In this document: piece by piece, positions 1 to 64,000 of the stretch
Layout of the letters: the number at the start of each line of letters is the position of its first letter
Position numbering within the stretch: position 1 is the first letter of the stretch
The notes under the pieces: generated by a model
What the model saw: the letters and a program-made list of their open reading frames with translations, nothing else
Told to the model about the DNA's origin: nothing
Databases searched by the model: none
Translations under genes and position numbers: made by a program
From: Pyrococcus sp. NA2
Lineage (GTDB): Archaea; Methanobacteriota_B; Thermococci; Thermococcales; Thermococcaceae
NCBI RefSeq assembly: GCF_000211475.1
Contig: NC_015474.1
Location: 496,001 to 560,000, forward strand
Length of the DNA stretch: 64,000 nt
Direction of reading: 5' to 3'

Positions 1-67
1 TCTCACTACCATCGTCGTCGATGACTATATAAACGCCAGGGAACTTGTGCTTCTTAACCTCCACCAT
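1..67 (-). CDS. flpA: Fibrillarin (rRNA 2'-O-methyltransferase), N-terminal fragment
   Basis: Only the first 22 codons lie in the window. The reading frame on the minus strand begins ATG GTG GAG GTT and encodes the archaeal fibrillarin N-terminus (MVEVKKHKFPGVY, then an acidic turn with three Asp). Fibrillarin is the SAM-dependent methyltransferase of C/D box RNPs. The start codon lies 5 nt after the nop5 stop, with the ribosome binding site GGAGGTGATT inside the nop5 3' end, so the two core RNP genes form one operon. The rest of the gene is outside the window. Confidence 0.9.
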   Translation of the reverse strand, partial: MVEVKKHKFPGVYIVIDDDGSE

Positions 68-72
68 TCAAA

Positions 73-1269
73 TCACCTCCCCTTCTTTTTCTTCTTTTTC
101 TTCTTCTTTTTCTCCTTCCATGGCTTCCTCCTCTCTTCCCTCTTTCTCTTTGGCGGCCTTGGATACTTCTCCTTGATCTCCCTTATTCTAGCCTCAAGCT
201 CCTTCTTCAATTCCTCCGCTATGTACTCTCCAGAGAAGTAGTCAACTCTAGCCGCTATAGCCAACTTTCCAGCCAGTGCCCTAGCTATCTTACCCCTCTG
301 CCACCATGGAGAGCGGTTTATAGCTGGGTACTGATAGATAACTCCGTGCTTTGGAGGCTTTGCTCCAGTTCTTAGGTGCCTGAACAGAGCTTTCTCGGCA
401 CCAAGAACCTGTATCGTTGAAGATGGAAGCATTGCAAGCTCCTTCAAACCTCCAGCTAAGCTTATCAGACGAGCGGCAAGCTTTGCACCAACCAAAGCTT
501 TCAGGTTGGGAGCAACGTCATCCATCGCCTTGTCTATGTAATCCTCCAACTCCCTTCTGAGCTTGTAGAGCCTGTCTATCTCCTCGGCAAAATGCTGAAC
601 CACAGAGATGTCGGTTTCGTCCATCCAAGCACCCATCGTTTTCTCCTTGGCCTCCACTATCTTCTTTATCTTCTCCTCGCTTAGGCCGAGCTCTCTAAGC
701 TTTTCCTCGTCTATGTTATCCCTGTGCCCAACCTCCTTAACGAAAGCTACGTACTGCGGATGCCTCGGCAATATCTCATCCAACTCCGGGAAGTGAAGTG
801 AATACCACTCCCTCAGCCTTGAAACCAAGAGGTTTATCACCTTGTCAATATCATCTAAAGCCTCTATTGCCTGAATGACCATCTTATCCCTTGCTCCGCT
901 CTGCTCCTGAATTCTAAGCCTTGTGAGCTCAACGCCAACCCTGTAGTAATCCTCATACCAGTTCTCCCCCAGGAACTCCTCGGGGTTGCTCCTCAGCCTC
1001 TCTCCAGCCAAGTTTGGAAACTCCGTTCTCGCATTGTATCCAAGCTCCTTGGCCCTCCTTGTAAGCTCTGGGTGCTCGAAGATGAATTCCGTGAAGCCCT
1101 TCCCCTTCAGCTCCTCCAGAACCTTCTGCATGTCCTCGATTAACTCACCCTTAAGTAGCTTATCCAAGGCCTTCTCGGGCTTCTCTGTGAAGTACCTTGT
1201 GAGCACGAGGTTGCCGTTTTCGTCGAAGGCGTAAATTCCCCTGACGTTCTCTGAGATGAACGCCTTCAT
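73..1269 (-). CDS. nop5: Nop5 (Nop56/58-like) scaffold protein of C/D box RNPs
   Basis: Scaffold protein that joins L7Ae-bound guide RNA to fibrillarin. The protein has the N-terminal fibrillarin-binding domain (MKAFISENVRGIYAF...), a long central coiled coil (about residues 115-250) and the Nop domain with the near-invariant GAEKALFRHLRTGAKPPKHG segment. It ends in a very basic tail with 12 Lys in a row. ATG at 1269 is chosen because GGTGGTGATT precedes it; an in-frame GTG lies three codons upstream. A TATA-like element at 1299-1308 on this strand suits transcription starting near 1278. Fibrillarin follows directly. The many C/D sRNA genes in the window would be clients of this complex. Confidence 0.97.
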   Translation of the reverse strand: MKAFISENVRGIYAFDENGNLVLTRYFTEKPEKALDKLLKGELIEDMQKVLEELKGKGFTEFIFEHPELTRRAKELGYNARTEFPNLAGERLRSNPEEFLGENWYEDYYRVGVELTRLRIQEQSGARDKMVIQAIEALDDIDKVINLLVSRLREWYSLHFPELDEILPRHPQYVAFVKEVGHRDNIDEEKLRELGLSEEKIKKIVEAKEKTMGAWMDETDISVVQHFAEEIDRLYKLRRELEDYIDKAMDDVAPNLKALVGAKLAARLISLAGGLKELAMLPSSTIQVLGAEKALFRHLRTGAKPPKHGVIYQYPAINRSPWWQRGKIARALAGKLAIAARVDYFSGEYIAEELKKELEARIREIKEKYPRPPKRKREERRKPWKEKKKKKKKKKKGR

Positions 1270-1298
1270 AATCACCACCAGATGAAACTTTAGCTAAT

Positions 1299-1308
1299 GA
1301 TATAAAAG
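1299..1308 (-). promoter_or_regulatory. TATA box of the nop5-fibrillarin operon
   Basis: CTTTTATATC on the minus strand lies about 30-39 nt before the nop5 ATG and is the only good TATA-like element between nop5 and the upstream gene. The position is typical for archaeal promoters; the start site was not measured. Confidence 0.5.
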
Positions 1309-1347
1309 GGTTGGGATAGAAAAGGTTAGCGGTTCTCGTCAATCTTA

Positions 1348-2337
1348 TCACAACATATTGAGCATCTCCTCGCCGTAGTGGAAGAGTCCTGGGAGACCTC
1401 CGGTGTGGATGAAGAGGACGCTATCGCCCAAAGCCCCCTTCTGGGCTAAGTCATAGAGGCCGTAGAAGGCCTTTCCCGTGTACACTGGATCAAGCAGAAT
1501 TCCCTCGCTCGTCCCGACGAGCCTTATCAGCCTCGAAACCTCCTTGACCACTTTACCGTAAGCACCGAAGCCATAGTCATATATGATCGGTTCTTGAACC
1601 TTGACGTTTACCTCCAGTAACTCCATTGTCTTCCTCACTATCTCACTAACCCTCTCCTTTGCCTTCTCAGTCGAACTGCTGACGTCTATTCCAACGACCT
1701 TCCACTTTGCCTTAACTATCGCCGAACCAAGCAGTAGGCCAGAGTAGGTGCCACCGCTACCAACGGCATCCACTATCGTATCAACCTCAATCCCCATCCT
1801 CTTTAGCTGGGTGTATATCTCACCAACCCCTCTTACGTAGCCGAGGGTTCCAACGGGGGATGCTCCCCCAGGGGGAATTATGTAGGGTTTCTTCCCCTTA
1901 GCCTTAAGCTCCTCAGCAACCTCTTCGGCCACCTTGAGAAGCTCCCAGCTGTTCTCTGCCTCATAAATCCTCGTCTCAATCCCCATTAGCTTATCGAGCA
2001 AGTAGTTCCCCTTAAGCTCTTCCTTACCCCTTAGGAGCAGAACGGCATCAAGCCCAAGCTTCTTGGCCGCCAATGCGGTCACAAACGCGTGATTTGAGTG
2101 AACTGCACCTATCGTTATTACCGTGTCACAACCCTTCGCCATGGCATCCCCAAGTAGGAACTCCAGCTTCCTTATCTTGTTTCCCCCTATTCCAAGGCCA
2201 GTCAGATCATCCCTCTTTACGTAAACGTCAACTCCAACCATCTTGCTTATCCTTGGCAAGTACTGAATTGGAGTCTCCCATGGGATGAGCTCAATCCTGG
2301 GAAACCTTGAGAGAAGAGCAGAAATCTTTTGGTGCAT
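1348..2337 (-). CDS. PLP-dependent ACC deaminase / D-cysteine desulfhydrase family protein
   Basis: Fold-type II PLP enzyme of about 329 residues, the family's usual size. The Schiff-base lysine lies in GGNKIRKLE (K54), followed by the AVHSNHAF substrate loop and the PPGGASP and GSGGTYSG phosphate-binding glycine loops. Archaeal members are annotated as 1-aminocyclopropane-1-carboxylate deaminase homologues but several family members act on D-cysteine, so the substrate is not settled by sequence. ATG at 2337 is preferred because GAGGTGATG sits 6 nt upstream; in-frame ATGs at 2343 and 2346 overlap that site. The start codon is only about 23 nt from the 3' end of the SRP RNA gene on the same strand, so read-through from the RNA gene is possible. 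Confidence 0.88.
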   Translation of the reverse strand: MHQKISALLSRFPRIELIPWETPIQYLPRISKMVGVDVYVKRDDLTGLGIGGNKIRKLEFLLGDAMAKGCDTVITIGAVHSNHAFVTALAAKKLGLDAVLLLRGKEELKGNYLLDKLMGIETRIYEAENSWELLKVAEEVAEELKAKGKKPYIIPPGGASPVGTLGYVRGVGEIYTQLKRMGIEVDTIVDAVGSGGTYSGLLLGSAIVKAKWKVVGIDVSSSTEKAKERVSEIVRKTMELLEVNVKVQEPIIYDYGFGAYGKVVKEVSRLIRLVGTSEGILLDPVYTGKAFYGLYDLAQKGALGDSVLFIHTGGLPGLFHYGEEMLNML

Positions 2338-2359
2338 ACACATCACCTCAATCTTCTAG

Positions 2360-2679
2360 CGGCGGCGGGCGCGCCCGAGGGTGGGAACCCTCCACCGCTC
2401 CCTTCCACCAGGGCCTACCTCATCCCCGCACCCCCGCGAGCGTGCACCGTGGCCCCTACCGCTGCTCCCTTCCGGGCCTTGCGGGGTTTGGGGCCCAAAG
2501 GGGGTTAGCACGGCCCTTCAGCCGTGCCTCCCCCACCGGGCACCCCGCGGGACGAGGACTCATCGTTCGGCCCTGGCTTCCGGAAGCGGCTTCGGGAACC
2601 GCCCCCCGGGCTTCGGCCCCGGCATATCGGCGGTTTCCGGTTACAGGGGACGCCGAACCCCCCGGCCTAGCCCGCCGCC
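2360..2679 (-). ncRNA. SRP RNA (archaeal 7S RNA)
   Basis: A very GC-rich 320-nt block in an AT-rich region. On the minus strand it begins GGCGGCGGGCTAGGCCGGGG and ends GCCCGCCGCC, which pair as helix 1. The universal SRP54-binding domain IV is visible at about 2461-2480 as GGCCCGGAAGGGAGCAGC (GGAA tetraloop plus the AGCAGC side of the asymmetric loop). Near the 5' end are the Alu-domain GTAAC and GAAACCGCC segments typical of archaeal 7S RNA. Ends are set by helix 1 pairing and agree with a TATA box about 25 nt upstream. Open frames in this block on either strand are not genes. Confidence 0.95.
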
Positions 2680-2702
2680 AAATTTAGTTTAATGAGAACT
2701 CA

Positions 2703-2712
2703 CTATATAAAC
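2703..2712 (-). promoter_or_regulatory. TATA box of the SRP RNA gene
   Basis: GTTTATATAG on the minus strand centred about 26-28 nt before the inferred 5' end of the 7S RNA, the standard archaeal spacing. Confidence 0.7.
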
Positions 2713-2866
2713 TTTTGTCTTATTTTAGAGAGCATAAGCCTTGCAAGACTCCTTTTCTCCTCTCGGACTACCTAATATGTTACCATGTTTTTGTCAAAAA
2801 ACTTTAAAACTCACGTAAAACTTTTATGTAGTGTGCTAAAATCAGCCCTCTTCTCAAATCAATATC

Positions 2867-2930
2867 GGCAATGAGGAATGAATCCAATGCTGAGCAAGGG
2901 CGATGATTGGCCCCAGAGTGGCCGAGCCTC
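2867..2930 (+). ncRNA. Candidate C/D box guide sRNA
   Basis: Boxes occur in the right order and spacing: C-like ATGAGGA (2871-2877), 12-nt guide, D' CTGA (2890-2893), short spacer, C' CGATGATT (2901-2908), 13-nt guide, D-like CCGA (2922-2925). Boxes C and D each differ by one base from consensus, so this is weaker than the other C/D candidates here. It touches the 3' end of the convergent ThiF-like gene, the junction position favoured by sRNA genes in this genome. Possible TATA elements lie at about 2800 and 2821. Targets were not identified. Confidence 0.55.
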
Positions 2931-3621
2931 AAATTTCTATTATCTCAAATACGTTATTTGCCAAATCAACTATCAGGAGCTTGTTCATAAGGGGTTCTCC
3001 GTGGCCCGTGATAAGCTTCACGACCTCTGCAACTTGAATCGACGCTATAACCCCAGCGGTAGCCCCAAGAATTGGAAACTTCTCCTTCTTCTTTACCCTG
3101 GGGAATATCTCCCTCAGCCTTTTCGTCTTCCCTGGGACTATTGTGGTAACTTGGCCATACAACCCTTCAACGGCACCGTGAACCAACGGAACCCCATGCC
3201 TCCATGCGAAATCGTCAAGCAGATACCTAGTTTCAAAGTTGTCCAAGCAATCGACTATAACATCAACGCCCCTGAGAACATCATCAACGTTCTCCTCGCT
3301 CAGTCTCCCAACGAAGGTCTCAATCTTAACATCCGAGTTAAACCTTTCAAGCTTCCACTTGGCAGAAATTGGCTTTGGATTCTTTCCAATGTCCTCTTCC
3401 CAATGCAGGATCTGCCTGTTCAAATTGCTTAACTCGGGGACCTGCTCGTCTATTAAGAGAATCTCCCCAACCCCAGCCGCGGTCAGGTAATAAGCGACTG
3501 GGCTTCCAAGCCCCCCAACCCCAACAACGGCAACCCTAGACCTCTTAAGCTTCTCCTGCCCCTCAACTCCAAAGAGCATTATCTGCCTGTCGTACCTCTC
3601 AAGCTCCCTCTCGCTCAGCAT
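2929..3621 (-). CDS. ThiF/MoeB/HesA-family (E1-like) protein lacking zinc cysteines
   Basis: 230-residue E1-like Rossmann protein. It has the N-terminal RYDRQIMLFG segment, the nucleotide-binding glycines VVGVGGLGSP, the NLNRQILH arginine finger region and DCLDNFETRYLLDD. Active MoeB/ThiF members carry two CxxC zinc pairs and a catalytic Cys after the crossover; here that stretch (residues about 160-185) reads KTKRLREIFPRVKKKEKFPI with no cysteine, and the only Cys is in DCLDN. It may adenylate a ubiquitin-like or sulfur-carrier protein without forming a thioester, or be a divergent paralogue. It overlaps the end of the upstream HIT gene by 23 nt, so the two are probably co-transcribed. Confidence 0.85.
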   Translation of the reverse strand: MLSERELERYDRQIMLFGVEGQEKLKRSRVAVVGVGGLGSPVAYYLTAAGVGEILLIDEQVPELSNLNRQILHWEEDIGKNPKPISAKWKLERFNSDVKIETFVGRLSEENVDDVLRGVDVIVDCLDNFETRYLLDDFAWRHGVPLVHGAVEGLYGQVTTIVPGKTKRLREIFPRVKKKEKFPILGATAGVIASIQVAEVVKLITGHGEPLMNKLLIVDLANNVFEIIEI

Positions 3622-4105
3622 TTTCGATCTCCTCTATGGCCTTCTTAAGCTCGTCATATGCCTGCTCAAGTGACTCGGGAATAACCTTTGTGTCGGCAAT
3701 CACGGGCATGAAGTTGGTATCCCCGTTCCACCTTGGGACTATGTGGAGGTGCACGTGCCCATCAACGCCCGCCCCTGCAACTTTCCCTATGTTGAAACCA
3801 AGGTTAAAGCCATCGGGCTTCATCACCTTCCTTATCGCCCTCATAACCAAAGCAGCCAGCTTCATTATCTCGAGCATCTCCTCATTGGTTAGGTCCTCTA
3901 CACTAGCAACGTGCCTGTAAGGAGCCACCATAACGTGCCCTGGGTTGTATGGGTAATTGTTCATTATGATGAACGCGTGCTTCCCCCTGTAGAGGATGAG
4001 CCTTTCCCTGTCCCTGTTCTCCCTGGGAAAGTCGCAGAATATGCAACCTTCATGCTTCGGTGCCCTTATGTACTCAATTCGCCATGGGGCCCACAGTATC
4101 TTCAT
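3599..4105 (-). CDS. HIT-family hydrolase (Ap4A / nucleotide phosphoramidase-like)
   Basis: 168 residues with the histidine triad DGHVHLHIVPRW near residue 115 and an N-terminal CIFC half-zinc motif typical of prokaryotic HIT proteins. The middle His of the triad is the nucleophile in the family; substrates are usually dinucleoside polyphosphates or adenosine phosphoramidates. ATG at 4105 (MKILWAPWRIEYI, a standard N-terminus for archaeal HIT proteins) is preceded by GGGTGGTGAG, so a longer reading from 4132 is not needed. The ThiF-like gene begins before this one ends. Confidence 0.93.
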   Translation of the reverse strand: MKILWAPWRIEYIRAPKHEGCIFCDFPRENRDRERLILYRGKHAFIIMNNYPYNPGHVMVAPYRHVASVEDLTNEEMLEIMKLAALVMRAIRKVMKPDGFNLGFNIGKVAGAGVDGHVHLHIVPRWNGDTNFMPVIADTKVIPESLEQAYDELKKAIEEIENAEREGA

Positions 4106-4206
4106 CTCACCACCCGATTTTAGGAATATCATTGTTTTTAAAAGGGTTTAGGCATGCTTCTCGATACAGCTCCTTGCATTTATTTACGCCTTTCGATTCT
4201 TATTTC

Positions 4207-5695
4207 TCATGAAATTCCCAAGTCTTTAGGCGTAAGCATCTTAACCCCTTCCTTCTCACATAGCTCTTTAGCCTTCTCGGTGAAGCCAGATCTTGAGAAG
4301 AAGAACATCGTCGCAGATCCAAACTCACCTTTGACTTTCCTGATGAAATCCTTCACATCTTTATAAGTTGCAGGTCTGCTCCTCCACTTGATCTCGAGCA
4401 CGTAGACCCCATCTCCAAAGGCGACGCCATCAAACTCGACATCGCCCCCTCCTATAGGGCTTGAAATCTATGTCAAAAATTTCCCTCATCCTCTCCCTGA
4501 TCATTGCTTCCTTTGCAATTCCAAGCTCTTTCTTCGCCTTGAGGTACTTCTCTTCAAGCTCCCTAACTAACTCTTCCAAGAATCTCTCCCGCCTAAGCTC
4601 AAGCTCGGTGATGCCAAGGTAGGTCTTTGCAAGCCAAAAACGCATGAGCTTATCGGTGAAGTAATACCTCTCCCCCTGCTTTAATATTAGATCCGTCCTC
4701 AGAAGGAACTTTAGATAGTTCGACACCTCACCACTGGGCCTGTTCAAGCGTCTTGCGATTTCTGAGAGCCTTAGACCTTCCTCTTGAGCCAGTATGAGTA
4801 GAATTTGCTTGTGTATCGGCCCTTTATAGGCCCTCGATAGCGATTCGTTGAAGAGATACTCAAGGTGCATGTAGATGTCACCCTTCTCGCTCAAGAGTTC
4901 GGTGAGAAAGGCATAGTAAACATCTCTACTCTTAACTTTCTCAAATCCCTCTTCAATTAGACGCCTACAGAGGGCCAAAACATAGAATGGATGCCCCTGA
5001 GTGAGTTTATATATCAACTCAAGCGCCGAGTGAGTTGCCTCTATTCCTGCCCTCTCCAACGTTGTCTTTGCGAGTTCTATTGTGTCTTCTTTTGGCAATC
5101 CTCTGAGATAAACTCGCTTAAACTGGCCAAAGAAAGGATTCTTTGGAGCTAAGATTTCTTCCATCATCCTCACGGCAGAACCAGAAATAAAGTACGCAAT
5201 GTTTCTCTGCTTTTCCGTGACAGCACGCATCGTCTCTAGGAAGCCTTTGAAGTTAACGACTTCCTGGAACTCGTCCAATATGAAAACGGCCTTTTGCCCC
5301 GTTTTCTCTAAAATTGCCTCCTGCATTTCAAAGAGGGTCTCAAGAGTTCCATCTCTGATGGCCTTAACCTCTCTTTCAAGGTCAAGCTTTGCCGAAAGGA
5401 TTAGTAGATCGTCCCACGTTAAGAGGTCACTCCTCTCAATGCTCATTCCCACAACTTTGGCGATCTCGTAGAGAAGTTCCCTCGTGTATGCAAAGATAAA
5501 AGACTCTAAGCTCCCGATGCGTTGTAGGTTCAAGTATGGAACCACTCCATTGACTTCTTCCTTAAATTTTAGAAGGAGCTCCGTCTTTCCGATTCTCCTC
5601 GGCCCAATAATTGCAACGTTAACCTTTTCTTCTCTTTTTAACGACTCGTAAGCGGAGTGTAGTATCTTCAATTCCGCCCTTCTATTTACGAACAT
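4207..5695 (-). pseudogene. Archaeal AAA ATPase with DUF234 C-terminal domain, frameshifted
   Basis: The first 421 codons give a STAND/archaeal-type ATPase: Walker A GPRRIGKTELL near residue 30, Walker B VFILDEFQE near residue 138, then a winged-helix region (LSEIARRLNRPSGEVSNYL). The frame then ends early in FKPYRRGRCRV. The missing C-terminal domain continues one frame over, beginning GDVEFDGVAFGDGVYVLEIK and running to 4207. Removing one G from the five-base run at 4445-4449 restores one protein. The lost part carries a D-x(n)-EIK pattern like the PD-(D/E)XK nuclease core of DUF234. Family role is uncertain. It is either truly disrupted or carries a sequencing error. Confidence 0.85.
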
Positions 5696-5708
5696 GATAC
5701 CACCTTAT

Positions 5709-5726
5709 AGTTTTATGCATAAAACT
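5709..5726. promoter_or_regulatory. 18-bp perfect palindrome before the ATPase gene
   Basis: AGTTTTATGCATAAAACT reads identically on both strands and ends 13 nt before the ATPase ATG (5695, ribosome binding site AAGGTGGT in between). It contains TATA-like sequence, so it could be both core promoter and operator, for example for autoregulation. No regulator is known. Confidence 0.5.
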
Positions 5727-5858
5727 GTAATGCATTAGAGTTTAATAGATTTTGTGGCTATATGAAGTAAAGGGAGCTTAAAGAGTGCCCGCAAAGATGA
5801 ATGCTCAGCAAGAGTAAAAGAAAGAGTAATGGGGTTAAAGGTAGAATTAAAGATGCCA
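5727..5858. other. Intergenic region, no gene seen
   Basis: About 130 nt of AT-rich sequence between the ABC ATPase 3' end and the ATPase promoter. I find no open frame with a ribosome binding site and no RNA motif. Confidence 0.5.
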
Positions 5859-6851
5859 TTAGCATTTTATAAGTTGAGTAAAGACATCCTCAAGACTTGC
5901 GGCTTCATTTTGCAGATCAACTACATTGTAATTTGCCAAGATCCTAAGAACTTCTCTAATGTGTTCCTCTTGGATATAGAGTTCTAGGTAAGTTAAACTA
6001 TTTTGATTGTATATGTTGACCTTTTCTGCAATCCCCTCAAAATCATCAGTTTTAACCTTCCCCCTAACTTTGACTAAAAGCCTTCTCCTTGCTTTTAAAG
6101 CTTGAAATTTTTCGATTAGTTCTTTTGGTTTGCCTTCAGCGATTTTCTTTTTGTTGAAAATCAGGACTCTATCGCACAAGGTTTCGGCCTCCTTCAAGTT
6201 ATGAGTAGTTAATATTATTGTAGTTCCAAAATCTCTGGATAGTTCTAAAATAGCATTCCAGACTTCCCTCCTTGTAAAAACATCAAGATAGACAGTTGGT
6301 TCATCCAGAATCAAAACTTCAGGCTGAATAATAAACGGTAGTGCGAGATAGACTTTCTGCCTCATTCCGGCGGAAAGCTTTTGATACCACTCATCCCTCT
6401 TATCCCTGAGATTCAAAAGCTCCAAAGCATAGTTAATCCTCTTTTCAGCTTCACCTTTAGGAATTCCCCAGAGTTCTGCAATAAATTTCAAGTTCTTCTC
6501 CACGCTTACACGCCATTGAAAGAGTCCAAACAAATCTCTCTCACCACCAAAAATTGTGAAAATCTTGCCCTTGATTCTATCATGCTCCTTCACTGAGTCG
6601 TAACCATTAATGTAAAGATTTCCTCGAGTTGGAATCACCAGAGCATTTGCAATCTTGCAAAAGGTAGTCTTCCCAGCACCATTAGGACCTAAAAGACCAA
6701 AAATCTCGCCCTCCTTAACTTTGAAATTTAAATCAATTAGGGCTGGGATTTTCTCTCTGGGTTTTCCAAGAAAGTCTCTCAAACTCTTCAGGTCAAAGAG
6801 CGATTTTATTGGAGGGGGATAAAACTTAGTCAAGTTAACTGACTCAATCAT
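5859..6851 (-). CDS. ABC transporter ATP-binding protein (intact, orphan)
   Basis: 330 residues. Walker A GLLGPNGAGKTT near residue 55, signature LSAGMRQKVYL near 164, Walker B EVLILDEPTVYLD near 185 and the switch His in ILTTHNLKEAE are all present, so it should hydrolyse ATP. A C-terminal extension of about 80 residues follows, as in DrrA/NatA-type exporters. Its ATG (6851) follows AAGGGAGCAAA. No permease lies beside it on this strand, but it diverges from the Cys-rich peptide gene, and the permease at 12.0 kb has only a dead ATPase. It may therefore power that permease; this is inference. The divergent promoter region is duplicated at 10.6 kb. Confidence 0.92.
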   Translation of the reverse strand: MIESVNLTKFYPPPIKSLFDLKSLRDFLGKPREKIPALIDLNFKVKEGEIFGLLGPNGAGKTTFCKIANALVIPTRGNLYINGYDSVKEHDRIKGKIFTIFGGERDLFGLFQWRVSVEKNLKFIAELWGIPKGEAEKRINYALELLNLRDKRDEWYQKLSAGMRQKVYLALPFIIQPEVLILDEPTVYLDVFTRREVWNAILELSRDFGTTIILTTHNLKEAETLCDRVLIFNKKKIAEGKPKELIEKFQALKARRRLLVKVRGKVKTDDFEGIAEKVNIYNQNSLTYLELYIQEEHIREVLRILANYNVVDLQNEAASLEDVFTQLIKC

Positions 6852-6876
6852 TTTGCTCCCTTAGTTCCTTTGATGA

Positions 6877-7018
6877 AGTTACTTATAACTATTGCTCTTT
6901 TTTTCTTTAATTACGGTTTCATGACATTTATAAAAAAGTTTCAAGGATTTTATAAATAAGTTGCAGTAAAACTTATTTATCGTTTCACCCGAAAATGTGA
7001 ATGCAAAAACTTGAGGAG
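6877..7018. promoter_or_regulatory. Divergent promoter region of the peptide cluster (repeat copy 1)
   Basis: AT-rich divergent promoter between the ABC ATPase (minus) and the peptide gene (plus). Minus-strand TATA-like GTTATAAGT lies near 6880. Plus-strand candidates are TTTTATAAATA (about 6949) and CTTATTTAT (6972). Nearly the whole segment recurs at 10604-10741 with scattered substitutions. A strong GAGGAGGTGG ribosome binding site for the peptide gene follows at 7013. Confidence 0.7.
6952..6980. promoter_or_regulatory. Inverted repeat, candidate operator of the peptide gene
   Basis: ATAAATAAG and CTTATTTAT form a perfect 9-bp inverted repeat separated by 11 nt, overlapping the possible TATA boxes. 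The duplicated promoter at 10.6 kb keeps it with one mismatch (ATAAATTAG/CTTATTTAT). It could be a repressor site; AT-rich promoters can produce such symmetry by chance. Confidence 0.4.
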
Positions 7019-7028
7019 GTGGTAGGGT

Positions 7029-7250
7029 ATGGAGTTTGAGATTATAGAAAGAGGTTCAGGAGAGGGAATTGCTGGGAACCTCTCATGTACCTGCTATGCA
7101 GGATCAGGTCTTTGCGGAGATGACTGCAGTCTATATTGTCCAGGAGTTTGCATACCTAAGTGTATCGCCGTATTGATTCCAATGGGTTTCTGTATTGGAA
7201 TATATTGTGAGTGTAACCAGCGTTGCGAACCTGATTGTGTCTGTCATTAA
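7029..7250 (+). CDS. Cysteine-rich peptide, candidate RiPP precursor
   Basis: 73 residues with 13 Cys, all in the last 54 residues (C20, 22, 29, 33, 37, 41, 45, 55, 60, 62, 66, 70, 72). C29 to C45 are spaced exactly every four residues, and the Cys often flank Gly, Pro and small residues. The first 19 residues (MEFEIIERGSGEGIAGNLS) have no Cys and would be the leader; there is no Sec signal. The ATG follows a strong GAGGAGGTGG site. A radical SAM/SPASM gene begins 60 nt downstream, the usual arrangement for sactipeptide or ranthipeptide precursors with their maturase. An alternative is a metal-binding (ferredoxin- or metallothionein-like) peptide. I do not recognise a named family. Confidence 0.75.
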   Translation: MEFEIIERGSGEGIAGNLSCTCYAGSGLCGDDCSLYCPGVCIPKCIAVLIPMGFCIGIYCECNQRCEPDCVCH

Positions 7251-7260
7251 CTACTAATCG

Positions 7261-7280
7261 TTTGTTTTTTTGTTTTGTTA
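7261..7280 (+). terminator. T-rich tract after the peptide gene, possible partial terminator
   Basis: TTTGTTTTTTTGTTTTGTTA immediately after the peptide gene. Oligo-T tracts terminate archaeal transcription. Here one would give abundant short peptide mRNA, with read-through into the maturase. Confidence 0.5.
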
Positions 7281-7310
7281 TTTCTCAATTGAAGATGTGG
7301 AGGGAAATAA

Positions 7311-8729
7311 ATGCCGTATAAATCCTCCAAATATAATTTGTTCATCGAAGGAAAACGAGAAGTTATATTATTTAACACATTGAGAAACATAATAGCTAAG
7401 TGTGATATTGAAACAAAAGAAATCTTGGAAAATGAAACGTTTAATAAATTGCCTCCAGACTTGTTAAATAAGATGATTTCTGAAGGAATAATAGTTAACA
7501 AAGAACTAAACGAGCTTAATATCATTAAACTTACAAGAATGATGTATTATGGACAACTTCTACATTATTTAAGTATTGGACTGACTTTAGTAATGACATA
7601 TTCTTGTAATTTGAGATGTCCCTACTGTTATGAAGGAGATATAAAAAGCAAAGGTGGGTTATTAACCCGAGAGAAAATTGAGACAATACTCACTTTTGCA
7701 AGTGCTTATGCACAAGGAGACAAAAAACCAACAATCTCAGTTAGTTTCTATGGAGGAGAACCTCTTTTAAATTGGAAAGGATGTGAATATACACTACAAA
7801 GATTAGAAGAAATGAAAGAGAATAAAGAAATCCGTGATTATTCAGCAGGTTTTGTCACTAATGGAACACTAATTAATGAGGACATTGTTGACGCAATCAA
7901 TAACTACAACGTATATTCAATGCAGATAACATTGGATGGTCCAAAAGAGATCCACGATAAAAGAAGAATAAAATCAAATGGAGAGGGAACATTTGATCAA
8001 ATAATCGAAAATATAAAACTTTTAAATCGGAGAATAGCTAATAAAAACTTCCATTTGGCATTAAGAATAAATGTTGACAAAACAAACTATAAAAAAATCC
8101 CAGAATTGTTAGACTTCTTAAAGGATGAGGGTCTAGGAGGTATACCAATTTCCTATGGAATTGTGAGAGGAAATCTTCCTTATTGTAGTTCCAACTGCGG
8201 TGTTTACTTTTCTGGGAGCGATCTTCAGAAGTATCTCCCATATCTTTGGAAAGAAGCTTACAGGCGAGGATTCGAGGTTTGGACTAGACCTAACTTACGA
8301 TTCATTTATTGCGGATATGACAATCCATTTGGATACGTTATTGACCCAGAATTAAAGGTATGTCCGTGTTGGGAGATGGTTGGAATTGAGGATTATCAAA
8401 TTGGGGAAATACAGAAAGATGGAACAATGAAAATTACTCCATTTTATTATGATGCGAAATCTAGGGATCCTACAGAATATGAAGAGTGCAAGAATTGCAA
8501 ACTTTTGCCAGTTTGCATGGGTGGATGTGCAATGGAGTCAATTCGAAAAAATGGACATCCCAATGGTCCAGGATGTGACATAAATAAATATATTTGGAAA
8601 GAAGGATTAAAATTTTATCTAATGAAGAAGTATCCCAACCTATTTAGCAAGGAAACTCTAATAGAGAACTTAGGGGGAGTTCCAAATAGAGATGAACAAA
8701 CCAAAAATCGTATAATGTTCAATACTTAA
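7311..8729 (+). CDS. Radical SAM/SPASM peptide maturase
   Basis: 472 residues. The N-terminal ~90 residues look like the small winged-helix leader-recognition region common in RiPP radical SAM enzymes (inferred from position and residue pattern). The radical SAM cluster motif is C99xxxC103xxC106 (SCNLRCPYC), followed by SFYGGEP and the TLDG strand. The C-terminal SPASM region has cysteines at 334, 351, 353, 393, 396, 402, 406 and 422, including the CMGGCAMESIRKNG motif, enough for two auxiliary Fe-S clusters. Such enzymes form thioether crosslinks from Cys in peptides. ATG follows GTGGAGGGAAATAA. Three decayed relatives of its C-terminal half lie downstream. Confidence 0.93.
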   Translation: MPYKSSKYNLFIEGKREVILFNTLRNIIAKCDIETKEILENETFNKLPPDLLNKMISEGIIVNKELNELNIIKLTRMMYYGQLLHYLSIGLTLVMTYSCNLRCPYCYEGDIKSKGGLLTREKIETILTFASAYAQGDKKPTISVSFYGGEPLLNWKGCEYTLQRLEEMKENKEIRDYSAGFVTNGTLINEDIVDAINNYNVYSMQITLDGPKEIHDKRRIKSNGEGTFDQIIENIKLLNRRIANKNFHLALRINVDKTNYKKIPELLDFLKDEGLGGIPISYGIVRGNLPYCSSNCGVYFSGSDLQKYLPYLWKEAYRRGFEVWTRPNLRFIYCGYDNPFGYVIDPELKVCPCWEMVGIEDYQIGEIQKDGTMKITPFYYDAKSRDPTEYEECKNCKLLPVCMGGCAMESIRKNGHPNGPGCDINKYIWKEGLKFYLMKKYPNLFSKETLIENLGGVPNRDEQTKNRIMFNT

Positions 8730-8731
8730 TA

Positions 8732-8753
8732 CATTATTTATTTTTAAATAATG
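8732..8753. repeat. Perfect inverted repeat after the maturase gene
   Basis: CATTATTTA and TAAATAATG pair perfectly around a TTTT loop, 3 nt past the maturase stop and 34 nt before the peptidase start. It may be an RNA hairpin between the two genes or a promoter element of the peptidase. Confidence 0.45.
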
Positions 8754-8787
8754 ATAACAATACATCGAAACAAAATGGTGGGAAGTT

Positions 8788-10536
8788 ATGATGATTGGAA
8801 AAAAGGTGATTGTTATTTTCATTTCTTTTATCATCATACTCCCTAGTGGATGCCTCAGGATTCCAACTGAGCAGAAAACTTCTTCTCAAATGCAAGCAAA
8901 TTCAGAACTACATGTTGAATATCCTTTACAAGCAGAAGCGCAAGTGATATACGAACCTGAAATAGATGATATTTTTAGGAGAATTTCAGTGGATTATTCT
9001 CTGGTTGGAAATGTAAGTACCTCAATTACACATCATCATTTAAGGCTGAAATGGGACTTCATGATCGTAAACAGAACACAAGATAGTACAATAATTTACA
9101 TATTAACCCCAAACTTTGGTAACTTGAATATCACATTTGAAGAACAGCAAGTTAATTTATCGAGACTCTCTTATTACTTATTGCCTGATTATAATGTCAA
9201 GATATTTCTCTTGAATTTAACATATTCAAAAGATAAACCACTCTTCGGAACACTGGAATATGAGACGACGATAGATTCCCTGTTTCTCTATTACGTAGCT
9301 CAATTTTCCAAGTCTTTTTATTATCCAGAAAACTATCCTTATGCAATATACTTTTCACCGAATTTTGTTTTCCCCGTATCTCCTGCAGGGATAATTGGGA
9401 AAGTTTCTCGGGGAAATATCGTTCTTGTTCTTCCTTCGAGGTATGCAGTAATCTCTGAGTACCCGTTAGAAGTAAACTCTAAGAATAATCAAACGATTAT
9501 AATAATTGACAATTCCAAACCATGGGGTTCTGTGTATATTTATAAAAGAGGATTTTTCCAGGAAACTAAACTAACAATAGGGGACAACAATACTTGGTTA
9601 GTAATTTATGCTCCAAGCAATATGAGGTTATATTCTAAGGAACTTACTAACGCTACTGTAAAAATAATTAAGCATTACATAGATAGATTGATGGATCCCC
9701 CTTATTCCGAAATCAACGTAATTTTTCATCCAGATCTTCCATTTGGAAATGGAGAGGAATTTGAGGATTCTGGAAAAGGAATTGCAATTGTTGGAATTCG
9801 AGATAGCAAAAGGATTGAAGACATTTTACCAACCCTTGCACATGAAGTTGCTCATCTGTGGTTTGGAAGTTATACTAATCTCACTCCAGGAATTGAGGAA
9901 GGTCTTGCTACATTCATGGGAAGTGATGCGGGATATCTCAGCTATAGCTTAGGTTACACAGAAAGGCAAATATTGAAATATTCTTCACAATACAGGAAAC
10001 CATTGATTCAGGCCTATAAAGAAGTTATCTCCAATCCCCAAGTTAGGAATGCCATTAAATATTATAAGGGTGCTTTTGTCTTCCGCTCCCTACAATTCGT
10101 GCTCGGGAATGAGACTTTCTTTGAAGGCTTAAGAGAGCTTTTGAGGGAGTGCCATGGTAAAGAATGCAATTTAACGGACGTTCAAAGTGTTTTTGAAAAA
10201 GTCAGTGGACAAGATTTAGATTGGTTCTTCAAAGAATGGTTTTACACTGCAAAAGTTCCTAATTATTACGTGAGAAACCTACGTTTGGAGAAAGAGGATT
10301 GGAGATACACAGTAAGCTTTGAAATTATTGACAAAAACAACTTCACAATGCCACTTGAAGTCGAAGTAAAAACTCCAACAAAGAGTTTCATTAAGAAAAT
10401 CTGGGTTAATGGGAGTGCAAGGGTAGAGTTTGAACTTAATGAAAAGCCCACAGAGATAATTCTCGACCCAAACGAGTGGATGGTGAATGAGAACAAAAAA
10501 TACAATGTTAAAGGAATAGAGATAATAATTGAGTGA
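8788..10536 (+). CDS. M1-like zinc peptidase, lipoprotein
   Basis: 582 residues. The N-terminus is a lipoprotein signal (hydrophobic run then LPSGC, lipid-modified C22), placing the enzyme on the outer face of the membrane. The gluzincin motif HEVAHLWFG starts at residue 352 with the third zinc-ligand candidate in GIEEGLATF. The glutamate lies about 15 residues after the second His, not the 19 of typical M1 enzymes, so the loop is shortened. The C-terminus has the M1-type KGAFVFRSLQFVLGNETFF and SGQDLDWFFKEWFY segments. RBS GGTGGGAAG. A role in trimming the exported peptide is inference. Its C-terminal third is almost identical to the peptidase at 16.4 kb. Confidence 0.9.
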   Translation: MMIGKKVIVIFISFIIILPSGCLRIPTEQKTSSQMQANSELHVEYPLQAEAQVIYEPEIDDIFRRISVDYSLVGNVSTSITHHHLRLKWDFMIVNRTQDSTIIYILTPNFGNLNITFEEQQVNLSRLSYYLLPDYNVKIFLLNLTYSKDKPLFGTLEYETTIDSLFLYYVAQFSKSFYYPENYPYAIYFSPNFVFPVSPAGIIGKVSRGNIVLVLPSRYAVISEYPLEVNSKNNQTIIIIDNSKPWGSVYIYKRGFFQETKLTIGDNNTWLVIYAPSNMRLYSKELTNATVKIIKHYIDRLMDPPYSEINVIFHPDLPFGNGEEFEDSGKGIAIVGIRDSKRIEDILPTLAHEVAHLWFGSYTNLTPGIEEGLATFMGSDAGYLSYSLGYTERQILKYSSQYRKPLIQAYKEVISNPQVRNAIKYYKGAFVFRSLQFVLGNETFFEGLRELLRECHGKECNLTDVQSVFEKVSGQDLDWFFKEWFYTAKVPNYYVRNLRLEKEDWRYTVSFEIIDKNNFTMPLEVEVKTPTKSFIKKIWVNGSARVEFELNEKPTEIILDPNEWMVNENKKYNVKGIEIIIE

Positions 10537-10603
10537 TGACTCCAACGTTTCTGTTTGTCGTATTAATGTTCATTACTGCTCACCACTCATTATTAAAAAT
10601 TAG

Positions 10604-10741
10604 TGAAATTACTTATAAGCTCTGTCTTTTCTTTAATTATGGTTTAATGCTATTTATATAAAAGTTTCAAGGATTTTATAAATTAGTTACAGTAAAACTT
10701 ATTTATTGTTTCACTGAAAGTATAGATGAAAAACTTAGGAG
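10604..10741. repeat. Second copy of the peptide-cluster promoter region
   Basis: Direct repeat of 6877-7018. It shares the runs AAAGTTTCAAGGATTTTATAA and CAGTAAAACTTATTTAT and ends at an AGGAGGG ribosome-binding-like site. No peptide gene follows: the repeat runs straight into a decayed SPASM fragment. A precursor and the front of a maturase have apparently been lost here. Confidence 0.8.
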
Positions 10742-10754
10742 GGCGAAGAAAAAT

Positions 10755-11037
10755 GGAAACATATGTATTGATCCTGAAGGATACATATACAAATGCTGGC
10801 ATGAAATTGGCATAAAGGAAAAGTCAGTAGAACATGTGAGCTCAGGATTTAACGAAAGATTAAACAAATGGCTATCATACAATCCTCTCGAATTTGAGGA
10901 TTGTAAAAGTTTGTATGGGTGGCTGTCCTCTCCGGGCAATGGAGAACAACAAAGAATGTACCCATAGCACACAAAATTGGGAATCACCTCAGATTAGTTC
11001 ACATGTACAAATGTCAACATCAAAACATAGAAGGTAA
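10755..11037 (+). pseudogene. Radical SAM maturase remnant A (SPASM end)
   Basis: The frame from 10755 reads GNICIDPEGYIYKCWHEIG, then FNERLNKWLSYNPLEFEDCK, matching the SPASM segment after the barrel of a radical SAM enzyme. It then needs a frame change near 10915 to read GCPLRAMENNKEC, the GGC motif of SPASM. No start codon, radical SAM CxxxCxxC motif or full domain remains. The sequence is not a close copy of the intact maturase, so it derives from a different maturase of the same kind. Confidence 0.75.
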
Positions 11038-11063
11038 GAAACAGCAGTAAGGAGGTGCAAGTC

Positions 11064-11439
11064 ATGAAAAAAATTTCTCTTGTTATCCTTTTGTTTTTGA
11101 TACTTGTCTTCTCGGCTGGATGTACAACTAAAATCTCATATGTATACAATAACGAAAATGTACTCTATAAACCCAATGAAATTAGATACTACTTCATACC
11201 AGCTGGATCCCATATTTCAGGATATATAAAATCAGAAGGTAATTTTCGGCATATATCCTTACAAAAGAAGAGCTAGAAAAACTTAAAGACGGAGAGACAT
11301 TTAAACCCATTAAATCGTGGGAGAATGTTAATTTTGTAAAACTCGATGTAACTCTTCCAAATGAAATTTGTTATCTTGTAGTGAAGAATGAAGAAAATAA
11401 ACGCCAATGGATAAAAGTCAAATTTAAAGCCAAAAAATA
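11064..11439 (+). pseudogene. Small lipoprotein, frameshifted
   Basis: Begins with a clear lipoprotein signal (MKKISLVILLFLILVFSAGC, lipidated Cys 20) after AAGGAGGTG. The frame ends at 11276 with a foreign tail (RHISLQKKS). One base missing in the TTTT run at 11243-11246 would restore a protein of about 125 residues continuing SAYILTKEELEKLKDGETF and ending at 11439. The two halves fit as one small beta-rich surface lipoprotein (my reading). Function unknown; the position suggests it belonged to the peptide cluster, perhaps as a self-protection or binding lipoprotein. Confidence 0.65.
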
Positions 11440-11474
11440 GCAATGATCAAACATCAATATAAACGGGATGTAGA

Positions 11475-11999
11475 ATGTCGGGAAGATTAGCTATTAAAGC
11501 AATAAACCTCGAAAAGGACTACGGTCGTATTATCGCTCTTAAAGGGATAAGTTTTGATGTTAAAGAAGGGGAAATCTTCGGTTTAATTGGACCAAATGAC
11601 GCTGGCAAGTCTACAACATTGAGAATTCTTGCAACGTTATTAAAGCCCAGTGCTGGACGAGCTGAGGTTTATGGACATGACGTGGTTAAAGAGGCAAAGG
11701 AGGTTGGAAAATTGATAAGTTATCTCCCAGAGGAGGCTGGAGCATATAAGAATCTCACTGGATATGAATATCTGGAGTTTATGGCAAAGCTATACTCGAA
11801 GACTGAGAGGAGTGTTGATAAAATGCTGAAGCTTGGTGTTGAGATTGAAGTAGAATTCCTATGCGACAGAGTTGCTCTAATAAACAGGGGTATCATTGTT
11901 GAAGTTGGCACTCCTAAAGAGCTGAAAGAGAGATACAACGCCGAAAATCTTGAAGAAGTCTTCATGAAGGCTGTAGCTAAGATGGAGGTGAAATTTTGA
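11475..11999 (+). pseudogene. ABC transporter ATPase with internal deletion
   Basis: 174 residues only. The N-terminal half is a normal ABC ATPase (KAINLEKDYGRIIALKGISF, Walker A GPNDAGKSTTL with Asp replacing the usual Gly, LPEEAGAYKNLTGYEYLEF). After KMLKLGVEIE it jumps to VEFLCDRVALINRGIIVEVG, the region after the switch His. The signature motif, Walker B, D-loop and switch His, roughly 75 residues, are absent although the reading frame is kept. It cannot hydrolyse ATP as a normal NBD. The permease gene follows with a 4-nt overlap, so translation of that gene may still depend on this one. Confidence 0.85.
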
Positions 12000-13156
12000 G
12001 CGATTTGTGGATTATATTTATGAAAGAGCTGAAGGACATTCTCAGGGACAAGAGAATGCTAACGGCAATTGTAACTCCTCTTGTTGTTATCCCCTTGGTC
12101 TTTGGAGGTGTTCAATTGTCTAAGCCTCCTTTTCAAGTTTCAGTTCACGTGATAGATCAAGACCGAGGGGTATATTCCAAAATGCTTGTGGAATTCCTCC
12201 AGAGAAATGGTGTTTTGATTAACGAGAGCAGTAGCATAACCCTAATCATCCCTCAAGGATTCTCCAAAGCATTCGAAAGTGGCCATTCTCCAAGTGTTGT
12301 CCTTCGGGTTGAGCTTTCTTCAATTTTTGATTTGAGAACTGCCAAAGCTGGGGAATATATTGGGCTTTTGTGCAGAGAGTTTGGGGAGAGCTTGACACCT
12401 GCACTAAAACCGCAATTTCAGACCGTGTTTATGGAGAGAGCAGTGAATGTTGCTCCTTCCATTTATCTGTCCTCGCTCTTAAAGAGTGCGCTGATAATAC
12501 CTGCCCTATTCTTTTTGATAGCTGTGTATGCATCTCAGGTAATAGCGGCGACAATTGCCGTGGAAAAGGAGCAGAGAACACTTGAGACCCTACTAACTCT
12601 TCCGGTTTCAAGGAGGTCCTTCATCCTTGGAAAGATTTCTGCCGCAGTTGCCTTCAGTGTTCTCGTAATACTCTCTTTGGGAATTTCGTTTGGAGTGGCA
12701 TCACGGTTTTCCCTAAAATCCTTACACTTAGCTGTTAGTATTGGGGCTTTACCCGTCGCTGTGCTTTCCATTGGTGTGTTCATGCTCTTCATAATTATGC
12801 TCCTTACGAGCGTTATAGTTTCCCTGTTCACTCAAGATGTCAGGAGCGCCTTGAGTATTGCAGGTCTTGTTGAGCTTCCTTATTTGATTCCTCTGCTGAT
12901 TATCGTGGGTGGGTTCGACGTGTCCGGTTTTTATAGACTCATTCTTGTAAGTTTAAATCCGGGTTATGCTCCCTTTTATGCCTTTTCAAGTGCACTAAGT
13001 GGAGAATATCTTCGTGTGCTTTTAGCTCTGCTTTATCTCCTTGTGTGGGATGTTATAATGCTAAAGATTGCTGTCAGGATTTTTGACAGCGACCTTATAC
13101 TAACCGCAAACCTAAATGCAGAGAAGCTCAGATGGCTTGTAAGGATAAAAATTTGA
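11996..13156 (+). CDS. ABC-2 type permease (NatB/DrrB-like)
   Basis: 386 residues. N-terminal cytoplasmic segment FMKELKDILRDKRML, a first membrane helix, a large outward domain (about residues 45-170) and then five or six membrane helices in the C-terminal half, including the conserved EKEQRTLETLLTLPVSRRSF loop of ABC-2 exporters. TTG start overlaps the stop of the preceding ATPase (TTGA). The frame is intact although its partner ATPase is deleted. It would export the modified peptide or give immunity if driven by another ATPase, such as the one at 5.9 kb (inference). Confidence 0.9.
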   Translation: MSDLWIIFMKELKDILRDKRMLTAIVTPLVVIPLVFGGVQLSKPPFQVSVHVIDQDRGVYSKMLVEFLQRNGVLINESSSITLIIPQGFSKAFESGHSPSVVLRVELSSIFDLRTAKAGEYIGLLCREFGESLTPALKPQFQTVFMERAVNVAPSIYLSSLLKSALIIPALFFLIAVYASQVIAATIAVEKEQRTLETLLTLPVSRRSFILGKISAAVAFSVLVILSLGISFGVASRFSLKSLHLAVSIGALPVAVLSIGVFMLFIIMLLTSVIVSLFTQDVRSALSIAGLVELPYLIPLLIIVGGFDVSGFYRLILVSLNPGYAPFYAFSSALSGEYLRVLLALLYLLVWDVIMLKIAVRIFDSDLILTANLNAEKLRWLVRIKI

Positions 13157-13200
13157 CCGATAATCATTAGATAGCATTAAAACAAGAAACAAGTTGTGCA

Positions 13201-13521
13201 TTGAGGTGAATGCTGATGAAGAGAAAAGCTTCTTATGCGTTCTATGGGATATGTTCTATGAAGTAATAGATCAGCCAAATCATTAAAACAAGAGAAATTG
13301 CAACTCTACATTAAGTATCTTTCAAAAGTCGAAGAAAAAGCATATATGGAGTCCACACTTTTCGATACATTATTCTCTGTTGTTGCAAACAAATCCTTGA
13401 GAAAAAAGGTATCTTTGAGCCTTTGAGAATTTGTGAATGTGTAGTTCCTGGAAAACTATGCGGTGTTGTTGGAGTGTCCTTCCTTTGGCTAGCAACTTTT
13501 CTTACCCTTTTAATTTTTTAA
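13201..13521 (+). pseudogene. Decayed ORF with Cys-containing, membrane-ending product (unrecognised)
   Basis: Three overlapping frames join into one plausible protein of about 105 residues: EVNADEEKSFLCVLWDMFYE, then AKSLKQEKLQLYIKYLSKVE, then GIFEPLRICECVVPG followed by a hydrophobic stretch ending LATFLTLLIF. Two frame changes (near 13280 and 13400) are needed. The end looks like a membrane helix preceded by Cys residues. I do not recognise a family. It may be a lost small membrane or immunity protein of the cluster. Alternatively the continuity is coincidental. Confidence 0.4.
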
Positions 13522-13687
13522 TGTCAAGGGGTTAGATGTGTTTAAAATGAATGACAAAAATACAAAGTTTCTAAATACAATTTGATGTCCCTACAAATGA
13601 AAGATATATTGTATATAACAGGTCTATTTACCTGAATTCTATTTTCTGCGAATTTTAATACTGTGTCAATATTTTTCTTATCTTGTT

Positions 13688-14034
13688 ATGTATGATAGCC
13701 CATTTTATTATGCAATCGACCCTACTTTGAAAGTATACCCCTGTCTGGAACTTGTAGGGAATGAAAAATATGTTGTTGGAAGTATCGACGAGAATGGCAA
13801 TTTTATACCGACACCCTTCTATTATGATGCAAAGTCAAGAGATGCTCTAGAAGTTGAAGAGTGTAAAACGTGCAACTTCCTACCAATCTGCATGGGGGGT
13901 TGTGCCGTAGAATCAATTAGGAAGCATGGTCATCCCAATGATCTGGATGTGTGACGTATCGATACTTATGGAAAGAAGGACTAAAGTTTTATCTGCTCAT
14001 GAACTATCCTAAAATAATTACAAGAAGGGCATGA
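13688..14034 (+). pseudogene. Radical SAM maturase remnant B (SPASM end)
   Basis: Closely matches residues ~336-435 of the intact maturase: FYYAIDPTLKVYPCLELVG, TPFYYDAKSRDALEVEECK and CMGGCAVESIRKHGHPN. A frame change near 13945 continues as YRYLWKEGLKFYLLMNYP, also maturase-like, to a stop at 14032-14034. The start and radical SAM barrel are missing, and one of the CxC cysteines is Tyr. This is a dead partial duplicate. No ribosome binding site precedes it. Confidence 0.85.
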
Positions 14035-14142
14035 AATTACCACTATAAGAGGAGATAAGTATGAAGCAGAACATGCTACTATTTGGCATTTCCACAGTCT
14101 CTATTACCAAATAAAAATAGGAAGAATAGGGGAGGATTAGAA

Positions 14143-15852
14143 ATGAGGAACATTGCAATTAGTGTCGCGATAATATATTTAATGCTTTTTTCAACTCCAG
14201 CACTAGCCTCAACAAAGAGTACTCAAAGTTCCCCAAAAGTGATTGTAGAAGTTAACCCCAATTTGGAATTGTTTGCTGTGGTTTACATTCTAGCGTTTAA
14301 CGGAAGTGAGGACTTTATTATTGCACCTAAAAGCTATATTAAAGACGTTTTAGAGTATTTTGAACCTTACAAAGAACATCCAGCAGTAGAGCTGATAAGA
14401 GAAATAATGCCAAGAGATCAGCCACACTATCTAAAGGATCATTTTATTATGGATTTCGCTGGGAACCTAGCTACTATGCCTTATCTTGGCAACTTTAGTG
14501 AGACTGATCTCCTTTTATCTGAGTTTTACCGACAACTTTCAGGTTTTGCAAAGGAAAGCAATTTTATTCGATTTTACAACTCTCACAGAGAAACATACGA
14601 GAATGCTGTAAAACCTTTGAGGGATGTGATACCAAAGGATTTTCCCAAAAAATTTATCGAATTCTTCGGATACAGCTATAGTGAGTACCGAGTAGAACTC
14701 TCATACTCGTTGTGGATTCATGCACATGTTAAATATGATTTGGACTCGATAACCTGTGTGATGTCAGTTCCTAATGATCCCTCAAGCCGAATAAGAACAA
14801 TCTTTCATGAGTTTACTCATCCCTATATTAACCCCCTTATAGATTCTCATTCCATGCTCTTTAGGAACTTAACATACTTTGTCGAAGAAGTTCAAAAAGA
14901 GTTTCCAACCGTAACTTCCAGAGATCCATTGCATTATGCCAGCAATTACTACTGGCGTGAGCTTTTAACTGAATCATTTGCCCTCTATCTAATAAGCCAC
15001 TATAATTTAACAAAGGTAAAGTATTTAGAATTTTTAGACTTCGCATCTGGTTATTACTTGGTTGATGATATTATTAAGGAATTCAGGACTTTTGAGAAAA
15101 CTAAGCGACCCACTGAAACACTTTCCGACTATTTTCCCACCTTAATTAAGCATCTACAGGAATTGGCTACTCCAAATAACGTAACACTGTACTTCAGACA
15201 AAAAGTTCCAGTTACAGTATTCTGGTTTCTTAATAGGGGCTATGCTACAGGAAGGATAATCATAGTTTATGGAACTCAGAATCCAGATGAGGAAGGTAAT
15301 AGGTACGATAAAGAAAGTGCATTTCAGCTGAAGGACAATCTAAACAAAATGTTCTCCAAGACTTATGGCATTTCACCAACAATCATAGTTAAGAGTGATA
15401 AGGAGCTTACAGATGAAGACCTGAAAGAGAATATAATTCTTGTAGGCGGTCCAGTTGCCAACAACTTAACAAAAAGTCTCCAAAACAAAATGCCGATTAA
15501 ATTCGTTTTAAATGGGACGTGGAGATTAAAACGGGATCCCAATTCAGTCAACAAGTTTTCCGCTTTTCTCTTTACTTCCTTTAGGAAACTTCCAATTGAG
15601 GAGCTTTCAATAGATGCTCCCATCCCCCAAGAATATCCACTCGGAGTTATTGAAGTTATCAGAAATCCTTGGAATGATAAAAATTTAATCCTTATTGTGG
15701 CTGGAGTTGACAGATATAGCACAAGGAGCATTGTAACCCAAGTGCAAGGTTTGCTTACCAGTTACATAATAGAGGGGAACAACTACCTCGAAGCTGGATT
15801 CTATGAAATATGGAAAACCTTGAAAAATAAAGTTATTGATGAAAACGTTTAG
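14143..15852 (+). CDS. DUF4932-type secreted zinc metalloprotease
   Basis: 569 residues. Starts with a Sec signal peptide (MRNIAISVAIIYLMLFSTPA, cleavage after ALA-S likely). Zinc motif HEFTHPYINPLIDSH at about residue 222 and a downstream glutamate in ELLTESFALYL make it a gluzincin, resembling the DUF4932 family (family name from memory). The C-terminal ~180 residues contain a Rossmann-like or S-layer-associated segment (RIIIVYGTQNPDEEG, IILVGGPVANNLT). ATG 14143 is chosen because GGGGAGGATTAG precedes it. The protein would act outside the cell. It lies between two radical SAM remnants, consistent with a protease of a lost or shared peptide system. Confidence 0.85.
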   Translation: MRNIAISVAIIYLMLFSTPALASTKSTQSSPKVIVEVNPNLELFAVVYILAFNGSEDFIIAPKSYIKDVLEYFEPYKEHPAVELIREIMPRDQPHYLKDHFIMDFAGNLATMPYLGNFSETDLLLSEFYRQLSGFAKESNFIRFYNSHRETYENAVKPLRDVIPKDFPKKFIEFFGYSYSEYRVELSYSLWIHAHVKYDLDSITCVMSVPNDPSSRIRTIFHEFTHPYINPLIDSHSMLFRNLTYFVEEVQKEFPTVTSRDPLHYASNYYWRELLTESFALYLISHYNLTKVKYLEFLDFASGYYLVDDIIKEFRTFEKTKRPTETLSDYFPTLIKHLQELATPNNVTLYFRQKVPVTVFWFLNRGYATGRIIIVYGTQNPDEEGNRYDKESAFQLKDNLNKMFSKTYGISPTIIVKSDKELTDEDLKENIILVGGPVANNLTKSLQNKMPIKFVLNGTWRLKRDPNSVNKFSAFLFTSFRKLPIEELSIDAPIPQEYPLGVIEVIRNPWNDKNLILIVAGVDRYSTRSIVTQVQGLLTSYIIEGNNYLEAGFYEIWKTLKNKVIDENV

Positions 15853-15854
15853 GC

Positions 15855-16354
15855 TTAAGAATAAATGTTGACAAGACAAACTATAAACGGATCCCAGAAT
15901 TGTTAGACTTTCTAAAGAAGGAAGGGTTTGAAAATGTATCAATTTCTTATGGGATTGTTAGTGGTGTTTATTTCTCTGAGAGTGATATTCAGAAATATCT
16001 CCCATACCTTTGGAAAGAAACTTACAGACGAAGGTTTAAGGTTTGGACTAGCGTGGATATGATATTTGGGCATGTTATCGACCCGGAACTGAAAGTCTAT
16101 TCATGTTGGGAGACGATCGGGGGATAGATACTGCATAGAGGTAAAAATTAGAGAAGATACATTAAACCTACATCCACTAAACAAGAAACCCATTTGAATT
16201 TGAAGAGTGTAGAAATTGTAAAACCTTAACCTATTTGTATGGCGGTTGTGCGTTTGTGTCGATATTGAAATACGGCACTCCAAATGCTCCAGGATGCATC
16301 CTTTATCTATATTGCGAGGCTGGATTACATTTTTATCATAAACTTCGGAGATAA
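15855..16354 (+). pseudogene. Radical SAM maturase remnant C (C-terminal third)
   Basis: Begins abruptly with LRINVDKTNYKRIPELLDFL, nearly identical to residues 251-270 of the intact maturase, and continues through IQKYLPYLWKETYRRRFKVW and HVIDPELKVYSCWETIG. One extra G in the run near 16120 causes a stop; another frame change near 16180 leads into FEFEECRNCK, YGGCAFVSILKYG and CILYLYCEAG. Several SPASM Cys are changed or lost and the barrel is absent. It abuts the DUF4932 stop by 2 nt, so the junction is probably a recombination point. Confidence 0.85.
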
Positions 16355-16405
16355 AAGGAATATTTATTACTTCCAAGAATAAATTGGCATAAATAGTGAG
16401 CACAT

Positions 16406-18097
16406 ATGAAAATGAGAAAAATCTTTATAGCTTTGATATGCATTGGCATTATATTATTTTTCACTTTTGAAAATGTCACTATTAATCTAGAAAATTTCCA
16501 AATAATTGACGGAGAGAACATTCCCAAATCGAATGCATCCTTTCGTGACATTGCCGATTTAACCACACATAACTTTTCCAAGCTTGAAGTTAGATCTTAT
16601 ATAGAACTCACAATTAATCCTTCTTCTCAAAAAAGTTTAGAAGTGGATGGGAAGAAAATTTTGACAGTAAAAAACGTTAGAGAAAGCGACACAAGTAGAA
16701 TATCACTGATATTTCCTAAGAGAGTTGTTATTGGAAATATTACAGCGAAAGGATGCTTTATTAAGAACGTTTCAATGGTCACCATGCCTCAAGCAAATAT
16801 CTTGGTACTCGTTTTAAAGATACCAAAAGATAAAATTGGGAATATAACAATAGAGTATCATGCCGAAGTAATGCGCTTTGAGCCTTTTGTAAGTTACATA
16901 GAAATGAGAGAAAGCTGGAGCATTTTCAGAACAACCTATGATGGAAACGAACTCGTGTTATCATCCATGTGGCTATTGAGGGAACTTGAAACTTTTGAAA
17001 GCTATGAATCACAAATACGCCTGAAGGTTCCCAAGGGTTGGGAAGGAGTAGTAATAGACGAAAAAGGAGAAGGGTTCTGGGAGGTTATTTACAAAGGATC
17101 AACAAGAGAGGAGAATGTTCTTGTGTATAGCTCAAAAAATTCAAGAAATCCACTAATAATTGTGGGTAATTTCTCGCTCATTTGTAAAAATCTTTCAGGA
17201 ATAACAATTAATGTGTATCAGGTGGGAAGAAAGAGAGAAGACGTTGTTTATGTTGTCTCCAAAATAGTGAGGAGTTATTCTAGAATTCTAGGAGGTTATC
17301 CATACTCCAGCCTCAAAATCTTTTACCTGGAGAGTTTAAACACTAAGGCGGGTTTTGAGTTCCCACAAGGAGTTATATTAATACATCCTAAAAGGAATGA
17401 AACTCTCCTCCTCGCCCATGAAATTGCCCACTCTTGGTTCGGTGATTATGCATCTTTTGGTAGGATGGATGAAACATTAGCAAATTATCTTGCTATAATG
17501 TCCATGAATTCTTATGAAGTGCTTAATTTTGTAGAACATTCTCCTTTAATTAATTCCACCTACACCTTAGCACAAGTTTATACGGAAGACGTGTTCAATC
17601 CACACACAGAAGGAATGGTGTACTACAAAGGTGCTTTTGTCTTCCGCTCCCTGCAGTTTGTTCTTGGTAATGAGACTTTCTTTAAAGGACTAAGGGAACT
17701 TTTGAGGGAATGTCATGATAAAGAATGCAATTTAACGGACGTTCAAAGTGTTTTTGAAAAAGTCAGTGGACAAGACTTGGATTGGTTCTTCAAAGAATGG
17801 TTTTACACTACAAAGGTGCCCAATTACAAGATTGAAAACTTAAGTCTAATCCAAAAGAATGGAAAATATATAGTGAGCTTTGACATTATTGACAAGAGCA
17901 ATTTTACAATGCCCCTTGAGGTTGAGATAATAACTTCAAAAGAAAAATTTGTCAAGAAAGTTTGGATTAAAGGAAAAGCAAAGGTTAGTTTTGAGATAAA
18001 TGATAAGCCCCTAAAGATAATCCTCGACCCAAACGAATGGATGATAAATGAGAATAAAGAATACAGCGTAGATGGAATGAAGGTGATAGTGAATTAA
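16406..18097 (+). CDS. M1-like zinc peptidase, membrane anchored or secreted
   Basis: 563 residues with an N-terminal hydrophobic segment (IFIALICIGIILFFTF) but no lipobox. Zinc motif HEIAHSWFGDY at about residue 338, third ligand in MDETLANY about 14 residues on, and a GAMEN-like strand GFEFPQGVILIHP just before. The C-terminal part (KGAFVFRSLQFVLGNETFF to the end) is nearly identical to the lipoprotein peptidase at 8.8 kb, while the N-terminal two thirds are only distantly similar. ATG 16406 has a weak upstream GTGAGCAC; an in-frame ATG at 16412 is an alternative. Presumed extracellular peptide trimming is inference. Confidence 0.88.
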   Translation: MKMRKIFIALICIGIILFFTFENVTINLENFQIIDGENIPKSNASFRDIADLTTHNFSKLEVRSYIELTINPSSQKSLEVDGKKILTVKNVRESDTSRISLIFPKRVVIGNITAKGCFIKNVSMVTMPQANILVLVLKIPKDKIGNITIEYHAEVMRFEPFVSYIEMRESWSIFRTTYDGNELVLSSMWLLRELETFESYESQIRLKVPKGWEGVVIDEKGEGFWEVIYKGSTREENVLVYSSKNSRNPLIIVGNFSLICKNLSGITINVYQVGRKREDVVYVVSKIVRSYSRILGGYPYSSLKIFYLESLNTKAGFEFPQGVILIHPKRNETLLLAHEIAHSWFGDYASFGRMDETLANYLAIMSMNSYEVLNFVEHSPLINSTYTLAQVYTEDVFNPHTEGMVYYKGAFVFRSLQFVLGNETFFKGLRELLRECHDKECNLTDVQSVFEKVSGQDLDWFFKEWFYTTKVPNYKIENLSLIQKNGKYIVSFDIIDKSNFTMPLEVEIITSKEKFVKKVWIKGKAKVSFEINDKPLKIILDPNEWMINENKEYSVDGMKVIVN

Positions 18098-18213
18098 AAA
18101 CTTCCAACTTGGGGATTTTATTTAAACAAACCGAGAATACCTTAGATACTCTCGCTGGTATGCTACTCCACCAACCTTCTTAACATAACTGTAAAACCAA
18201 TGTTATAAGTTCT

Positions 18214-18297
18214 AAAACCTTTTAAATTGATTCCATTGTGTTTACGCGAAGGGACGGCTGGCGTTGGTTGGCCGTCACCCGGGAGGTGATGGAAATG
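18214..18297 (+). repeat. Duplicate of the S15 gene promoter/leader (copy 1)
   Basis: Nearly identical to 19416-19500: TATA region CCTTTTAAATTGATTCCATT, GCGAAGGGACGGCTGGC, a hairpin GACGGC(18253)/GCCGTC(18271), then GGGAGGTGATGGAAATGG. The hairpin loop differs between copies while the stem is kept. Copy 1 drives only a 20-codon frame, so it looks like a displaced leader that was left when the intervening toxin-antitoxin segment was inserted or duplicated. Confidence 0.8.
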
Positions 18298-18357
18298 GCT
18301 AAAGTACTTCACTTCTTTGCACTTTTAATTAGTGGAGGGATCTTAGGTTCTAGTTAG
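18295..18357 (+). CDS. Possible 20-residue hydrophobic peptide
   Basis: ATG GCT AAA GTA follows the duplicated leader and a good GGGAGGTGATGG site, encoding MAKVLHFFALLISGGILGSS. The first two codons resemble the S15 start (ATG GCG) and then diverge. It may be a fortuitous frame behind an orphaned promoter. No function can be assigned. Confidence 0.3.
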   Translation: MAKVLHFFALLISGGILGSS

Positions 18358-18497
18358 CTAATTAAATGATACCTCTTAACATCTTTTCCTATTTCGCTCT
18401 CTTTTTTGTTAACATTAACTTCGTCATTAAAAACAAACCTCACAACAACACCAAAACCTTAAATCTCCCAATGATAAAATCTCTCATGGGAAGAGTT

Positions 18498-18695
18498 ATG
18501 CAGGTCATTGAAGCAATTTATGAGGATGGAGTTTTGAAACCTCTAAAAAAGCTAAAGCTTAAAGAGCACTCAAAGGTCATCATCAAGATCATTGATGAGG
18601 AGGAGCTTGAGAAAATCTTGGATTCCATGGTTATCGAGAAAGTTGAGGGCATAGATTATAAGAAGCTTAAGGAGGCTTACTATGAATCACTTTGA
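18498..18695 (+). CDS. DUF104 (AF2212-like) antitoxin
   Basis: 65 residues starting MQVIEAIYEDGVLKPLKKLK, the signature N-terminus of the DUF104/AF2212 antitoxin family, which pairs with PIN-domain toxins. The start at 18498 gives the usual family length; an in-frame ATG lies at 18486 and a longer reading from 18366 is unlikely. An ACCTTAAATC TATA-like element about 30 nt upstream suggests a nearly leaderless mRNA. The stop overlaps the toxin start by 14 nt. Confidence 0.88.
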   Translation: MQVIEAIYEDGVLKPLKKLKLKEHSKVIIKIIDEEELEKILDSMVIEKVEGIDYKKLKEAYYESL

Positions 18696-19149
18696 AGTCT
18701 TTGTAGATTCTTCTGTTCTGGTAGGATTAAACCTTGGTGATGAAAAGGCGAAAGCATTAGTAAAGTCGTTAATTGAAAGAGGCCTTACCTTAGTTATAAA
18801 TCCAGTCGTTTTCTCTGAAACGGCTTATAAGGTTATGTTTACCTTAGCCCTTCGAGATGGATTGAAGGGTGTTTATGATCTCAAAAAGCATTTGAATAGA
18901 TATAGTTGGGTTTATGGGAAAGTCAAGGAATCAATTGAACGACTGATGAAGAATGAACTTTTAAGGATAGTTGAAGTCAACTGGGAAATACTAAAGTTAT
19001 CCGCAGAAATTGGGGAAAAATACGCTCTTTTAACCAACGATGCGATAATAGTTGCCACTTGTAAATATTATGGAATTAAGAAAATAGCAACCTTTGATGA
19101 AGACTTTAAGAAAGTTAATTTTCTCGAAATTATTGATTCGCCGTTATAA
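18682..19149 (+). CDS. PIN-domain toxin (VapC-like ribonuclease)
   Basis: 155 residues with the PIN acidic set: VFVDSSVLVG at the N-terminus, the middle Glu in VVFSETAYKV, and LTNDAIIVATCKYYG plus IATFDEDFKKV near the C-terminus. These Asp/Glu residues bind Mg2+ in VapC-type nucleases. It overlaps the DUF104 antitoxin gene, the classical toxin-antitoxin layout. The pair lies between two copies of the S15 leader, which suggests it arrived together with that duplication. Confidence 0.92.
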   Translation: MNHFEVFVDSSVLVGLNLGDEKAKALVKSLIERGLTLVINPVVFSETAYKVMFTLALRDGLKGVYDLKKHLNRYSWVYGKVKESIERLMKNELLRIVEVNWEILKLSAEIGEKYALLTNDAIIVATCKYYGIKKIATFDEDFKKVNFLEIIDSPL

Positions 19150-19415
19150 CTTCCTCCTTGTGAACTATAGCTAAGTAGAGCAATGCGAAGAGACATCCTT
19201 GATTTCTCGATTAATTGTGAGAGTAAAACAAGGTTAGTGAGAAGAAACCATAACTTTTCCCAGGATTACCACCCCCTATAGCCCATCCTCTTCATAACCC
19301 CCAAGCTGGCTTTAGCCGGTAGGGCAATATACAAAGAACCTGCTTTCAGGCCGAGTCGAAACTGATAAGCCTGTAAACCTTCCAATTGGAACCCTTGCCC
19401 TTAAAGGGAAATTCC
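19150..19415. other. Intergenic region with palindromic stretches, no gene seen
   Basis: Contains GGCTTTAGCC (about 19310) and GCCCTTAAAGGG (about 19397) hairpins and a GC-richer stretch at 19264-19345. Such AAAGG/CCTTT palindromes recur at 35.2-35.4 kb and resemble ends of small transposon relatives, but no boundaries or transposase are visible. I see no supported gene. Confidence 0.35.
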
Positions 19416-19497
19416 AAAAACCTTTTAAATTGATTCCATTATGTTTGCGCGAAGGGACGGCTGGCACTTGCTGGCCGTCACCTGGGAGGTGGTGTAA
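19416..19497 (+). promoter_or_regulatory. Promoter and hairpin leader of the S15 gene (copy 2)
   Basis: TATA-like CCTTTTAAAT at 19421 should start transcription near 19447. The leader then holds a GACGGC (19456)/GCCGTC hairpin and an ACCTGGGAGGTGG site before ATG 19498. A structured leader on a ribosomal protein gene fits translational autoregulation. The loop differs from copy 1 (CACTTGCT versus GCGTTGGTT) with the stem preserved. Confidence 0.55.
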
Positions 19498-19974
19498 ATG
19501 GCGAGGATGCATGCTAGAAAGAGGGGTAAGAGTGGTTCAAAGAGGCCCCCAAGGACGGCTCCCCCAATATGGTTGGAGTACACGGTAGAGGACATTGAGA
19601 ACCTCGTTGTTAAGCTAAGGAAAGAGGGTTACAGCACGGCAATGATAGGAACCATTCTCAGGGATCAATATGGAATACCAACCGTAAAGCTGTTCAGGGA
19701 TCCAGACAATCCAAACAGGAAGCTAACAATCACGAGAATACTTGAGAAGCACGGATTAGCTCCGGAGATTCCCGAGGATTTAATGTTCCTAATTAAGAGG
19801 GCCGTTAACCTTAGGAAGCACCTTGAGCAGCATCCAAAGGATCTGCACTCAATGCGCGGCCTCCAATTGATAGAGAGCAAGATAAAGAGGTTAGTCAAGT
19901 ACTACAAGAGGAAAGGAAAGCTACCAAAAGACTGGCGTTACGATCCAGAGCAGGCAAAGCTTCTCGTGCGCTGA
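19498..19974 (+). CDS. rps15: 30S ribosomal protein S15 (uS15)
   Basis: 158 residues, the archaeal length. N-terminal basic extension ([18 protein letters not shown]), the archaeal/eukaryal insert with [17 protein letters not shown], and the core helices ending [19 protein letters not shown], which bind 16S rRNA. It is the first gene of a run S15-GAN-Pcc1-S3Ae that is conserved in Thermococcales. Strong ribosome binding site GGGAGGTGG. Confidence 0.98.
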
Positions 19975-20004
19975 TTCCTTATCCATTTTAATTTGGTGTT
20001 TTTA

Positions 20005-21432
20005 ATGGACAAAGAGGGATTTTTGGAAAAGATAAGGGAGGCAGTAGAATTAGTTAAGTTCCACATTGAGTTAGGGCATACCATAAGGATAGTTTCTCAT
20101 AGGGATGCCGATGGCATAACGGCAGCCGCAATTCTAGCTAAGGCCCTGTTGAGGGAAGGAGCAAACGTGCATGTTAGCATAGTAAAGCAGGTTAGCAAGG
20201 AGTTGCTGGATGAGCTTAAGGATGAGGAATATAAGATCATCATATTCTCCGACCTTGGAAGTGGATCGCTTGGATTAATCGAGGAGTACCTGAAAGAGAA
20301 GAGCGTAGTGATTCTCGATCATCATCCTCCTGAGGATGTTAAGCTCAGCGAGAAGCACATCTTAGCTAATCCAGTTCAATTTGGAGCGAATAGTGTTCGA
20401 GACTTAAGCGGTTCAGGTGTAACTTACTTCTTCGCAAAGGAGCTCAATGAGAGGAACAGGGATCTGGCTTATATAGCAATAGTTGGGGCCGTTGGGGACA
20501 TGCAGGAAAATGATGGTATCTTCCATGGAATGAATTTGGATATAATAGAGGACGGTAAGTCCCTGGGTATACTTGAAGTTAGGAAAGAGTTGAGATTGTT
20601 CGGAAGGGAGACGAGACCCTTGTATCAGATGCTTGCCTATGCAACAAATCCTGAGATACCTGAGATTACTGGAGATGAGAGAAGGGCCATGGAATGGTTA
20701 AGAAATAAAGGATTCAATCCAGAGAAGAGGTACTGGGAGTTAAGCGAAGAGGAAAAGAAAAGGCTCCATGATTTACTTGTTATACACATGATAAAGCATG
20801 GAGCTGAAAAGGAGGACATAGACAAGCTAATAGGTGACGTCGTGATAAGTCCTCTATACCCAGAAGGTGATCCAAGGCACGAGGCCAGGGAGTTCGCAAC
20901 TCTATTGAACGCAACGGGAAGGCTCAATATGGGCAATCTCGGAGTTGCAGTCTGCATGGGGGATGAGGAAGCCTATAAGAAGGCCGTTAAGATGGTTGAG
21001 GAGTACAAGAGGGAGCAAATAGAGGCTAGAAAGTGGCTAATTCAGAACTGGGATAAGGAAGTCTGGGAAGGTGAAAACGTATACGTTCTATACGTTGGGA
21101 GGAACATAAGGGACACCCTAGTTGGAATAGCGGCGAGCATGGCGATAAACGCTGGATTGGCTAATCCAGAGAAGCCCGTCATAGTGTTTGCAGATACGGA
21201 TGAGAATCCAAATCTCCTCAAGGGTTCAGCTAGAACAACCGAAAAAGCCCTAAAGAAAGGATATCACCTGGGAGAAGCTCTAAAAAAGGCCTCTGAAATA
21301 GTCGGAGGAGAAGGAGGGGGGCATGCTATAGCTGCAGGAATAAGGATACCAAGAGCTAGGTTGGCCGAATTCAGAAAGTTGATAGACAAAATTCTTGGAG
21401 AACAGGTGAAGGGTAATGAGAATCAAGGCTGA
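20005..21432 (+). CDS. RecJ-like DHH-family single-strand exonuclease (GAN, GINS-associated nuclease)
   Basis: 475 residues. DHH phosphoesterase motifs: [29 protein letters not shown] (the DHH triad), and a C-terminal DHHA1 domain with [16 protein letters not shown]. Archaeal members of this size are 5'-3' ssDNA exonucleases bound to the replicative CMG helicase via GINS. ATG 20005 is taken ([13 protein letters not shown] matches the family start); in-frame TTG and GTG lie 3-4 codons upstream. It overlaps pcc1 by 17 nt. Confidence 0.93.
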
Positions 21433-21667
21433 GGCTTATTTAGTTTGGGAATACGAGAGGGAGGAGGTTGCGGAGGCAATAGCCAAGGCTGTTAATGTTG
21501 ACAACATCTCGATCCCAGATGGTCTTAAGAAAAGTTTAAATTTAATCACGTTCCCCGATGGAGCGAGGGTAGTGACAAAAGTTAAATATGAGGGAGAGAT
21601 TGAAAGCTTGATAGTTGCTCTCGATGATTTGATATTCGCGATCAAAGTTGCTGAGGAGGTGTTATGA
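21416..21667 (+). CDS. pcc1: KEOPS complex subunit Pcc1
   Basis: 83 residues, the size of archaeal Pcc1, with the C-terminal helix pattern [27 protein letters not shown]-like (residues 57-83) used for dimerisation. KEOPS makes the t6A modification at position 37 of ANN-decoding tRNAs. Small proteins of this family lie next to S3Ae in many archaea, as here, and the stop overlaps the next start. The family call rests on length, fold pattern and synteny because there are no catalytic residues. Confidence 0.8.
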
Positions 21668-22275
21668 TGGCCGCGAAGAGGAGGGTTTCAGCTGCTAAGG
21701 ATAAGTGGAAGCTCAAGCAGTGGTATGTAATTTATGCCCCAGACTTCTTTGGGGGAGTTGAAGTTGGATTGACACCAGCTGATGATCCACAGAAGGTAAT
21801 AAACAGGGTTGTTGAGGTAACACTAAAGGACATAACTGGAGACTTCACGAAGGGGCACGTGAAGCTGTACTTCCAGGTCTACGATGTTAAGGGACAGAAT
21901 GCCTACACTAAGTTCAAGGGAATGAAGCTTGCCAGGAGTTACATAAGGTCACTTGTGAGAAGGAGAACCACAAGGATAGATGGGATATTTAACATAACGA
22001 CAAAGGATGGCTACAAGCTTAGGGTGATGGCCATGGCAATAGCCATGAGGAGGATTCAGACAAGCCAGGAGAGGGCCATAAGGAAGATCATGCAGGAGAT
22101 TATATATAAGAAGGCTGAGGAGCTAAACTTCAAGGACTTCGTCCTCGAAGCGGTAAACGGAAAGATTGCCGCTGAGATAGCAAAGGAGGCCAAGAAGATT
22201 TACCCACTTAAGAAAGCTGAGATAAGGAAAATAAAAGTTCTTGGAGAGCCAGAAGCTGCTACTGCAGCTGCCTAA
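21664..22275 (+). CDS. rps3ae: 30S ribosomal protein S3Ae (eS1)
   Basis: 203 residues. Diagnostic segments: [18 protein letters not shown] near the start and [35 protein letters not shown]. Archaeal-eukaryal small-subunit protein with an Ala-rich C-terminus. Two consecutive ATG codons (21664, 21667) are possible starts; the first overlaps the pcc1 stop. The last 4 nt overlap the convergent regulator gene. Confidence 0.97.
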
Positions 22276-22718
22276 ATTATTTCAAATTTCTTAATTTCGC
22301 TTATCAGAATAACCTCAACGTTCTCGGCATCTTTGATTTTCTGCAAGAAATTGTTTATTATCCCTTCTGCTTCCTTTATGTCCTTTGGAAGGAGTAACCT
22401 TATTACCAGGTTGTACCTCCCGACACCCTTCTCAATTGACTTGACATGCTCAATCCCTGAGATCTCAGCAATAACCTTGTCGATATCAGAAGGAATCTTA
22501 GACTTCACGAGTACTAGGGCATACATGTATCCAAGCTTATCTATATCTGGAATAATTGTGAATTTTTTAATAATTCCCATTTTCTTTAACTTTTCCATCC
22601 TCCTTGCTATCCTCTGTCTAGTCGTCTTAAGGATCTCGGCTAGCTCCCTATATGTAAGTCGAGAATTTTCAGATAAAATTTTAACGAGCTGGACATCAAT
22701 CTTATCCAGCTTTCTCAT
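22272..22718 (-). CDS. Lrp/AsnC-family transcription regulator
   Basis: 148 residues. N-terminal winged helix ([24 protein letters not shown], with the recognition segment [19 protein letters not shown]), then a C-terminal RAM-like alpha-beta domain for effector binding and octamer formation. ATG 22718 is used because GAGGGTGG precedes it by 6 nt and the N-terminus then matches the family; an upstream in-frame extension to 22799 overlaps the promoter (TTTTTATAG near 22755). The target genes are unknown. A role in amino-acid sensing or autoregulation is likely from the family. Confidence 0.93.
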
Positions 22719-22801
22719 GCAATTCCACCCTCTCTTAGAGAATACAGGGATTCTATAAAAATGTTTCGTATGTTTTCCAAAATCCAAAAGTTGATACAAT
22801 G

Positions 22802-23080
22802 TTACAGATCTCTCGTTGAGTATTTTTTAATTGTTTCTCTAAGGGCACCCTCAATGTCAATTTTAAAGTAGTTTGCTATGCAAATTAGTGCAAAGAGAAC
22901 ATCTCCAACTTCCTCCCTTAACTTTGCATGATCTCTCCTTCCCTTCACCCCTTCAAAAGATAAAATAACATCGGCAAGTTCTCCAACTTCCTCAACCAAT
23001 GCTGTGAGCATTTGAGCAGGCGTCCAATAGCCTCCCATTCTTTTTATCAGCTCATCAACCTCCTTCTGAAGGTCTTTCAT
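22802..23080 (-). CDS. MazG-like nucleotide pyrophosphohydrolase
   Basis: 92 residues, a single MazG domain. The Mg2+-binding motifs LVEEVGELADVIL and LREEVGDVLFALICIANYF match the EExxE...ExxD pattern of all-alpha NTP pyrophosphatases. Such enzymes hydrolyse (d)NTPs to monophosphates for nucleotide-pool cleaning. Its start overlaps the upstream ArsR-like gene by 26 nt, so they form an operon. Confidence 0.9.
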   Translation of the reverse strand: MKDLQKEVDELIKRMGGYWTPAQMLTALVEEVGELADVILSFEGVKGRRDHAKLREEVGDVLFALICIANYFKIDIEGALRETIKKYSTRDL

Positions 23081-23456
23081 ACTTCAGCTCCTCCATTATA
23101 GCCCCAAAGTACTCAGCAAGCTTTTCCTTATTCACTCTATAGAACCTAAGCTTACCTTCCTTCCTCTCCTCTAACAGATCAATCTCCTTGAGGATCCTTA
23201 TGTGATGGCTTATAAGGGTCTGGTCAACGTCAAGTGCCTTGGCTATTAAGCATACGCACATCCACCTATCAATTAGCATCTTAAGAATGCCAAACCTTAT
23301 TGGGTTCGCTATGACCCTTAAGAACCTCCTCGTCTTATCCGTTGGATAGGGCTCTATCTCCTCATCAAGATCATATATTCCACACCTTTCAAGACAGCTC
23401 ATTACTGTCTTCTTCTGTTTCTCACTTAGACTTTCAACGAGATCCCTAATCCTCAT
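23055..23456 (-). CDS. ArsR-family winged-helix regulator
   Basis: 133 residues. Helix-turn-helix core IANPIRFGILKMLIDRWMCVC followed by VDQTLISHHIRILKEIDLLEERKEGKLRFYRV, the standard ArsR wing. An N-terminal extension has Cys residues (SCLERCG) that, with the MCVC pair, might bind metal or sense redox. ATG 23456 (GGTGAACACC upstream) or the in-frame ATG at 23468 could be the start. Co-transcribed with the MazG-like gene; the regulated genes are unknown. Confidence 0.9.
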   Translation of the reverse strand: MRIRDLVESLSEKQKKTVMSCLERCGIYDLDEEIEPYPTDKTRRFLRVIANPIRFGILKMLIDRWMCVCLIAKALDVDQTLISHHIRILKEIDLLEERKEGKLRFYRVNKEKLAEYFGAIMEELKYERPSEGG

Positions 23457-23574
23457 GGTGTTCACCATACCAAGGTTTTGAACTTAAGGTATAAAAAATT
23501 TGTTTCATCTGAAAATCATTGAGTGGGCAAAATTATTTCAAGCAAAAGTCCGAAAATCTCGGGGGGAGGAGAGC

Positions 23575-24342
23575 ATGAGTAAGGGGGATATAGCGGAGTT
23601 CACGGTTAAGCTTGGTAACATGGAAATTGGAGAAGCTCCAAGAGAACTGAACGATTATGAACTTTCAATCTTCTTGGCAAGGGTCTCAAACACAGTTAGG
23701 GCTCTCATACCAGATTATCTACAAGAGAGGATAGACGTTAGTAGGATGCTAAGTGAGATAAAGGTGGAAGGAAGCATTGAGGAAAAGTTAAAATTTTTGA
23801 GATCGCCTGGGACCTCAAGGAAGATTAACACTTATGTCATGGAGGAAGACAAGAAGCTAAAGAAGCTTCTTCTTGATGTCGCTAAAGTTGTGGTGGTCTG
23901 GAACGTTTTAAAGGATGAACTACCCCTCGACTTCCCTGTTGGAAAGATTGAGGAGCTTAAAATAAAGCCGAGATATGAGGAAGAGCACATAAACTTCACG
24001 GTAAAATTTGGAAAATGGATAGTTGTTAAAAGGCTTATAGTTGATGAAAAGACACCAATGCTGGACATAGCAAGACTGTTGGCGAGTATAAATGAAACCA
24101 CCGTGAATAAGATTCCTGAATTCGCGAGGATAGACGTCAAAAGAATTGAGGAGCATTTCAAAGAATTTAAGAAGGTCAGAAAGGAGGAAGACATAAAGAA
24201 ACTCGTGGAGAAATTCAGAAAATTTGAACCGAAAAATGAATTAGAGATTAGGTATGCCGTTAAGGAAATGCTATCAAAGTTAAATCTAAGCATAGATATC
24301 CCTGCAAAGAATTTGGAGAAGTACCTCGAAAGAACGGGATGA
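23575..24342 (+). CDS. Conserved-looking hypothetical protein
   Basis: 255 residues, soluble, charged and largely helical, with no signal peptide or membrane segment. I do not recognise a family. ATG 23575 follows a very strong GGGGGAGGAGAGC site, so the longer frame from 23500 is rejected. The C-terminus is Lys/Glu-rich with a long predicted coiled coil (about residues 175-250). The stop codon is embedded in box C of a C/D sRNA gene on the same strand. Confidence 0.75.
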   Translation: MSKGDIAEFTVKLGNMEIGEAPRELNDYELSIFLARVSNTVRALIPDYLQERIDVSRMLSEIKVEGSIEEKLKFLRSPGTSRKINTYVMEEDKKLKKLLLDVAKVVVVWNVLKDELPLDFPVGKIEELKIKPRYEEEHINFTVKFGKWIVVKRLIVDEKTPMLDIARLLASINETTVNKIPEFARIDVKRIEEHFKEFKKVRKEEDIKKLVEKFRKFEPKNELEIRYAVKEMLSKLNLSIDIPAKNLEKYLERTG

Positions 24343-24391
24343 TGAAGCCGAGGACACCTGAGGGGTGATGAATCTTCGCTTCGCCGACCGG
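24336..24391 (+). ncRNA. C/D box guide sRNA
   Basis: Perfect architecture: C box ATGATGA (24339-24345), 12-nt guide AGCCGAGGACAC, D' CTGA (24358-24361), 4-nt spacer, C' TGATGA (24366-24371), 12-nt guide ATCTTCGCTTCG, D-type CCGA (24384-24387). Both guides are exactly 12 nt, the archaeal standard. The gene overlaps the stop of the upstream gene and ends 12 nt before the PrsW-like gene, so it may be processed from that transcript. Targets were not identified. Confidence 0.88.
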
Positions 24392-24402
24392 AGGAAAATT
24401 AA

Positions 24403-25116
24403 ATGTCCGACGTCTCAGCCTTGATATCGTTTGCGTACGTTCCAGCACTTGCACTCCTTTGGTACTTTTATCATCAAGATAGGCTAGAACCAGAGCCAAA
24501 GAGAGTTGTGATAAGTACTTTCTTACTAGGTGGAACATTATCAATTGGTATTGCAATCTTGCTCGAGAGCCTCTTGATCCCAAGGTGGTTTCCAAGTATT
24601 CCCGCTTTACTTCCAGCAACATTCTTCTACATCTCCCTAATCGCGGGGATTGTCGAAGAACCTGCAAAGGCTCTTGCGATAAGGTACGCGTATAACACTG
24701 GCAATCTTTACGGAATCATGGATGGAGTAATCTATGGAGTTGCAGCGGGGCTCGGCTTCGCTGCAACAGAAAATTTTCTGTATGGCCTTGGATATGGAGT
24801 CGAAGTAACGATTCAGAGAACTTTATTAACCCCTATAGGTCATGCAACATGGAGCGCAATAGTGGGGGTTGGATATGGTCTGAAGGCTGAAGGGAAGGTG
24901 CACACGTTAATTCCTTACTTCACCCTTGCAATTATCCTACACTTCCTCTGGGACTATTACGCGTTTCTGAGTACAATATCGCCAGTGTACTATGCCATGG
25001 TATTCCTGATATTCATGGTGAACCTGTTGATAATAAGATGGCTTATAAGCCTTGGAAAGAGAGAAGATTTAGAGAGGATGTGGTGGTCAATTATATTAGG
25101 TGGTAGGAGATGGTGA
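24403..25116 (+). CDS. PrsW-family intramembrane protease
   Basis: 237 residues with about seven membrane helices. The family's key motifs are present: VEEPAK (EExxK) after the third helix, DGVIYGVAAGLGFAATEN and GHATWSAIVG with His, plus HFLWDYYA near the C-terminus. PrsW-type proteins are membrane metalloproteases related to type II CAAX proteases. ATG 24403 follows GGAGGAAAATTAA. It overlaps a small downstream gene by 7 nt. The substrate is unknown. Confidence 0.88.
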   Translation: MSDVSALISFAYVPALALLWYFYHQDRLEPEPKRVVISTFLLGGTLSIGIAILLESLLIPRWFPSIPALLPATFFYISLIAGIVEEPAKALAIRYAYNTGNLYGIMDGVIYGVAAGLGFAATENFLYGLGYGVEVTIQRTLLTPIGHATWSAIVGVGYGLKAEGKVHTLIPYFTLAIILHFLWDYYAFLSTISPVYYAMVFLIFMVNLLIIRWLISLGKREDLERMWWSIILGGRRW

Positions 25117-25316
25117 ACATTGAGGAAATTCTAGCTGACGTTAGACCTTATATAGAGTACTACTCAAGGCTTAAAGAACTCGTAATGAGATTATCCAAGG
25201 AAAGTAGGGACATAAATGAGCTTATAGAAAAGCTGATGGAGGAAGAGAGGAAGGTTCCAGAACCATTCAGGACTGACATAAAGATACTCATTAATAGGTT
25301 GGAAAACCTCAGGTGA
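25110..25316 (+). CDS. Small helical hypothetical protein
   Basis: 68 residues, acidic and almost wholly helical (coiled-coil heptads from residue 15 to 45). Starts inside the end of the PrsW-like gene after TAGGAGA, indicating translational coupling. Its stop overlaps an antisense C/D sRNA. No family recognised. Confidence 0.65.
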   Translation: MVNIEEILADVRPYIEYYSRLKELVMRLSKESRDINELIEKLMEEERKVPEPFRTDIKILINRLENLR

Positions 25317-25362
25317 TGCGGACATCATCACAACTCAGCCGGTTGATCCATCATCATCGGTC
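25305..25362 (-). ncRNA. C/D box guide sRNA, guide matches 16S rRNA 5' end
   Basis: On the minus strand: C box ATGATGA (25357-25351), 12-nt guide TGGATCAACCGG, D' CTGA (25338-25335), spacer GTTG, C' TGATGA (25330-25325), 12-nt guide TGTCCGCATCAC, D CTGA (25312-25309). The first guide is complementary over 11 nt to CCGGTTGATCC, the conserved 5' end of archaeal 16S rRNA. By the D+5 rule the methylated base would be the first U after CCGG. The RNA is antisense to the last codons of the small gene ending at 25316. Confidence 0.92.
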
Positions 25363-25401
25363 AAGGAAAATGTTTTAAGATTCACCTTTATAGTTATCCA
25401 T

Positions 25402-25462
25402 GCCCGATGATGGCAACAGGGTAGCTGCCGAGTTGATGAGGAAGCCGTTCCAGACTGAGGTT
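25402..25462 (+). ncRNA. C/D box guide sRNA
   Basis: C box ATGATGG (25407-25413, one mismatch), 14-nt guide CAACAGGGTAGCTG, D' CCGA (25428-25431), 2-nt spacer, C' TGATGA (25434-25439), 15-nt guide, D CTGA (25455-25458). It lies head-to-head with the sRNA at 25305-25362, and the two fill most of the 200-nt gap between protein genes. The guides point to rRNA or tRNA targets not identified here. Confidence 0.82.
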
Positions 25463-25525
25463 TTGACGAATGTTGTGAGGAAACCTTTTTATGAATTCTT
25501 TCCTTAAAACTCCGTGGTGATGATC

Positions 25526-25738
25526 ATGTACCTTGCAGAGTTCAAGCTCAGGTTTGGCAACAGGAAGTGGTACGTTAGAAGAATAGTTGAGGCAGATAGC
25601 TACGAGAAGGCCGTAGAGATAGCAAAGAGGTATGCAGAGCTCATGAACAAGGGAGAAGTCAAGTGGGAGCTTGCAGATGTATATGAGGCAGAGAGACCAC
25701 TAACGATTGGAGAAGAGGAAATCAAGAAGCTCGAGTGA
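25526..25738 (+). CDS. Small hypothetical protein
   Basis: 70 residues starting [19 protein letters not shown], an alpha/beta protein in which a strand-loop-strand start is followed by a helix ([16 protein letters not shown]). ATG 25526 has GGTGATGATC upstream, and a TATA-like CTTTTTATG about 40 nt before. The 3' end overlaps the convergent asparaginase gene by 17 nt. I do not recognise the family. Confidence 0.7.
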
Positions 25739-26707
25739 GTTCTCCAGCTATGTTCTTTTTCATTAGTTCTTTAACTTTCTCGACTTCCTTTGTATGGCCC
25801 AAGATCCACATGAGTTTAGTGATTGTAGCCTCCTTCGTCATGTCTCCAGCTGATATAACTCCAGCTTCAAGCGCGATTCTACCAACTTTATACCTCTTCA
25901 GGTCAACTCCATTGTAGATTGCCTGGGTGGTTAGTATTATTGGCATCCTACTTGATAGCTCCGAGATAACACTCAAAAGATCTGTGTTCCTGTATGGGAT
26001 CCCTCCAACTCCATAACCTTCAATTATTATTCCCCTGTATCCGAGTCGCCAGGCCTCCCTTATGATGTCCCCAGATAAACCAGGAATCAGCTTTATTACC
26101 AAGACCCTTGGATCGTAAGCTATGTCAGAGAAGAATTCTTCCCCATAGAATCTTGGGATGTGAAGCAAATTAATAACTCCATTCGTGAGTTTCGCCACGA
26201 GAGGATAGTTTATGCTCTCAAAGGCATCAAAGCTCATACTCCTAATCTTCGAGGTTCTAGTTCCAAGCATTACCTTTCCATTAAAGGCTATGTATACTCC
26301 CCTAACTCCCAGTTCAACGAATTTAAATGCTGTATATAGGTTTAAGGGAGCATCGCTGTTCTCCTCAGTTATGGGAAGCATAGAGCCAGTTAGAACTATC
26401 GGAATTGGGGGATTTCTTAGCATGAAACTTATCATCGAGGCAGTATAGGCCATTGTATCTGTGCCATGAGTTACCACGATCCCGTCATAATTCCAAATTT
26501 CCCTTTCAATTCTCTTAGCCAATAGCTCCCAGTCAGGGGGCTGAATTAACGTGCTGTCAACCTTGATTAAATCCACAGCGTCTATTCTAGCATTCACTTT
26601 TATCTTGGAAAGCTCTAGGATCTTTTCTACGGACAAGGAACTCTCATACCCTTTTTCACCCTAACACTCGATATCGTTCCTCCCATTCCCAAGAGAAGTA
26701 TCCTCAT
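25722..26707 (-). pseudogene. Type I L-asparaginase, frameshifted near the N-terminus
   Basis: The main frame (from about 26636) carries the second catalytic motif [27 protein letters not shown]-like [10 protein letters not shown] and the family C-terminus. The first motif, MRILLLGMGGTISSV with the nucleophilic Thr, lies in another frame beginning at ATG 26707 after GGTGATT. Restoring one A in the five-A run (26652-26656) joins them as [14 protein letters not shown]. As read, the downstream frame alone would lack the nucleophile. Intact length would be about 328 residues, the family norm. It is either a true mutation or a sequencing error. Confidence 0.9.
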
Positions 26708-26794
26708 TTAATCACCAAACAACATCCTAAATACTGAAATTTAGAATTTTTGGCAAAAAACAAGAGAAATATTTAAAAACTATTTGACAAAATG

Positions 26795-27484
26795 CTAAGA
26801 TTTTGCAAAAATTTCGAATATCATGAACCTTCTCACGAGAGGATTTGGATAGACCTCCCATTTTATTCCTTCCGGAATCTTGGCCTCAACAATTCCATAT
26901 AGACCACCTTCCCTGGGATCGAGGCTTCTTCCAATTACCCTATCCTCCTTAATTTCGATGTCCATGTATCTGGGTAATCCTACTAGTAACCGCCCCTTCT
27001 CGAGTACCTTCTCAAGAGCCCACTTAACAGAGAATATTCCCGCATATATCTCCGCTATCCTAACGGGAACGCTACTCTTTCCTATCGCAACTATCTCTAT
27101 TCCACTCTCTTCCCAGAATTTCTTAGCCAAAGGTTGAACTTCCCTAGAAAGTTCCTTCCATATTTCTTTACCCTTATCTGAAATTTCCAGGGCCTCTATG
27201 GTGGGTTCATCTAACTTCCTAACCTCTATCCCTCCCAGCGTAGAGTCCAAGTGGATGACATCGGGAGATGTTCTTTTCGCAAGTTCTATTGCAAGCTCGA
27301 TTTCATCCTTTATAGCCTGTCTACCGGAGAGATCATAGTTGTAGGGATCAGCATACCTAACCAAATACTCACTTGCCGTCCTGTAGGGCTTTTCAACTAG
27401 AACTGCAACTGTGGCTATTAATCCTATGGGCTGTAAAGTGTCATCTAGAACTGCTCCCCCGGTATCGGCAGCAACGATCCTCAT
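26795..27484 (-). CDS. DUF4152-like protein with RNase H-like start
   Basis: 229 residues. It begins MRIVAADTGGAVLDD, a beta-strand with Asp resembling the first strand of ribonuclease H-like folds, and contains VIHLDSTLGG and IVAIGKSSVPVRIAEIYAG. I believe this is the Thermococcales DUF4152 family, from memory. ATG 27484 follows GGTGGGATAAA; the longer frame from 27514 is not needed. No function is known, and it stands alone upstream of asparaginase. Confidence 0.65.
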   Translation of the reverse strand: MRIVAADTGGAVLDDTLQPIGLIATVAVLVEKPYRTASEYLVRYADPYNYDLSGRQAIKDEIELAIELAKRTSPDVIHLDSTLGGIEVRKLDEPTIEALEISDKGKEIWKELSREVQPLAKKFWEESGIEIVAIGKSSVPVRIAEIYAGIFSVKWALEKVLEKGRLLVGLPRYMDIEIKEDRVIGRSLDPREGGLYGIVEAKIPEGIKWEVYPNPLVRRFMIFEIFAKS

Positions 27485-27549
27485 TTTATCCCACCAGAAA
27501 GCGTTAATGACCAATTACTTAAGCATTTTTAGGTTGATAATTTCATGAG

Positions 27550-27945
27550 ATGTTCCAAATGGATGAGGCAATTGAGATCGTAATAACATCTTATGCGAAA
27601 GATTTGTGTAAGGGTGTTTGGCTCGGCACAACTAGGGGCGTTGCATACCTCTTGATTGGCAATAAGGAGTATCCTCTCATCGAGGGGACCGTACCTCCTT
27701 TTATCCACCTCTATCTTAGGGATGGCCATCTTGCAATTTACTCCTTCTGGAGGACGAATGGAAAAGAACACGAAGCCTTCATAAAGGCAGCGTTAACGAA
27801 GCTCCATCTGATCCCAGAAGGGATATTGGTTGAGCCACATGGATCACTTGAAAAGTTTGAAGCATTCGTAATAATTAAGCTCATAGGATCAGACAAAATT
27901 TTGGAGATGCTAAAGAGGCTGTTCTTTGGTTGGTATTTTGCGTAA
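27550..27945 (+). CDS. Hypothetical protein
   Basis: 131 residues, starting MFQMDEAIEIVITSYAK (ATG 27550, or ATG 27559 with GAGATG upstream). Alternating strands and helices, no signal or membrane helix, an aromatic C-terminus LFFGWYFA. I do not recognise it. Its stop is about 50 nt from the recombinase start of the IS607-type element, so the element inserted just beyond this gene. Confidence 0.6.
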   Translation: MFQMDEAIEIVITSYAKDLCKGVWLGTTRGVAYLLIGNKEYPLIEGTVPPFIHLYLRDGHLAIYSFWRTNGKEHEAFIKAALTKLHLIPEGILVEPHGSLEKFEAFVIIKLIGSDKILEMLKRLFFGWYFA

Positions 27946-27992
27946 GTTTTAAATATTTTCGTTGCATATTCTTACTTACTTAGGTGTCATTA

Positions 27993-28613
27993 ATGCCAAA
28001 GTTTTACAAACCTTCTGAGGTTGCAGAACTCCTTAACTACAACAAAGTCACCATAATCCGCTGGATTCACGCTGGAAAAATCAATGCAATTAAAATAGGT
28101 AGAGACTTCAGAATTCCCGAGGAGGAGGTCCAACGACTACTGGGTAAAAAGAAAGAAACAATGAGGGCAGTCCTCTACGCCAGAGTTTCAGGAAAAGACC
28201 AGAAGAAAGACTTGGAAACACAACTTAAAACCCTCGAACAATACGCCATCAGTAAAGGTTACCAAATAGTTGAAGAAGTAAAAGAAATCGCCTCTGGTCT
28301 GAACGAAAACAGAAAAGGCCTCAAAAAACTAATTACCCTCGCCAAGAACGGTGAGTATGATGTCCTCTTAATAACCTACCCCGACAGGCTAACAAGATTC
28401 GGCTTCAAATACCTTGAAGAACTCTTCTCAGCCTACAACGTGAGGATCGAAACAATCTTCAAGAAAGATAAAACCCCACGAGAAGAACTCGTTAAAGATC
28501 TAATTACAATAATAACCAGCTTTGCCGGGAGACTCTATGAACTGAGGAGTCACAAGAACAAAAGGTTCGTTCAAGAATTTAAAAAACTCCTCGCGGAGGT
28601 TGAGAATAAGTGA
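27993..28613 (+). CDS. tnpA: IS607 serine recombinase (TnpA)
   Basis: 206 residues. An N-terminal MerR-type helix-turn-helix (YKPSEVAELLNYNKVTIIRW, GRDFRIPEEEVQ) precedes a small serine recombinase domain with the nucleophile in YARVSGKDQ and the helix RKGLKKLITLAKNGEYDVLL, YPDRLTRFG. This order (HTH first) is characteristic of IS607 transposases. ATG 27993 (MPKFYKPSEV) is chosen over an in-frame start 9 nt upstream. Its stop overlaps the tnpB GTG start. Confidence 0.95.
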   Translation: MPKFYKPSEVAELLNYNKVTIIRWIHAGKINAIKIGRDFRIPEEEVQRLLGKKKETMRAVLYARVSGKDQKKDLETQLKTLEQYAISKGYQIVEEVKEIASGLNENRKGLKKLITLAKNGEYDVLLITYPDRLTRFGFKYLEELFSAYNVRIETIFKKDKTPREELVKDLITIITSFAGRLYELRSHKNKRFVQEFKKLLAEVENK

Positions 28614-29923
28614 AACTAACCAAAACAGTAATCCTTGAAAGTTACCCACTCACGGGGAGAAAGTTCAATGCAATAAAAGAGGTTTATGTTGAATACTCGG
28701 AAATACTACCACCACTAACAAACTACGCCGTTGAAAACAAAATAAAGAATCCCAAAAAACTCAGGAGACTCTTTTATGACGAACTCAAGGGGGAGCATGA
28801 TTTACCAACCCACTATTACTACACCGTCTGCCAAGATGCAGTAACGAGGGCAAAGAGTTTCCTCGGACTGAAAAAGAGGGGGAAGGCCAAGACAGAGAAA
28901 CCCGTCATCAGGAGGGTCTCCCTCTGGTTAGACGATGTATTGTGGGACTACAGAAGGTTCCCACAATTTAACACTCTTAGGGACGGGAGGAAAATCCTCA
29001 TAATCAGACTAACAACGAAGAGGGGCAGGATAAAACTCCCACTAAAACCACACAAACTCTTCTTTAAATACCTAAACGAGGGTTGGAGGGTCAAACCATG
29101 TGTGAAACTTAGGTTAATTGAGGAGGAACGGAAAGTCCTCGCATACTTCGTCTTCGAGAAAGAGTTCGAGGAACTTAAACCAACTGGAAGTTTCCTCACA
29201 GTGGATTACAATGCGGATAATGTTTCCTTCGGCACTCGTGAGTTTTTAATCCAAGTCAAGACTGATTTGGGCAGGATGACGAGGTTCTACTCTGATGCAA
29301 GAAAAGAAATACAAAAATCCCACTCTATCGGTTGGAGGAGGAAACTCCCGTCGAAGAGGGGAAGGGAACTCCTTGAAAAGTTTGGGCGGAGGAAGAAGAA
29401 CAGGAGGGCTGACTTGCAGAGGAAGTTTGCGAAGAGACTGGTCGAACTCGCCAAAGTGTTGAATACAACGATCGTCCTTGAAGATGTCCCCAAGAACTTT
29501 AACCAGAGGGTTGCGAGGAGGAGGAAGAAGGGGGAGAAGAGGTTGAGGGATACTCTTCACAATATTGGCATGAACGGTTTCCAACGTTTTGTCCTTGAGA
29601 AGGCGGTTGAGTATGGGGTTCCCGTGGTTTTTGTCGATCCCTCTTACTCATCCCGCGTGTGTCCTCGTTGTGGGGCGTTTAATGTGAAGCCCGATGACGA
29701 CGCACTGCGTCGGAGGGTTTTTAACTGTCCAGTCTGTGGTTTTTCGATGGATAGGGATTTTGTTGCGGTTTTAAACTTGTTGGGGGTGTTTCCGTTCACC
29801 CCGAAGGCCAATGAACCACCAGTTGAGGACTCGGTGAGTCCGATGACGTTGGTGGTCGAGGCCAACCTCCTGCACCACAAAAACTCCTTGGTAGTAATTA
29901 CTCAAGGACCACAACAAAAATAG
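28610..29923 (+). CDS. tnpB: TnpB (RNA-guided nuclease of IS607/IS605 elements)
   Basis: 437 residues. RuvC-like acidic triad is intact: D199 in FLTVDYNADN, E291 in IVLEDVPKN, D383 in SMDRDFVAVLN. The zinc ribbon has C351-x2-C354 and C373-x2-C376. A basic arginine/lysine-rich helix region (residues 240-275) sits between the first Asp and the Glu. GTG start overlaps tnpA. TnpB proteins use an RNA from the element's right end to cut a target next to a short motif and so keep the element in place; all parts needed for activity are present here. Confidence 0.95.
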   Translation: MKLTKTVILESYPLTGRKFNAIKEVYVEYSEILPPLTNYAVENKIKNPKKLRRLFYDELKGEHDLPTHYYYTVCQDAVTRAKSFLGLKKRGKAKTEKPVIRRVSLWLDDVLWDYRRFPQFNTLRDGRKILIIRLTTKRGRIKLPLKPHKLFFKYLNEGWRVKPCVKLRLIEEERKVLAYFVFEKEFEELKPTGSFLTVDYNADNVSFGTREFLIQVKTDLGRMTRFYSDARKEIQKSHSIGWRRKLPSKRGRELLEKFGRRKKNRRADLQRKFAKRLVELAKVLNTTIVLEDVPKNFNQRVARRRKKGEKRLRDTLHNIGMNGFQRFVLEKAVEYGVPVVFVDPSYSSRVCPRCGAFNVKPDDDALRRRVFNCPVCGFSMDRDFVAVLNLLGVFPFTPKANEPPVEDSVSPMTLVVEANLLHHKNSLVVITQGPQQK

Positions 29924-30036
29924 GTGCAGGAGGAAACGGTTATCCAAGAAGAGAAGATAAGAACTAGAGAAGAGAAGGGGGATGTAGTCTCCACTTATCT
30001 TAGGGAATACTTAAAAAATGATAATTTCAAAGGTTA

Positions 30037-30097
30037 AATTGATGATGAACTTGGCCGCTACCCGATCGGTGAGGGAGTAACTCCGGTGCTGATTATA
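30037..30097 (+). ncRNA. C/D box guide sRNA
   Basis: C box ATGATGA (30042-30048), 13-nt guide ACTTGGCCGCTAC, D' CCGA (30062-30065), C'-like GTGAGG (30069-30074, weak), 13-nt guide AGTAACTCCGGTG, D CTGA (30089-30092). An ACTTAAAAAA TATA-like element at 30009-30018 is well placed. The 3' end overlaps the convergent glycogen synthase stop. Targets unknown. Confidence 0.75.
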
Positions 30098-31427
30098 TTA
30101 TGAAACCAAAGAACCGATCAACATTTCCCGTGTAGGCTCGGATGTACCTTCTTGCCGCGCTTTCCCAGGAAAACTCCCTAGCCCTTCTTCTACAATTTTC
30201 CCTGATCTTCTCTAAAATGCTTCCAGGGAGTTTATACATTCTCATTATTCCTTCCGCTAAAGCATAGGGATCCCCAGGCTTCACCAAAAGGCCAGTTCCC
30301 CTTTCAGGATCATCATCCAAGCTTATCACGACATCTCTAAGGCCACCAACTGAAGAGGCTATTGGTATGGCCCCTAGACACATTGCTTCCAGGGAGACTA
30401 GGCCGAATGGCTCAAAATAAGAAGGAATTAAAACGAAATCCACTGAGCCGTATATTTCCCTGACAAATTCCCTGGACAGCATTTCAGTAATAACCCTGAC
30501 ATTATTATACTTACCTTCAATGTACCTTGCCCAATTTTCGAGCTCAGGATCACCTTTCCCTATTATCAGAAACCTCATCCCTTCAAACTCTTTAGTTGTT
30601 GATAGGATTTCAATTGCTCTAAATAGTGTGTCAACCCCTTTCTGGACTCTATCAAACCTACCTATAAATAGAAATGTGCTCCCATCATCTAAGCCAAGCT
30701 TGTTGAGCAATTTCCTCCTCCTCTCATTCCTGGAACCATCAAGATACCTTTCATTCCAGAAGGAGCAATCTATGCCATTAAAAACGTAAGTGATCTTTCC
30801 CTCAAAGTTCCTGAAGAAATCCCATTCATCCAAGAGATACCCCCTACTCACTGTAGTTACAATGTCAGCTATGTAACCCCCTGTATGCTCCGGATCAAGG
30901 TCTGGATAGGGAGCTAACTCAGATAATCCAGCCTCGTGAAAATAAAAGGCCGGGATCTTCGATTTATTTAGCCTGTGAATTGTGAATACAGCGGGAATTC
31001 GAAAGTACTTCTTTATCAATGCACCGGCAAAAACGCTATGCCAGTCGTGAAAGTGAACAACATCCGGAAGATTTTCGTTCTCAAGTAATTTATTTAATAG
31101 AAGAACACTTGCCTTTCCAAAGACTACAGACTTCCTAAGTAAACCCTCCCATCCTGGGCCATAAACGTCACTGTCATTCAGTATTCCACCACCAATTCTG
31201 TAAACCCTTAGCCTTCCTTCTCTGGATTCGTGAACATCGACATCAATGACCTCCCCAAATGCCTTTACACTCCCAATTTTTGAACCTTTAAACCTTCCAT
31301 GAGAGGGTGTGAACACAAGAACTTCGTTACCGAGAGATGCCAAGGCCCTTGAGATTGATGTTAAGGCCTCTGAAAGGCCTCCAACTTTAACGGGAAGATA
31401 CTCAAATCCAAGGATGAGAACCTTCAT
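30093..31427 (-). CDS. glgA: Glycogen synthase (GT5 family)
   Basis: 444 residues, the archaeal GlgA length. N-terminal domain with the sugar-nucleotide loop KVGGLSEAL and HFHDWHSVFAGAL; C-terminal domain with FIGRFDRVQKGVD (KxGG-type helper loop), EMLSREFVREIYGSVDF and the acceptor/donor motif PSYFEPFGLVSLEAM. Transfers glucose from ADP- or UDP-glucose to growing alpha-1,4-glucan. ATG follows GGTGATCTGGA. Single gene, no glycogen phosphorylase beside it. Confidence 0.96.
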   Translation of the reverse strand: MKVLILGFEYLPVKVGGLSEALTSISRALASLGNEVLVFTPSHGRFKGSKIGSVKAFGEVIDVDVHESREGRLRVYRIGGGILNDSDVYGPGWEGLLRKSVVFGKASVLLLNKLLENENLPDVVHFHDWHSVFAGALIKKYFRIPAVFTIHRLNKSKIPAFYFHEAGLSELAPYPDLDPEHTGGYIADIVTTVSRGYLLDEWDFFRNFEGKITYVFNGIDCSFWNERYLDGSRNERRRKLLNKLGLDDGSTFLFIGRFDRVQKGVDTLFRAIEILSTTKEFEGMRFLIIGKGDPELENWARYIEGKYNNVRVITEMLSREFVREIYGSVDFVLIPSYFEPFGLVSLEAMCLGAIPIASSVGGLRDVVISLDDDPERGTGLLVKPGDPYALAEGIMRMYKLPGSILEKIRENCRRRAREFSWESAARRYIRAYTGNVDRFFGFII

Positions 31428-31495
31428 TCCAGATCACCCTAGGTATTTATTATTCCCTTAAATAAAGGTTTTCAGAAAGATTAATAAAATGGACA

Positions 31496-32338
31496 ATGAA
31501 TGAAAGGGCGATGAGGGGATATCTTCTTGTCTTCTTAGCTGCCTCGATGTGGGGAACACTTGGAATATTCGCGAAGTTTCTGTATCAGTTTAATCTCTCA
31601 ACTTACACGATAATATTCTACAGGGTCATATTTGCTCTCATATTCCTGTTCGTATATCTAAAGATTAAGGGCATTCCAATCTTAGTTCCCAGGGAAAGAT
31701 TAAAGTTTTATGTAGTTTACGCCTTCTTTAGCATATTCCTGTTCTATTCTCTGTATTTCTATACCGTGAAAATTTCATCTGTGTCCTTCGCAGTTTTAAT
31801 GCTATACACAGCCCCAGCGTATTCAATAATACTTGGAAAGTTGTTCTTTAACGAGAAGATAACGAAAAAGAAGGTTATTGCCGTGATCTTAGTTGTATCG
31901 GGGGTTTTAAGTTTAAACTATGGAGGAATTAGTTTCACAACCAAGGCCATAGTGGTTGGGCTCGCCAGTGGAATAACTTACGCTCTCTATGGTGTCTTCG
32001 CAAAGATGGCCGTTAAGAGAGAGGAACCTGAGAGGGTACTCTTCAACGTTCTCCTACTTGGATCATTATTCTTGCTACCCTTCACGGACTTTAAGGTTCC
32101 TATTGAATCTATTCCCTATCTCTTAGCCCTTGCGTTCTTCCCAACATTCCTGGGCTATATCCTATATAACACGGCCCTGAAAACCGTTGAAGTAAGTAAA
32201 GCTTCTGTTATAGCAACGATAGAACCCGTAGTTGCAATGACTCTAGCCTTCCTAATCTTTGGGGAGAAGTTAACCATGTTTCAGTTGTTTGGAGGAGCCA
32301 TGATAATACTCGGAGCAATTTTAGCTAAAATGGCTTAA
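31496..32338 (+). CDS. EamA/DMT-family transporter
   Basis: 280 residues, ten membrane helices in two EamA repeats (residues about 8-137 and 148-278). Repeat signatures: [14 protein letters not shown] and [17 protein letters not shown] at the repeat starts, and [19 protein letters not shown] near the end. Drug/metabolite exporter family; substrate unknown. ATG 31496 or the ATG at 31511 (preceded by AAAGGGCG) could be the start; TTAAATAAAGG near 31458 is a suitable TATA box. The stop overlaps the convergent DUF99 gene by 4 nt. Confidence 0.92.
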
Positions 32339-32916
32339 TCTTTTGTACTCTCTCCCCTCATGACAGCTGATGCTATCATATGTGCCAACCTTAAAGGCTC
32401 GGGAATTAGGGAATTTCTCGTTGTAACTCTTATGACTTCCCTGGCAGTGTCCTCACTTAGACCTACGACCTGATAATATAACTTCCCCGGAATAAGCTCT
32501 ATGAGCTTACCAGCACTCCTTAGAAGTTTTATTCTTTCCTCGTAATCATTAAAATGCTTTCTAAGAGCAGATTCCATGGCATTCAAATCAGGTTTCTTTC
32601 TAATCACGACTATAACTGGCAACCCAGTTTCCCTATATACCCTTTTAACGTCAACTATGTTGAAACCAGCGTATGTGACCCCCTTGAGCATTATCACCCT
32701 AAGATCCTTAAACCTCGAGGAGTTAACGGCATCTATTATTGCATCGCTCGAGTCAAATCCATCTATGGTTATCCACCTGGTTACAATTCCAACGACATCG
32801 AGAGCCCCCTTCATGATTACGCCAACTAGAATTACTTTCTCACCCCTATTCTTTCCGGTGAATGTTCCATCATCAAACCCAATTACTCTTATCTCCCTCT
32901 TAACCTTCCTAATCAT
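32335..32916 (-). CDS. DUF99 (endonuclease V-like) protein
   Basis: 193 residues with [13 protein letters not shown] at the start and the conserved [29 protein letters not shown] and [18 protein letters not shown]99 proteins share the RNase H-like fold of endonuclease V and keep some acidic residues; their activity is not established. ATG 32916 is chosen because the sequence upstream (CACTATTTAAT) looks like its TATA box, making the longer frame from 32943 unlikely and the mRNA nearly leaderless. Confidence 0.88.
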
Positions 32917-32965
32917 CAAACAAAGAATTAAATAGTGAGACATTAAGTTTGCGCAAGGTGTGAAG

Positions 32966-33553
32966 ATGATAGGCTTGATATTCGCTGTAAAGCTAAAGCC
33001 CTCTGATAATTACCTAATTCCCATCAATGACGAGCCAATGGTCAAGTTACTTGAGTCAAGACTTAGACAGGCAAAGAGAGTAGAAGAGGTAATAACGTTA
33101 GTTAAGAAAGGTCACGAAAGGAAATATTCATTGCATGTCAGTAATGTAAAACCAGTTAAAGGTAGAACCGTAATAGAGGCTCTTTTGGAAGGATTACCCC
33201 CTGGAAAAGATATATTCCTAGTCAAAGGAAACATGCCTCTCGTGATGCCCTTCTTAGTGAATTACATGAGTACCATATTCATTGAGGAGTCTCCAGATGC
33301 TCTAATACCAAGATGGAGGGATGGAAGGGTTGAAATATTCCACGGAATTTATGATTCAAGAGCCCTAAGAAATGCCCTTGAAGCCATGAAAGCTGAAGGA
33401 GAGAGAAACATAAACTCCCTGCCGAACTACTTAGACGCGGAATATCTCAACATAGATGAGTTGATAGGAAGGAACGAGAAGGTATTTTGGAGCTTCTTTG
33501 TCATAAGGACATCAGAGGATTTAAGAAAAGTACTTAGATCTGGAATGATATAA
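32966..33553 (+). CDS. MobA-like NTP transferase domain protein
   Basis: 195 residues resembling a shortened MobA/NTP-transferase fold: [20 protein letters not shown] at the nucleotide-binding start, a central [18 protein letters not shown] (in place of the usual G-D-M-P motif), then a mixed C-terminus. The GxxGRMG loop of true MobA is not preserved, so activity toward molybdopterin is doubtful. GTG at 32960 or ATG 32966 (AAGGTG upstream) as start. A MobB gene lies 5.6 kb away, not adjacent. Confidence 0.7.
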
Positions 33554-33644
33554 CGCATGATTTTTGCACAATTTAAAAGGAAAGTATAAAAATTTTGGAG
33601 CCTACTTACTTCTCGACATCCTATCTGTTTATCAGGTGGCAACG

Positions 33645-34229
33645 ATGGCACGTTGGGAGAGGATAGTTGAAGGTGTCAAGAGTATTGCAGTGATAAAGAG
33701 TAAGATCATCAGTAGGGGAAAAAGGATAGCCCTCCTTGTTGATGGTCCAAATATCTTAAGGAAGGAACTCGGGATACACTTGGAGGATATAGTGGAGGCC
33801 CTAAGTAAGCTTGGCAATATAAGAGTAGCCAAAGTCATATTAAACCAGTACGCTCCCCAAAGTCTAATCGAGGCCGTCTCAAATCAGGGATTTGAACCAG
33901 TTATAGTTGCTGGTGAAATAGGAGTTAAACTCGCTGTAGAGGCCATGAGAGAAGTCTACAACCCAAACATAGACATACTTGCCTTGGCAACCAGGAATAC
34001 GGAGTTCGTACCTATAATCCTCAAGGCTAAAGAAAAGGGAAAGGAGACTGCTATAATAGGAGTTGAACCTGGATTTAGTTCAGCGTTGAAGCATGCGGCT
34101 GATTACGTTATAATTCTTGAACCTAGGGGTGAGGTTAGTGAAGAGCGTGATTTCAAAGATATTGAAGAAAGAGACGGAAGAAGAAAGGAAAGAAGAAAGG
34201 CCTCAGAAAACAATCGGATTAATCATTGA
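33645..34229 (+). CDS. NYN-domain (LabA/DUF88-like) protein with degraded active site
   Basis: 194 residues with the NYN/PIN-like fold start [18 protein letters not shown] and [16 protein letters not shown]. The downstream acidic positions are changed: VAGEIGVKL and [11 protein letters not shown] where the paralogue that follows has VAGDTDVRV and [11 protein letters not shown]. Only the first Asp is kept, so nuclease activity is doubtful. ATG 33645 follows CAGGTGG. It overlaps its own paralogue by about 90 nt in another frame. It may act as a partner subunit of that enzyme. Confidence 0.88.
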
Positions 34230-34635
34230 TGGACCCAATATCCTTAGGAAGGAATTTGGGATAAAGTTGGAAGATATAAAGAAAGCACTTGAAAGAATAG
34301 GGAAGATAAGAGTAGCCAAGGTGGTACTAAACCAATACGCACCTCAAGGTCTGATAGAAGCTGTCGTAAACCAGGGATTTGAGCCCATAATAGTGGCCGG
34401 AGATACCGATGTAAGGGTTGCGATAGAGGCTATGGAACTTATATATAATGCGAACGTTGACGTGATAGCACTGGCAACTAGAGATGCAGATTTCCTCCCT
34501 TTAATCAGCGAAGCCAAGAGGAAAGGGAAGGAAACAGTTGTCATAGGAGTCGAACCGGGATTCTCTGTTGCCCTTCAGAATGCAGCCGATTACATAATAA
34601 AGATGGAAAAGAAGGCTGAGGAGGAAGGCTACTAG
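34138..34635 (+). CDS. NYN-domain (LabA/DUF88-like) putative RNase, intact paralogue
   Basis: 165 residues with all acidic positions: [26 protein letters not shown] and [13 protein letters not shown], matching the PIN-like metal site of NYN ribonucleases. Closely related to the preceding gene over its whole length (tandem duplication). GTG 34138 is favoured because GGTGAGG lies 3-9 nt upstream; longer starts to 34117 are possible. Ends 4 nt into the convergent cobO gene. Confidence 0.88.
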
Positions 34636-35159
34636 TATTCAACGCCTCTCCTTGCAGTTATCCCCTTCTGGTATGGGTGCTTGATTTCCCTCATCTCGGT
34701 AACATAGTCTGCAAGTTCATAGAGCTCCTCTGGACAGTATCTACCAGTGAGAACGAGTTCAGTGTCCTTTGCCTTGCTCTTTATGAGTTCCTTAACCTCA
34801 TCCACGTCTATCATCCCAAACCCCACTGCAACGCATATCTCATCCAGGATTACAAGATCCCATTCTCCACTACTAACCACTTCCCTCGCTCTCTCTAAGG
34901 CCCTCCTTGCAGCTTCAATGTCATCCTTTTCAGGCTTTCCATGAACGAACTTTGGAAGCCCATAGGATTCAATCCTGAAACCGCACTTCTCAGCCATGAA
35001 GTACTCTCCATAAACTTTTGGAGCCTTCATGAACTGAATTATTATTACCTTCCCTCCGGAACCAAGCATCCTAATTGCCAATCCAAGTGCAGCCGTTGTT
35101 TTGCCCTTTCCATTTCCAGTATAGATATGAACCATGCCAAGCCTATCTTTCCAACTCAT
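34632..35159 (-). CDS. cobO: ATP:cob(I)alamin adenosyltransferase (CobO/BtuR type)
   Basis: 175 residues. P-loop [20 protein letters not shown] near the start, [20 protein letters not shown] (Walker B-like) and the family C-terminus [10 protein letters not shown]. Transfers the adenosyl group from ATP to cob(I)alamin or cobinamide. ATG 35159 (MSWKDRLG) is chosen: the two upstream ATG codons of the longer frame (35180-35183) are box C' of a C/D sRNA. That sRNA ends directly at the start codon, so the gene has no separate Shine-Dalgarno site. Confidence 0.92.
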
Positions 35160-35215
35160 GTCAGCCAGTACGCCCCTCATCATCTTTTCAGTGACGAGCG
35201 AGATTCATCACAAAC
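35160..35215 (-). ncRNA. C/D box guide sRNA at the cobO start
   Basis: On the minus strand: C box GTGATGA (35211-35205), 13-nt guide ATCTCGCTCGTCA, D' CTGA (35191-35188), spacer AAAGA, C' TGATGA (35182-35177), 12-nt guide GGGGCGTACTGG, D CTGA (35164-35161), then one base and the cobO ATG. All four boxes are perfect. The sRNA must be transcribed with, or processed from, the 5' end of the cobO message. Targets unknown. Confidence 0.9.
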
Positions 35216-35460
35216 TAAGGTTATCTGGCAGGCCGGTCTCAGGCCCGTTACCCCTAACTGAGCTTCAAACCGCCTAAAGGCGGTCTTGAGAGGATACTTA
35301 ACAGCGTCATCCTCCCAACAACGGGAGGACACACGATTTTCCGAGGTCCTATTTCCACTCCAAAGTTTAAAAGGGTTTCCGTGGTTTAAGGGTCATTGGA
35401 CGGTTCACTGAATCGCCGCCCTAAAGGGCAAGGCTTTCAAAAGAAAAAGGTAATTTAAAG
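35216..35460. other. GC-rich hairpin cluster (candidate structured RNA or transposon remnant)
   Basis: A 240-nt gap between genes, richer in G+C than nearby spacers. Hairpins: ACCGCC/GGCGGT with a TAAA loop (about 35269-35284), CCTCCC/GGGAGG (about 35312-35330) and GCCCTAAAGGGC (about 35419-35430). On the minus strand CCCTTTTAAACTTT (about 35370) is a good TATA box, so an RNA could run toward cobO. CCTAAAGG-type palindromes also occur at 19.4 kb. It could be an H/ACA-like RNA or a relic of a small element; neither is proven. Confidence 0.45.
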
Positions 35461-35475
35461 TTTCGGGGATGTGAA

Positions 35476-36306
35476 GTGGAGATAATAAGCTTGGCATACT
35501 TTGTGAGAGATTTAATCGTACTTGGCGTTAGTCTAGCCTCAATGGCAATAATCTTCATCCTAAGAAAGAGAGCTAGGGAGGCTATGAAGTATAAACCGTT
35601 CGGTATGGCAAGCATTTCTGCATTTGTAGCTTTTCTGTTAGTTTCCATAGCCGAGATCATTGGAGTTTTGATAAATACAACAATCCTATATCAAGAATAC
35701 GACTTCTGGCAAGGAATCAGAAGCATTATTCTAACGATTGCAGCAACTTTTCTCTTAATTTCGGTCCTCTCGTTTTACATACCATTTGGGAGAGGAAAAT
35801 ACGTTATCTTCAAGGTTGTTTCTGAACCAAGACTCAGCAAATTCTGGGGAGCATATTGGTGTTCGAGAAAGGAATGTTACGAGGCCTTCAAAACACTTCT
35901 AAAAGCAAGACTACCAGGGATAGCAATTTCAAGGGATCCACCTGAAGTTTTCAGAGAAAAGCTTGGACTTCAGTTAACTCCAGTAATCTGGATTTCAAAG
36001 GTTGAGCATGAGGAAGCGATCTCCCCTACTAGGCTAGAATTCCTGTTACAGCGAATCTCTGATTTTTTGAAATCCGTTGACATAGATAAAGTTATCTTGA
36101 TAGATTGCGTGGACTATCTAGCACTTGAAAATGGAGAAAATGCAGTTTCCAAATTCATAACAATGCTAAAGGACCTTGCAATTCTCTATAGAGGGATAGT
36201 GCTTGTCAGCCTAGACGAGAACACAATATCCAAGACCCTCTACAATTTCCTTAAGAGGGAACTCGAACCTCTCTCCTCTCTAAACCTCGATGAGATAATG
36301 AGCTAG
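35476..36306 (+). CDS. Membrane protein with DUF835-like cytoplasmic domain
   Basis: 276 residues. Three membrane helices in the first ~105 residues (DLIVLGVSLASMAIIFILRK; ISAFVAFLLVSIAEIIGVLI; SIILTIAATFLLISVLSFYI), then a soluble domain with VIWISKVEHEEAISPTRLE and VDIDKVILIDCVDYLALENG, a RecA/AAA-like fold lacking a P-loop that matches DUF835. GTG start (35476) with GGGGATGTGAA upstream; GTAATTTAAAG near 35450 is the TATA candidate. Such proteins are common in Thermococcales and of unknown role. Confidence 0.78.
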   Translation: MEIISLAYFVRDLIVLGVSLASMAIIFILRKRAREAMKYKPFGMASISAFVAFLLVSIAEIIGVLINTTILYQEYDFWQGIRSIILTIAATFLLISVLSFYIPFGRGKYVIFKVVSEPRLSKFWGAYWCSRKECYEAFKTLLKARLPGIAISRDPPEVFREKLGLQLTPVIWISKVEHEEAISPTRLEFLLQRISDFLKSVDIDKVILIDCVDYLALENGENAVSKFITMLKDLAILYRGIVLVSLDENTISKTLYNFLKRELEPLSSLNLDEIMS

Positions 36307-36337
36307 AGTTATTAACCAGACATCAAAACTTTAGAAC

Positions 36338-37423
36338 ATGAAAGCTAGAGATCTTGGAATAAATATAGGAGTATTCGAACCAGGGAAAAGGAACAAGATA
36401 ACTGATGTTAAAGGAGTTAAAGTTGGCCATGTTACATTAATTAAAGGAAAAGGAAAGTTAATTCCTGGAAAAGGTCCAGTTAGAACTGGAGTAACGGCAA
36501 TATTACCTCATGAAGGGAACATTTACAAGGAGAAAGTTCTAGCTGGAGCTTTCGTTATGAACGGTTATTCAAAGCCAATGGGACTAATTCAGTTATGGGA
36601 ACTGGGAACCATTGAAACTCCGATAATATTGACGAATACTCTAAGTGTGGGAACTGCGATAGATGGTCTTCTCGATTACGTCCTCTCGGAAAACGAAGAC
36701 ATTGGAGTGACAACTGGCTCCGTGAATCCACTTGTCCTGGAATGTAATGATTCCTATCTAAATGATATAAGGGGAAGACACGTTAGGAGGGAGCACGTGG
36801 TTGAAGCCATAAGGAATGCCTCAGAGGACTTTGAGGAGGGAGCAGTTGGTGCTGGAACTGGAATGAGCGCATTTGAGTTTAAAGGAGGCATAGGCTCAGC
36901 TTCAAGAATAGTAGAGATTGAAGGAAAGAGGTACACCGTCGGAGCTCTAGTTTTGACGAACTTTGGAAGAAGGGAAGATCTCACGATAGCTGGAGTTCCC
37001 GTTGGGTTGGAGCTTAAGGACTGGCCTGGGAGAGGTGGAAATGGGAGAGGAAGCATAATAATGGTTGTAGCTACAGACGCTCCACTCACAGCAAGACAGC
37101 TAAATAGATTGGCCAAGAGAGCGACAGTAGGGCTGGCTAGAACCGGAGGTTACGCCTACAATGGAAGTGGAGATATAGCAATAGCGTTTTCAACTGCGAA
37201 CATAATTAAGCATTATGAGAAGAAGACAATTGAGATAGAGGCGCTACCAGACTCGCTGATATCACCCCTATTCAAGGCTGCCGCGGAGGCTGTTGAGGAA
37301 GCAATAATAAATTCATTGCTTGAGGCCAGGACAATGGATGGTAGGGACAACCATATAAGGTATGCCCTACCGACTGATGAACTCGTTAGAATAATGAAGA
37401 AGTACGGGAGGATTGAAGAATGA
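36338..37423 (+). CDS. S58-family peptidase (DmpA/beta-aminopeptidase type)
   Basis: 361 residues, Ntn-hydrolase that self-cleaves. The start KARDLGINIGVFEPGKRNKI and the glycine-rich GAVGAGTGMSAFEFKGGIGS match DmpA. The processing site is G238/S239 in GRGSIIMVVATDAPLTARQ; the new N-terminal Ser is the nucleophile. Family members remove D- or beta-amino acids or small L-residues from peptide N-termini. The end overlaps the next gene by 4 nt (ATGA). Confidence 0.92.
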   Translation: MKARDLGINIGVFEPGKRNKITDVKGVKVGHVTLIKGKGKLIPGKGPVRTGVTAILPHEGNIYKEKVLAGAFVMNGYSKPMGLIQLWELGTIETPIILTNTLSVGTAIDGLLDYVLSENEDIGVTTGSVNPLVLECNDSYLNDIRGRHVRREHVVEAIRNASEDFEEGAVGAGTGMSAFEFKGGIGSASRIVEIEGKRYTVGALVLTNFGRREDLTIAGVPVGLELKDWPGRGGNGRGSIIMVVATDAPLTARQLNRLAKRATVGLARTGGYAYNGSGDIAIAFSTANIIKHYEKKTIEIEALPDSLISPLFKAAAEAVEEAIINSLLEARTMDGRDNHIRYALPTDELVRIMKKYGRIEE

Positions 37424-38496
37424 AGTTCATAGTAAAGACTCAGATGGACATGGAGGCCGTTGCCGGAAATTACATAAGAGAGGTGCTACCCGAGGCTAAA
37501 GTTACCGTAGCTCCAGAAGGTTATCCTGGAATAATCATAGTTGAGAGCGATAGGGAGGATGCCTTGGAAAAGATTCTGGAAGTTCCAGAAGTAGAGAAGG
37601 TTTATCCAGTTCTTATAGAGGTTCCAGCGACTTTGGAAGATATAAAGAATGCTGCAGAGGAGATAGTCAAGCATATAAAGGAAGGAGAGAGCTTTGCAGT
37701 TAGGACAAAGAGGAGGGGAAGGAAGGACTTCTCAAGCGTTGACGTCAACGTCGTTCTAGGGGCTAGAATAAAGGATCTAACGAATGCCGAGGTCAACCTA
37801 AGCTATCCAGACAAGGTTGTTCAAGTTGAGATAATTGGGGACAAAGCCTACATCTCCGTTATTCCGGGGAAAGAATACATGAAATGGAAGAAGTACCCAA
37901 AGGAGAAACCGGACTGTAGGAAGTTGTTTAAGAAGTTGACCATAGTTCAGATGCCATATTGGGGAGATTACAAAACTGCTAGAGCGTTTGGAGAGAAGAT
38001 AGGAAGAGCAGCACAAGCCTTTGAAGTTAAAGAGCTCATAATAGCACCAAAGGAAAAGATGAATGCCTATGAGCTTATGGCGTTCATAAGAGGTGTCAAG
38101 GAAGGACAGGAAAGCAGGTATCAGATACAGAAGGAGGCATATCCCTGGGAGGTTGAGAAGGTCCCTGTAACGGTTTGGGATCTATACCAGGTTATAAGAG
38201 ACAAGAGGAGGAGCAGAAGGCTCATAATAATTACGGATCCAAAGGGACCAACGCTCAATGAAGTCAAGGAAAAGCTAGCCAAGGACATGTACTATGCCAA
38301 GGAGATAGTTGTGTTCATAGGTTCGAGGGAGGGAATTCCGGTTGGACTATTTAGATTTGCGGACTATGTAATTGACCTAGCCCCCTACATGACCTTCGCA
38401 ACTGAGCATGGGATACCTGCGACTCTCGTTGCTCTCTGGACGATATATGAAGAGGAACTTAGGAGGAGAGGTGAGATAAGTGATAAGGAAGATTAG
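37420..38496 (+). CDS. THUMP-SPOUT family RNA methyltransferase
   Basis: 358 residues. N-terminal alpha/beta segment and THUMP domain (about residues 60-150: KEGESFAVRTKRRGRKDFSS, LSYPDKVVQVEIIGDKAYIS), then a SPOUT-type C-terminal domain ending with the knot-like GSREGIPVGLFRFADYVIDL and LAPYMTFATEHGIPATLVAL. SPOUT enzymes use a knotted SAM site to methylate rRNA or tRNA. The exact target is unknown. Translationally coupled to the S58 peptidase gene. Confidence 0.85.
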   Translation: MKFIVKTQMDMEAVAGNYIREVLPEAKVTVAPEGYPGIIIVESDREDALEKILEVPEVEKVYPVLIEVPATLEDIKNAAEEIVKHIKEGESFAVRTKRRGRKDFSSVDVNVVLGARIKDLTNAEVNLSYPDKVVQVEIIGDKAYISVIPGKEYMKWKKYPKEKPDCRKLFKKLTIVQMPYWGDYKTARAFGEKIGRAAQAFEVKELIIAPKEKMNAYELMAFIRGVKEGQESRYQIQKEAYPWEVEKVPVTVWDLYQVIRDKRRSRRLIIITDPKGPTLNEVKEKLAKDMYYAKEIVVFIGSREGIPVGLFRFADYVIDLAPYMTFATEHGIPATLVALWTIYEEELRRRGEISDKED

Positions 38497-38593
38497 AGCA
38501 ATTATTAAAGAGTGGAGGAGAAGATGCCCATTCTTTAGAAGACTTGAAGAGTTCAGAATGAGAAGGAACAGGAGACCATTCAAACTTCGTTGA
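38480..38593 (+). CDS. Very basic 37-residue peptide
   Basis: GTG start at 38480 preceded by GAGGTGAGATAA, overlapping the SPOUT gene stop by 17 nt. The product (VIRKIRAIIKEWRRRCPFFR then arginine-rich to FKLR) has about 14 Arg/Lys, which suits nucleic-acid binding. It also overlaps the 3' end of the convergent mobB gene. It could be a real coupled small gene; composition and ribosome binding site are the only support. Confidence 0.4.
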   Translation: MIRKIRAIIKEWRRRCPFFRRLEEFRMRRNRRPFKLR

Positions 38594-39317
38594 TTATTAT
38601 CTCAATTCTCTTCCCTTCTCTATACCCCTTCATCGCCGACAACATTCCCTTTATTGTCTTTTCAATGAGTTCTTGGACCCAATCTTTAAGGGGAAGTGAC
38701 TGTCCATCTATTCTAACCACAACCTTTGGTTTGGAACTCAAAACAACGCAATCTTTCACACTCTTTTCTCCCTTCACTATCAACTTGGCCATTTCTGCAC
38801 AGTTAAAACCGCAGAGTCCACAATCTATGTTAGGTAACATGAATCCTCTGCTTAAAACTATATCAGCAAGTTTCTCTGGCTCCTTTGTTCCATCTATCAC
38901 GGGCAATCCTTCCACCTCTCTTACCCCACTTGACGCTATAACGCCACTAACGGCTATTGCAAGACCATCGTTCAATTCCTTAACATCTTCCTCAGTTCTA
39001 GCACATATTACCTTTGGGACATGCTTTATCGACTTAAACCCTTCAATTAGTATGACATCCGCTGACATCATCGAAAACAAAGCATTAATATCCTTTGCCT
39101 TGAACAGTAAAGCATCAGTGTCCCTAGCGTGAACCAAAACCAGGTCGGAAACCTTTGAAAATCTCCACGTATCCGTCCCCGGAGTATCGAACTCTGCATG
39201 CATGCTCTTGACTATTCCAACTCTATAACCCCTTTCCTTCAAAACTCTCGCAACGTTCTCTATTGTAGTTGTCTTTCCACTCTTCTTGAAACCAACGAAG
39301 GCAACGGCCCTAATCAA
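38580..39317 (-). CDS. mobB: MobB-like molybdopterin-guanine dinucleotide adapter with Fe-S motif
   Basis: 245 residues. P-loop VGFKKSGKTTTIENVARVL, KSMHAEFDTPGTDTWRF and ILIEGFKS are standard MobB motifs for GTP binding in molybdenum/tungsten cofactor assembly. An added C-terminal part contains CGLCGFNCAEM with another Cys 17 residues on (CX2CX3CX16C), likely a [4Fe-4S] site as in archaeal Mob-type fusions. In Pyrococcus this would serve tungsten enzymes. Start overlaps the LSm-like gene by 8 nt. Confidence 0.9.
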   Translation of the reverse strand: MIRAVAFVGFKKSGKTTTIENVARVLKERGYRVGIVKSMHAEFDTPGTDTWRFSKVSDLVLVHARDTDALLFKAKDINALFSMMSADVILIEGFKSIKHVPKVICARTEEDVKELNDGLAIAVSGVIASSGVREVEGLPVIDGTKEPEKLADIVLSRGFMLPNIDCGLCGFNCAEMAKLIVKGEKSVKDCVVLSSKPKVVVRIDGQSLPLKDWVQELIEKTIKGMLSAMKGYREGKRIEIIINEV

Positions 39318-39525
39318 TCAGCATCACCCAACTCACATCATCAAGTGAAACTATCATCGCCTTTCCCTTGTTCCCAAGATAATCAACTACATCCCTAAGG
39401 AGCATCGTCTCCTCATCAAAATCCTCTAGAATTCCCGTAAATGAATGCTCGCTACCAACGGTCACGGCAATCCTGTGACCTTTCCATTCTGTGAGAACTT
39501 TTTCAAGTAAGCTCTCCACTCTCAC
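39310..39525 (-). CDS. LSm/Sm-like small protein
   Basis: 71 residues. The pattern [30 protein letters not shown] matches the Sm1 motif, and [15 protein letters not shown] the Sm2 motif, preceded by a short helix. Archaeal Sm-like proteins form rings that bind U-rich RNA. Unlike canonical SmAPs the Asn in Sm1 is not evident, so this is a divergent member. Overlaps mobB. Confidence 0.65.
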
Positions 39526-39613
39526 TCACCCCGGAGATGGAAAAGCTCAAGAGATTTTAAAGATTTTAGGAAAGCCTATATACCTCGTGGGTTCTACACT
39601 TCCTGTGATAAAC

Positions 39614-40459
39614 ATGGATGCCCTGCAAAGCTTAGGCATTAGGAGAAGATTGAAGAGATTCTTCAGAAGAGATAGAAGAGCCCTAATATTTGCCCTAGAT
39701 CATGGATTTGAACATGGACCTACGGATTTTGAACCAGTTTGGGATCATGTCAATCCTAAAGTAATTATAAGAAAAGTCGTGAGGGCCGGGATAGATGGCG
39801 TCATGATGCTTCCTGGGCTTGCAAGGATAGCTGGGGATGAAGTTAAACCAAACGTTGGTCTAATGATAAAGCTCACTAGTAAGACGAATCTAAGGCCAAA
39901 ACCAGAGCAATTAATTCAGAGCCAACTTGCCTTCGTCGATGATGCAATTAAGCTCGGGGCAGATGCAGTGGCCGCAACGGTTTACTGGGGCTCTCCTCAG
40001 GAAGATGCCATGATGAGACAGTTTGCGGAGATAGCCAGTTACGCTCATGACCTTGGAATTCCCGTAGTTCAACTTGCATATCCAAGAGGGCCCCACATTG
40101 ATGAAAAGTACGGGAGAAAGGAAGACTATAGGGTTGTCATGTACGGAGCCAGAGCCGCTGCCGAGATAGGGGCGGACATGATAAAAACTTACTGGACTGG
40201 ATCCAGGGAAAGCTTTGCTAAAGTTGTAGATGCGGCTGCAGGTGTCCCCGTTCTCTTAAGTGGAGGAGCAAAGACCGAAAACCCATTGGAATTCTTAAAG
40301 ATTGTATGGGAGGTCATAGAGGCCGGAGGTTCGGGAGCCGTAGTTGGAAGAAACATATTCCAAAGGGAGAATCCAGAGCCCATGGTGAGGGCTATCATTA
40401 GGGTAATTCATAGAAATGAGGACCCAGAAGAAGCAGCGAAAGCTGAAGGGCTCATATAG
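39614..40459 (+). CDS. fba: Fructose-1,6-bisphosphate aldolase, archaeal class I
   Basis: 281 residues. TIM barrel with [16 protein letters not shown], the Schiff-base Lys in [10 protein letters not shown] (K191) and the phosphate-binding [13 protein letters not shown] plus [11 protein letters not shown]. Family members are FBP aldolases (or bifunctional aldolase/phosphatase in other archaea; that family is different). ATG 39614 follows a TATA box GCCTATATACC at about 39575 and CCTGTGATAAAC, so the longer frame from 39491, antisense to the LSm gene start, is rejected. Central in gluconeogenesis with PpsA. Confidence 0.95.
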
Positions 40460-40497
40460 ATTTAAAACCCATACGAGTAGTTGCACGCGGTGGTGCA

Positions 40498-41358
40498 ATG
40501 CTCCTCCACACATACAAATCCTTTGACATGGAGCTTCCAACGGTTAGCTTAGAGGAGGCCGACTTCATAATCCTAGGCCTACCATTTGATGGAACAACAA
40601 GCTATAAGCCAGGGGCGAGATTCGGACCCGTGATAATTAGGCAGGCCACGCTTAACTTGGAGAGCTACGTCATAGATTACGACATAGACATAGCCGAGCT
40701 AAAGATTGGGGACGCTGGAGATGTTGCATTACCGGTGACAATTGAAGATGCAATCAAGGTTGCAGAAGAAACTATAGAGGAGCTAAGGAGATTGAATGAA
40801 AGGGCCTTACCCATATTCCTTGGCGGGGAACATTCAATGACGTATCCAGCCGTAAAGGTTCTCAAACCAAAGAGTTACGTAGTCTTTGACGCTCATTTAG
40901 ATCTAAGGGATTCTTATCAAGGGTCAAAATTCAACCATGCCTGTGTTGCTAGAAGAATCCACGAGCTCGGTACTAAGGTGATCGTATTTGGTGTTAGGAG
41001 CGCGGCAAAGGAAGAAGTTAAGTACGCAAATAAGGAAGGAATAGAATGGGTTCACGCTAGGGATTACAACTTCGACGCCTTTGTTGACCTTGTCTTTGAA
41101 CTTCCAGAGCCAGTGTACGTTTCCATAGATATAGATGTATTCGACATATCCCTAGTTCCTGAGACGGGGACACCAGAGCCCGGAGGATTAAGATTCTGGG
41201 ACATCATCGAGGCCCTCGAGTGGATAACGGAGAGAAAGAGGATAGTTGGCTTTGATATAATGGAGGTAAGTGGAGAGAGACTTGGAAATCAGGCGGCAAT
41301 AACCGCGGCTAAGCTATTGTTTTACATATTAGCGATGAGTGCAAGGGAAGGAAGATGA
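40498..41358 (+). CDS. speB: Agmatinase / ureohydrolase family enzyme
   Basis: 286 residues. Binuclear Mn2+ site: FLGGEHSMTYP, VVFDAHLDLRDSY, YVSIDIDVFD and the later ETGTPEPGGL. Agmatinase makes putrescine from agmatine in archaeal polyamine synthesis. The start ATG follows GGTGGTG. It overlaps the THUMP gene by 4 nt (ATGA). Confidence 0.93.
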   Translation: MLLHTYKSFDMELPTVSLEEADFIILGLPFDGTTSYKPGARFGPVIIRQATLNLESYVIDYDIDIAELKIGDAGDVALPVTIEDAIKVAEETIEELRRLNERALPIFLGGEHSMTYPAVKVLKPKSYVVFDAHLDLRDSYQGSKFNHACVARRIHELGTKVIVFGVRSAAKEEVKYANKEGIEWVHARDYNFDAFVDLVFELPEPVYVSIDIDVFDISLVPETGTPEPGGLRFWDIIEALEWITERKRIVGFDIMEVSGERLGNQAAITAAKLLFYILAMSAREGR

Positions 41359-41831
41359 AGTTCATAGCAACTTGTCCTCCAGGAAGAGAGGGAGACGCAA
41401 TTTTAGAACTTGAATGGAGCATAAATGCCAAGGTTAGGAGAACTAAATGGAGGGGAGTTTTAGTAGGGGAAACCGATCTACCAAAGGAAGATGCTATAAA
41501 AAGGCTTAGAAGCTTTGAAACATTTGCCCTACAACGTTTAATTCCCCTAGATTCAATAGTCGACCTGGAAAAGCTTGAGGAGGAAGTGAAAGACTTGTGT
41601 CAAAAGATACCAAGGGGAAAGAAATTCGCCGTTAGAGCCAAGGTGAGAGGATCAAAAATTGGAGAGAAGAAAATTGAGAGGGAGATAGGAGGGATAATAA
41701 AGAGGATAACTGGAAATCCCGTTGATCTTGAAAATCCAGAGGTGATAGTGGTCATAGAGATTCTTGGAAAAAAAGCTGGAATAGGAGTGCTGGAGCCAGG
41801 AGAGTTACTTAAATTTAACGTTAAACCCTAG
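41355..41831 (+). CDS. Stand-alone THUMP-domain protein
   Basis: 158 residues with an N-terminal ferredoxin-like half ([20 protein letters not shown]) and the THUMP core [39 protein letters not shown]. No methyltransferase or deaminase domain follows, so it is probably a tRNA-binding partner; in archaea such proteins assist acetylation or thiolation enzymes. The last residues overlap the convergent queC gene. Confidence 0.85.
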
Positions 41832-42540
41832 GAGTCTCCAAATAAATCGTTTTATCTTCTCCAATCCCCTCAATTAGACCTCTATGCCTCCTAACACAGC
41901 TCTCACACTTGCCACAGTGAATTGGTTTGCCATCCTCTGTGAATCCCTGAGGATCATAGCAGGAGTTCGAGTACTCGTACTTAGCTCCAAACTCCTTGAG
42001 TAGCTTCGCTATTCCCTTTTTATCCAAATCAATTAAAGGTGCAACCACCTTAACTTTGCTCATCGTTGCGTATTCAAGAACCTTATTCACCCTTTCCACG
42101 AATTCAAGAGTGTTATCAGGGAACGTCCGACCTTCCTCCCTGTTAAAACCGACAACGATATCTCCACCACCAAGGGCATCTAAGAGGGAAGCTGCAATGC
42201 TTATTAATACTAGATTCCTTGCAGGCACCCAGACACTTCTAGCTGTCTCCCTAGCAATTTCGATGTCCTCTAATTCTTTTGCAGATACGTGTGGGATGTT
42301 TCCCTTAACAAGGGAGCTCTCACTTAACTTTGCAAATTCCTCCAGAAAGTCCACTCTAATTATTTTCAGAGGAACATTAAGCTCATTGGAAAAGAATTCA
42401 GCAACCCTGTTGGTAACTCTCTCTTCCCGACTTCCATAGTTTATGGTGAGCATTATAACCTCATCATAATTTCTCTTCGCCCAATAGAGACATGCCGTTG
42501 AATCGAGTCCCCCGGAAAATAGGACAACAGCTCTCTTCAT
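41821..42540 (-). CDS. queC: QueC, 7-cyano-7-deazaguanine synthase
   Basis: 239 residues. ATP-pyrophosphatase loop [18 protein letters not shown], then [13 protein letters not shown] and a C-terminal zinc site in SCYDPQG...[12 protein letters not shown]. Makes preQ0, the precursor of archaeosine at tRNA position 15. ATG 42540 (MKRAVVLF) lies about 20 nt after a TATA-like AGTATTTAACC, suggesting a nearly leaderless mRNA. The divergent gene at 42595 shares this short control region. Confidence 0.95.
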
Positions 42541-42594
42541 GGCATGCAAAAGGTTAAATACTTTTATGAAGTTTTTGCTCCAAGGTGTGAAATA
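42541..42594. promoter_or_regulatory. Compact divergent promoter of queC and the membrane operon
   Basis: Only 54 nt separate the two start codons. Minus strand: AGTATTTAACC for queC. Plus strand: CTTTTATGAAG for the membrane-protein operon, whose ribosome binding site AAGGTGTGA follows. The two TATA elements overlap, so polymerases would compete. Confidence 0.55.
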
Positions 42595-43260
42595 ATGAAT
42601 AAGTATAAACTTGTAGTAATTGGAATCATTTTTATAGCTTTTGGTGGAATAGCACTAACAAAAGTAGCCAAGCATTACGAAGGAGGAGAAATATATGAGG
42701 CCGCAAATGAGGCAATGAATCTACTTGGAAAGGGGTTCAATGTTACAGTTAGGGTGGTAACTGTAGACGGAAGGACAATAGAAGGGGAGGTGTTTGCCGC
42801 AAAAGGCTCACAAATAACGATCATAGTGAATGGAACCAAGATCTCAGTTGGGGGACCCTCAGCAACTAGGGAGGATGTTAGAGCAAAGCATGTGGATGTT
42901 ATAGTGAGAGGGAAAGTCTACGTGTATGAAATCCCCGGCATGGAAGAGGGATTTGAAAAGTTTGAAAGTTATTGGACGAATGATACTTACTCAATGAGAT
43001 TCAGTGGACTCATATACATTGAGAACATTTCATTCATAGAACTTGGAAAGCTCAAGTATTCCGCAGATTACCTTAGCTTTGGCTCGATTACAATAAATGA
43101 AATTCATGAGGACAATGCAGTCATATGGGCAAGTCATGTTCCAATTCAGATACTGGAGAGTCATTTAAGGGGAAAGAAAGTTTTCTATTATGGAACCCTC
43201 TACGTGAATTCTGAGAGGAGAACACTACCCTTCAGATTAATAGGGGTGAGAAATCCATGA
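42595..43260 (+). CDS. Membrane-anchored extracellular protein (unrecognised)
   Basis: 221 residues. One N-terminal membrane helix ([18 protein letters not shown]), then an outward beta-rich domain with [32 protein letters not shown] and three N-glycosylation sequons. Start chosen at ATG 42595 after AAGGTGTGAAATA. No family recognised. The next gene starts inside its last codon, marking it as the head of a four-gene operon with two polymerase-like membrane proteins and a glycosyltransferase. Confidence 0.75.
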
Positions 43261-44270
43261 AAGATTACCCCCTGTTAATTCCTATTCTTCTTGTTCTTTT
43301 TGTATCCCTGGGACTCGCTAGAATAAAAACTATAGCTGTCGTTGTCCTATTTTCACTATTCTTCGTCTATGGTTACAAGAAGGGGGAAAATTTTGGAACA
43401 CCTAGAAGGGAGATAAAGGTAAGGGATGAAATACTTGAGATAGCCCTCCTAATCTCCCTTCTCTTAGTAGTTTACCAAATATTGGAGTTGTGGCAGATTC
43501 CACTCCTAAACCCTTCCATAAGAACGCATCTTAACCCTAAAATAACGATGCTAACATACCTCTTAGGTTTACCTTCAAGTGTCTACTTAACAATTAAAGG
43601 AAGAAAAATTGGCCTTCTGTACCCACTCGCCGTTTCTCTGTACGCATATAGGACTCCCCTCTTGGCATCGATCATAGCACTTGCATTGCCATTCCTAGAG
43701 AAAAGAAGAGAAGATAGCGGGACAATTATAGCCCTTGGTGGCTTGGGGATTGCACTGCTCTTTGCGATCTCGTACCTTAGAGGCGACCTATCATTTATAA
43801 CGAGAGTTGTAGGAACGACATCCGTTCTTGATGTGATAGTGAAAAGGTGTAGCGTGACAGGTTTCTACAAAGGGGAACTTCAGCTTGCAGGGATAAACTC
43901 GTATCTAACTGGGGGACCCGGAGCAAGGATACTCATCGCTAAATATCTGGGAATCTCAGGAGTAACTATTACGGCAACATTGATCGGAGGGCCTTACTTA
44001 GATTTTGGCCTCCTAGCCACAATAGAGATGCTACTTCTAGGGTTTTACTACGGAATTACCAAGAGATTGAAGTCCGAGGTTGGGAGAGCATTCTACTACT
44101 CAACGCTCGCTTATGGAATAGTTGGCGTTGAGACGGGAATACTCGATTTGCCAATTTATCTCATGTTTTTAATAGGGGGTATTATAGCCTGGAGGGAGCT
44201 AGATGGAGAAGTCAGAAAAACTGTTCTTGGCACTATTGCTAGGATTTTTAGGACTGGCGATCATAGGTAA
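43257..44270 (+). CDS. Multi-spanning membrane protein, possible glycan polymerase
   Basis: 337 residues with about ten membrane helices and a large outer loop (residues about 175-245, LTGGPGARILIAKYLGISG). The layout resembles Wzy-type repeat-unit polymerases. It shares topology and a C-terminal pattern (GPYLDFGLLATIEMLLLG) with the next gene (VADFGVFGILEGLLLG), so the two seem to be ancient tandem paralogues. Family assignment is tentative. Confidence 0.7.
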   Translation: MKDYPLLIPILLVLFVSLGLARIKTIAVVVLFSLFFVYGYKKGENFGTPRREIKVRDEILEIALLISLLLVVYQILELWQIPLLNPSIRTHLNPKITMLTYLLGLPSSVYLTIKGRKIGLLYPLAVSLYAYRTPLLASIIALALPFLEKRREDSGTIIALGGLGIALLFAISYLRGDLSFITRVVGTTSVLDVIVKRCSVTGFYKGELQLAGINSYLTGGPGARILIAKYLGISGVTITATLIGGPYLDFGLLATIEMLLLGFYYGITKRLKSEVGRAFYYSTLAYGIVGVETGILDLPIYLMFLIGGIIAWRELDGEVRKTVLGTIARIFRTGDHR

Positions 44271-45195
44271 GCTCATAATATTTAGGGAAAGCGTTAGAGT
44301 AGGAAGTTTAACTTACTCGTTACTATTCACTATACTTTTTGTAATTGGACTTAGGGTTAATATTGAGGTTCCAATGTACTCGTGGCCAATACTTTCAATT
44401 CTCATAGTTTCTCCTCTAGGGTTAACTTGGATTGCTTTCTGGCTTTTTATAGTCTTACCATTGGCAATTTACCTGAATAGAAAGGAGATAGGGATAGTTA
44501 AACCTACACTCACAGTTATGACAACCATGTTTTCCATAACACCAGAATTACTCGGAATAATTCCAATAGTTAACCCAGAGACAAGGTATGATTCAGTCTC
44601 AGTATTATATGTTCTCTCAGGTTATGGGATTGCCCTTCTGAACTCTTTATCTCCCAGCATAATTGTAACAGCTTACGGGATAATGCTTGGAGTAATATCA
44701 ATGTACAGGAGCGTAATCGCGCTCTCAATACTTCCAGTTATATATAGAGGAAAGATACCATGGAAGGTTTTGCTAGTTTCGATTCTTGCAATCGTTGCTA
44801 TTTCTGGGATGAGGGGAATAGATGCCTCGGAGATTCTCTATAGACCTGCATTCACATATAGAGTTTATGAGACCCTCTATGATATTGGAATGCCCTTCGG
44901 AAGCTTATTCATAATTGGAGAGCCAATTCCTGGATATAAGGTCGCTCATTTGTTTGGTAGTCCAAATAGGTACACCTACACGATATTTGGTGAGGCAGTT
45001 GCAGATTTTGGTGTCTTTGGAATTCTGGAGGGACTCCTTTTAGGGATTTGCATTAAGAGCCTTAGAAAAAAGAAATGGGCCCATTCATTTGCCCTAACAA
45101 TCCTAACCCTTGGAATAGAAGTTGGACTTGACGCATTTAAGCTTGGGACACTCTTCCTTCTCCCATTTGTAGGAGGTGAAAACAATGAAAGATAG
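44203..45195 (+). CDS. Multi-spanning membrane protein, paralogue of the upstream gene
   Basis: 330 residues, about ten membrane helices, outer loop with VAHLFGSPNRYTYTIFGEAV. Overlaps the upstream gene by 68 nt in a different frame (ATG 44203 after GGAGGGAG). Likely a second polymerase-like subunit for surface polysaccharide or N-glycan formation; inferred from topology and the adjacent glycosyltransferase. Confidence 0.7.
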   Translation: MEKSEKLFLALLLGFLGLAIIGKLIIFRESVRVGSLTYSLLFTILFVIGLRVNIEVPMYSWPILSILIVSPLGLTWIAFWLFIVLPLAIYLNRKEIGIVKPTLTVMTTMFSITPELLGIIPIVNPETRYDSVSVLYVLSGYGIALLNSLSPSIIVTAYGIMLGVISMYRSVIALSILPVIYRGKIPWKVLLVSILAIVAISGMRGIDASEILYRPAFTYRVYETLYDIGMPFGSLFIIGEPIPGYKVAHLFGSPNRYTYTIFGEAVADFGVFGILEGLLLGICIKSLRKKKWAHSFALTILTLGIEVGLDAFKLGTLFLLPFVGGENNER

Positions 45196-46549
45196 AGTGG
45201 GAATATTAATTTTCATGTTCTCTCTCGGCCTGGGCATCCTCGCCCTAGCCCCTGAAAAATCACTAACTTACGATGGTGCCCTTTACATAAACATAGCAAG
45301 GAACCTTGCCAGGGACATAACGAGCTTTACCTACCAGGGAGTATACATGATGTATAGACCTCCTCTATATCCTTACACACTCTCCTTGATATTCAGGTTC
45401 ATTCATTCAAATCATCTCTTAATAGCTAGACTTGTTTCTGCGGTTAGCTTCGCACTCACATCCCTAATCCTATATTACCTCGTTAAGGACATGTTTGGGA
45501 GTGATATCAAGGGAATAATTGCAAGTTTGTTCTACGTGTTTAACCCTTTAGCTTTCACAATGGCCGGAAGGGAGCTAGTTCATTCAGAGTTCACCCTCTT
45601 CTATACCCTCGCAATTTACCTCCTATATATGGGGAGAAAGAGAGACAACGCCCTTAGAATTTATCTTGCTTTCATTTCTGCGGGACTTGCTATTTTAACT
45701 AGATACACTGGACTGTCCATCATTCTCGTATTCCTTGCTTACCTCTGGCTAGTTGACCACTGGAATTGGGTTAAGAAGAGGGAGTACTTGATAGGATTTG
45801 GACTGTTGTTCCCAACGTTACTTCCCTGGCTTTACATGGGGCATCTATACTATGGAGGCTTCTTCAGACCATTCAAGATTGCCTCTAGAGTCGTTACTCT
45901 AGATAAGCCCGTTTCAGCCTTTGAGTACATAGGAATGGTAATCAAAGATATCGGATACGTCCTACCTGCTTTAGCAACTTTAGGATTCCTTAGGATTAAA
46001 AAGGACGAACAGGGGTGGCTAATTTTAAGTTGGCTCGTTATCGGTGGAGGAGGAATATTAGCGGTAACTCACAAGGAGACGAGGTTCATAACTTTCCTAT
46101 CCCCAGTAATAGCGATCTTAGCGAGTGAAGGAATTTCACTGATAGCGGAGCAACTTAAAGGCAAATGGAAGACCATTGGAAGTATAGCAATTGCCTTGCT
46201 CCTTATAGTGCCAATAGGCATGAAAGCTAAGGAACTCAAAGGGAGATGGGACGGAGTGGGAGTGTATGAGAGCGAAGCTTTAAGATATGCTTCAAACCAC
46301 TATAAGGCGGAAAGGTTATTAGTATCTCCTTATCTCTACACAATGGCCGGCTATTATTATCCAAACGCAAGGATAGAGATGATTCTAAAAAGAAAAGATG
46401 TGGAGGAAAAGATAGCCAAGGGGTATTATGACGTAATAATCCATAAGGATCCAAACGTTTATCTGAATATTGAAACGTGTGGGAATTACGTCTTAGTAAA
46501 AGAATTCTATGGGGGCAGAATTAAGATCTACGTGAAATCTCAAAAATGA
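45185..46549 (+). CDS. GT39-like membrane glycosyltransferase (ArnT/PMT type)
   Basis: 454 residues with about eleven membrane helices. The first loop has LTYDGALYINIARNLARD (catalytic Asp region of PMT/ArnT-like enzymes) and YRPPLYPYTLSLIFRF; later GLAILTRYTGLSIILVFLAY and RFITFLSPVIAILAS. These enzymes move sugars from lipid carriers onto proteins or lipids outside the membrane. ATG 45185 follows GGAGGTGAAAACA within the end of the preceding gene. Confidence 0.85.
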   Translation: MKDRVGILIFMFSLGLGILALAPEKSLTYDGALYINIARNLARDITSFTYQGVYMMYRPPLYPYTLSLIFRFIHSNHLLIARLVSAVSFALTSLILYYLVKDMFGSDIKGIIASLFYVFNPLAFTMAGRELVHSEFTLFYTLAIYLLYMGRKRDNALRIYLAFISAGLAILTRYTGLSIILVFLAYLWLVDHWNWVKKREYLIGFGLLFPTLLPWLYMGHLYYGGFFRPFKIASRVVTLDKPVSAFEYIGMVIKDIGYVLPALATLGFLRIKKDEQGWLILSWLVIGGGGILAVTHKETRFITFLSPVIAILASEGISLIAEQLKGKWKTIGSIAIALLLIVPIGMKAKELKGRWDGVGVYESEALRYASNHYKAERLLVSPYLYTMAGYYYPNARIEMILKRKDVEEKIAKGYYDVIIHKDPNVYLNIETCGNYVLVKEFYGGRIKIYVKSQK

Positions 46550-46665
46550 ATACAACAAAACCTCCCGACGGTTTATGGACATTAGGGAACTAAGGTATCC
46601 ACGTTAATTTTAAATATGTTCTCCCTTTATCAATTTCGGCCATTTCAAGGCTGGAGGTGGGCAAA

Positions 46666-49122
46666 ATGGCATATAGATTCATTAAGTGGTTCGAAGAGCT
46701 GAGAAAAGAGGATGTTCCTCTTGTTGGTGGTAAAGGGGCAAACCTTGGAGAAATGACAAATGCAGGAATTCCAGTACCCCCAGGATTCTGTGTTACAGCC
46801 GAAGCTTACAAGTACTTCGTTGAGAACGTTAAGATTTCTAAGGAAGACGTTAAGAGAATCCTCGGAGAGAAAGCAAACAAGGGTACCATCGCTGAGGTTC
46901 TTGCTCAAGCTCCAGACGAGCCAAGGCCACTTCAGGAGTGGATAATGGACATAATCAACAGGACGAACGTTGACGATTCAAGACAGCTACAGGAGAACAC
47001 TGCTATAATTAGGGAGCTAATTAAGTCCCTTGACATGCCAGCAGAGATTGCAGAGGAGATTAAGCAGGCTTACAAGGAGCTCAGCCAGAGATTTGGAAAG
47101 GATGAGATCTATGTTGCCGTAAGATCATCAGCAACAGCTGAAGACCTTCCAGAAGCAAGCTTCGCTGGACAGCAAGAAACTTACCTCGACGTTCTTGGAG
47201 CTGATGATGTCATAGACAAAGTAAAGAGATGCTGGGCATCACTCTGGACTGCAAGGGCTACATTCTATAGAGCTAAGCAAGGATTCGACCACAGCAAGGT
47301 CTACCTCTCAGCTGTCGTCCAGAAGATGGTCAACAGCGAGAAGAGCGGTGTCATGTTCACAGCTAACCCAGTCACGAACAACAGGAACGAGATAATGATA
47401 AACGCAAGCTGGGGACTCGGTGAGGCTGTAGTTAGCGGTGCCGTTACACCTGATGAGTACATAGTTGAGAAGGGAACCTGGAAGATCAAGGAGAAGGTCA
47501 TCGCAAAGAAGGAAATAATGGTCATTAGGAACCCAGAGACAGGTAGAGGAACTGTCCAGGTCAAGGTTGCTGACTACCTGGGTCCAGAGTTCGTTGAGAA
47601 GCAGGTTCTCACAGATGAGCAGATAATTGAAGTAGCTAAGATGGGTCAGAAGATTGAGGAGCACTACGGCTGGCCACAGGACATCGAGTGGGCCTACGAC
47701 AAGGACGATGGAAAGCTCTACATCGTACAGAGCAGACCCGTAACAACGCTCAAGGAGACCACCGCTGAGGAAGTTGAGGAGGTTGAGGAGGCAGAAGTAA
47801 TCCTCAAGGGTCTCGGTGCATCACCAGGAATCGGTGCAGGTAGGGTTGTCGTCATCTTCGATGCCAGCGAGATCGACAAGGTCAAGGAAGGTGACGTTCT
47901 AGTAACGACGATGACCAACCCAGACATGGTTCCAGCGATGAAGAGAGCGAGTGCAATCATTACCGACGAGGGTGGAAGAACGAGCCACGCTGCTATCGTC
48001 AGTAGAGAGCTTGGAATTCCATGTGTAGTTGGTACAAAAGAAGCTACAAAGAAGCTCAAGACAGGAGATTACGTAACAGTTGACGGAACGAGAGGTCTAG
48101 TCTACAAGGGTATCGTCAAGAGCTTGGTTGAAAAGAAGAAGAAAGAAGAGGCAGCTGCAGCCCCAGGAGCAGCCGTAGCTGCGGCACCACTTGTCACTGG
48201 AACCCTAGTTAAGGTCAACGTGTCAATGCCAGAGGTCGCCGAGAGGGCAGCAGCCACCGGAGCAGATGGAGTTGGTCTATTAAGAGCTGAGCACATGATC
48301 CTAAGCATTGGACAGCACCCAGTTAAGTTCATCAAGGAGGGCAAGGAGGAAGAGCTCGTAGAGAAGCTTGCAGAGGGAATTGAGAAGGTAGCAGCAGCGT
48401 TCTATCCAAGGCCAGTCTGGTACAGAACACTTGACGCTCCAACCAACGAGTTCAGAGAGATGCCAGGTGGAGAGGACGAGCCAGAAGAGAGGAATCCAAT
48501 GCTTGGATGGAGAGGAATCAGGAGAGGCCTTGACCAGCCAGAGCTACTGAGAGCAGAGTTCAAGGCCATTAAGAGGGTAGTTGAGAAGGGATACAACAAC
48601 ATCGGTGTAATGCTACCACTCGTCAGCCACCCAGAGCAGATAAGGAAGGCCAAGGAAATAGCAAGGAGCGTTGGCCTTGAGCCCCACAAGGACGTTGCCT
48701 GGGGAATAATGATTGAAGTTCCTGCAGCAGCAATAATCATCGAAGACCTAATCAAGGAGGGAATCGACTTCGTCAGCTTCGGAACCAACGACCTAACCCA
48801 GTACACACTAGCTATTGACAGAGACAACGAGAGGGTTGCAAAGCTCTACGATGAGACCCACCCAGCAGTACTCAAGTTGATCAAGCACGTCATCAAGGTA
48901 TGTAAGAAGTACGGAATTGAGACGAGCATCTGTGGACAGGCAGCAAGTGATCCAAAGATGGCAAGGATACTCGTCAGACTCGGCATTGACAGCCTGTCAG
49001 CCAACCCAGATGCAGTGCAACTAATTAGACAGGTAGTTGCCCAGGAAGAGAGGAAGATAATGCTCGAGGCAGCAAGAAAGAGGCTATTCGAGGAAGAAGA
49101 GGAAGAGGAAGAGCTCTTCTGA
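46666..49122 (+). CDS. ppsA: Phosphoenolpyruvate synthase (pyruvate, water dikinase)
   Basis: 818 residues. N-terminal ATP-grasp domain (VGGKGANLGEMTNAGIPVPPG; VRSSATAEDLPEASFAGQQ), central swivelling domain with the phospho-His in GGRTSHAAIVSRE (H441) and C-terminal PEP/pyruvate barrel (GVMLPLVSHPEQIRKAKEIA; FGTNDLTQYTLAIDRDN; CGQAASDPKMA). Converts pyruvate to PEP; the main gluconeogenic entry in Pyrococcus and very strongly expressed. An Ala-rich linker (EAAAAPGAAVAAA) separates domains, and the tail is a run of Glu. ATG 46666 follows CTGGAGGTGGGC; TTTTAAATATG at about 46607 is the TATA box. Confidence 0.97.
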   Translation: MAYRFIKWFEELRKEDVPLVGGKGANLGEMTNAGIPVPPGFCVTAEAYKYFVENVKISKEDVKRILGEKANKGTIAEVLAQAPDEPRPLQEWIMDIINRTNVDDSRQLQENTAIIRELIKSLDMPAEIAEEIKQAYKELSQRFGKDEIYVAVRSSATAEDLPEASFAGQQETYLDVLGADDVIDKVKRCWASLWTARATFYRAKQGFDHSKVYLSAVVQKMVNSEKSGVMFTANPVTNNRNEIMINASWGLGEAVVSGAVTPDEYIVEKGTWKIKEKVIAKKEIMVIRNPETGRGTVQVKVADYLGPEFVEKQVLTDEQIIEVAKMGQKIEEHYGWPQDIEWAYDKDDGKLYIVQSRPVTTLKETTAEEVEEVEEAEVILKGLGASPGIGAGRVVVIFDASEIDKVKEGDVLVTTMTNPDMVPAMKRASAIITDEGGRTSHAAIVSRELGIPCVVGTKEATKKLKTGDYVTVDGTRGLVYKGIVKSLVEKKKKEEAAAAPGAAVAAAPLVTGTLVKVNVSMPEVAERAAATGADGVGLLRAEHMILSIGQHPVKFIKEGKEEELVEKLAEGIEKVAAAFYPRPVWYRTLDAPTNEFREMPGGEDEPEERNPMLGWRGIRRGLDQPELLRAEFKAIKRVVEKGYNNIGVMLPLVSHPEQIRKAKEIARSVGLEPHKDVAWGIMIEVPAAAIIIEDLIKEGIDFVSFGTNDLTQYTLAIDRDNERVAKLYDETHPAVLKLIKHVIKVCKKYGIETSICGQAASDPKMARILVRLGIDSLSANPDAVQLIRQVVAQEERKIMLEAARKRLFEEEEEEEELF

Positions 49123-49172
49123 ACTCCCTTCTTTTCTTAAAGATTTTTAATTTTAGCATCGAGCTTTTCTAC

Positions 49173-49919
49173 ATGTTGTGGAGAACCGACGTGAAGCTTA
49201 GTGGGGATAACTACAAAAAGATAGATGCTCATGCCCACATCCAAAAGCTAGGCTATCCCTTTAACGTTGAGATAACAGTGGAAGAGTTCCTAGCTTTAAT
49301 GGAGGCTTATAACATCGAGAAGGCCATCATAAGTGATGTAGACAACGAGAGGATAGCAGAGATAACCAGAGAATACCCGGATAAGTTCATAGGGATAGCC
49401 TGGATAAATCCCAGGGATAAGAACATTGAGAGGCACCTTAGATCAGAGTTCAGGGGAATAAAGCTACATCCACTCCTTCACATGTTCTCCCCAGGAGATC
49501 CCATTGTTGAGAGGGTCATGAGAATCGCTCATGATCACGAACTTCCGGTCTTCATTCACTCAGGGCATCCACCGACTTCCCTTCCCTGGCAGATTGAAGA
49601 CCTTGCAAGGAAGTTTCCTGAGGTTCCAATAGTAATGATCCACATGGGACATGGAAACGCGTTCTACATTCAAGGGGCCATTGAGATAGCTGAGAGGAAT
49701 GAAAACGTTTACCTCGAAACTTCAGGGATGCCAATGCCGGCTAAGATAAGGCAAGCATACGAGAGGGTTCCAGATAAGGTCATGTTCGGAACGGATTTAC
49801 CCTGTCACCATCCGGTGGTTGAGATAGCGAAAGTTATAACGAGCGGTCTAGATAAGGAAGGAATTAAGAAGGTGTTCTACGAAAACGCGAAGGCGTTCAT
49901 AAAAAGGTGGATGAGATGA
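49173..49919 (+). CDS. Amidohydrolase (COG2159-type TIM barrel)
   Basis: 248 residues. Metal ligands: DAHAHI at the barrel start, GIKLHPLLHMF, HSGHPPTS, MIHMGHG and the closing Asp in MFGTDLPCHHP. Related to ACMSD-like decarboxylases and hydrolases; substrate unknown. ATG 49173 lies about 25 nt after TTTTTAATTTT, so the message may be leaderless. Coupled (ATGA) to the radical SAM gene. Confidence 0.9.
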   Translation: MLWRTDVKLSGDNYKKIDAHAHIQKLGYPFNVEITVEEFLALMEAYNIEKAIISDVDNERIAEITREYPDKFIGIAWINPRDKNIERHLRSEFRGIKLHPLLHMFSPGDPIVERVMRIAHDHELPVFIHSGHPPTSLPWQIEDLARKFPEVPIVMIHMGHGNAFYIQGAIEIAERNENVYLETSGMPMPAKIRQAYERVPDKVMFGTDLPCHHPVVEIAKVITSGLDKEGIKKVFYENAKAFIKRWMR

Positions 49920-51658
49920 TAATAGCGATAATCGATGGCTACACCGACGAACCTGCTGGACTTGGCGTTCCACCCTACATAGGGCTTTACCCTAGGTATG
50001 CCTACGGAGCTATAAAGAAAGCCAAGAAAGATGCGAACATATTTTACTTGACAATAGATGACCTAAGGGCAACTTTTGAAGGTGAGAGTGGAATTAAAAC
50101 GAAGAACAAAACACCCAACTTCCCAAAGGTCAGGGAGATACTCGAAAAGGCGGAAATAATAGTTTTTATAGGGGGGCTCCATACCCCAGGGAAGTACCTA
50201 TCCGCAGTCCCTGGAACGGTTGAAGAGGTAGCGAAATTCATCAAGCCCTACAAGGGGGTTAAAATACTCGGCGGTCCAGCATTTATGGGCTCTGCCAAGG
50301 CAGGTGGAATTAAAGTTACAATTAAAGAGCTCAAGTTTGCAGAGGAAATATTTGACCATGTAGTTTACGGTGACCTTGAGGCTTTCCTATTCGATTACCT
50401 AAGTGGAAGGGACGTCGATCCGTTCAGGTTCAGAAGCTACGATGAGCTTAGGGATTACGCTCTCCTGGGGGCTGAGGTTGTTAAGCAGTTCCCAGGATAT
50501 CCGGAATTCGTTCTCGCTGAAATAGAGACTCAAAGAGGTTGCCCAAAGGCCATGGGCATAGGAGGATGCTCATTCTGCACGGAGCCTGTGAGATATCCAG
50601 TAGTTGAGAACCGGGAGCAGAAAGATGTCGTTGATGAAGTTAAAACTCTATACTCCCTGGGAATAAGGCACTTTAGGATTGGAAGACAAAGTTGCATCTT
50701 CTCGTACAAGGCCAAACCAAATGGTAGAGTCCCAATACCAAATCCCGAAGAAGTTGAGAAGCTGTTTAGAGGCGTTAGGAACGCAGCGCCTAACGCAAAG
50801 ACGATTCACGTTGATAATGCCAACCCCGCAGTTATAGCCAACTATCCCGACGAAGCTAAGAGAATAGCAAAGGCCATAATAAAGTACGGAACCCCGGGAA
50901 ATGTAGTGGCGTTTGGGCTTGAAACGGCTGATCCAAAGGTTGCAAGATTGAACAACTTAAACGCAACGCCAGAGGAAACTTATGAAGCCGTGAGGATAAT
51001 AAACGAGGTTGGTGCAAGAAGAGGATACAACGGGTTACCATGGCTCCTCCCCGGGATAAACATCATATTCGGCTTACCTGGAGAGACTAAGAGGACTTAC
51101 GAACTAACTTACGAGTTCCTGAAAAAGATCCTTGACGATGGATTGATGATTAGGAGGATAAACATAAGACAAGTCGTCGTCTTCCCCGGGACTCCCCTTT
51201 GGAACATGAGGGATAAGGTTAAAACGGAGAAGCACAAGGATTTGATAAAGCACTACAGGCACAAGATAAGACACGAGATAGATTTGCCAATGTTGAAAAG
51301 GGTAGTTCCCACCGGGACAATTCTTAGGGATGTTAGAATGGAGATTTACGATGGAAACCTAACCTTCGGAAGGCAGTTCGGTAGCTATCCCCTCATAGTT
51401 GGGGTTCCAAAGAAACTAGAGCTAGACAAATACTACGACATCATGATAGTTGACCATGGGCTTAGGAGCGTTACTGGGATTCCAGTCCCAATAGAAGTGA
51501 ACAAGGAAAGTTCGAAAGTGCTGAGCTGGCTTCCAGGACTGGGAAAGAAAACTTTAGCGAAGGTCCTTGCAAAGAGACCGTTCAAAACCGAGGATGAATT
51601 CCTAAACTTATTACCCAAGGAATTTAAAGAAATGTACAGAGGCAAGATCAAGGTTTAA
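49916..51658 (+). CDS. COG1031-type radical SAM protein with helix-hairpin-helix tail
   Basis: 580 residues. N-terminal B12-binding-like Rossmann region (IAIIDGYTDEPAGLGVPPY; KILGGPAFMG), a radical SAM barrel with an unusual cluster motif C209-x8-C218-x2-C221 (RGCPKAMGIGGCSFC), FGLPGETKRTYELTYE and a C-terminal HhH (WLPGLGKKTLAKVLAKRPF) as in nucleic-acid-binding proteins. Archaeal COG1031 family, function unknown. The HhH hints at RNA or DNA as substrate. ATG 49916 after GGTGGATGAG overlaps the amidohydrolase stop. Confidence 0.88.
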   Translation: MIIAIIDGYTDEPAGLGVPPYIGLYPRYAYGAIKKAKKDANIFYLTIDDLRATFEGESGIKTKNKTPNFPKVREILEKAEIIVFIGGLHTPGKYLSAVPGTVEEVAKFIKPYKGVKILGGPAFMGSAKAGGIKVTIKELKFAEEIFDHVVYGDLEAFLFDYLSGRDVDPFRFRSYDELRDYALLGAEVVKQFPGYPEFVLAEIETQRGCPKAMGIGGCSFCTEPVRYPVVENREQKDVVDEVKTLYSLGIRHFRIGRQSCIFSYKAKPNGRVPIPNPEEVEKLFRGVRNAAPNAKTIHVDNANPAVIANYPDEAKRIAKAIIKYGTPGNVVAFGLETADPKVARLNNLNATPEETYEAVRIINEVGARRGYNGLPWLLPGINIIFGLPGETKRTYELTYEFLKKILDDGLMIRRINIRQVVVFPGTPLWNMRDKVKTEKHKDLIKHYRHKIRHEIDLPMLKRVVPTGTILRDVRMEIYDGNLTFGRQFGSYPLIVGVPKKLELDKYYDIMIVDHGLRSVTGIPVPIEVNKESSKVLSWLPGLGKKTLAKVLAKRPFKTEDEFLNLLPKEFKEMYRGKIKV

Positions 51659-51787
51659 TATTTACATGAACTTGCCAATCTTGCAGGAAATTCCTTAACT
51701 TTTTAAACTCAAAGATAGACAAAGGAGCAAGAGCCATCTTTCCCGTCCTGAAAAGTGAGGTTCCAGCCCACAGAGGAGGTGAGATAA

Positions 51788-52249
51788 ATGGACAAGGTCT
51801 ATTTAACCTGGTGGCAAGTGGATAGAGCAATTTTCGCCCTAGCAGAGAAGTTGAGGGAGTATAAGCCTGATGTAATAGTTGGGGTTGCGAGGGGTGGATT
51901 AATTCCAGCCGTGAGGTTAAGCCACATCTTAAATGACATTCCGCTCAAGGTAATCGACGTTAAGTTCTACAAGGGAATAGACGAGAGGGCCGAGAAGCCT
52001 GTAATAACGATTCCGATTCATGGAGACCTTAAAGGAAAGAAAGTGGTTATAGTGGACGACGTCAGCGATACTGGAAAAACGCTTGAGGTTGTTATAGAAG
52101 AAGTCAAGAAGCTCGGAGCTAAGGAGATTAAGGTTGCGTGCCTAGCTATGAAACCCTGGACCTCAGTAGTTCCAGACTACTACGTGTTCAGAACCGACAA
52201 GTGGATAGTCTTCCCCTGGGAGGAGTTTCCAGTAGTTGAAAAGAGATAA
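51788..52249 (+). CDS. Purine phosphoribosyltransferase (xanthine/guanine type)
   Basis: 153 residues. PRPP-binding motif VVIVDDVSDTGKTLEVV, the PPi loop VARGGLIPAVRLSH and the C-terminal hood CLAMKPWTSVVPDYYVFRTD. Purine salvage: base plus PRPP to nucleotide. ATG follows GAGGAGGTGAGATAA. The 128 nt before it hold only the promoter (CTTTTTAAAC near 51700). Confidence 0.92.
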   Translation: MDKVYLTWWQVDRAIFALAEKLREYKPDVIVGVARGGLIPAVRLSHILNDIPLKVIDVKFYKGIDERAEKPVITIPIHGDLKGKKVVIVDDVSDTGKTLEVVIEEVKKLGAKEIKVACLAMKPWTSVVPDYYVFRTDKWIVFPWEEFPVVEKR

Positions 52250-52356
52250 TTTTTGCTCCCTTCTTTCTATTCTCATACTTCAAATTTTTGCATATGTGTT
52301 ATTAGCAAAAATTTTAAATAATATTAAGTCCAATAAATACTTGTAGTGGTTGTACA

Positions 52357-53420
52357 ATGAATGGAAAAATTGTTGTGGTAATATTTAAAATATTGATAAT
52401 AATAGAAATACTAACTATAGCAGGGATAGCAAAAGCTAATGTAAGGACAACTTCTGAAATCTCACAAGATTTCTTTGTTCGCCAACTAAAAGAGAATGGA
52501 TACCTATTTTTTGAAGGGAACAACTCAATTAAATTCGCGCAAGAAGTATTAGAGAGATCAGGGGGAAACATGACAATTTCTTTTGACGTTTCTACTCTCA
52601 AAAGTAGGAATATAGCTTTTATAGGAATTGCAGTAAGACCTCTCGGAAAGAGATACATAACAATGCTCTATGTTGTGGAGGGACAATATGATAGTAATGA
52701 TCTCAGAGAGTTTCTTAGGGAAAGAATTGCGTTCCTTAAAGAACCCTTAGTAATGAGTACAGATAGAGACTGGAAATTCATCGGGAGCACGACTTGGAAG
52801 GTTAAGTATGCCTCCCAGTATGGAGGTCAAGTATACCATGCAATAAGGATCAAATACTACTATACAACTTCAACTTCTGGACAATATGCATATCTTGCCG
52901 AAATATCGCAAATTGGAGACGTGGATAGAAAATACCTCGCCCTAAAAGAGCTTTATACCCAAGTAAATGTCCCCATTCAAAATGCATGGTTTGAAGATTT
53001 TTTGCCTTTTGGTCACGGAGGTCCACAGACACAGTACTATGAAGAGAGGAGCTTTAGCTATGATACGTTCAGCGGAGACCTAACATATCACGCTTCTGCT
53101 GGATATTCTATATCCACAAATGATGGTTACTACTTTAGGTGGGAGGCCCACTCTAAGAATCCAAACTGGGACTCCGCGTTAGATGGTATGACTTCAAGAA
53201 GAAAACTTGGTATGGAAGTGACTTCGCTTGGGGAGTAGGGTTCAAAACAACAAGTTCAGTCATAGAAATCGTTGAAAGTGGTAATAAAAATGCAGCCTTT
53301 AGGTACACAGCCAAGGGAGTCTTTTATGTGCGAGCAATGAGTGGAGCGATCAGTACGATAGCTCCACCCAGTATAACGTTCACGAATTTCGTGAATCCTG
53401 ATGGAATAAAAGAAGACTAA
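52357..53420 (+). pseudogene. Secreted hypothetical protein, frameshifted near the C-terminus
   Basis: A Sec-type signal (KIVVVIFKILIIIEILTIAGIAKA) precedes a beta-rich extracellular domain of Tyr/Ser/Gly-rich strands. The first frame stops at 53238, but a one-base gain near 53184 (GATGG to GATGGN) would join it to FKKKTWYGSDFAWGVGFKTT, which runs on to a stop at 53418-53420 (about 354 residues in all). Both halves have the same composition. I do not recognise the family. TATA-like AAATTTTAAATAA lies at about 52310. Confidence 0.65.
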
Positions 53421-53451
53421 TGTTTATAATCTTTGAAGGCTACTCGCACAC

Positions 53452-54006
53452 ATGAGGGCCTTTATAGCCATCGATGTTAATGAGAGCGTTAGGGACTCAT
53501 TAGTTAGGGCCCAAGACTACATAGGGTCAAAAGAAGCTAAGATAAAGTTCGTGGAGAGGGAAAATTTCCACATAACACTAAAATTTCTAGGGGAAATCAC
53601 AGAAGAACAAGCTGAGGAAATCAAGAAGATACTCAAGAAAATAGCTGAAAAGTACAAAAAACACGAAGTTAGGGTTAAGGGAATAGGAGTCTTTCCCAGT
53701 CCTAACTATGTAAGGGTAATTTGGGCTGGAATTGAGAACGACGAAATAATAAAGAAGATAGCAAAGGAAATAGATGACGAGCTGGTAAAACTCGGCTTTA
53801 AAAGAGAGAACAACTTTGTAGCTCACATAACCATAGGAAGAGTGAAGTTCGTTAAGGACAAGCTCGGCTTGGCAATGAAGCTGAAAGAGCTGGCCAACGA
53901 AGATTTCGGTTCCTTCGTGGTTGAAGCAATTGAACTAAAAAAGAGCACCTTAACACCAAAGGGTCCAATCTACGAGACACTGGCAAGGTTCGAGCTATCA
54001 GATTAG
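53452..54006 (+). CDS. thpR: RNA 2',3'-cyclic phosphodiesterase (ThpR, 2H family)
   Basis: 184 residues. Two HxTx catalytic motifs: [11 protein letters not shown] near residue 42 and [11 protein letters not shown] near residue 125. Opens 2',3'-cyclic phosphate ends in RNA and was first described as a tRNA ligase-like protein. Directly followed (9 nt) by the CCA enzyme gene, so the pair can be seen as a tRNA-end processing operon. Confidence 0.93.
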
Positions 54007-54015
54007 GTGCGAAAA

Positions 54016-55353
54016 ATGATGCTTGAGGAGATACTTGAAAAGATAAAACCAAGAGAAGAAGAAAGAGAGAGGGTGCAAAGCATAATCGAAGATCTCAGGG
54101 AGATTGCAGAAAGGGTGATAGAAAAAAGTGGAGAGGAGGCTGAAGTAAAGTTCGTTGGCTCCATAGCCAAGGACACATATCTATCCGGTGATCATGACAT
54201 AGACATGTTCCTTGCATTCCCCCTCTCAACTCCCCTCGAAATCCTGAAAAGCAAGGGGCTCAAAATTGCCAAGTCCATTGGGGAGAGGCTTGAAAATCAT
54301 GAGATCTCATATGCTGAGCATCCATACGTTAGAGGGACATACAGGGGTTATCAGGTGGATATAGTCCCCTGCTATAACGTCAGGCATTGGAAGGAGGTCA
54401 GAACAGCCGTTGATAGGTCAATACTCCATACGGAATGGGTAATAGAAAATCTTAGAGGTAGAAACGACGAAGTTAGGCTACTCAAAAGGTTCCTGAAGGG
54501 AATAGGAGCTTATGGGAGTGAGATCTATATCAGGGGTTTCTCAGGCTACCTAGCGGAGATACTAATTATAAAGTTTGGATCCTTCATGAAAGTCCTTGAG
54601 AAATCAGATTTCATACTCAGGCAGAAGATAATAGACCCAGGGAACTGGCTAAAGAAGGAACCCGAGATGGCCATGAAGACAATCAAAAGGGAGGTTGACG
54701 AGGATAAACCCCTAATAGTCATTGACCCCGTAGATCCAAGGAGAAACGTTGCAAGTAACTTAAGCTGGGAACGCTATGGTCTCTTCTATTTCAAGTCCCA
54801 GGAATTCTTAAGAAATCCTTCCAAGGAATTCTTCTTTCCAAGTGCCAAGAGGGGAAACTACCTTAAGGCCATTAGGGAGAGGAAAACTCACCTAGTGACC
54901 CTGCTCTTTAAGCCTCCCGATCTCGTGGATGACATCTTACTCCCACAGATCGAGAAGTCTGCCAAGGGAATAAAGAAACAATTGGAGCTTAAAGGATTCA
55001 GGGTACTTGGATACGACTATGGAAGGAACTTCATAATGTTTGAAGTTGATAGGATAGAGAGAGAAAATGTTGAGATAAAGAAGGGGCCCCTCTATTACAC
55101 TAACCACGGTCAAAGGTTTTATGAAAAGAACGAGAAGGTTTGGATCGAGGGAAAAGATCTATGGTCAGAAAAGAATGTCAACGGATTCATAGTTGACGTT
55201 CTTGAGGAGATAATTTCTAAAGGAGCCTTCTCTTCAGGTAAGAACGTAAGGGATGTCATAGCTAGCTCGAACATTTTAATAGACTTCGTACCCAAGGAAT
55301 TGAGGGATCATGCCTTCCTTTTCCTATCCAGGGAGAAGTTCAGGGTTAAGTGA
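54016..55353 (+). CDS. cca: CCA-adding enzyme (class I tRNA nucleotidyltransferase)
   Basis: 445 residues, archaeal class I. Catalytic signature VKFVGSIAKDTYLSGDHDIDMF (GS...DxD) with the third acidic residue in YQVDIVPCY; central IRGFSGYLAEILIIKFGSF. Adds CCA to tRNA 3' ends without a template. ATG 54016 (or 54019) follows AGGTGCGAAAA; the in-frame GTG at 54007 is less likely. Ends 8 nt into the convergent amidotransferase gene. Confidence 0.95.
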   Translation: MMLEEILEKIKPREEERERVQSIIEDLREIAERVIEKSGEEAEVKFVGSIAKDTYLSGDHDIDMFLAFPLSTPLEILKSKGLKIAKSIGERLENHEISYAEHPYVRGTYRGYQVDIVPCYNVRHWKEVRTAVDRSILHTEWVIENLRGRNDEVRLLKRFLKGIGAYGSEIYIRGFSGYLAEILIIKFGSFMKVLEKSDFILRQKIIDPGNWLKKEPEMAMKTIKREVDEDKPLIVIDPVDPRRNVASNLSWERYGLFYFKSQEFLRNPSKEFFFPSAKRGNYLKAIRERKTHLVTLLFKPPDLVDDILLPQIEKSAKGIKKQLELKGFRVLGYDYGRNFIMFEVDRIERENVEIKKGPLYYTNHGQRFYEKNEKVWIEGKDLWSEKNVNGFIVDVLEEIISKGAFSSGKNVRDVIASSNILIDFVPKELRDHAFLFLSREKFRVK

Positions 55354-56149
55354 TCTCCAACTCAAAAGAACTCACTTTAAACTCCTCATCTTTAAGGTTC
55401 ACTGAAACTACAAAGGCCTTTCCATTCCTAACCTCGGTCAGAGGAAGGAACGTGTAAAGCTCAAGCGTCGAGGACATTAGAGCGAACAAATCAGCACTGT
55501 AAAATTCCATGAGCCTCATGTAGTTCCTCTCAGCTTCTTCCTCTAGGAGATCTTCCCTCATGTAAGCCGTTCCAAAGGCAATAACCTCGTCATTTGGCTT
55601 AAATATAACACCTCCCGTGTTCAAGGACGTCCTTACAGTTGATTTTAACAATGTCAGCCTTTCAACTATTTCCTTCTCACTGGGAGCACTTATGAAGAGA
55701 GACAGATAGAGACCTGCCAGATAGGAATCTGAGATGTTAGCGTATCTCTCCCTGGGCAACTTGAGCCCCTCAAGCAATAGATCCTTAATGAGATCTCCAT
55801 TGTGCATGAAGTAAAGCTGGTAACCGTGGGGACTTGCGTAAGAGAACGGCTGGGCGTTGAAAACATTGACATTTCCCTGGCTTGCAGCCCTTGAATGGAG
55901 AAGTAGAACTCCGAAATCTGGAAGCTTCTTCATGAGTTCTTTGGCATTTTCATCCTCAAATATAGGTTTTCTCGACTTGTAATGCTCGACTCCATCCTTA
56001 GATAACAGAACGTAACCCCATCCATCCCTATGTTGACTTCCCTTTCCCCTGGCGGCCTTGTAGGGATCATTCTCAGAAGCCTTGATCAGGGCCTCAACAA
56101 GGGGCCTCATCCTGTATCCATTTCCAACTGCCAAGAGAATTCTACACAT
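55346..56149 (-). CDS. Class II glutamine amidotransferase
   Basis: 267 residues. The nucleophile is the N-terminal Cys of MCRILLAVGNG, exposed after Met removal. Further motifs: HRDGWGYVLL, LLHSRAAS and FMHNGDL, as in the YafJ/DUF-type Ntn amidotransferase group. No synthase domain is fused, so the amide acceptor is unknown. ATG 56149 (GGGTGGAAAC upstream) is required to place Cys at position 2, so the 48-residue upstream extension is rejected. Confidence 0.93.
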   Translation of the reverse strand: MCRILLAVGNGYRMRPLVEALIKASENDPYKAARGKGSQHRDGWGYVLLSKDGVEHYKSRKPIFEDENAKELMKKLPDFGVLLLHSRAASQGNVNVFNAQPFSYASPHGYQLYFMHNGDLIKDLLLEGLKLPRERYANISDSYLAGLYLSLFISAPSEKEIVERLTLLKSTVRTSLNTGGVIFKPNDEVIAFGTAYMREDLLEEEAERNYMRLMEFYSADLFALMSSTLELYTFLPLTEVRNGKAFVVSVNLKDEEFKVSSFELEIT

Positions 56150-56206
56150 GTTTCCACCCACTTGATTTTTATCCCCAATACAAATATAGTTTTTTGAGGT
56201 GCAGAA

Positions 56207-57061
56207 TTGGAGAGGGTTATCAGGGAGATTCAGAGAAAGATAAGAGAACATAGAGGACTTTACATGGCAAATGAGGAGGCTGTGAAGCATCACTTAATAC
56301 TCCCCATCTTAGAGACCCTAGGATGGAGAATAGATGATCCCGAGGAAGTCAGACCTGAGGAGAAGACGAGTGAGGGGAGGGCCGATTATGCTCTTGTGAA
56401 GAACGATAAGGTTGTAGCATATATTGAGGTTAAGAACCTCAGTATCAACGTCATAAAGGCGATTCCCCAGTTGGCAAAGTATTGCTTTGACTCGGGAGTT
56501 GAGGTTGGAATTGTAACGAATGGGAAAGAGTGGATGATAATTAGGGCATTTGAGCCAGGCAAGGATATCAAGGAAAGGATCATTATGAGGATAGATGTTG
56601 AGGAGGAGGCTTTAGATAGAATAGTTCTCAAGTTTAAGGGACTGTCGAAGGACTTAATAGAGAAAGCAATTCACTTTTATGATTCTTTGAGGAAGATAAA
56701 TGAGGGTGTAAGAGAGTTAAAGGATCTTGGCATCTCTGAGAATGAAATTAGCAAATATGTAATCTCTTTACCCCTAAAAAGAGCAGTTGATCCTGAAGAT
56801 GTTGAAATATCAGACCTTGTAAGGGGAGTTTACATTTTCGATGGTGTATGGAAGTTCCTTCCAAACACAGAGAGATCTCTCAAGGGATCCCTGGTAACGG
56901 TTCTTGAATACTTCAAGGAGAGAGTAGATGAGAAAGAGAGGAAAATAATAGATGGAGCGATTAGAGAGATAAAGGTCAGAAATCTCGAGCGAGAAAAGAT
57001 AATAGCCCTTCTTAAGGGAATTGAAAGGGAGAAGGGAGTGAGAATACTCCTCATGCTATAG
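56207..57061 (+). CDS. PD-(D/E)XK protein of the HsdR N-terminal type
   Basis: 284 residues. HHLILPILETLGWRIDDPEE and EGRADYALVKNDKVVAYIEVKN give the D...ExK nuclease core of type I restriction HsdR N-terminal domains and related stand-alone proteins. A charged, mainly helical C-terminal domain of about 150 residues follows. No helicase, specificity or methyltransferase gene is nearby. TTG start at 56207 with GAGGTG upstream. Function may be DNA repair or defence; not settled. Confidence 0.82.
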   Translation: MERVIREIQRKIREHRGLYMANEEAVKHHLILPILETLGWRIDDPEEVRPEEKTSEGRADYALVKNDKVVAYIEVKNLSINVIKAIPQLAKYCFDSGVEVGIVTNGKEWMIIRAFEPGKDIKERIIMRIDVEEEALDRIVLKFKGLSKDLIEKAIHFYDSLRKINEGVRELKDLGISENEISKYVISLPLKRAVDPEDVEISDLVRGVYIFDGVWKFLPNTERSLKGSLVTVLEYFKERVDEKERKIIDGAIREIKVRNLEREKIIALLKGIEREKGVRILLML

Positions 57062-58564
57062 CCATGGAACTTCGCTCTTTATCTTCCACATTCCGAGAAC
57101 CTTTCTGCTTCCCCATGTTGCCTGTATCTCAAAGGCAACTATCATGTCCTCATAGATGTCTATTATGTTGAAGCTGTTGCCAAAGGGATTTCTGTGAAGC
57201 TCCCAACTTATGCTACCAGCGTTTATTATTGGGCTCTTCTCAACTTTAACGGCACTTGTGTTTCCACCATGGCCAGTTAACGTCAACTCGGTTTCCTTCT
57301 CGGTTATTATCTTTAGCACGTTTCCAGCATCCTCAAGATAGCCTATCTCCCTAACCCCAGGGACTGGAACGACATTGTGGTGCATTATCACTATTCTAAA
57401 CTTCTCACTAAAGTCCTCAAGTAAATTCGCCAGCATCTTTTGTCCTGTTCTACCAACAACGCCTATCTGAGTCTCGTACTGAGCTGAGAGAATTGGTATG
57501 AAGACGAAGTTGCCCCTCTCAACTATCTCGGGTTCTCCAAAATATTCCTTGAAGAGCTCGTATCCCAAGTAAGAGATGTCATTATGCCCTGGAACTATTA
57601 TCTTTTCTGCCTTCACCTTCTCATAATATTCAAAGGCCTTCTCATAGTACCTCTCAATCCCCTTCTCAACTACATCGCCACAATGAACGACTATATCTGG
57701 CTTATACTTCTCATTTATGGCCCTTATAGCGTTCTCAAGTGTTCTCTTCCTGAAGTAGACCCTATCAGACACATTGCTCTCTGAAACGTGGACGATTCTC
57801 AGAAGTCTTCTTCCCCGAGGGATGAATATCTTAGGCCTTATGGGTTTATGCTCCTTTCTCTCCTCTTCTCCAGTTAAGCGTCTTATAACAACCTTAACGC
57901 CATCTTCAGTTATTTTAACGATGTTGTAGCTGTTCACATCGCCTTTTCTTGTTTTTCTACATGAGGCACAACCCGCGTTATCCACGACAAGGTCTTCAAC
58001 TCTGTAAACGTTTGGAACATGCTTGTGACCACACATGTATAAGGTAACCTCGTGACTTAGCAATAGATCAAGGACATCCCCTGCATTGAAGAGAACATTC
58101 CTCTCCCTACCTGTATCTGGAAGAGGGACGAGGTGGTGATGAGCTGCAACTATCTTTATCCTCTTATGACTGTACTCCTCAAGCTTCTCCTTTAACCACT
58201 TGAACTTGTATCCACCAACTCTACCATCGCTCAGATCTGGTATCGTCGAGTCTATCCATATTAAGACCCCATCCTTGAATTCATAAACCCCAGAGAGGGG
58301 TCCTATGTACTTCTCGAATAGCTCATAACCAACGTTCCTTGCATCATGATTTCCTGGGACAACGACTAAAGGCTTTTCAATCTTCCTTAGGAGGTAACTA
58401 GCGTGCTCATATTCCTCTCTAAGTCCATTGTTTGTAACATCACCCGTATGAATGACCAAATCAAAGGGCTTTGTGTTCACCTCGTTGGCTATTAGATCGT
58501 AAGCGTAGGACTTGAAGGCTACCTCGTTAGTTATGTGAGTATCGCTTATGTGAGCTATTAGCAT
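57056..58564 (-). CDS. Double metallophosphoesterase, second domain degenerate
   Basis: 502 residues, two calcineurin-like domains in tandem. Domain 1 (1-240) has the full metal set: HISDTHIT, HTGDVTNNG, VVPGNHDARN, HHHLVPLP and CGHKHVPNV. Domain 2 (about 255-490) keeps only part of it: HVSESNVSD, HCGDVVEKG, VPGHNDISY, MHHNVVPVP and TGHGGNTSA, so the first and last ligands are lost. Domain 2 probably serves structure or regulation. ATG 58564 follows GGAGTGATG. The CBS gene upstream ends 5 nt away, so they form an operon. Confidence 0.9.
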   Translation of the reverse strand: MLIAHISDTHITNEVAFKSYAYDLIANEVNTKPFDLVIHTGDVTNNGLREEYEHASYLLRKIEKPLVVVPGNHDARNVGYELFEKYIGPLSGVYEFKDGVLIWIDSTIPDLSDGRVGGYKFKWLKEKLEEYSHKRIKIVAAHHHLVPLPDTGRERNVLFNAGDVLDLLLSHEVTLYMCGHKHVPNVYRVEDLVVDNAGCASCRKTRKGDVNSYNIVKITEDGVKVVIRRLTGEEERKEHKPIRPKIFIPRGRRLLRIVHVSESNVSDRVYFRKRTLENAIRAINEKYKPDIVVHCGDVVEKGIERYYEKAFEYYEKVKAEKIIVPGHNDISYLGYELFKEYFGEPEIVERGNFVFIPILSAQYETQIGVVGRTGQKMLANLLEDFSEKFRIVIMHHNVVPVPGVREIGYLEDAGNVLKIITEKETELTLTGHGGNTSAVKVEKSPIINAGSISWELHRNPFGNSFNIIDIYEDMIVAFEIQATWGSRKVLGMWKIKSEVPWL

Positions 58565-58569
58565 AGACA

Positions 58570-58980
58570 TCACTCCGTGGATATTGCAGTTTCAAGCCTT
58601 CTCCTACTTGCCTCCAGGAGGTCACTCAACGTGAATATCCCCACTATCTTCCCCTCCTCTTCAATGAGAATGTGCTTGATTCTATGCTCCGACATCTTCT
58701 TCAGAACTTCCCCTAAAGGAGTGTTTGCATCAACCGTTATCAAATCCTTGGTCATGATCTTCTCCACTGGAACGTCATAGGACAGTCCCGGAACAACGAC
58801 TCTCCTTATTATGTCGCTCTTAGTGAAGAAACCAACAACGTTTCCCTCGTCATCTATCACAACAAGAGAACCAACATCAAACTCCATCATCAACTTTGAA
58901 GCTTCCTGGACTGTTGTGTTTGGCTTAACTCCAAGCAATTTCTTTGTCATGTAAACCTTAATCGGTGCCTTCATGTCCAT
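58570..58980 (-). CDS. CBS-pair protein
   Basis: 136 residues consisting of two CBS motifs (VYMTKKLLGVKPNTTVQEAS; MTKDLITVDANTPLGEVLKK). CBS pairs bind adenine nucleotides or SAM and sense energy state. Adjacent and co-directional with the phosphoesterase gene, it may regulate it. ATG follows CAGGTGGGAGC. Confidence 0.92.
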   Translation of the reverse strand: MDMKAPIKVYMTKKLLGVKPNTTVQEASKLMMEFDVGSLVVIDDEGNVVGFFTKSDIIRRVVVPGLSYDVPVEKIMTKDLITVDANTPLGEVLKKMSEHRIKHILIEEEGKIVGIFTLSDLLEASRRRLETAISTE

Positions 58981-59074
58981 GCTCCCACCTGATGGTTAAG
59001 TTTAGATCTCATGCTTTAAATTTCATGCGGAATCGTCTTAAGCTTCTCGAGCAAAATTCCGAATGGTGGTAAAC

Positions 59075-59716
59075 ATGACAAGGAAGTTGTACTATGAGGA
59101 TCCATATCTAAAGGAGGCCAAAGCAAAGGTCGTTGAGATTAGGGACAATGACTTGCTCCTAGATCAAACGATATTCTATCCAACTGGAGGAGGGCAACCG
59201 CATGACAGAGGGACGATAAACGGCGTTGAAGTTCTCGACGTTTATAAAGATGAGCAGGGTAACGTATGGCACGTCGTTAAGGAGCCAGAGAAGTTTAAGG
59301 TTGGAGATGAGGTCGAGCTAAAAATAGACTGGGATTACAGGTATAGGCTCATGAGGATCCACACTGGCCTGCATCTGCTCGAGCACGTTCTAAACGAAGT
59401 GCTTGGAGAGGGAAAGTGGCAACTAGTTGGAAGCGGAATGAGCGTTGAGAAGGGGAGGTATGACATAGCCTATCCCGAAAACCTCAACAAGTACAAGGAT
59501 CAGATAATAGAACTCTTTAACAAGTACGTTGACGAGGGAGGAGAGGTAAAGATTTGGTGGGAAGGTGAAACTAGGTACACGCAGATAAGGGATTTTGAGG
59601 TCATACCATGCGGAGGAACTCACGTTAGGGACATTAAAGAGGTTGGACACATAAAGAAGTTGAAGAGGTCAAGCATAGGAAGGGGAAAGCAGAGGCTTGA
59701 AATGTGGCTCGAATGA
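59075..59716 (+). CDS. alaX: AlaX, Ala-tRNA editing hydrolase (Ser/Gly mischarge deacylase)
   Basis: 213 residues, the AlaX-M/II size. The zinc site is formed by RIHTGLHLLEHVL and CGGTHVRD; the N-terminal beta-barrel has YPTGGGQPHDRG. It removes serine wrongly attached to tRNA-Ala. ATG 59075 is favoured because GGTGG sits 6-10 nt upstream; the in-frame ATG at 59063 is an alternative. Confidence 0.94.
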   Translation: MTRKLYYEDPYLKEAKAKVVEIRDNDLLLDQTIFYPTGGGQPHDRGTINGVEVLDVYKDEQGNVWHVVKEPEKFKVGDEVELKIDWDYRYRLMRIHTGLHLLEHVLNEVLGEGKWQLVGSGMSVEKGRYDIAYPENLNKYKDQIIELFNKYVDEGGEVKIWWEGETRYTQIRDFEVIPCGGTHVRDIKEVGHIKKLKRSSIGRGKQRLEMWLE

Positions 59717-59719
59717 GAG

Positions 59720-62700
59720 GTGAAGTCCTTGGAACTTCATCCAAGTGAGATAGCAAGATTCTTTGAATTGGATGAATGTCCCAGATTCTTAATTCTACTC
59801 GAGAAAAAGAAAAGAGGAGAGCTTGAAAGATATAGAGAGGTTATTGAGAAGAAGGAAAAGGAACAGTTAGCTTTGACTAAATGGGGAGAAGAATTTGAGT
59901 TGGAGATCCTTCAGGAGCTAAGGAAGAGACTGAATTTGCCGTTTTATGGCTTCTTTAAACGAGGAGAGAAAAGTCTAACCAGGAGATTCTTTGAGAAGTA
60001 TTATCCAAAGAATATAATTGAGGAGACCACGACACCAAAGCTAATTGAGCTCCTTAGAAACGATTCCCTAATATACCAAGCACCTCTCTCAGGTAGAATA
60101 GGCAGATTCAATGTGAGGGGATTTGCAGACTTCATAATCAAGCTGGGAGATGAATATTACCTGCTCGAGGCCAAGTTCACCAAGGAGGAAAAGCTGTCTC
60201 ACAGACTTCAGACTGTCATGTATGCGATGTTACTGAGCAAAATCGTGAGGGGGAAGATCAAGATAGCCGTCTTAACAAAGGACAACTTCCCGTGGCCAAG
60301 GGAATTTTACGAGTTCCCTGGAGATGTCATAGAACTAATTGAAACGATAGAAGAGAAATTGAGGGAGGAGATTAGAGGGACAGAACCCTGGATAACAGCT
60401 AGATGTACAACGTGCCAGTTTGAGGCAATATGTCTTTCCGATGCGTTAAGAAATAGAAGCCTTGGATTGCTCGGGATACCGCCAGGAGATGCTAAGATAC
60501 TAAAGAAGTTAGGCGTGAAAGACATTGATGATCTTGCAAACCTAGTGAGGTTCAAATCAGACAAACCATCGAACTTTGAAAAGCCCGAAGTTAAAGATTA
60601 CACGGTTTTAGCTGAGATAACTAAGAGGACTGGCTTGAACATTATTAAGCTTGCTAGAATAGCTCAAGTAATAAGGAACGGGCTAAACGGTAAAATTGAG
60701 AGAGGTTACATCCCTGGAACCGGTTATAATTTGCCCCACGATAATGGCAACCTCGTCAAGGTTTTCATATACCTCCAGAAAAGCCCAATTACCGACACAA
60801 TCATAGGAATTGGAGGACTCATAAAGTCTAAAGCTGGGGAGAAAACCGTGGTGGAAGTCGTTAAGGAGCCTCCCTTGGACGTTAACGTTGGAATTGAAAT
60901 GGAAGAGAAACTGCTTGAGAGGTTCTTCAGGAGGGTTATATCAAACGTCAAGAATCTATCTCCAACTGACGAAGTGTATCCTCACCTTTACTTCTACACA
61001 AGGGGACAAAGAGAGGACCTTGTTGATGCACTCAGAAGACATAGAAATCTCTGGTGGAGCAAACCCATTAGAGCACTGCTAAGTCTAAGAAAGGCCATAG
61101 ATTGGGAGGGTTTCTCAATACTCAAGGATGAGCTGATAGACAGACATGCCCTACCCTTTGCTCCTGGACTCGGAATAATACCAGTGGCAGTTCAGTTCAA
61201 CTACAAATGGAAACACAACGAGTCCTTTAAGGATATCTTTGAGATACTTGGGAAGTGGGAAAATGGTGAGGTTGATGTCAGCAAGCTGTACAGCATAGTC
61301 GAATATGACCCGGCCAGGGAACCTTATTATCCAATCTTAAATAGGGATGACGATGAGATACCATTTACACCATTCTGGAAGGCACTAGTTGGAGGCAAGC
61401 TTGAGGATCTAAAGGATATTTTAAGCCAAGTTGTCAAGGCAATGGCAAAGATAGAGGAAGAAATTCCCGAAGAGTATAAGGCGTTCACTAAGAAGGAGGG
61501 AATTCCAAGGGAGGAGTTCGAAAACTTTGACATTGAAGCTGAAGGCCTAAGGGATGTTCTCATTGAGTACCTACTCCTGGAATTCCACACCAGGAAGAAC
61601 CAACTTGAGAGATACTACAGATTACCCCCAGAGATCAGGGCATATTCAGAGAAATCAGCAATAATAAGGGTTGAGAAAGTCGAGAAGGACTGCATAATTA
61701 AGGGAAAAATTGTTCTTCCGGATAATGGAGGATTCAAGGAGTATTCCCCAAATGAAGTGCTGGTCGATATAGACGAGGATTCCTGGGTTTACGTGACACC
61801 CTACGAGGAACTTCATGGAGATCCAGCTAGGATAATCAAGAGGTCACCCCTCGGGATAGTTGAATACATAAATCATGAGAACGGAGAAGTTGTGATTAAG
61901 CTCATCAACATCAACAGAGGCAGGTTCACGTTCCATCACAATAAATTCACGTGTAGAAGTGGGTGGATATTAATAGAGGGAAACAAGAGAATCAGGCCTG
62001 GGAGTTACATAATACTTGATCCAGCCATAGACGATTTAGGGATGTCAAGGGCCTATGAAGTTCTTAAAGATATTTCGACGTCAAAACATGAGATTTACGA
62101 ATTCTTGAACGAGATTTACGAGGGTAACACGAAGGTTGATTCGAGGGTGAGCATCTGGAGGAGGGAGGACATCGAGGAGTTCCTTGACCATCTACCCCAT
62201 CTAAATGAGGAGCAAAGGAATTTCGTACTTGACGTTGAGCATAAGCTCGTGACCCTTCAAGGGCCCCCAGGGACTGGAAAAACGGCTGGAGCGATAGCCC
62301 CTGCAATTCTAGCTAGGGCCTACTCAATGCTTAAACACGGAAAGAGTGGCCTCTTCATAGTTACGGCCCTCTCTCATAGAGCGGTTAATGAGGCCCTAAT
62401 AAAGACAGCTCAGCTTTTGGAGAAGCTAAAAGAAGAGGTAAAAGAATTAAATGATGTTAAGCTTATAAGAGGGGTTGCAGGAGAAGAGGCCATAGAACCC
62501 ATGAAGAGAGAACTTGAAGGAATAAATGTAGAGATAAGGAGTAAGCTAAAGGTCTCAAATTCACCTCTGATGCCCACAGTGACAATTCTATTCGCAACGC
62601 CCCAGACGGTATTCAAACTCGTTGATAGTAAGGCGAAGCTGATAATCATCGATGAAGCGAGCATGATTGACTTGCCCATGTTCTTACTCGCCACTAGGAA

Positions 62701-63619
62701 TTCAGGAGGCCAAGTTCTCCTCGTTGGAGATCACAGGCAGATGCAACCGATTCAAGTCCATGAATGGGAACTTGAAGATAGGAAGACGATAGAGGAGCAT
62801 CTACCCTTCCTCTCAGCTCTTAACTTCATAAGATTCCTCAGAGGAGAGCTCGATGAAAGAGAGTTGAAGAGGTTCAAGAGGATACTTGGAAGAGATCCGC
62901 CCAAATGGGATAAGGATAAAAATGATATTCTACCAATGCACAGACTTAGGGAAACATTTAGACTGCCTCAAGCCTTGGCAGAGCTACACTCAGAGCTGTT
63001 CTACTCATTCGATGGGATAAAGTTGAGAAGCAGAAAGAAGCCTGACGAAAGGATAATGAGAGCTTTAATGAATGCTGGAAAAAACGATTTCTTAAAGTTC
63101 ATTCTAAACCCAGATTATCCAGTAGTTTTGGTGACCCACAGTGAAAGTAGTTCAAGCAAGGTAAACGAGCTCGAAGCTGAAATAGTAAAAGAAATAGTGG
63201 AAGCCTTAGGAGGAGTAGATATTGGAGTTGTCGTTCCATATAGAGCGCAAAAGAGGCTCATAAGGAGCTTAGTTGACGTTCAAGTTGACACCGTAGAGAG
63301 GTTCCAAGGAGGAGAAAAGGATGTTATAATAGTCTCGATGACATCCAGTGATCCTTCTTACCTATCGAAGGTCATGGACTTTCTCTACGACCCAAACAGG
63401 TTGAACGTCGCAGGAAGTAGGGCAAAGGAGAAGTTAATCTTGATAGCTTCAAAGAATCTGTTCACACTCTCAGCTAGGGACTTGGATACCTTTGAGATCT
63501 TAAGGCCCTGGAAGAAGTTCTATATAAAGATGAAGAGCAAGGGGGAATCCAAAGAATTCAAAAAGAATGGATATAACATATCTGCATTTAGGTGGGCCAT
63601 GAATCATAGAAAGGCTTAA
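59720..63619 (+). CDS. RecB-like Fe-S nuclease fused to SF1 (Upf1/Dna2-like) helicase
   Basis: 1299 residues. N-terminal nuclease of the TM0106/RecB type: first Cys in DECPRF, VRGFADFIIK and YYLLEAKF (PD-(D/E)XK) and the Cys cluster CTTCQFEAIC, which with the first Cys forms a [4Fe-4S] staple. After a long middle region comes the SF1B helicase: GPPGTGKTAGA, LIIIDEASM, VLLVGDHRQMQP, VERFQGGEKDVIIVSM and LNVAGSRAKEKL. Dna2-like activity in DNA repair is likely. GTG 59720 is given; TTG 59729, with GAGGTG upstream at 59715, may be the true start. Confidence 0.92.
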   Translation: MKSLELHPSEIARFFELDECPRFLILLEKKKRGELERYREVIEKKEKEQLALTKWGEEFELEILQELRKRLNLPFYGFFKRGEKSLTRRFFEKYYPKNIIEETTTPKLIELLRNDSLIYQAPLSGRIGRFNVRGFADFIIKLGDEYYLLEAKFTKEEKLSHRLQTVMYAMLLSKIVRGKIKIAVLTKDNFPWPREFYEFPGDVIELIETIEEKLREEIRGTEPWITARCTTCQFEAICLSDALRNRSLGLLGIPPGDAKILKKLGVKDIDDLANLVRFKSDKPSNFEKPEVKDYTVLAEITKRTGLNIIKLARIAQVIRNGLNGKIERGYIPGTGYNLPHDNGNLVKVFIYLQKSPITDTIIGIGGLIKSKAGEKTVVEVVKEPPLDVNVGIEMEEKLLERFFRRVISNVKNLSPTDEVYPHLYFYTRGQREDLVDALRRHRNLWWSKPIRALLSLRKAIDWEGFSILKDELIDRHALPFAPGLGIIPVAVQFNYKWKHNESFKDIFEILGKWENGEVDVSKLYSIVEYDPAREPYYPILNRDDDEIPFTPFWKALVGGKLEDLKDILSQVVKAMAKIEEEIPEEYKAFTKKEGIPREEFENFDIEAEGLRDVLIEYLLLEFHTRKNQLERYYRLPPEIRAYSEKSAIIRVEKVEKDCIIKGKIVLPDNGGFKEYSPNEVLVDIDEDSWVYVTPYEELHGDPARIIKRSPLGIVEYINHENGEVVIKLININRGRFTFHHNKFTCRSGWILIEGNKRIRPGSYIILDPAIDDLGMSRAYEVLKDISTSKHEIYEFLNEIYEGNTKVDSRVSIWRREDIEEFLDHLPHLNEEQRNFVLDVEHKLVTLQGPPGTGKTAGAIAPAILARAYSMLKHGKSGLFIVTALSHRAVNEALIKTAQLLEKLKEEVKELNDVKLIRGVAGEEAIEPMKRELEGINVEIRSKLKVSNSPLMPTVTILFATPQTVFKLVDSKAKLIIIDEASMIDLPMFLLATRNSGGQVLLVGDHRQMQPIQVHEWELEDRKTIEEHLPFLSALNFIRFLRGELDERELKRFKRILGRDPPKWDKDKNDILPMHRLRETFRLPQALAELHSELFYSFDGIKLRSRKKPDERIMRALMNAGKNDFLKFILNPDYPVVLVTHSESSSSKVNELEAEIVKEIVEALGGVDIGVVVPYRAQKRLIRSLVDVQVDTVERFQGGEKDVIIVSMTSSDPSYLSKVMDFLYDPNRLNVAGSRAKEKLILIASKNLFTLSARDLDTFEILRPWKKFYIKMKSKGESKEFKKNGYNISAFRWAMNHRKA

Positions 63620-63655
63620 TACCTATCATGGGGCCTCTAATTTTAGGTGCGTGAT

Positions 63656-64000
63656 ATGGAGGAAGTGAGGGAGGTTAAGGTTCTTGAAAAGCCCTGGGTT
63701 GAAAAGTATAGGCCCCAGAGATTAGATGAGATAGTCGGTCAAGAGCACATAGTCAAACGTCTTAAACACTACGTCAAGACCGGCTCGATGCCCCACCTAC
63801 TCTTTGCTGGACCTCCTGGCGTTGGGAAAACGACCGCTGCTCTGGCCCTCGCAAGAGAATTATTCGGCGAGAACTGGCGTCACAACTTTTTAGAGTTGAA
63901 CGCTTCCGTTTCTAAGAACACTCCGATACTGGTGAGAATCAACGAGAGAATCGTCAGAACCACCTTTGCCGAGCTGGACAGACTTTACTTCGACGAAAGT
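63656..64000 (+). CDS. rfcS: Replication factor C small subunit, partial, interrupted by an intein
   Basis: The first 83 codons give the clamp-loader N-terminus: [19 protein letters not shown], then [17 protein letters not shown] (Walker A) and FLELNA. Normally LELNASDERG follows. Here, after NA, an unrelated sequence starts ([17 protein letters not shown]) and continues to the window end. It matches an intein N-terminal block (Ser1 nucleophile). The C-terminal exteins and most of the intein are beyond the edge. The mature protein loads PCNA with RFC large subunit, which normally lies downstream. Confidence 0.95.
63905..64000 (+). mobile_element. RFC intein, N-terminal part
   Basis: Begins at codon 84 (TCC, Ser1 of the intein) directly after LELNA and reads [13 protein letters not shown] then [15 protein letters not shown], an intein block A. 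The insertion splits the conserved LELNAS|DERG motif. Whether a homing endonuclease is present cannot be seen because the window ends 32 codons in. Confidence 0.9.

Follow-up and report, generated by a model that had tools for sequence, protein, structure and literature searches.

The window, by which we mean the whole stretch of 64,000 nucleotides of Pyrococcus sp. NA2 that was analyzed, contains a cassette in which a short Cys-rich ORF is followed by genes for a radical SAM/SPASM enzyme and a zinc peptidase and is preceded by a divergently oriented exporter gene. The host genome measures 1.86 Mb, and an Rfam search gave no match. The features of the cassette are the following.

5859..6851, minus strand: ATPase of a DrrA-type ABC exporter, oriented divergently to the precursor; its partners in relatives are PF01061 and MarR/TrmB-like
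6926..6980, plus strand: promoter/operator region with TTTATAAA boxes, GTTTCA repeats and the inverted repeat ATAAATAAGTT-7-AACTTATTTAT (inverted-repeat search and comparison)
7029..7250, plus strand: Cys-rich putative precursor peptide, 73 aa with 13 Cys; an ORF with orthologues in six other Thermococcales genomes and Cys spacing {4,2}
7029..7079, plus strand: leader MEFEIIERGSGEGIAGN, nearly invariant in the family (F3, I5, E7, G9, S10, E12, G16 and N17 invariant in the alignment)
7086..7247, plus strand: core, with a CxC, five period-4 Cys (29-45), Cys55 and a CxCxxxCxxxCxC-H tail
7251..7310, plus strand: intergenic T-rich stretch between precursor and maturase
7311..8729, plus strand: radical SAM/SPASM peptide maturase, 472 aa, with an N-terminal RRE-like region (Pfam PF04055, AlphaFold, Foldseek)
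8788..10536, plus strand: lipoprotein-like M1-family zinc peptidase (HEVAH), 582 aa (Pfam PF01433; HExxH at residue 352; SGC lipobox-like N-terminus)

The translation of the short ORF (window 7029-7250, plus strand) is MEFEIIERGSGEGIAGNLSCTCYAGSGLCGDDCSLYCPGVCIPKCIAVLIPMGFCIGIYCECNQRCEPDCVCH. A ribosome site, GGAGGTGG, lies upstream of it, the promoter boxes and GTTTC motifs are conserved in seven genomes, and the reading frame is kept in the orthologous genomes; for these reasons the ORF can be regarded as real. Its dN/dS of 0.32 points to purifying selection acting on a translated gene. The T-rich stretch that follows it possibly serves as a partial terminator, a function that would yield more precursor than enzyme.

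The precursor and the exporter operon are linked by a conserved divergent promoter. At five orthologous loci (L044, L045, L046, L049 and L050) the operon divergent from the precursor consists of an ABC-2 permease, a winged-helix protein of 96 aa that is MarR/TrmB-like, and the DrrA-type ATPase, the frame of which is broken in L046. In the window genome the permease and regulator genes have been lost, and the nearest permease elsewhere is a 31% paralogue; the deletion leaves the divergent promoter abutting the start of the ATPase gene (5859-6851). The inverted repeat ATAAATAAGTT/AACTTATTTAT is perfect, and together with the GTTTCA motifs it possibly serves as the operator for the missing winged-helix regulator. 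A match to the maturase is present in 16 of 18 genomes that have a close orthologue of the exporter ATPase versus 8 of 76 that lack one, with a p-value of about 2e-10 that treats related genomes as independent and is to be taken as a guide. In some genomes (G014, G042) the exporter ATPase and the maturase are not neighbours. The M1 gene lies downstream of the maturase in six of the seven orthologous loci, and its product is a candidate leader protease or immunity/processing protein.

Decayed cassettes in the surrounding island

Downstream of the M1 gene the window carries further genes and gene fragments of related cassettes.

10746..10977, plus strand: remnant, limited to the C-terminal part, of the maturase from a CefA-type cassette (identities of 72.7% and 60% to the maturase next to CefA in L048)
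11475..11999, plus strand: ABC ATPase of a decayed CefA-type cassette, with an in-frame deletion of ~75 aa that removes the signature motif and Walker B
11996..13156, plus strand: ABC-2 permease of a CefA-type cassette, full length (Pfam PF12698; 52% to permeases beside CefA loci)
13691..14025, plus strand: second window-type maturase copy, present as a remnant (66% and 52% identity)
14083..15852, plus strand: DUF4932 protein with an HEFTH motif, a putative secreted zinc peptidase of RiPP cassettes that recurs beside maturases in relatives
15849..16336, plus strand: third window-type maturase copy, present as a remnant (62% and 53% identity)
16406..18097, plus strand: second M1-family zinc peptidase, 563 aa (Pfam)

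The leftover maturase fragments, ATPase and permease indicate that this island gains and loses RiPP cassettes. No convincing precursor remnants were found beside the decayed maturases in the window. A pair comprising an AF2212-like antitoxin and a PIN-domain toxin adjoins the island (window 18366-19149). Elsewhere in the same genome there is a second CefB-like maturase (G000:C1:678865-680112; L029, L055), beside which no Cys-rich precursor was found.

The intact cassette was compared with its counterpart in a genome of another genus (G077). The two maturases are ~98.5-99% identical and the two precursors 85%, with dS values of 0.007 for the maturase, 0.218 for the precursor and 0.137 for the peptidase. 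Diversifying selection on the precursor was considered and rejected, given its dN/dS and the near absence of synonymous change in the maturase; the pattern of divergence is a recombination mosaic.

Cysteine spacing across the precursor family

The Cys of the precursor are found at positions 20, 22, 29, 33, 37, 41, 45, 55, 60, 62, 66, 70 and 72, with successive gaps of 2, 7, 4, 4, 4, 4, 10, 5, 2, 4, 4 and 2. A preliminary description of this DNA had drawn attention to the region 7086-7250, which begins at the first base of codon 20 and thus runs from Cys20 to the stop. We could reproduce its central observation, as Cys 29, 33, 37, 41 and 45 follow one another at steps of exactly four residues and all three CxC pairs (20/22, 60/62 and 70/72) are present. 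Its Cys positions were given correctly, with Cys55 and Cys66 overlooked; of the paired groups that it placed on both flanks, the CxC pairs stand, whereas a CxxxxC is seen only at 55/60 and residues 62, 66 and 70 form a second period-4 run. In shuffled cores of the same composition, a run of five Cys with period 4 has p = 0.011 for the window peptide alone.

A homologue survey of 94 genomes of the order detected the precursor in seven, the host genome included, and found it absent from the other eight genomes of the host's genus. In all seven an orthologous maturase, 53-99% identical and in one case (G059) broken by stops, adjoins the precursor. The leader consensus MEFEIIExGSxEGIAGN is conserved across the orthologues and all seven precursors end in a CxC[HY], while the cores vary and contain 9-13 Cys. 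In the alignment, conservation is higher in the leader than in the core; a conserved leader joined to a variable core is the usual pattern of RiPPs.

The spacing of the Cys was tested by shuffling the cores of five non-redundant orthologous precursors 20,000 times and pooling the gaps between adjacent Cys. A gap of 4 was observed 26 times against an expectation of 5.9, a value that none of the 20,000 shuffles reached, and a gap of 2 was observed 15 times against 9.9. Gaps of 1 and 3 were avoided in the same five precursors, with 0 observed versus 12.7 expected and 1 observed versus 7.7 expected, respectively. The three closest copies retain every one of the 13 Cys, as compared with 27 invariant columns among the 44 others of the core (Fisher p = 0.005). 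The Cys array is thus real and exceeds chance. The preliminary description had held that its interpretation would fail if homologues kept the number of Cys and not the spacing; the alignment reveals the reverse, in that the spacing rule is preserved while the Cys count and the sequence change.

Two structural readings had been offered for the regular spacing, namely ordered cross-links along one face of the peptide or a metal-binding helix. The CxxxC loops of the family contain Gly or Pro in 19 of 32 cases, with Pro in 11, and the CxC pairs share no helix face, so that a metal-binding helix is unlikely. A more general alternative is that the peptide is metallothionein-like or carries an Fe-S cluster, the radical SAM neighbour being incidental. 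The Cys content is indeed high, and CxC and CxxxC are common metal-ligand spacings. However, the same Gly- and Pro-bearing loops make a helix unlikely, no metal-peptide family or structure matched the window peptide in Pfam, NCBIfam or the PDB, and every precursor found adjoins a maturase and has a leader that is more conserved than its core. We therefore hold a metal peptide to be very improbable. The first of the two readings agrees with the 2/4 rule, because in an extended strand the residues i+2 and i+4 lie on one and the same side; a rule of 2 and 4 with gaps of 1 and 3 avoided is what one would expect of a one-faced extended strand.

Beyond the Thermococcales, identity to the maturase does not exceed 36% in the best 80 loci, and no comparable peptide was present in the 31 that were examined. 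Two genomes of the same class (G113 and G114; L175-L181) encode many maturase candidates of ~30% identity, often as tandem pairs, some of which adjoin peptides of 32-59 aa that end in CxC plus three residues and have a leader different from that of the window family. Viral contigs yielded no relatives, and plasmids distant maturases only.

The maturase and its proposed cross-linking chemistry

The maturase contains the radical SAM motif C99xxxC103xxC106 and seven SPASM Cys (334, 353, 393, 396, 402, 406 and 422), all of which are invariant among six orthologues; across 25 distant relatives they are likewise invariant, with the exception of C422. The nearest NCBIfam models are maturases of Cys-rich target peptides, and the best solved relative by sequence is CteB (5wgg, E=1e-30). 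The AlphaFold model (mean pLDDT 86) likewise recovers CteB as its best Foldseek match (5why, E=1.8e-21), which it matches over nearly its full length. In this model the N-terminus forms strands at 3-31 followed by helices at 33-41 and 49-58; the predicted succession of strands and helices in the first 60 residues is as expected of an RRE, and we describe the region as RRE-like.

Taken together, ORF 7029-7250 probably encodes a precursor that the adjacent radical SAM/SPASM maturase converts into a thioether-type RiPP. The RRE-like region would grip the conserved leader, and the enzyme would move along the core, linking Cys sulfurs to carbons of nearby residues as thioethers; with the Cys spaced 2 or 4 apart, a ladder of small rings along one face could result. 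The divergent ABC exporter would carry the modified peptide out, and the leader would be removed, possibly after AGN and perhaps through the action of the secreted zinc peptidase whose gene comes next. In VARTIG proteins of the Thermococcales a GN motif has been proposed as a cleavage site (PMC8416519), and its resemblance to the AGN end of the window leader is only a two-residue parallel. The mature peptide would act extracellularly, with related archaea as its likeliest targets or partners; a part in competition or signalling between them is favoured by the exporter, the secreted peptidase and the turnover of cassettes. Since the exporter permease and regulator have been lost in the window genome, export may be broken there, or it may rely on the leftover permease at 11996-13156.

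The window family lacks an acceptor residue that recurs at a constant distance from the Cys, and for this reason thioether formation cannot be read from the sequence. Either the acceptor side chain is immaterial, as it is in Calpha thioethers, or the number of cross-linked Cys is lower than expected. The latter option leads to an alternative in which the peptide is a RiPP precursor whose maturase makes few or no S-C bonds, for instance by carrying out other C-C or C-H chemistry or closing a single ring, and in which most Cys serve as thiols, in disulfides or as metal ligands of the exported product. Besides the lack of a conserved acceptor, it can appeal to a characterised SCIFF peptide with six Cys, in which one thioether only has been identified (PMC8326336). 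Disulfides would also be feasible: the preliminary description had argued that they form poorly in a product made in the cytoplasm, an argument that carries little weight here, as the window genome encodes a protein disulfide oxidoreductase (PDO; 257 bits versus a cut-off of 185) and a survey found cytosolic disulfides to be widespread in thermophilic archaea, among them P. furiosus (PMC3177088). Full disulfide pairing is better countered by the odd number of Cys in five of the seven precursors. This count also tells against the few-thioether alternative as a whole, as do the absence of adjacent Cys and near absence of CxxC, unlike in metallothioneins, and the fact that the closest solved maturases form thioethers; on balance we regard it as unlikely. 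We prefer thioethers in view of the family to which the enzyme belongs and of the odd numbers of Cys. With the maturase adjacent, CteB as its closest solved relative and the spacing kept over the count, ordered cross-links, as originally proposed, are the likeliest reading of the Cys array.

Other cysteine-ladder cassettes and named systems

CefA-type cassettes with other maturases adjoin the same exporter operon in two related genomes (G046 and G022; L048 and L053). Their peptides score 50.9 and 58.7 bits against NF038108 (cut-off 30), have Cys gaps of 5, and carry Asp, Asn, Gln, Glu or Arg at Cys+3 in every unit. D, E, N or Q occupies Cys+3 in 89% of the units of CefA-type peptides versus 44% of the CxxxC units of the window family. 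One of these loci (L048 2209-2782, G046) encodes three tandem CefA-type precursors, one of them with ten consecutive Cys gaps of five, and its maturase is nearer to the TIGR04463 and Clo7bot models than to CefB. Three further genomes (G015, G016 and G054; L227 1282-1593, L228 793-1790 and L229 1280-1593) contain tandem CG[LIV]D-repeat peptides that have a different radical SAM gene and a paralogue of the exporter ATPase as neighbours. This system was reached through weak NF038108 matches under the CefA cut-off; Cys+3 is mostly Asp, and the peptides look like a CX2D-type Cys-ladder RiPP. By analogy with the Cys-X3-Asp link in freyrasin (PMC9413430), the Cys+3 pattern of the CefA-type and CG[LIV]D peptides points to a thioether between Cys and Asp/Asn in a register of three.

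It is conceivable, and we put it forward tentatively, that the Thermococcales maintain Cys-ladder RiPPs as exchangeable cassettes that share one exporter and promoter, with the register set per cassette: period 5 with Asp/Asn at Cys+3 in the CefA-type and the third, CxxD, type, and 2/4 without a fixed acceptor in the cassette described here. If so, the window-type maturase would place thioethers by Cys spacing alone, the acceptor side chain being irrelevant, and its product could carry as many as 13 rings in a ladder along one face, remain stable near 100 C and represent an undescribed RiPP subclass. The question raised is whether a radical SAM maturase can read the Cys register instead of the identity of the acceptor. 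The system is a compact one, with a 73-residue peptide, one enzyme and six natural variants under the same spacing rule, and it would provide a heat-stable enzyme for peptide stapling. RiPPs of hyperthermophilic archaea are, to our knowledge, almost unstudied, and the product of this precursor is a candidate for a role in competition or signalling among vent archaea.

No paper naming the window peptide family was found in the literature searched, and the term 'Cys-every-fifth' was without matches there, so that its relatives are known mainly as database models. The maturase falls far under the cut-offs of the PapB, SCIFF, Clo7bot and CXXX-repeat maturase models. The last of these, TIGR04115, bears a name that denotes a radical SAM target in which Cys recurs every four residues, and it is set apart by the maturase score (64.6 bits versus a cut-off of 350). 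SCIFF with CteB/ScfB (TIGR03974; 5wgg, 5why) shares the combination of a Cys-rich precursor with a radical SAM/SPASM maturase and provides the best solved structural relative; however, SCIFF has six Cys in 45 residues, as against 13 in 73 with a spacing rule in the window peptide, and the maturase scores 105.9 bits where TIGR03974 requires 425. The ranthipeptide freyrasin, with its CX3D thioether ladder, resembles the window system in its four-residue register and in serial cross-linking by a radical SAM/SPASM enzyme, PapB (PMC9413430). In the window array, unlike in PapA, the residue at Cys+4 is Cys and not Asp/Glu, and the maturase reaches 151.5 bits versus the NF047865 cut-off of 340.

By maturase sequence, the closest named system is CefA/CefB (NF038108/NF038107), which likewise places a short Cys-periodic precursor beside a radical SAM/SPASM maturase, supplies the top NCBIfam model of the window maturase, and in related species occupies the same exporter-linked slot. 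These likenesses could be taken to mean that the window peptide is simply a CefA peptide of drifted spacing that is processed by CefB. Against this, the Cys spacing is 4 and 2 and not 5, the leader reads MEFEII..GS in place of MEWIV.P, there is no fixed polar residue at Cys+3, and the maturase attains 343 bits where NF038107 requires 600. Moreover, the window peptide does not match NF038108 at E<1 and no NF038108 match occurs in the window genome, as opposed to the scores of the period-5 peptides given above, and we find the notion of a drifted CefA peptide scarcely credible. What the window pair does display are several features that typify radical SAM/SPASM thioether RiPPs: an adjacent enzyme with CxxxCxxC and seven SPASM Cys, a conserved leader, a variable Cys-rich core, and adjacency of precursor and maturase at seven loci. 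The precursor and its maturase are best explained as a family of their own next to CefA/CefB.

Follow-up and report, generated by a model that had tools for sequence, protein, structure and literature searches.

Thermococcus genomes are known to contain 'dark matter islands', which vary between species, encode secreted proteins and a zincin metallopeptidase and, according to the accessible part of the source, may have bacteriocin-like or signalling functions (PMC4158269). On the level of protein families, the described systems closest to the locus reported here are CefA and CefB (NF038108/NF038107), the RiPP maturases of TIGR04463 and TIGR04334 (Clo7bot) and the TOMM clusters with YcaO, SagC and SagD.

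The locus lies in the window, by which we mean the whole stretch of 64,000 nucleotides that was analysed (Pyrococcus sp. NA2, NC_015474.1, positions 496,001 to 560,000). Two copies of a predicted cassette promoter are found there, PA in front of an intact peptide cassette and PB in front of gene fragments (Table 1). Our analysis suggests, with a probability of about 0.92, that the stretch behind PB is a decayed second RiPP cassette related to CefA, which would have been lost through one deletion, and that the promoter is a constant module in front of exchangeable cassettes. In its complete form such a cassette, situated inside an acquired island, would have begun with the promoter and continued with genes for Cys-rich precursors, for a radical SAM/SPASM maturase with about 441 aa, for a small lipoprotein and for an ABC exporter. 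As judged from what is known about these families, the maturase would install cross-links in the Cys-rich precursor, an M1-type lipoprotein peptidase would remove the leaders and the ABC proteins would be responsible for export.

Table 1. Features of the intact and the decayed cassette (positions in the window; L070 and L071 are loci of genomes G046 and G022)
Feature	Position	Strand	Basis
Divergent ABC ATPase	5859..6851	-	84% to gene divergent from G077 P1
PA, first predicted cassette promoter	6880..7030	+	fronts intact cassette; 97% to G077 P1
Cys-rich precursor peptide, 73 aa	7029..7250	+	ORF; related peptides behind same promoter in G077, G083, G086
Intact radical SAM/SPASM maturase, 472 aa	7311..8729	+	Pfam PF04055 5.5e-19; best NCBIfam NF038107 343 bits, below cut-off of 600
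M1-type metallopeptidase, lipoprotein-like N-terminus	8788..10536	+	PF01433 8.1e-14
Divergent ABC-2 permease, start remnant, rest of gene lost	10564..10603	-	10564-10743 matches G077 118770-118587, 86%, at start of that permease
PB, second predicted cassette promoter	10604..10742	+	84% to 6880-7019, E 1.6e-33; core TTTATAAATTAGTTACAGTAAAACTTAT at 10675-10702 (pattern match G000:C1:506675-506702)
Approximate deletion junction, RBS region joined to about maturase codon 331	10740..10745	+	promoter homology ends 10742, maturase homology starts 10743; junction alignments
SPASM remnant of second maturase	10743..10983	+	to L070 maturase: 77% over 52 aa (residues 335-386), 63% over 27 aa (388-414), E 1.3e-31; frameshift near 10900-10910
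Small lipoprotein-like gene, frameshifted near 11245	11064..11437	+	52% over 65 aa to L070:4185-4592, E 5e-23, two frames
ABC ATPase, in-frame internal deletion of ~75 aa	11475..11999	+	174 aa vs 249 aa, aligned with L070 and L071; 64% over 139 aa to L071
ABC permease, open over 386 aa	11996..13156	+	52.7% to permeases of both intact cassettes; alignment

A sequence-only reading of this DNA had claimed that a divergent promoter is repeated about 3.7 kb downstream together with its inverted repeat. In a search of the genome against itself, PB was indeed found to match PA over 133 nt (10610-10742), with a distance of 3726 nt from start to start; a third copy is absent from the genome at E 0.001. 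The ungapped core of this alignment comprises 88 nt with 91% identity, and the local alignment score is 80, whereas the highest score among 500 dinucleotide shuffles is 20. The inverted repeat ATAAATAAGTT-7-AACTTATTTAT is retained as well, with 11/11 matching positions in PA and 10/11 in PB. Its interpretation as a conserved operator was rejected, since just 9 of the 25 promoter copies catalogued below reach 10/11 or better and the symmetry is thus not the conserved feature. What did not hold is the divergence of the second copy: PB lacks a divergent exporter gene, and of the leftward ABC-2 permease only a stretch matching its start remains, the rest of the gene having been lost here. No homologue of this permease was detected in the genome by a search that recovered matches in G077 and G022 as positive controls. 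Instead, PB lies 73 nt behind the end of the M1 gene, as does the second promoter copy (P2) in G077. A predicted promoter core, TTTATAAA-N2-4-RTTRCAGTAAARCTTAT, is matched exactly by PB, GTAAAA-CTTAT being the putative BRE/TATA of the rightward operon, and both PA and PB would be active as promoters. Scans of 10500-11100 for sigma-70 promoters and terminators, which are ill-suited to an archaeon, remained at chance level, and Rfam yielded 0 matches in window 4000-20000 at gathering thresholds.

Immediately behind PB, 10743-10910 encodes AKKNGNICIDPEGYIYKCWHEIG...FEDCKS in the frame of 10722, followed by IVKVCMGGCPLRAMENNKEC in the frame of 10720; the CMGGC cysteines are those which we take to be the SPASM motif. 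This remnant was compared with 459 translated ORFs, which were 130 aa or longer, came from both strands without any merging of overlapping loci and included the maturase of the window itself. Its best match is the 441-aa radical SAM/SPASM enzyme of G046 (L070:2855-4180), whose residues 335-414 it matches significantly in tblastn. The 47-aa remnant ORF alone had no Pfam match and weak NCBIfam matches (TIGR04085, E 0.017), and its identification is therefore based on the intact relatives. CxxxCxxC is the cluster-binding core of radical SAM enzymes; the radical SAM core is missing from the remnant, as concluded from the reading frames and tblastn behind PB. The earlier description as a SPASM fragment of a different maturase was correct on both counts, as the fragment aligns with a SPASM domain and its first piece shows 27% identity to the window's intact maturase (52 aa) as opposed to 71% to the G046 enzyme (56 aa). 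The enzyme of the third cassette of G077 was considered as the source of the fragment and rejected, since its E values for the two pieces are 3.8 and 0.008, whereas the enzyme of G046 reaches 2.9e-29 and 1.2e-10.

Behind the same promoter, an intact second cassette is present in two Thermococcaceae genomes of genus g3, G046 (L070) and G022 (L071). In L070 the promoter (2108-2252) precedes small ORFs (40, 57 and 71 aa) and the genes for the 441-aa maturase, a lipoprotein-like protein of 135 aa, a 249-aa ABC ATPase and a 386-aa permease. In L071 it has precursors with 44 and 66 aa behind it, and then lipoprotein, maturase, ATPase and permease. After PB come the SPASM remnant, the frameshifted lipoprotein gene, the ATPase without about 75 aa and the permease. 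This is the order of L070; in L071, however, the lipoprotein precedes the maturase, which counts against our interpretation. The proposal of a former second peptide-maturase cassette that lost its precursor and front half is supported by these intact forms and their colinear genes, and the decayed cassette reaches to about 13156, beyond the fragment first noticed, since it includes the lipoprotein, ATPase and permease genes.

In the reading frames of the window, no precursor is found between PB and the maturase remnant. According to the coordinates, the matching maturase codon lies 1.59 kb behind the end of the promoter in L070 and 1.76 kb behind it in L071. The loss would fit one deletion of about 1.6-1.8 kb, a length that is taken from two relatives, both in another genus. 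With this deletion, the precursors and the core of the radical SAM enzyme would have disappeared and the RBS region would have been fused to about maturase codon 331, while the frameshifts in the SPASM and lipoprotein parts and the deletion of 75 aa from the ATPase may have occurred after it or along with it. The promoter would have survived because it is a constant module in front of varied cassettes.

It may be asked whether PB has been kept in order to drive the permease, and perhaps the shortened ATPase-like protein, as a relic of export or resistance. This would be compatible with the origin proposed here, and the promoter core is intact, the ATPase fragment is open over 174 codons and the permease over 386 codons. 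The open permease also counts against our main interpretation, as either the decay is recent or the gene is still in use. We nevertheless consider such a function unlikely. The ATPase does keep a Walker A motif, GPNDAGKST, with D where L070 and L071 have G, but its missing stretch of about 75 aa would hold what we take to be the signature, Walker B and H-loop, and it does not qualify as an ABC exporter ATPase. In addition, 0.7-1.25 kb of mostly broken coding sequence separates PB from the ATPase and permease genes.

A corresponding island with three promoter copies, P1, P2 and P3, exists in G077, a genome of another genus. P1 is followed by a TOMM cluster, both components of which pass their cut-offs (YcaO 354 bits versus 219, SagC-type 384 versus 188), P2 by the same Cys-rich cassette as in the window, with a maturase that is 98.5% identical, and P3 by a radical SAM + DUF4932 cassette. 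This TOMM cluster of G077 is located at L053:5523-10560 (minus strand), and its candidate 52-aa precursor contains a CCCCGGGG run. The peptides related to the 73-aa precursor of the intact cassette have 75, 77 and 56 aa in G077, G083 and G086, the 56-aa one matching over 17 aa only. A contig scan with the intact maturase yielded one relative, L051, and the M1-type metallopeptidase of the cassette is likely to be the leader peptidase.

Window 7349-10048 is 98-100% identical to G077 per 100 nt. Outside this tract the identity is 89-96% on both sides, then 74-81% in the promoter region and 69-73% past 10249, and the housekeeping DNA of the two genomes is 69-72% identical. The tract of about 7250-10150 is a recent transfer. 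One of its ends lies close to the promoter and precursor, the other within the 3' part of the gene for the M1 peptidase. PA is 97% identical to P1, yet the cassette behind it is that of P2; judged by its sequence, PA is a promoter from another genus's lineage. Cassettes might be swapped by homologous recombination at shared flanks, formed on the left by the promoter and precursor and on the right by the 3' end of the M1 peptidase gene.

The fact that promoters recombine at this locus, as seen for PA, also allows the explanation that recombination or transposition brought PB next to a maturase which had been broken before, and that the two never formed one cassette, all the more as the joint of M1 gene end, 73 nt and promoter is common to PB and P2, and P2 fronts another cassette. 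To us this seems very improbable, however, as the order of promoter, maturase, lipoprotein, ATPase and permease behind PB equals that of G046, with the same promoter there, and as the junction is located at the RBS, between the end of the promoter homology and the start of the maturase homology.

The decayed cassette is part of an island of about 15.3 kb (window 4141-19490) between flanking blocks at 2929-4132 and from 19498, in which the GC content is 37.3%, as opposed to 50.8% and 43.3% outside. The flanking genes presumably encode HIT-family, HesA/ThiF-like, S15 and RecJ proteins. In all eight other genomes of the genus the site is empty, the flanking blocks being adjacent with 86-134 nt between them in seven genomes and about 760 nt in one, and the promoter is absent from all eight; the GC-poor island has therefore most likely been acquired. 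An intact second cassette at this site in related Pyrococcus genomes, the comparison that had been proposed as a check, is consequently found in none of these congeners. A tRNA insertion site was not seen, as ARAGORN found no tRNA in the window.

Further remnants were observed in the same island. An N-terminal remnant of an M1 peptidase like that of the G077 TOMM cassette, containing stops, lies at 13210-13489. It is followed by a third maturase remnant (C) at 13688-14031, which comprises the SPASM part with 66% identity over 83 aa to the maturase of the Cys-rich cassette before a frameshift occurs, and by a gene at 14083-15852 for a protein with DUF4932 and an S-layer-like domain, possibly a peptidase, which recurs behind these cassettes. 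A fourth maturase remnant (D) at 15846-16336, about 61% identical to the intact maturase and containing gaps, stops and a frame change, is located upstream of an M1-type peptidase gene at 16406-18097.

The promoter element of about 140 nt occurs in all six genera of Thermococcaceae searched, with 25 copies in 18 of 94 genomes, six of which carry more than one copy. For this count G017 was dropped because of its 29-nt match and G060 was added, having been found in a stretch fetched for its maturase. Across 115 genomes of the class, the 17-nt core RTTRCAGTAAARCTTAT is matched 23 times, in each case at a catalogued copy and within Thermococcaceae, compared with 1 match of the backwards control pattern; a longer core pattern has 22 matches in 94 genomes and its control 0. 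The left neighbour is a divergent ABC-2 permease at 16 copies and a divergent ABC ATPase at 5, hence a divergent exporter gene at 21/25, a same-strand M1 gene at 2 (PB and P2) and a contig edge at 2. Downstream, a maturation enzyme or the remnant of one is present at 20 of the 25 copies (called by blastp to the window and G077 enzymes at E 1e-9 or better, the PB remnant by tblastn), nothing but accessory genes at 3 (G074, G042 and G088; M1 peptidase, DUF4932 or ABC transporter) and a contig end at 2. These three copies without a maturase count against our interpretation in so far as they fit repeated decay but also allow other uses of the promoter. The occurrence of the repeat at many unrelated loci, which had been named as an argument against the sequence-only reading, was not observed, and although its several copies in 6 of 18 genomes and the three that front accessory genes might be taken to indicate a repeat of mobile or regulatory nature without any relation to peptide cassettes, this is hardly credible in view of the core being confined to the catalogued copies in the 115 genomes, the share of these with a maturation enzyme or remnant and the lack of an Rfam match in window 4000-20000.

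At least six cassette types, the YcaO/TOMM cluster included, are found behind the promoter according to our own typing, in which G085 was assigned from about 40 nt and several maturases by weak blastp alone. A promoter tree was built from 22 of the 25 copies, leaving out three partial ones, and 19 of the 22 were typed (all except G074, G054a and G042). The sequences are short, only 4 of 18 inner branches are well supported, and the presence of several copies per genome means that these are not independent. On this tree the genus requires 6 changes, which was reached in 0 of 500 shuffles, and the cassette type 10 changes, reached in 223 of 500, from which we conclude that the promoters mostly follow the host genus whereas the cassette types are scattered as if at random. 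The mean promoter identity is 78.4% for the same type in different genera (26 pairs), 74.6% where neither is shared (101) and 81.9% for the same genus with different types (34), and some promoters may travel with their cassettes. A further point against our interpretation is that radical SAM relatives are commoner than the promoter, occurring in 41 of 94 genomes at E 1e-10 versus 18 of 94, although many of them are probably general radical SAM enzymes. In L065 and L066, precursor-like peptides were noted downstream of the promoter and ahead of a radical SAM enzyme; they carry Y(V/I)PPxGG close to their start and have cores rich in Ala and Val.

Across the family, the same promoter element would thus start chemically different peptide cassettes. 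Whether the promoter together with the exporter constitutes a docking site in Thermococcales, at which chemically unrelated RiPP cassettes, as whole units, replace one another, accumulate or disappear through homologous recombination at the promoter and at the peptidase gene's 3' end, is a question on which we would give even odds. If this were true, the peptide repertoire of a strain would turn over under one conserved regulatory switch.

The remnant itself represents ordinary gene decay which could be reconstructed unusually well. Less ordinary is an element of about 140 nt whose core is found only at peptide-maturation loci and which is shared by several biosynthetic chemistries. Its 17-nt tag could serve to find uncharacterised archaeal RiPP clusters without homology of precursor or enzyme, and it allows tests of how genes for antimicrobial or signalling peptides are passed between archaea while staying under one control.

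In comparison with known systems, the decayed cassette is a relative of a known kind, and the shared promoter with exchangeable cassettes is new as far as could be found; no published description of this promoter or these cassettes was encountered, including in the accessible parts of PMC12144867, PMC4158269, PMC4603692 and PMC6981617. The archaeal dark matter islands are similar in being species-variable and in containing a zincin metallopeptidase, but the accessible part of their description concerns other protein families and mentions neither a shared promoter nor a radical SAM peptide cassette (PMC4158269). The TOMM cluster shares the promoter, being fronted by the first copy in G077, but is not the cassette behind PB and shows that the promoter is common to several chemistries. 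The RiPP maturases of TIGR04463 and TIGR04334 are the best full-length matches of the intact counterparts, with 302-305 and 294 bits, but their cut-offs of 525 and 600 are not reached. With respect to CefA and CefB, one Cys-rich precursor was tested per intact counterpart, and both (L070:2567-2779, 71 aa, and L071:8435-8632, 66 aa) pass the CefA model NF038108 with 50.9 and 58.7 bits (cut-off 30). The counterpart maturases match CefB (NF038107) with 235 bits, far under its cut-off of 600 and less than the two other models; being below all three cut-offs, they were filed under none of these families. The window remnant is not assigned to CefA, as no precursor is left; nor is it assigned to CefB, whose cut-off the intact counterparts miss, the remnant itself being too short for a full score. 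Its kinship to CefA is therefore drawn from the maturase fragment and the colinear genes, and for the same reason we label it a remnant related to CefA and not a member of that family.
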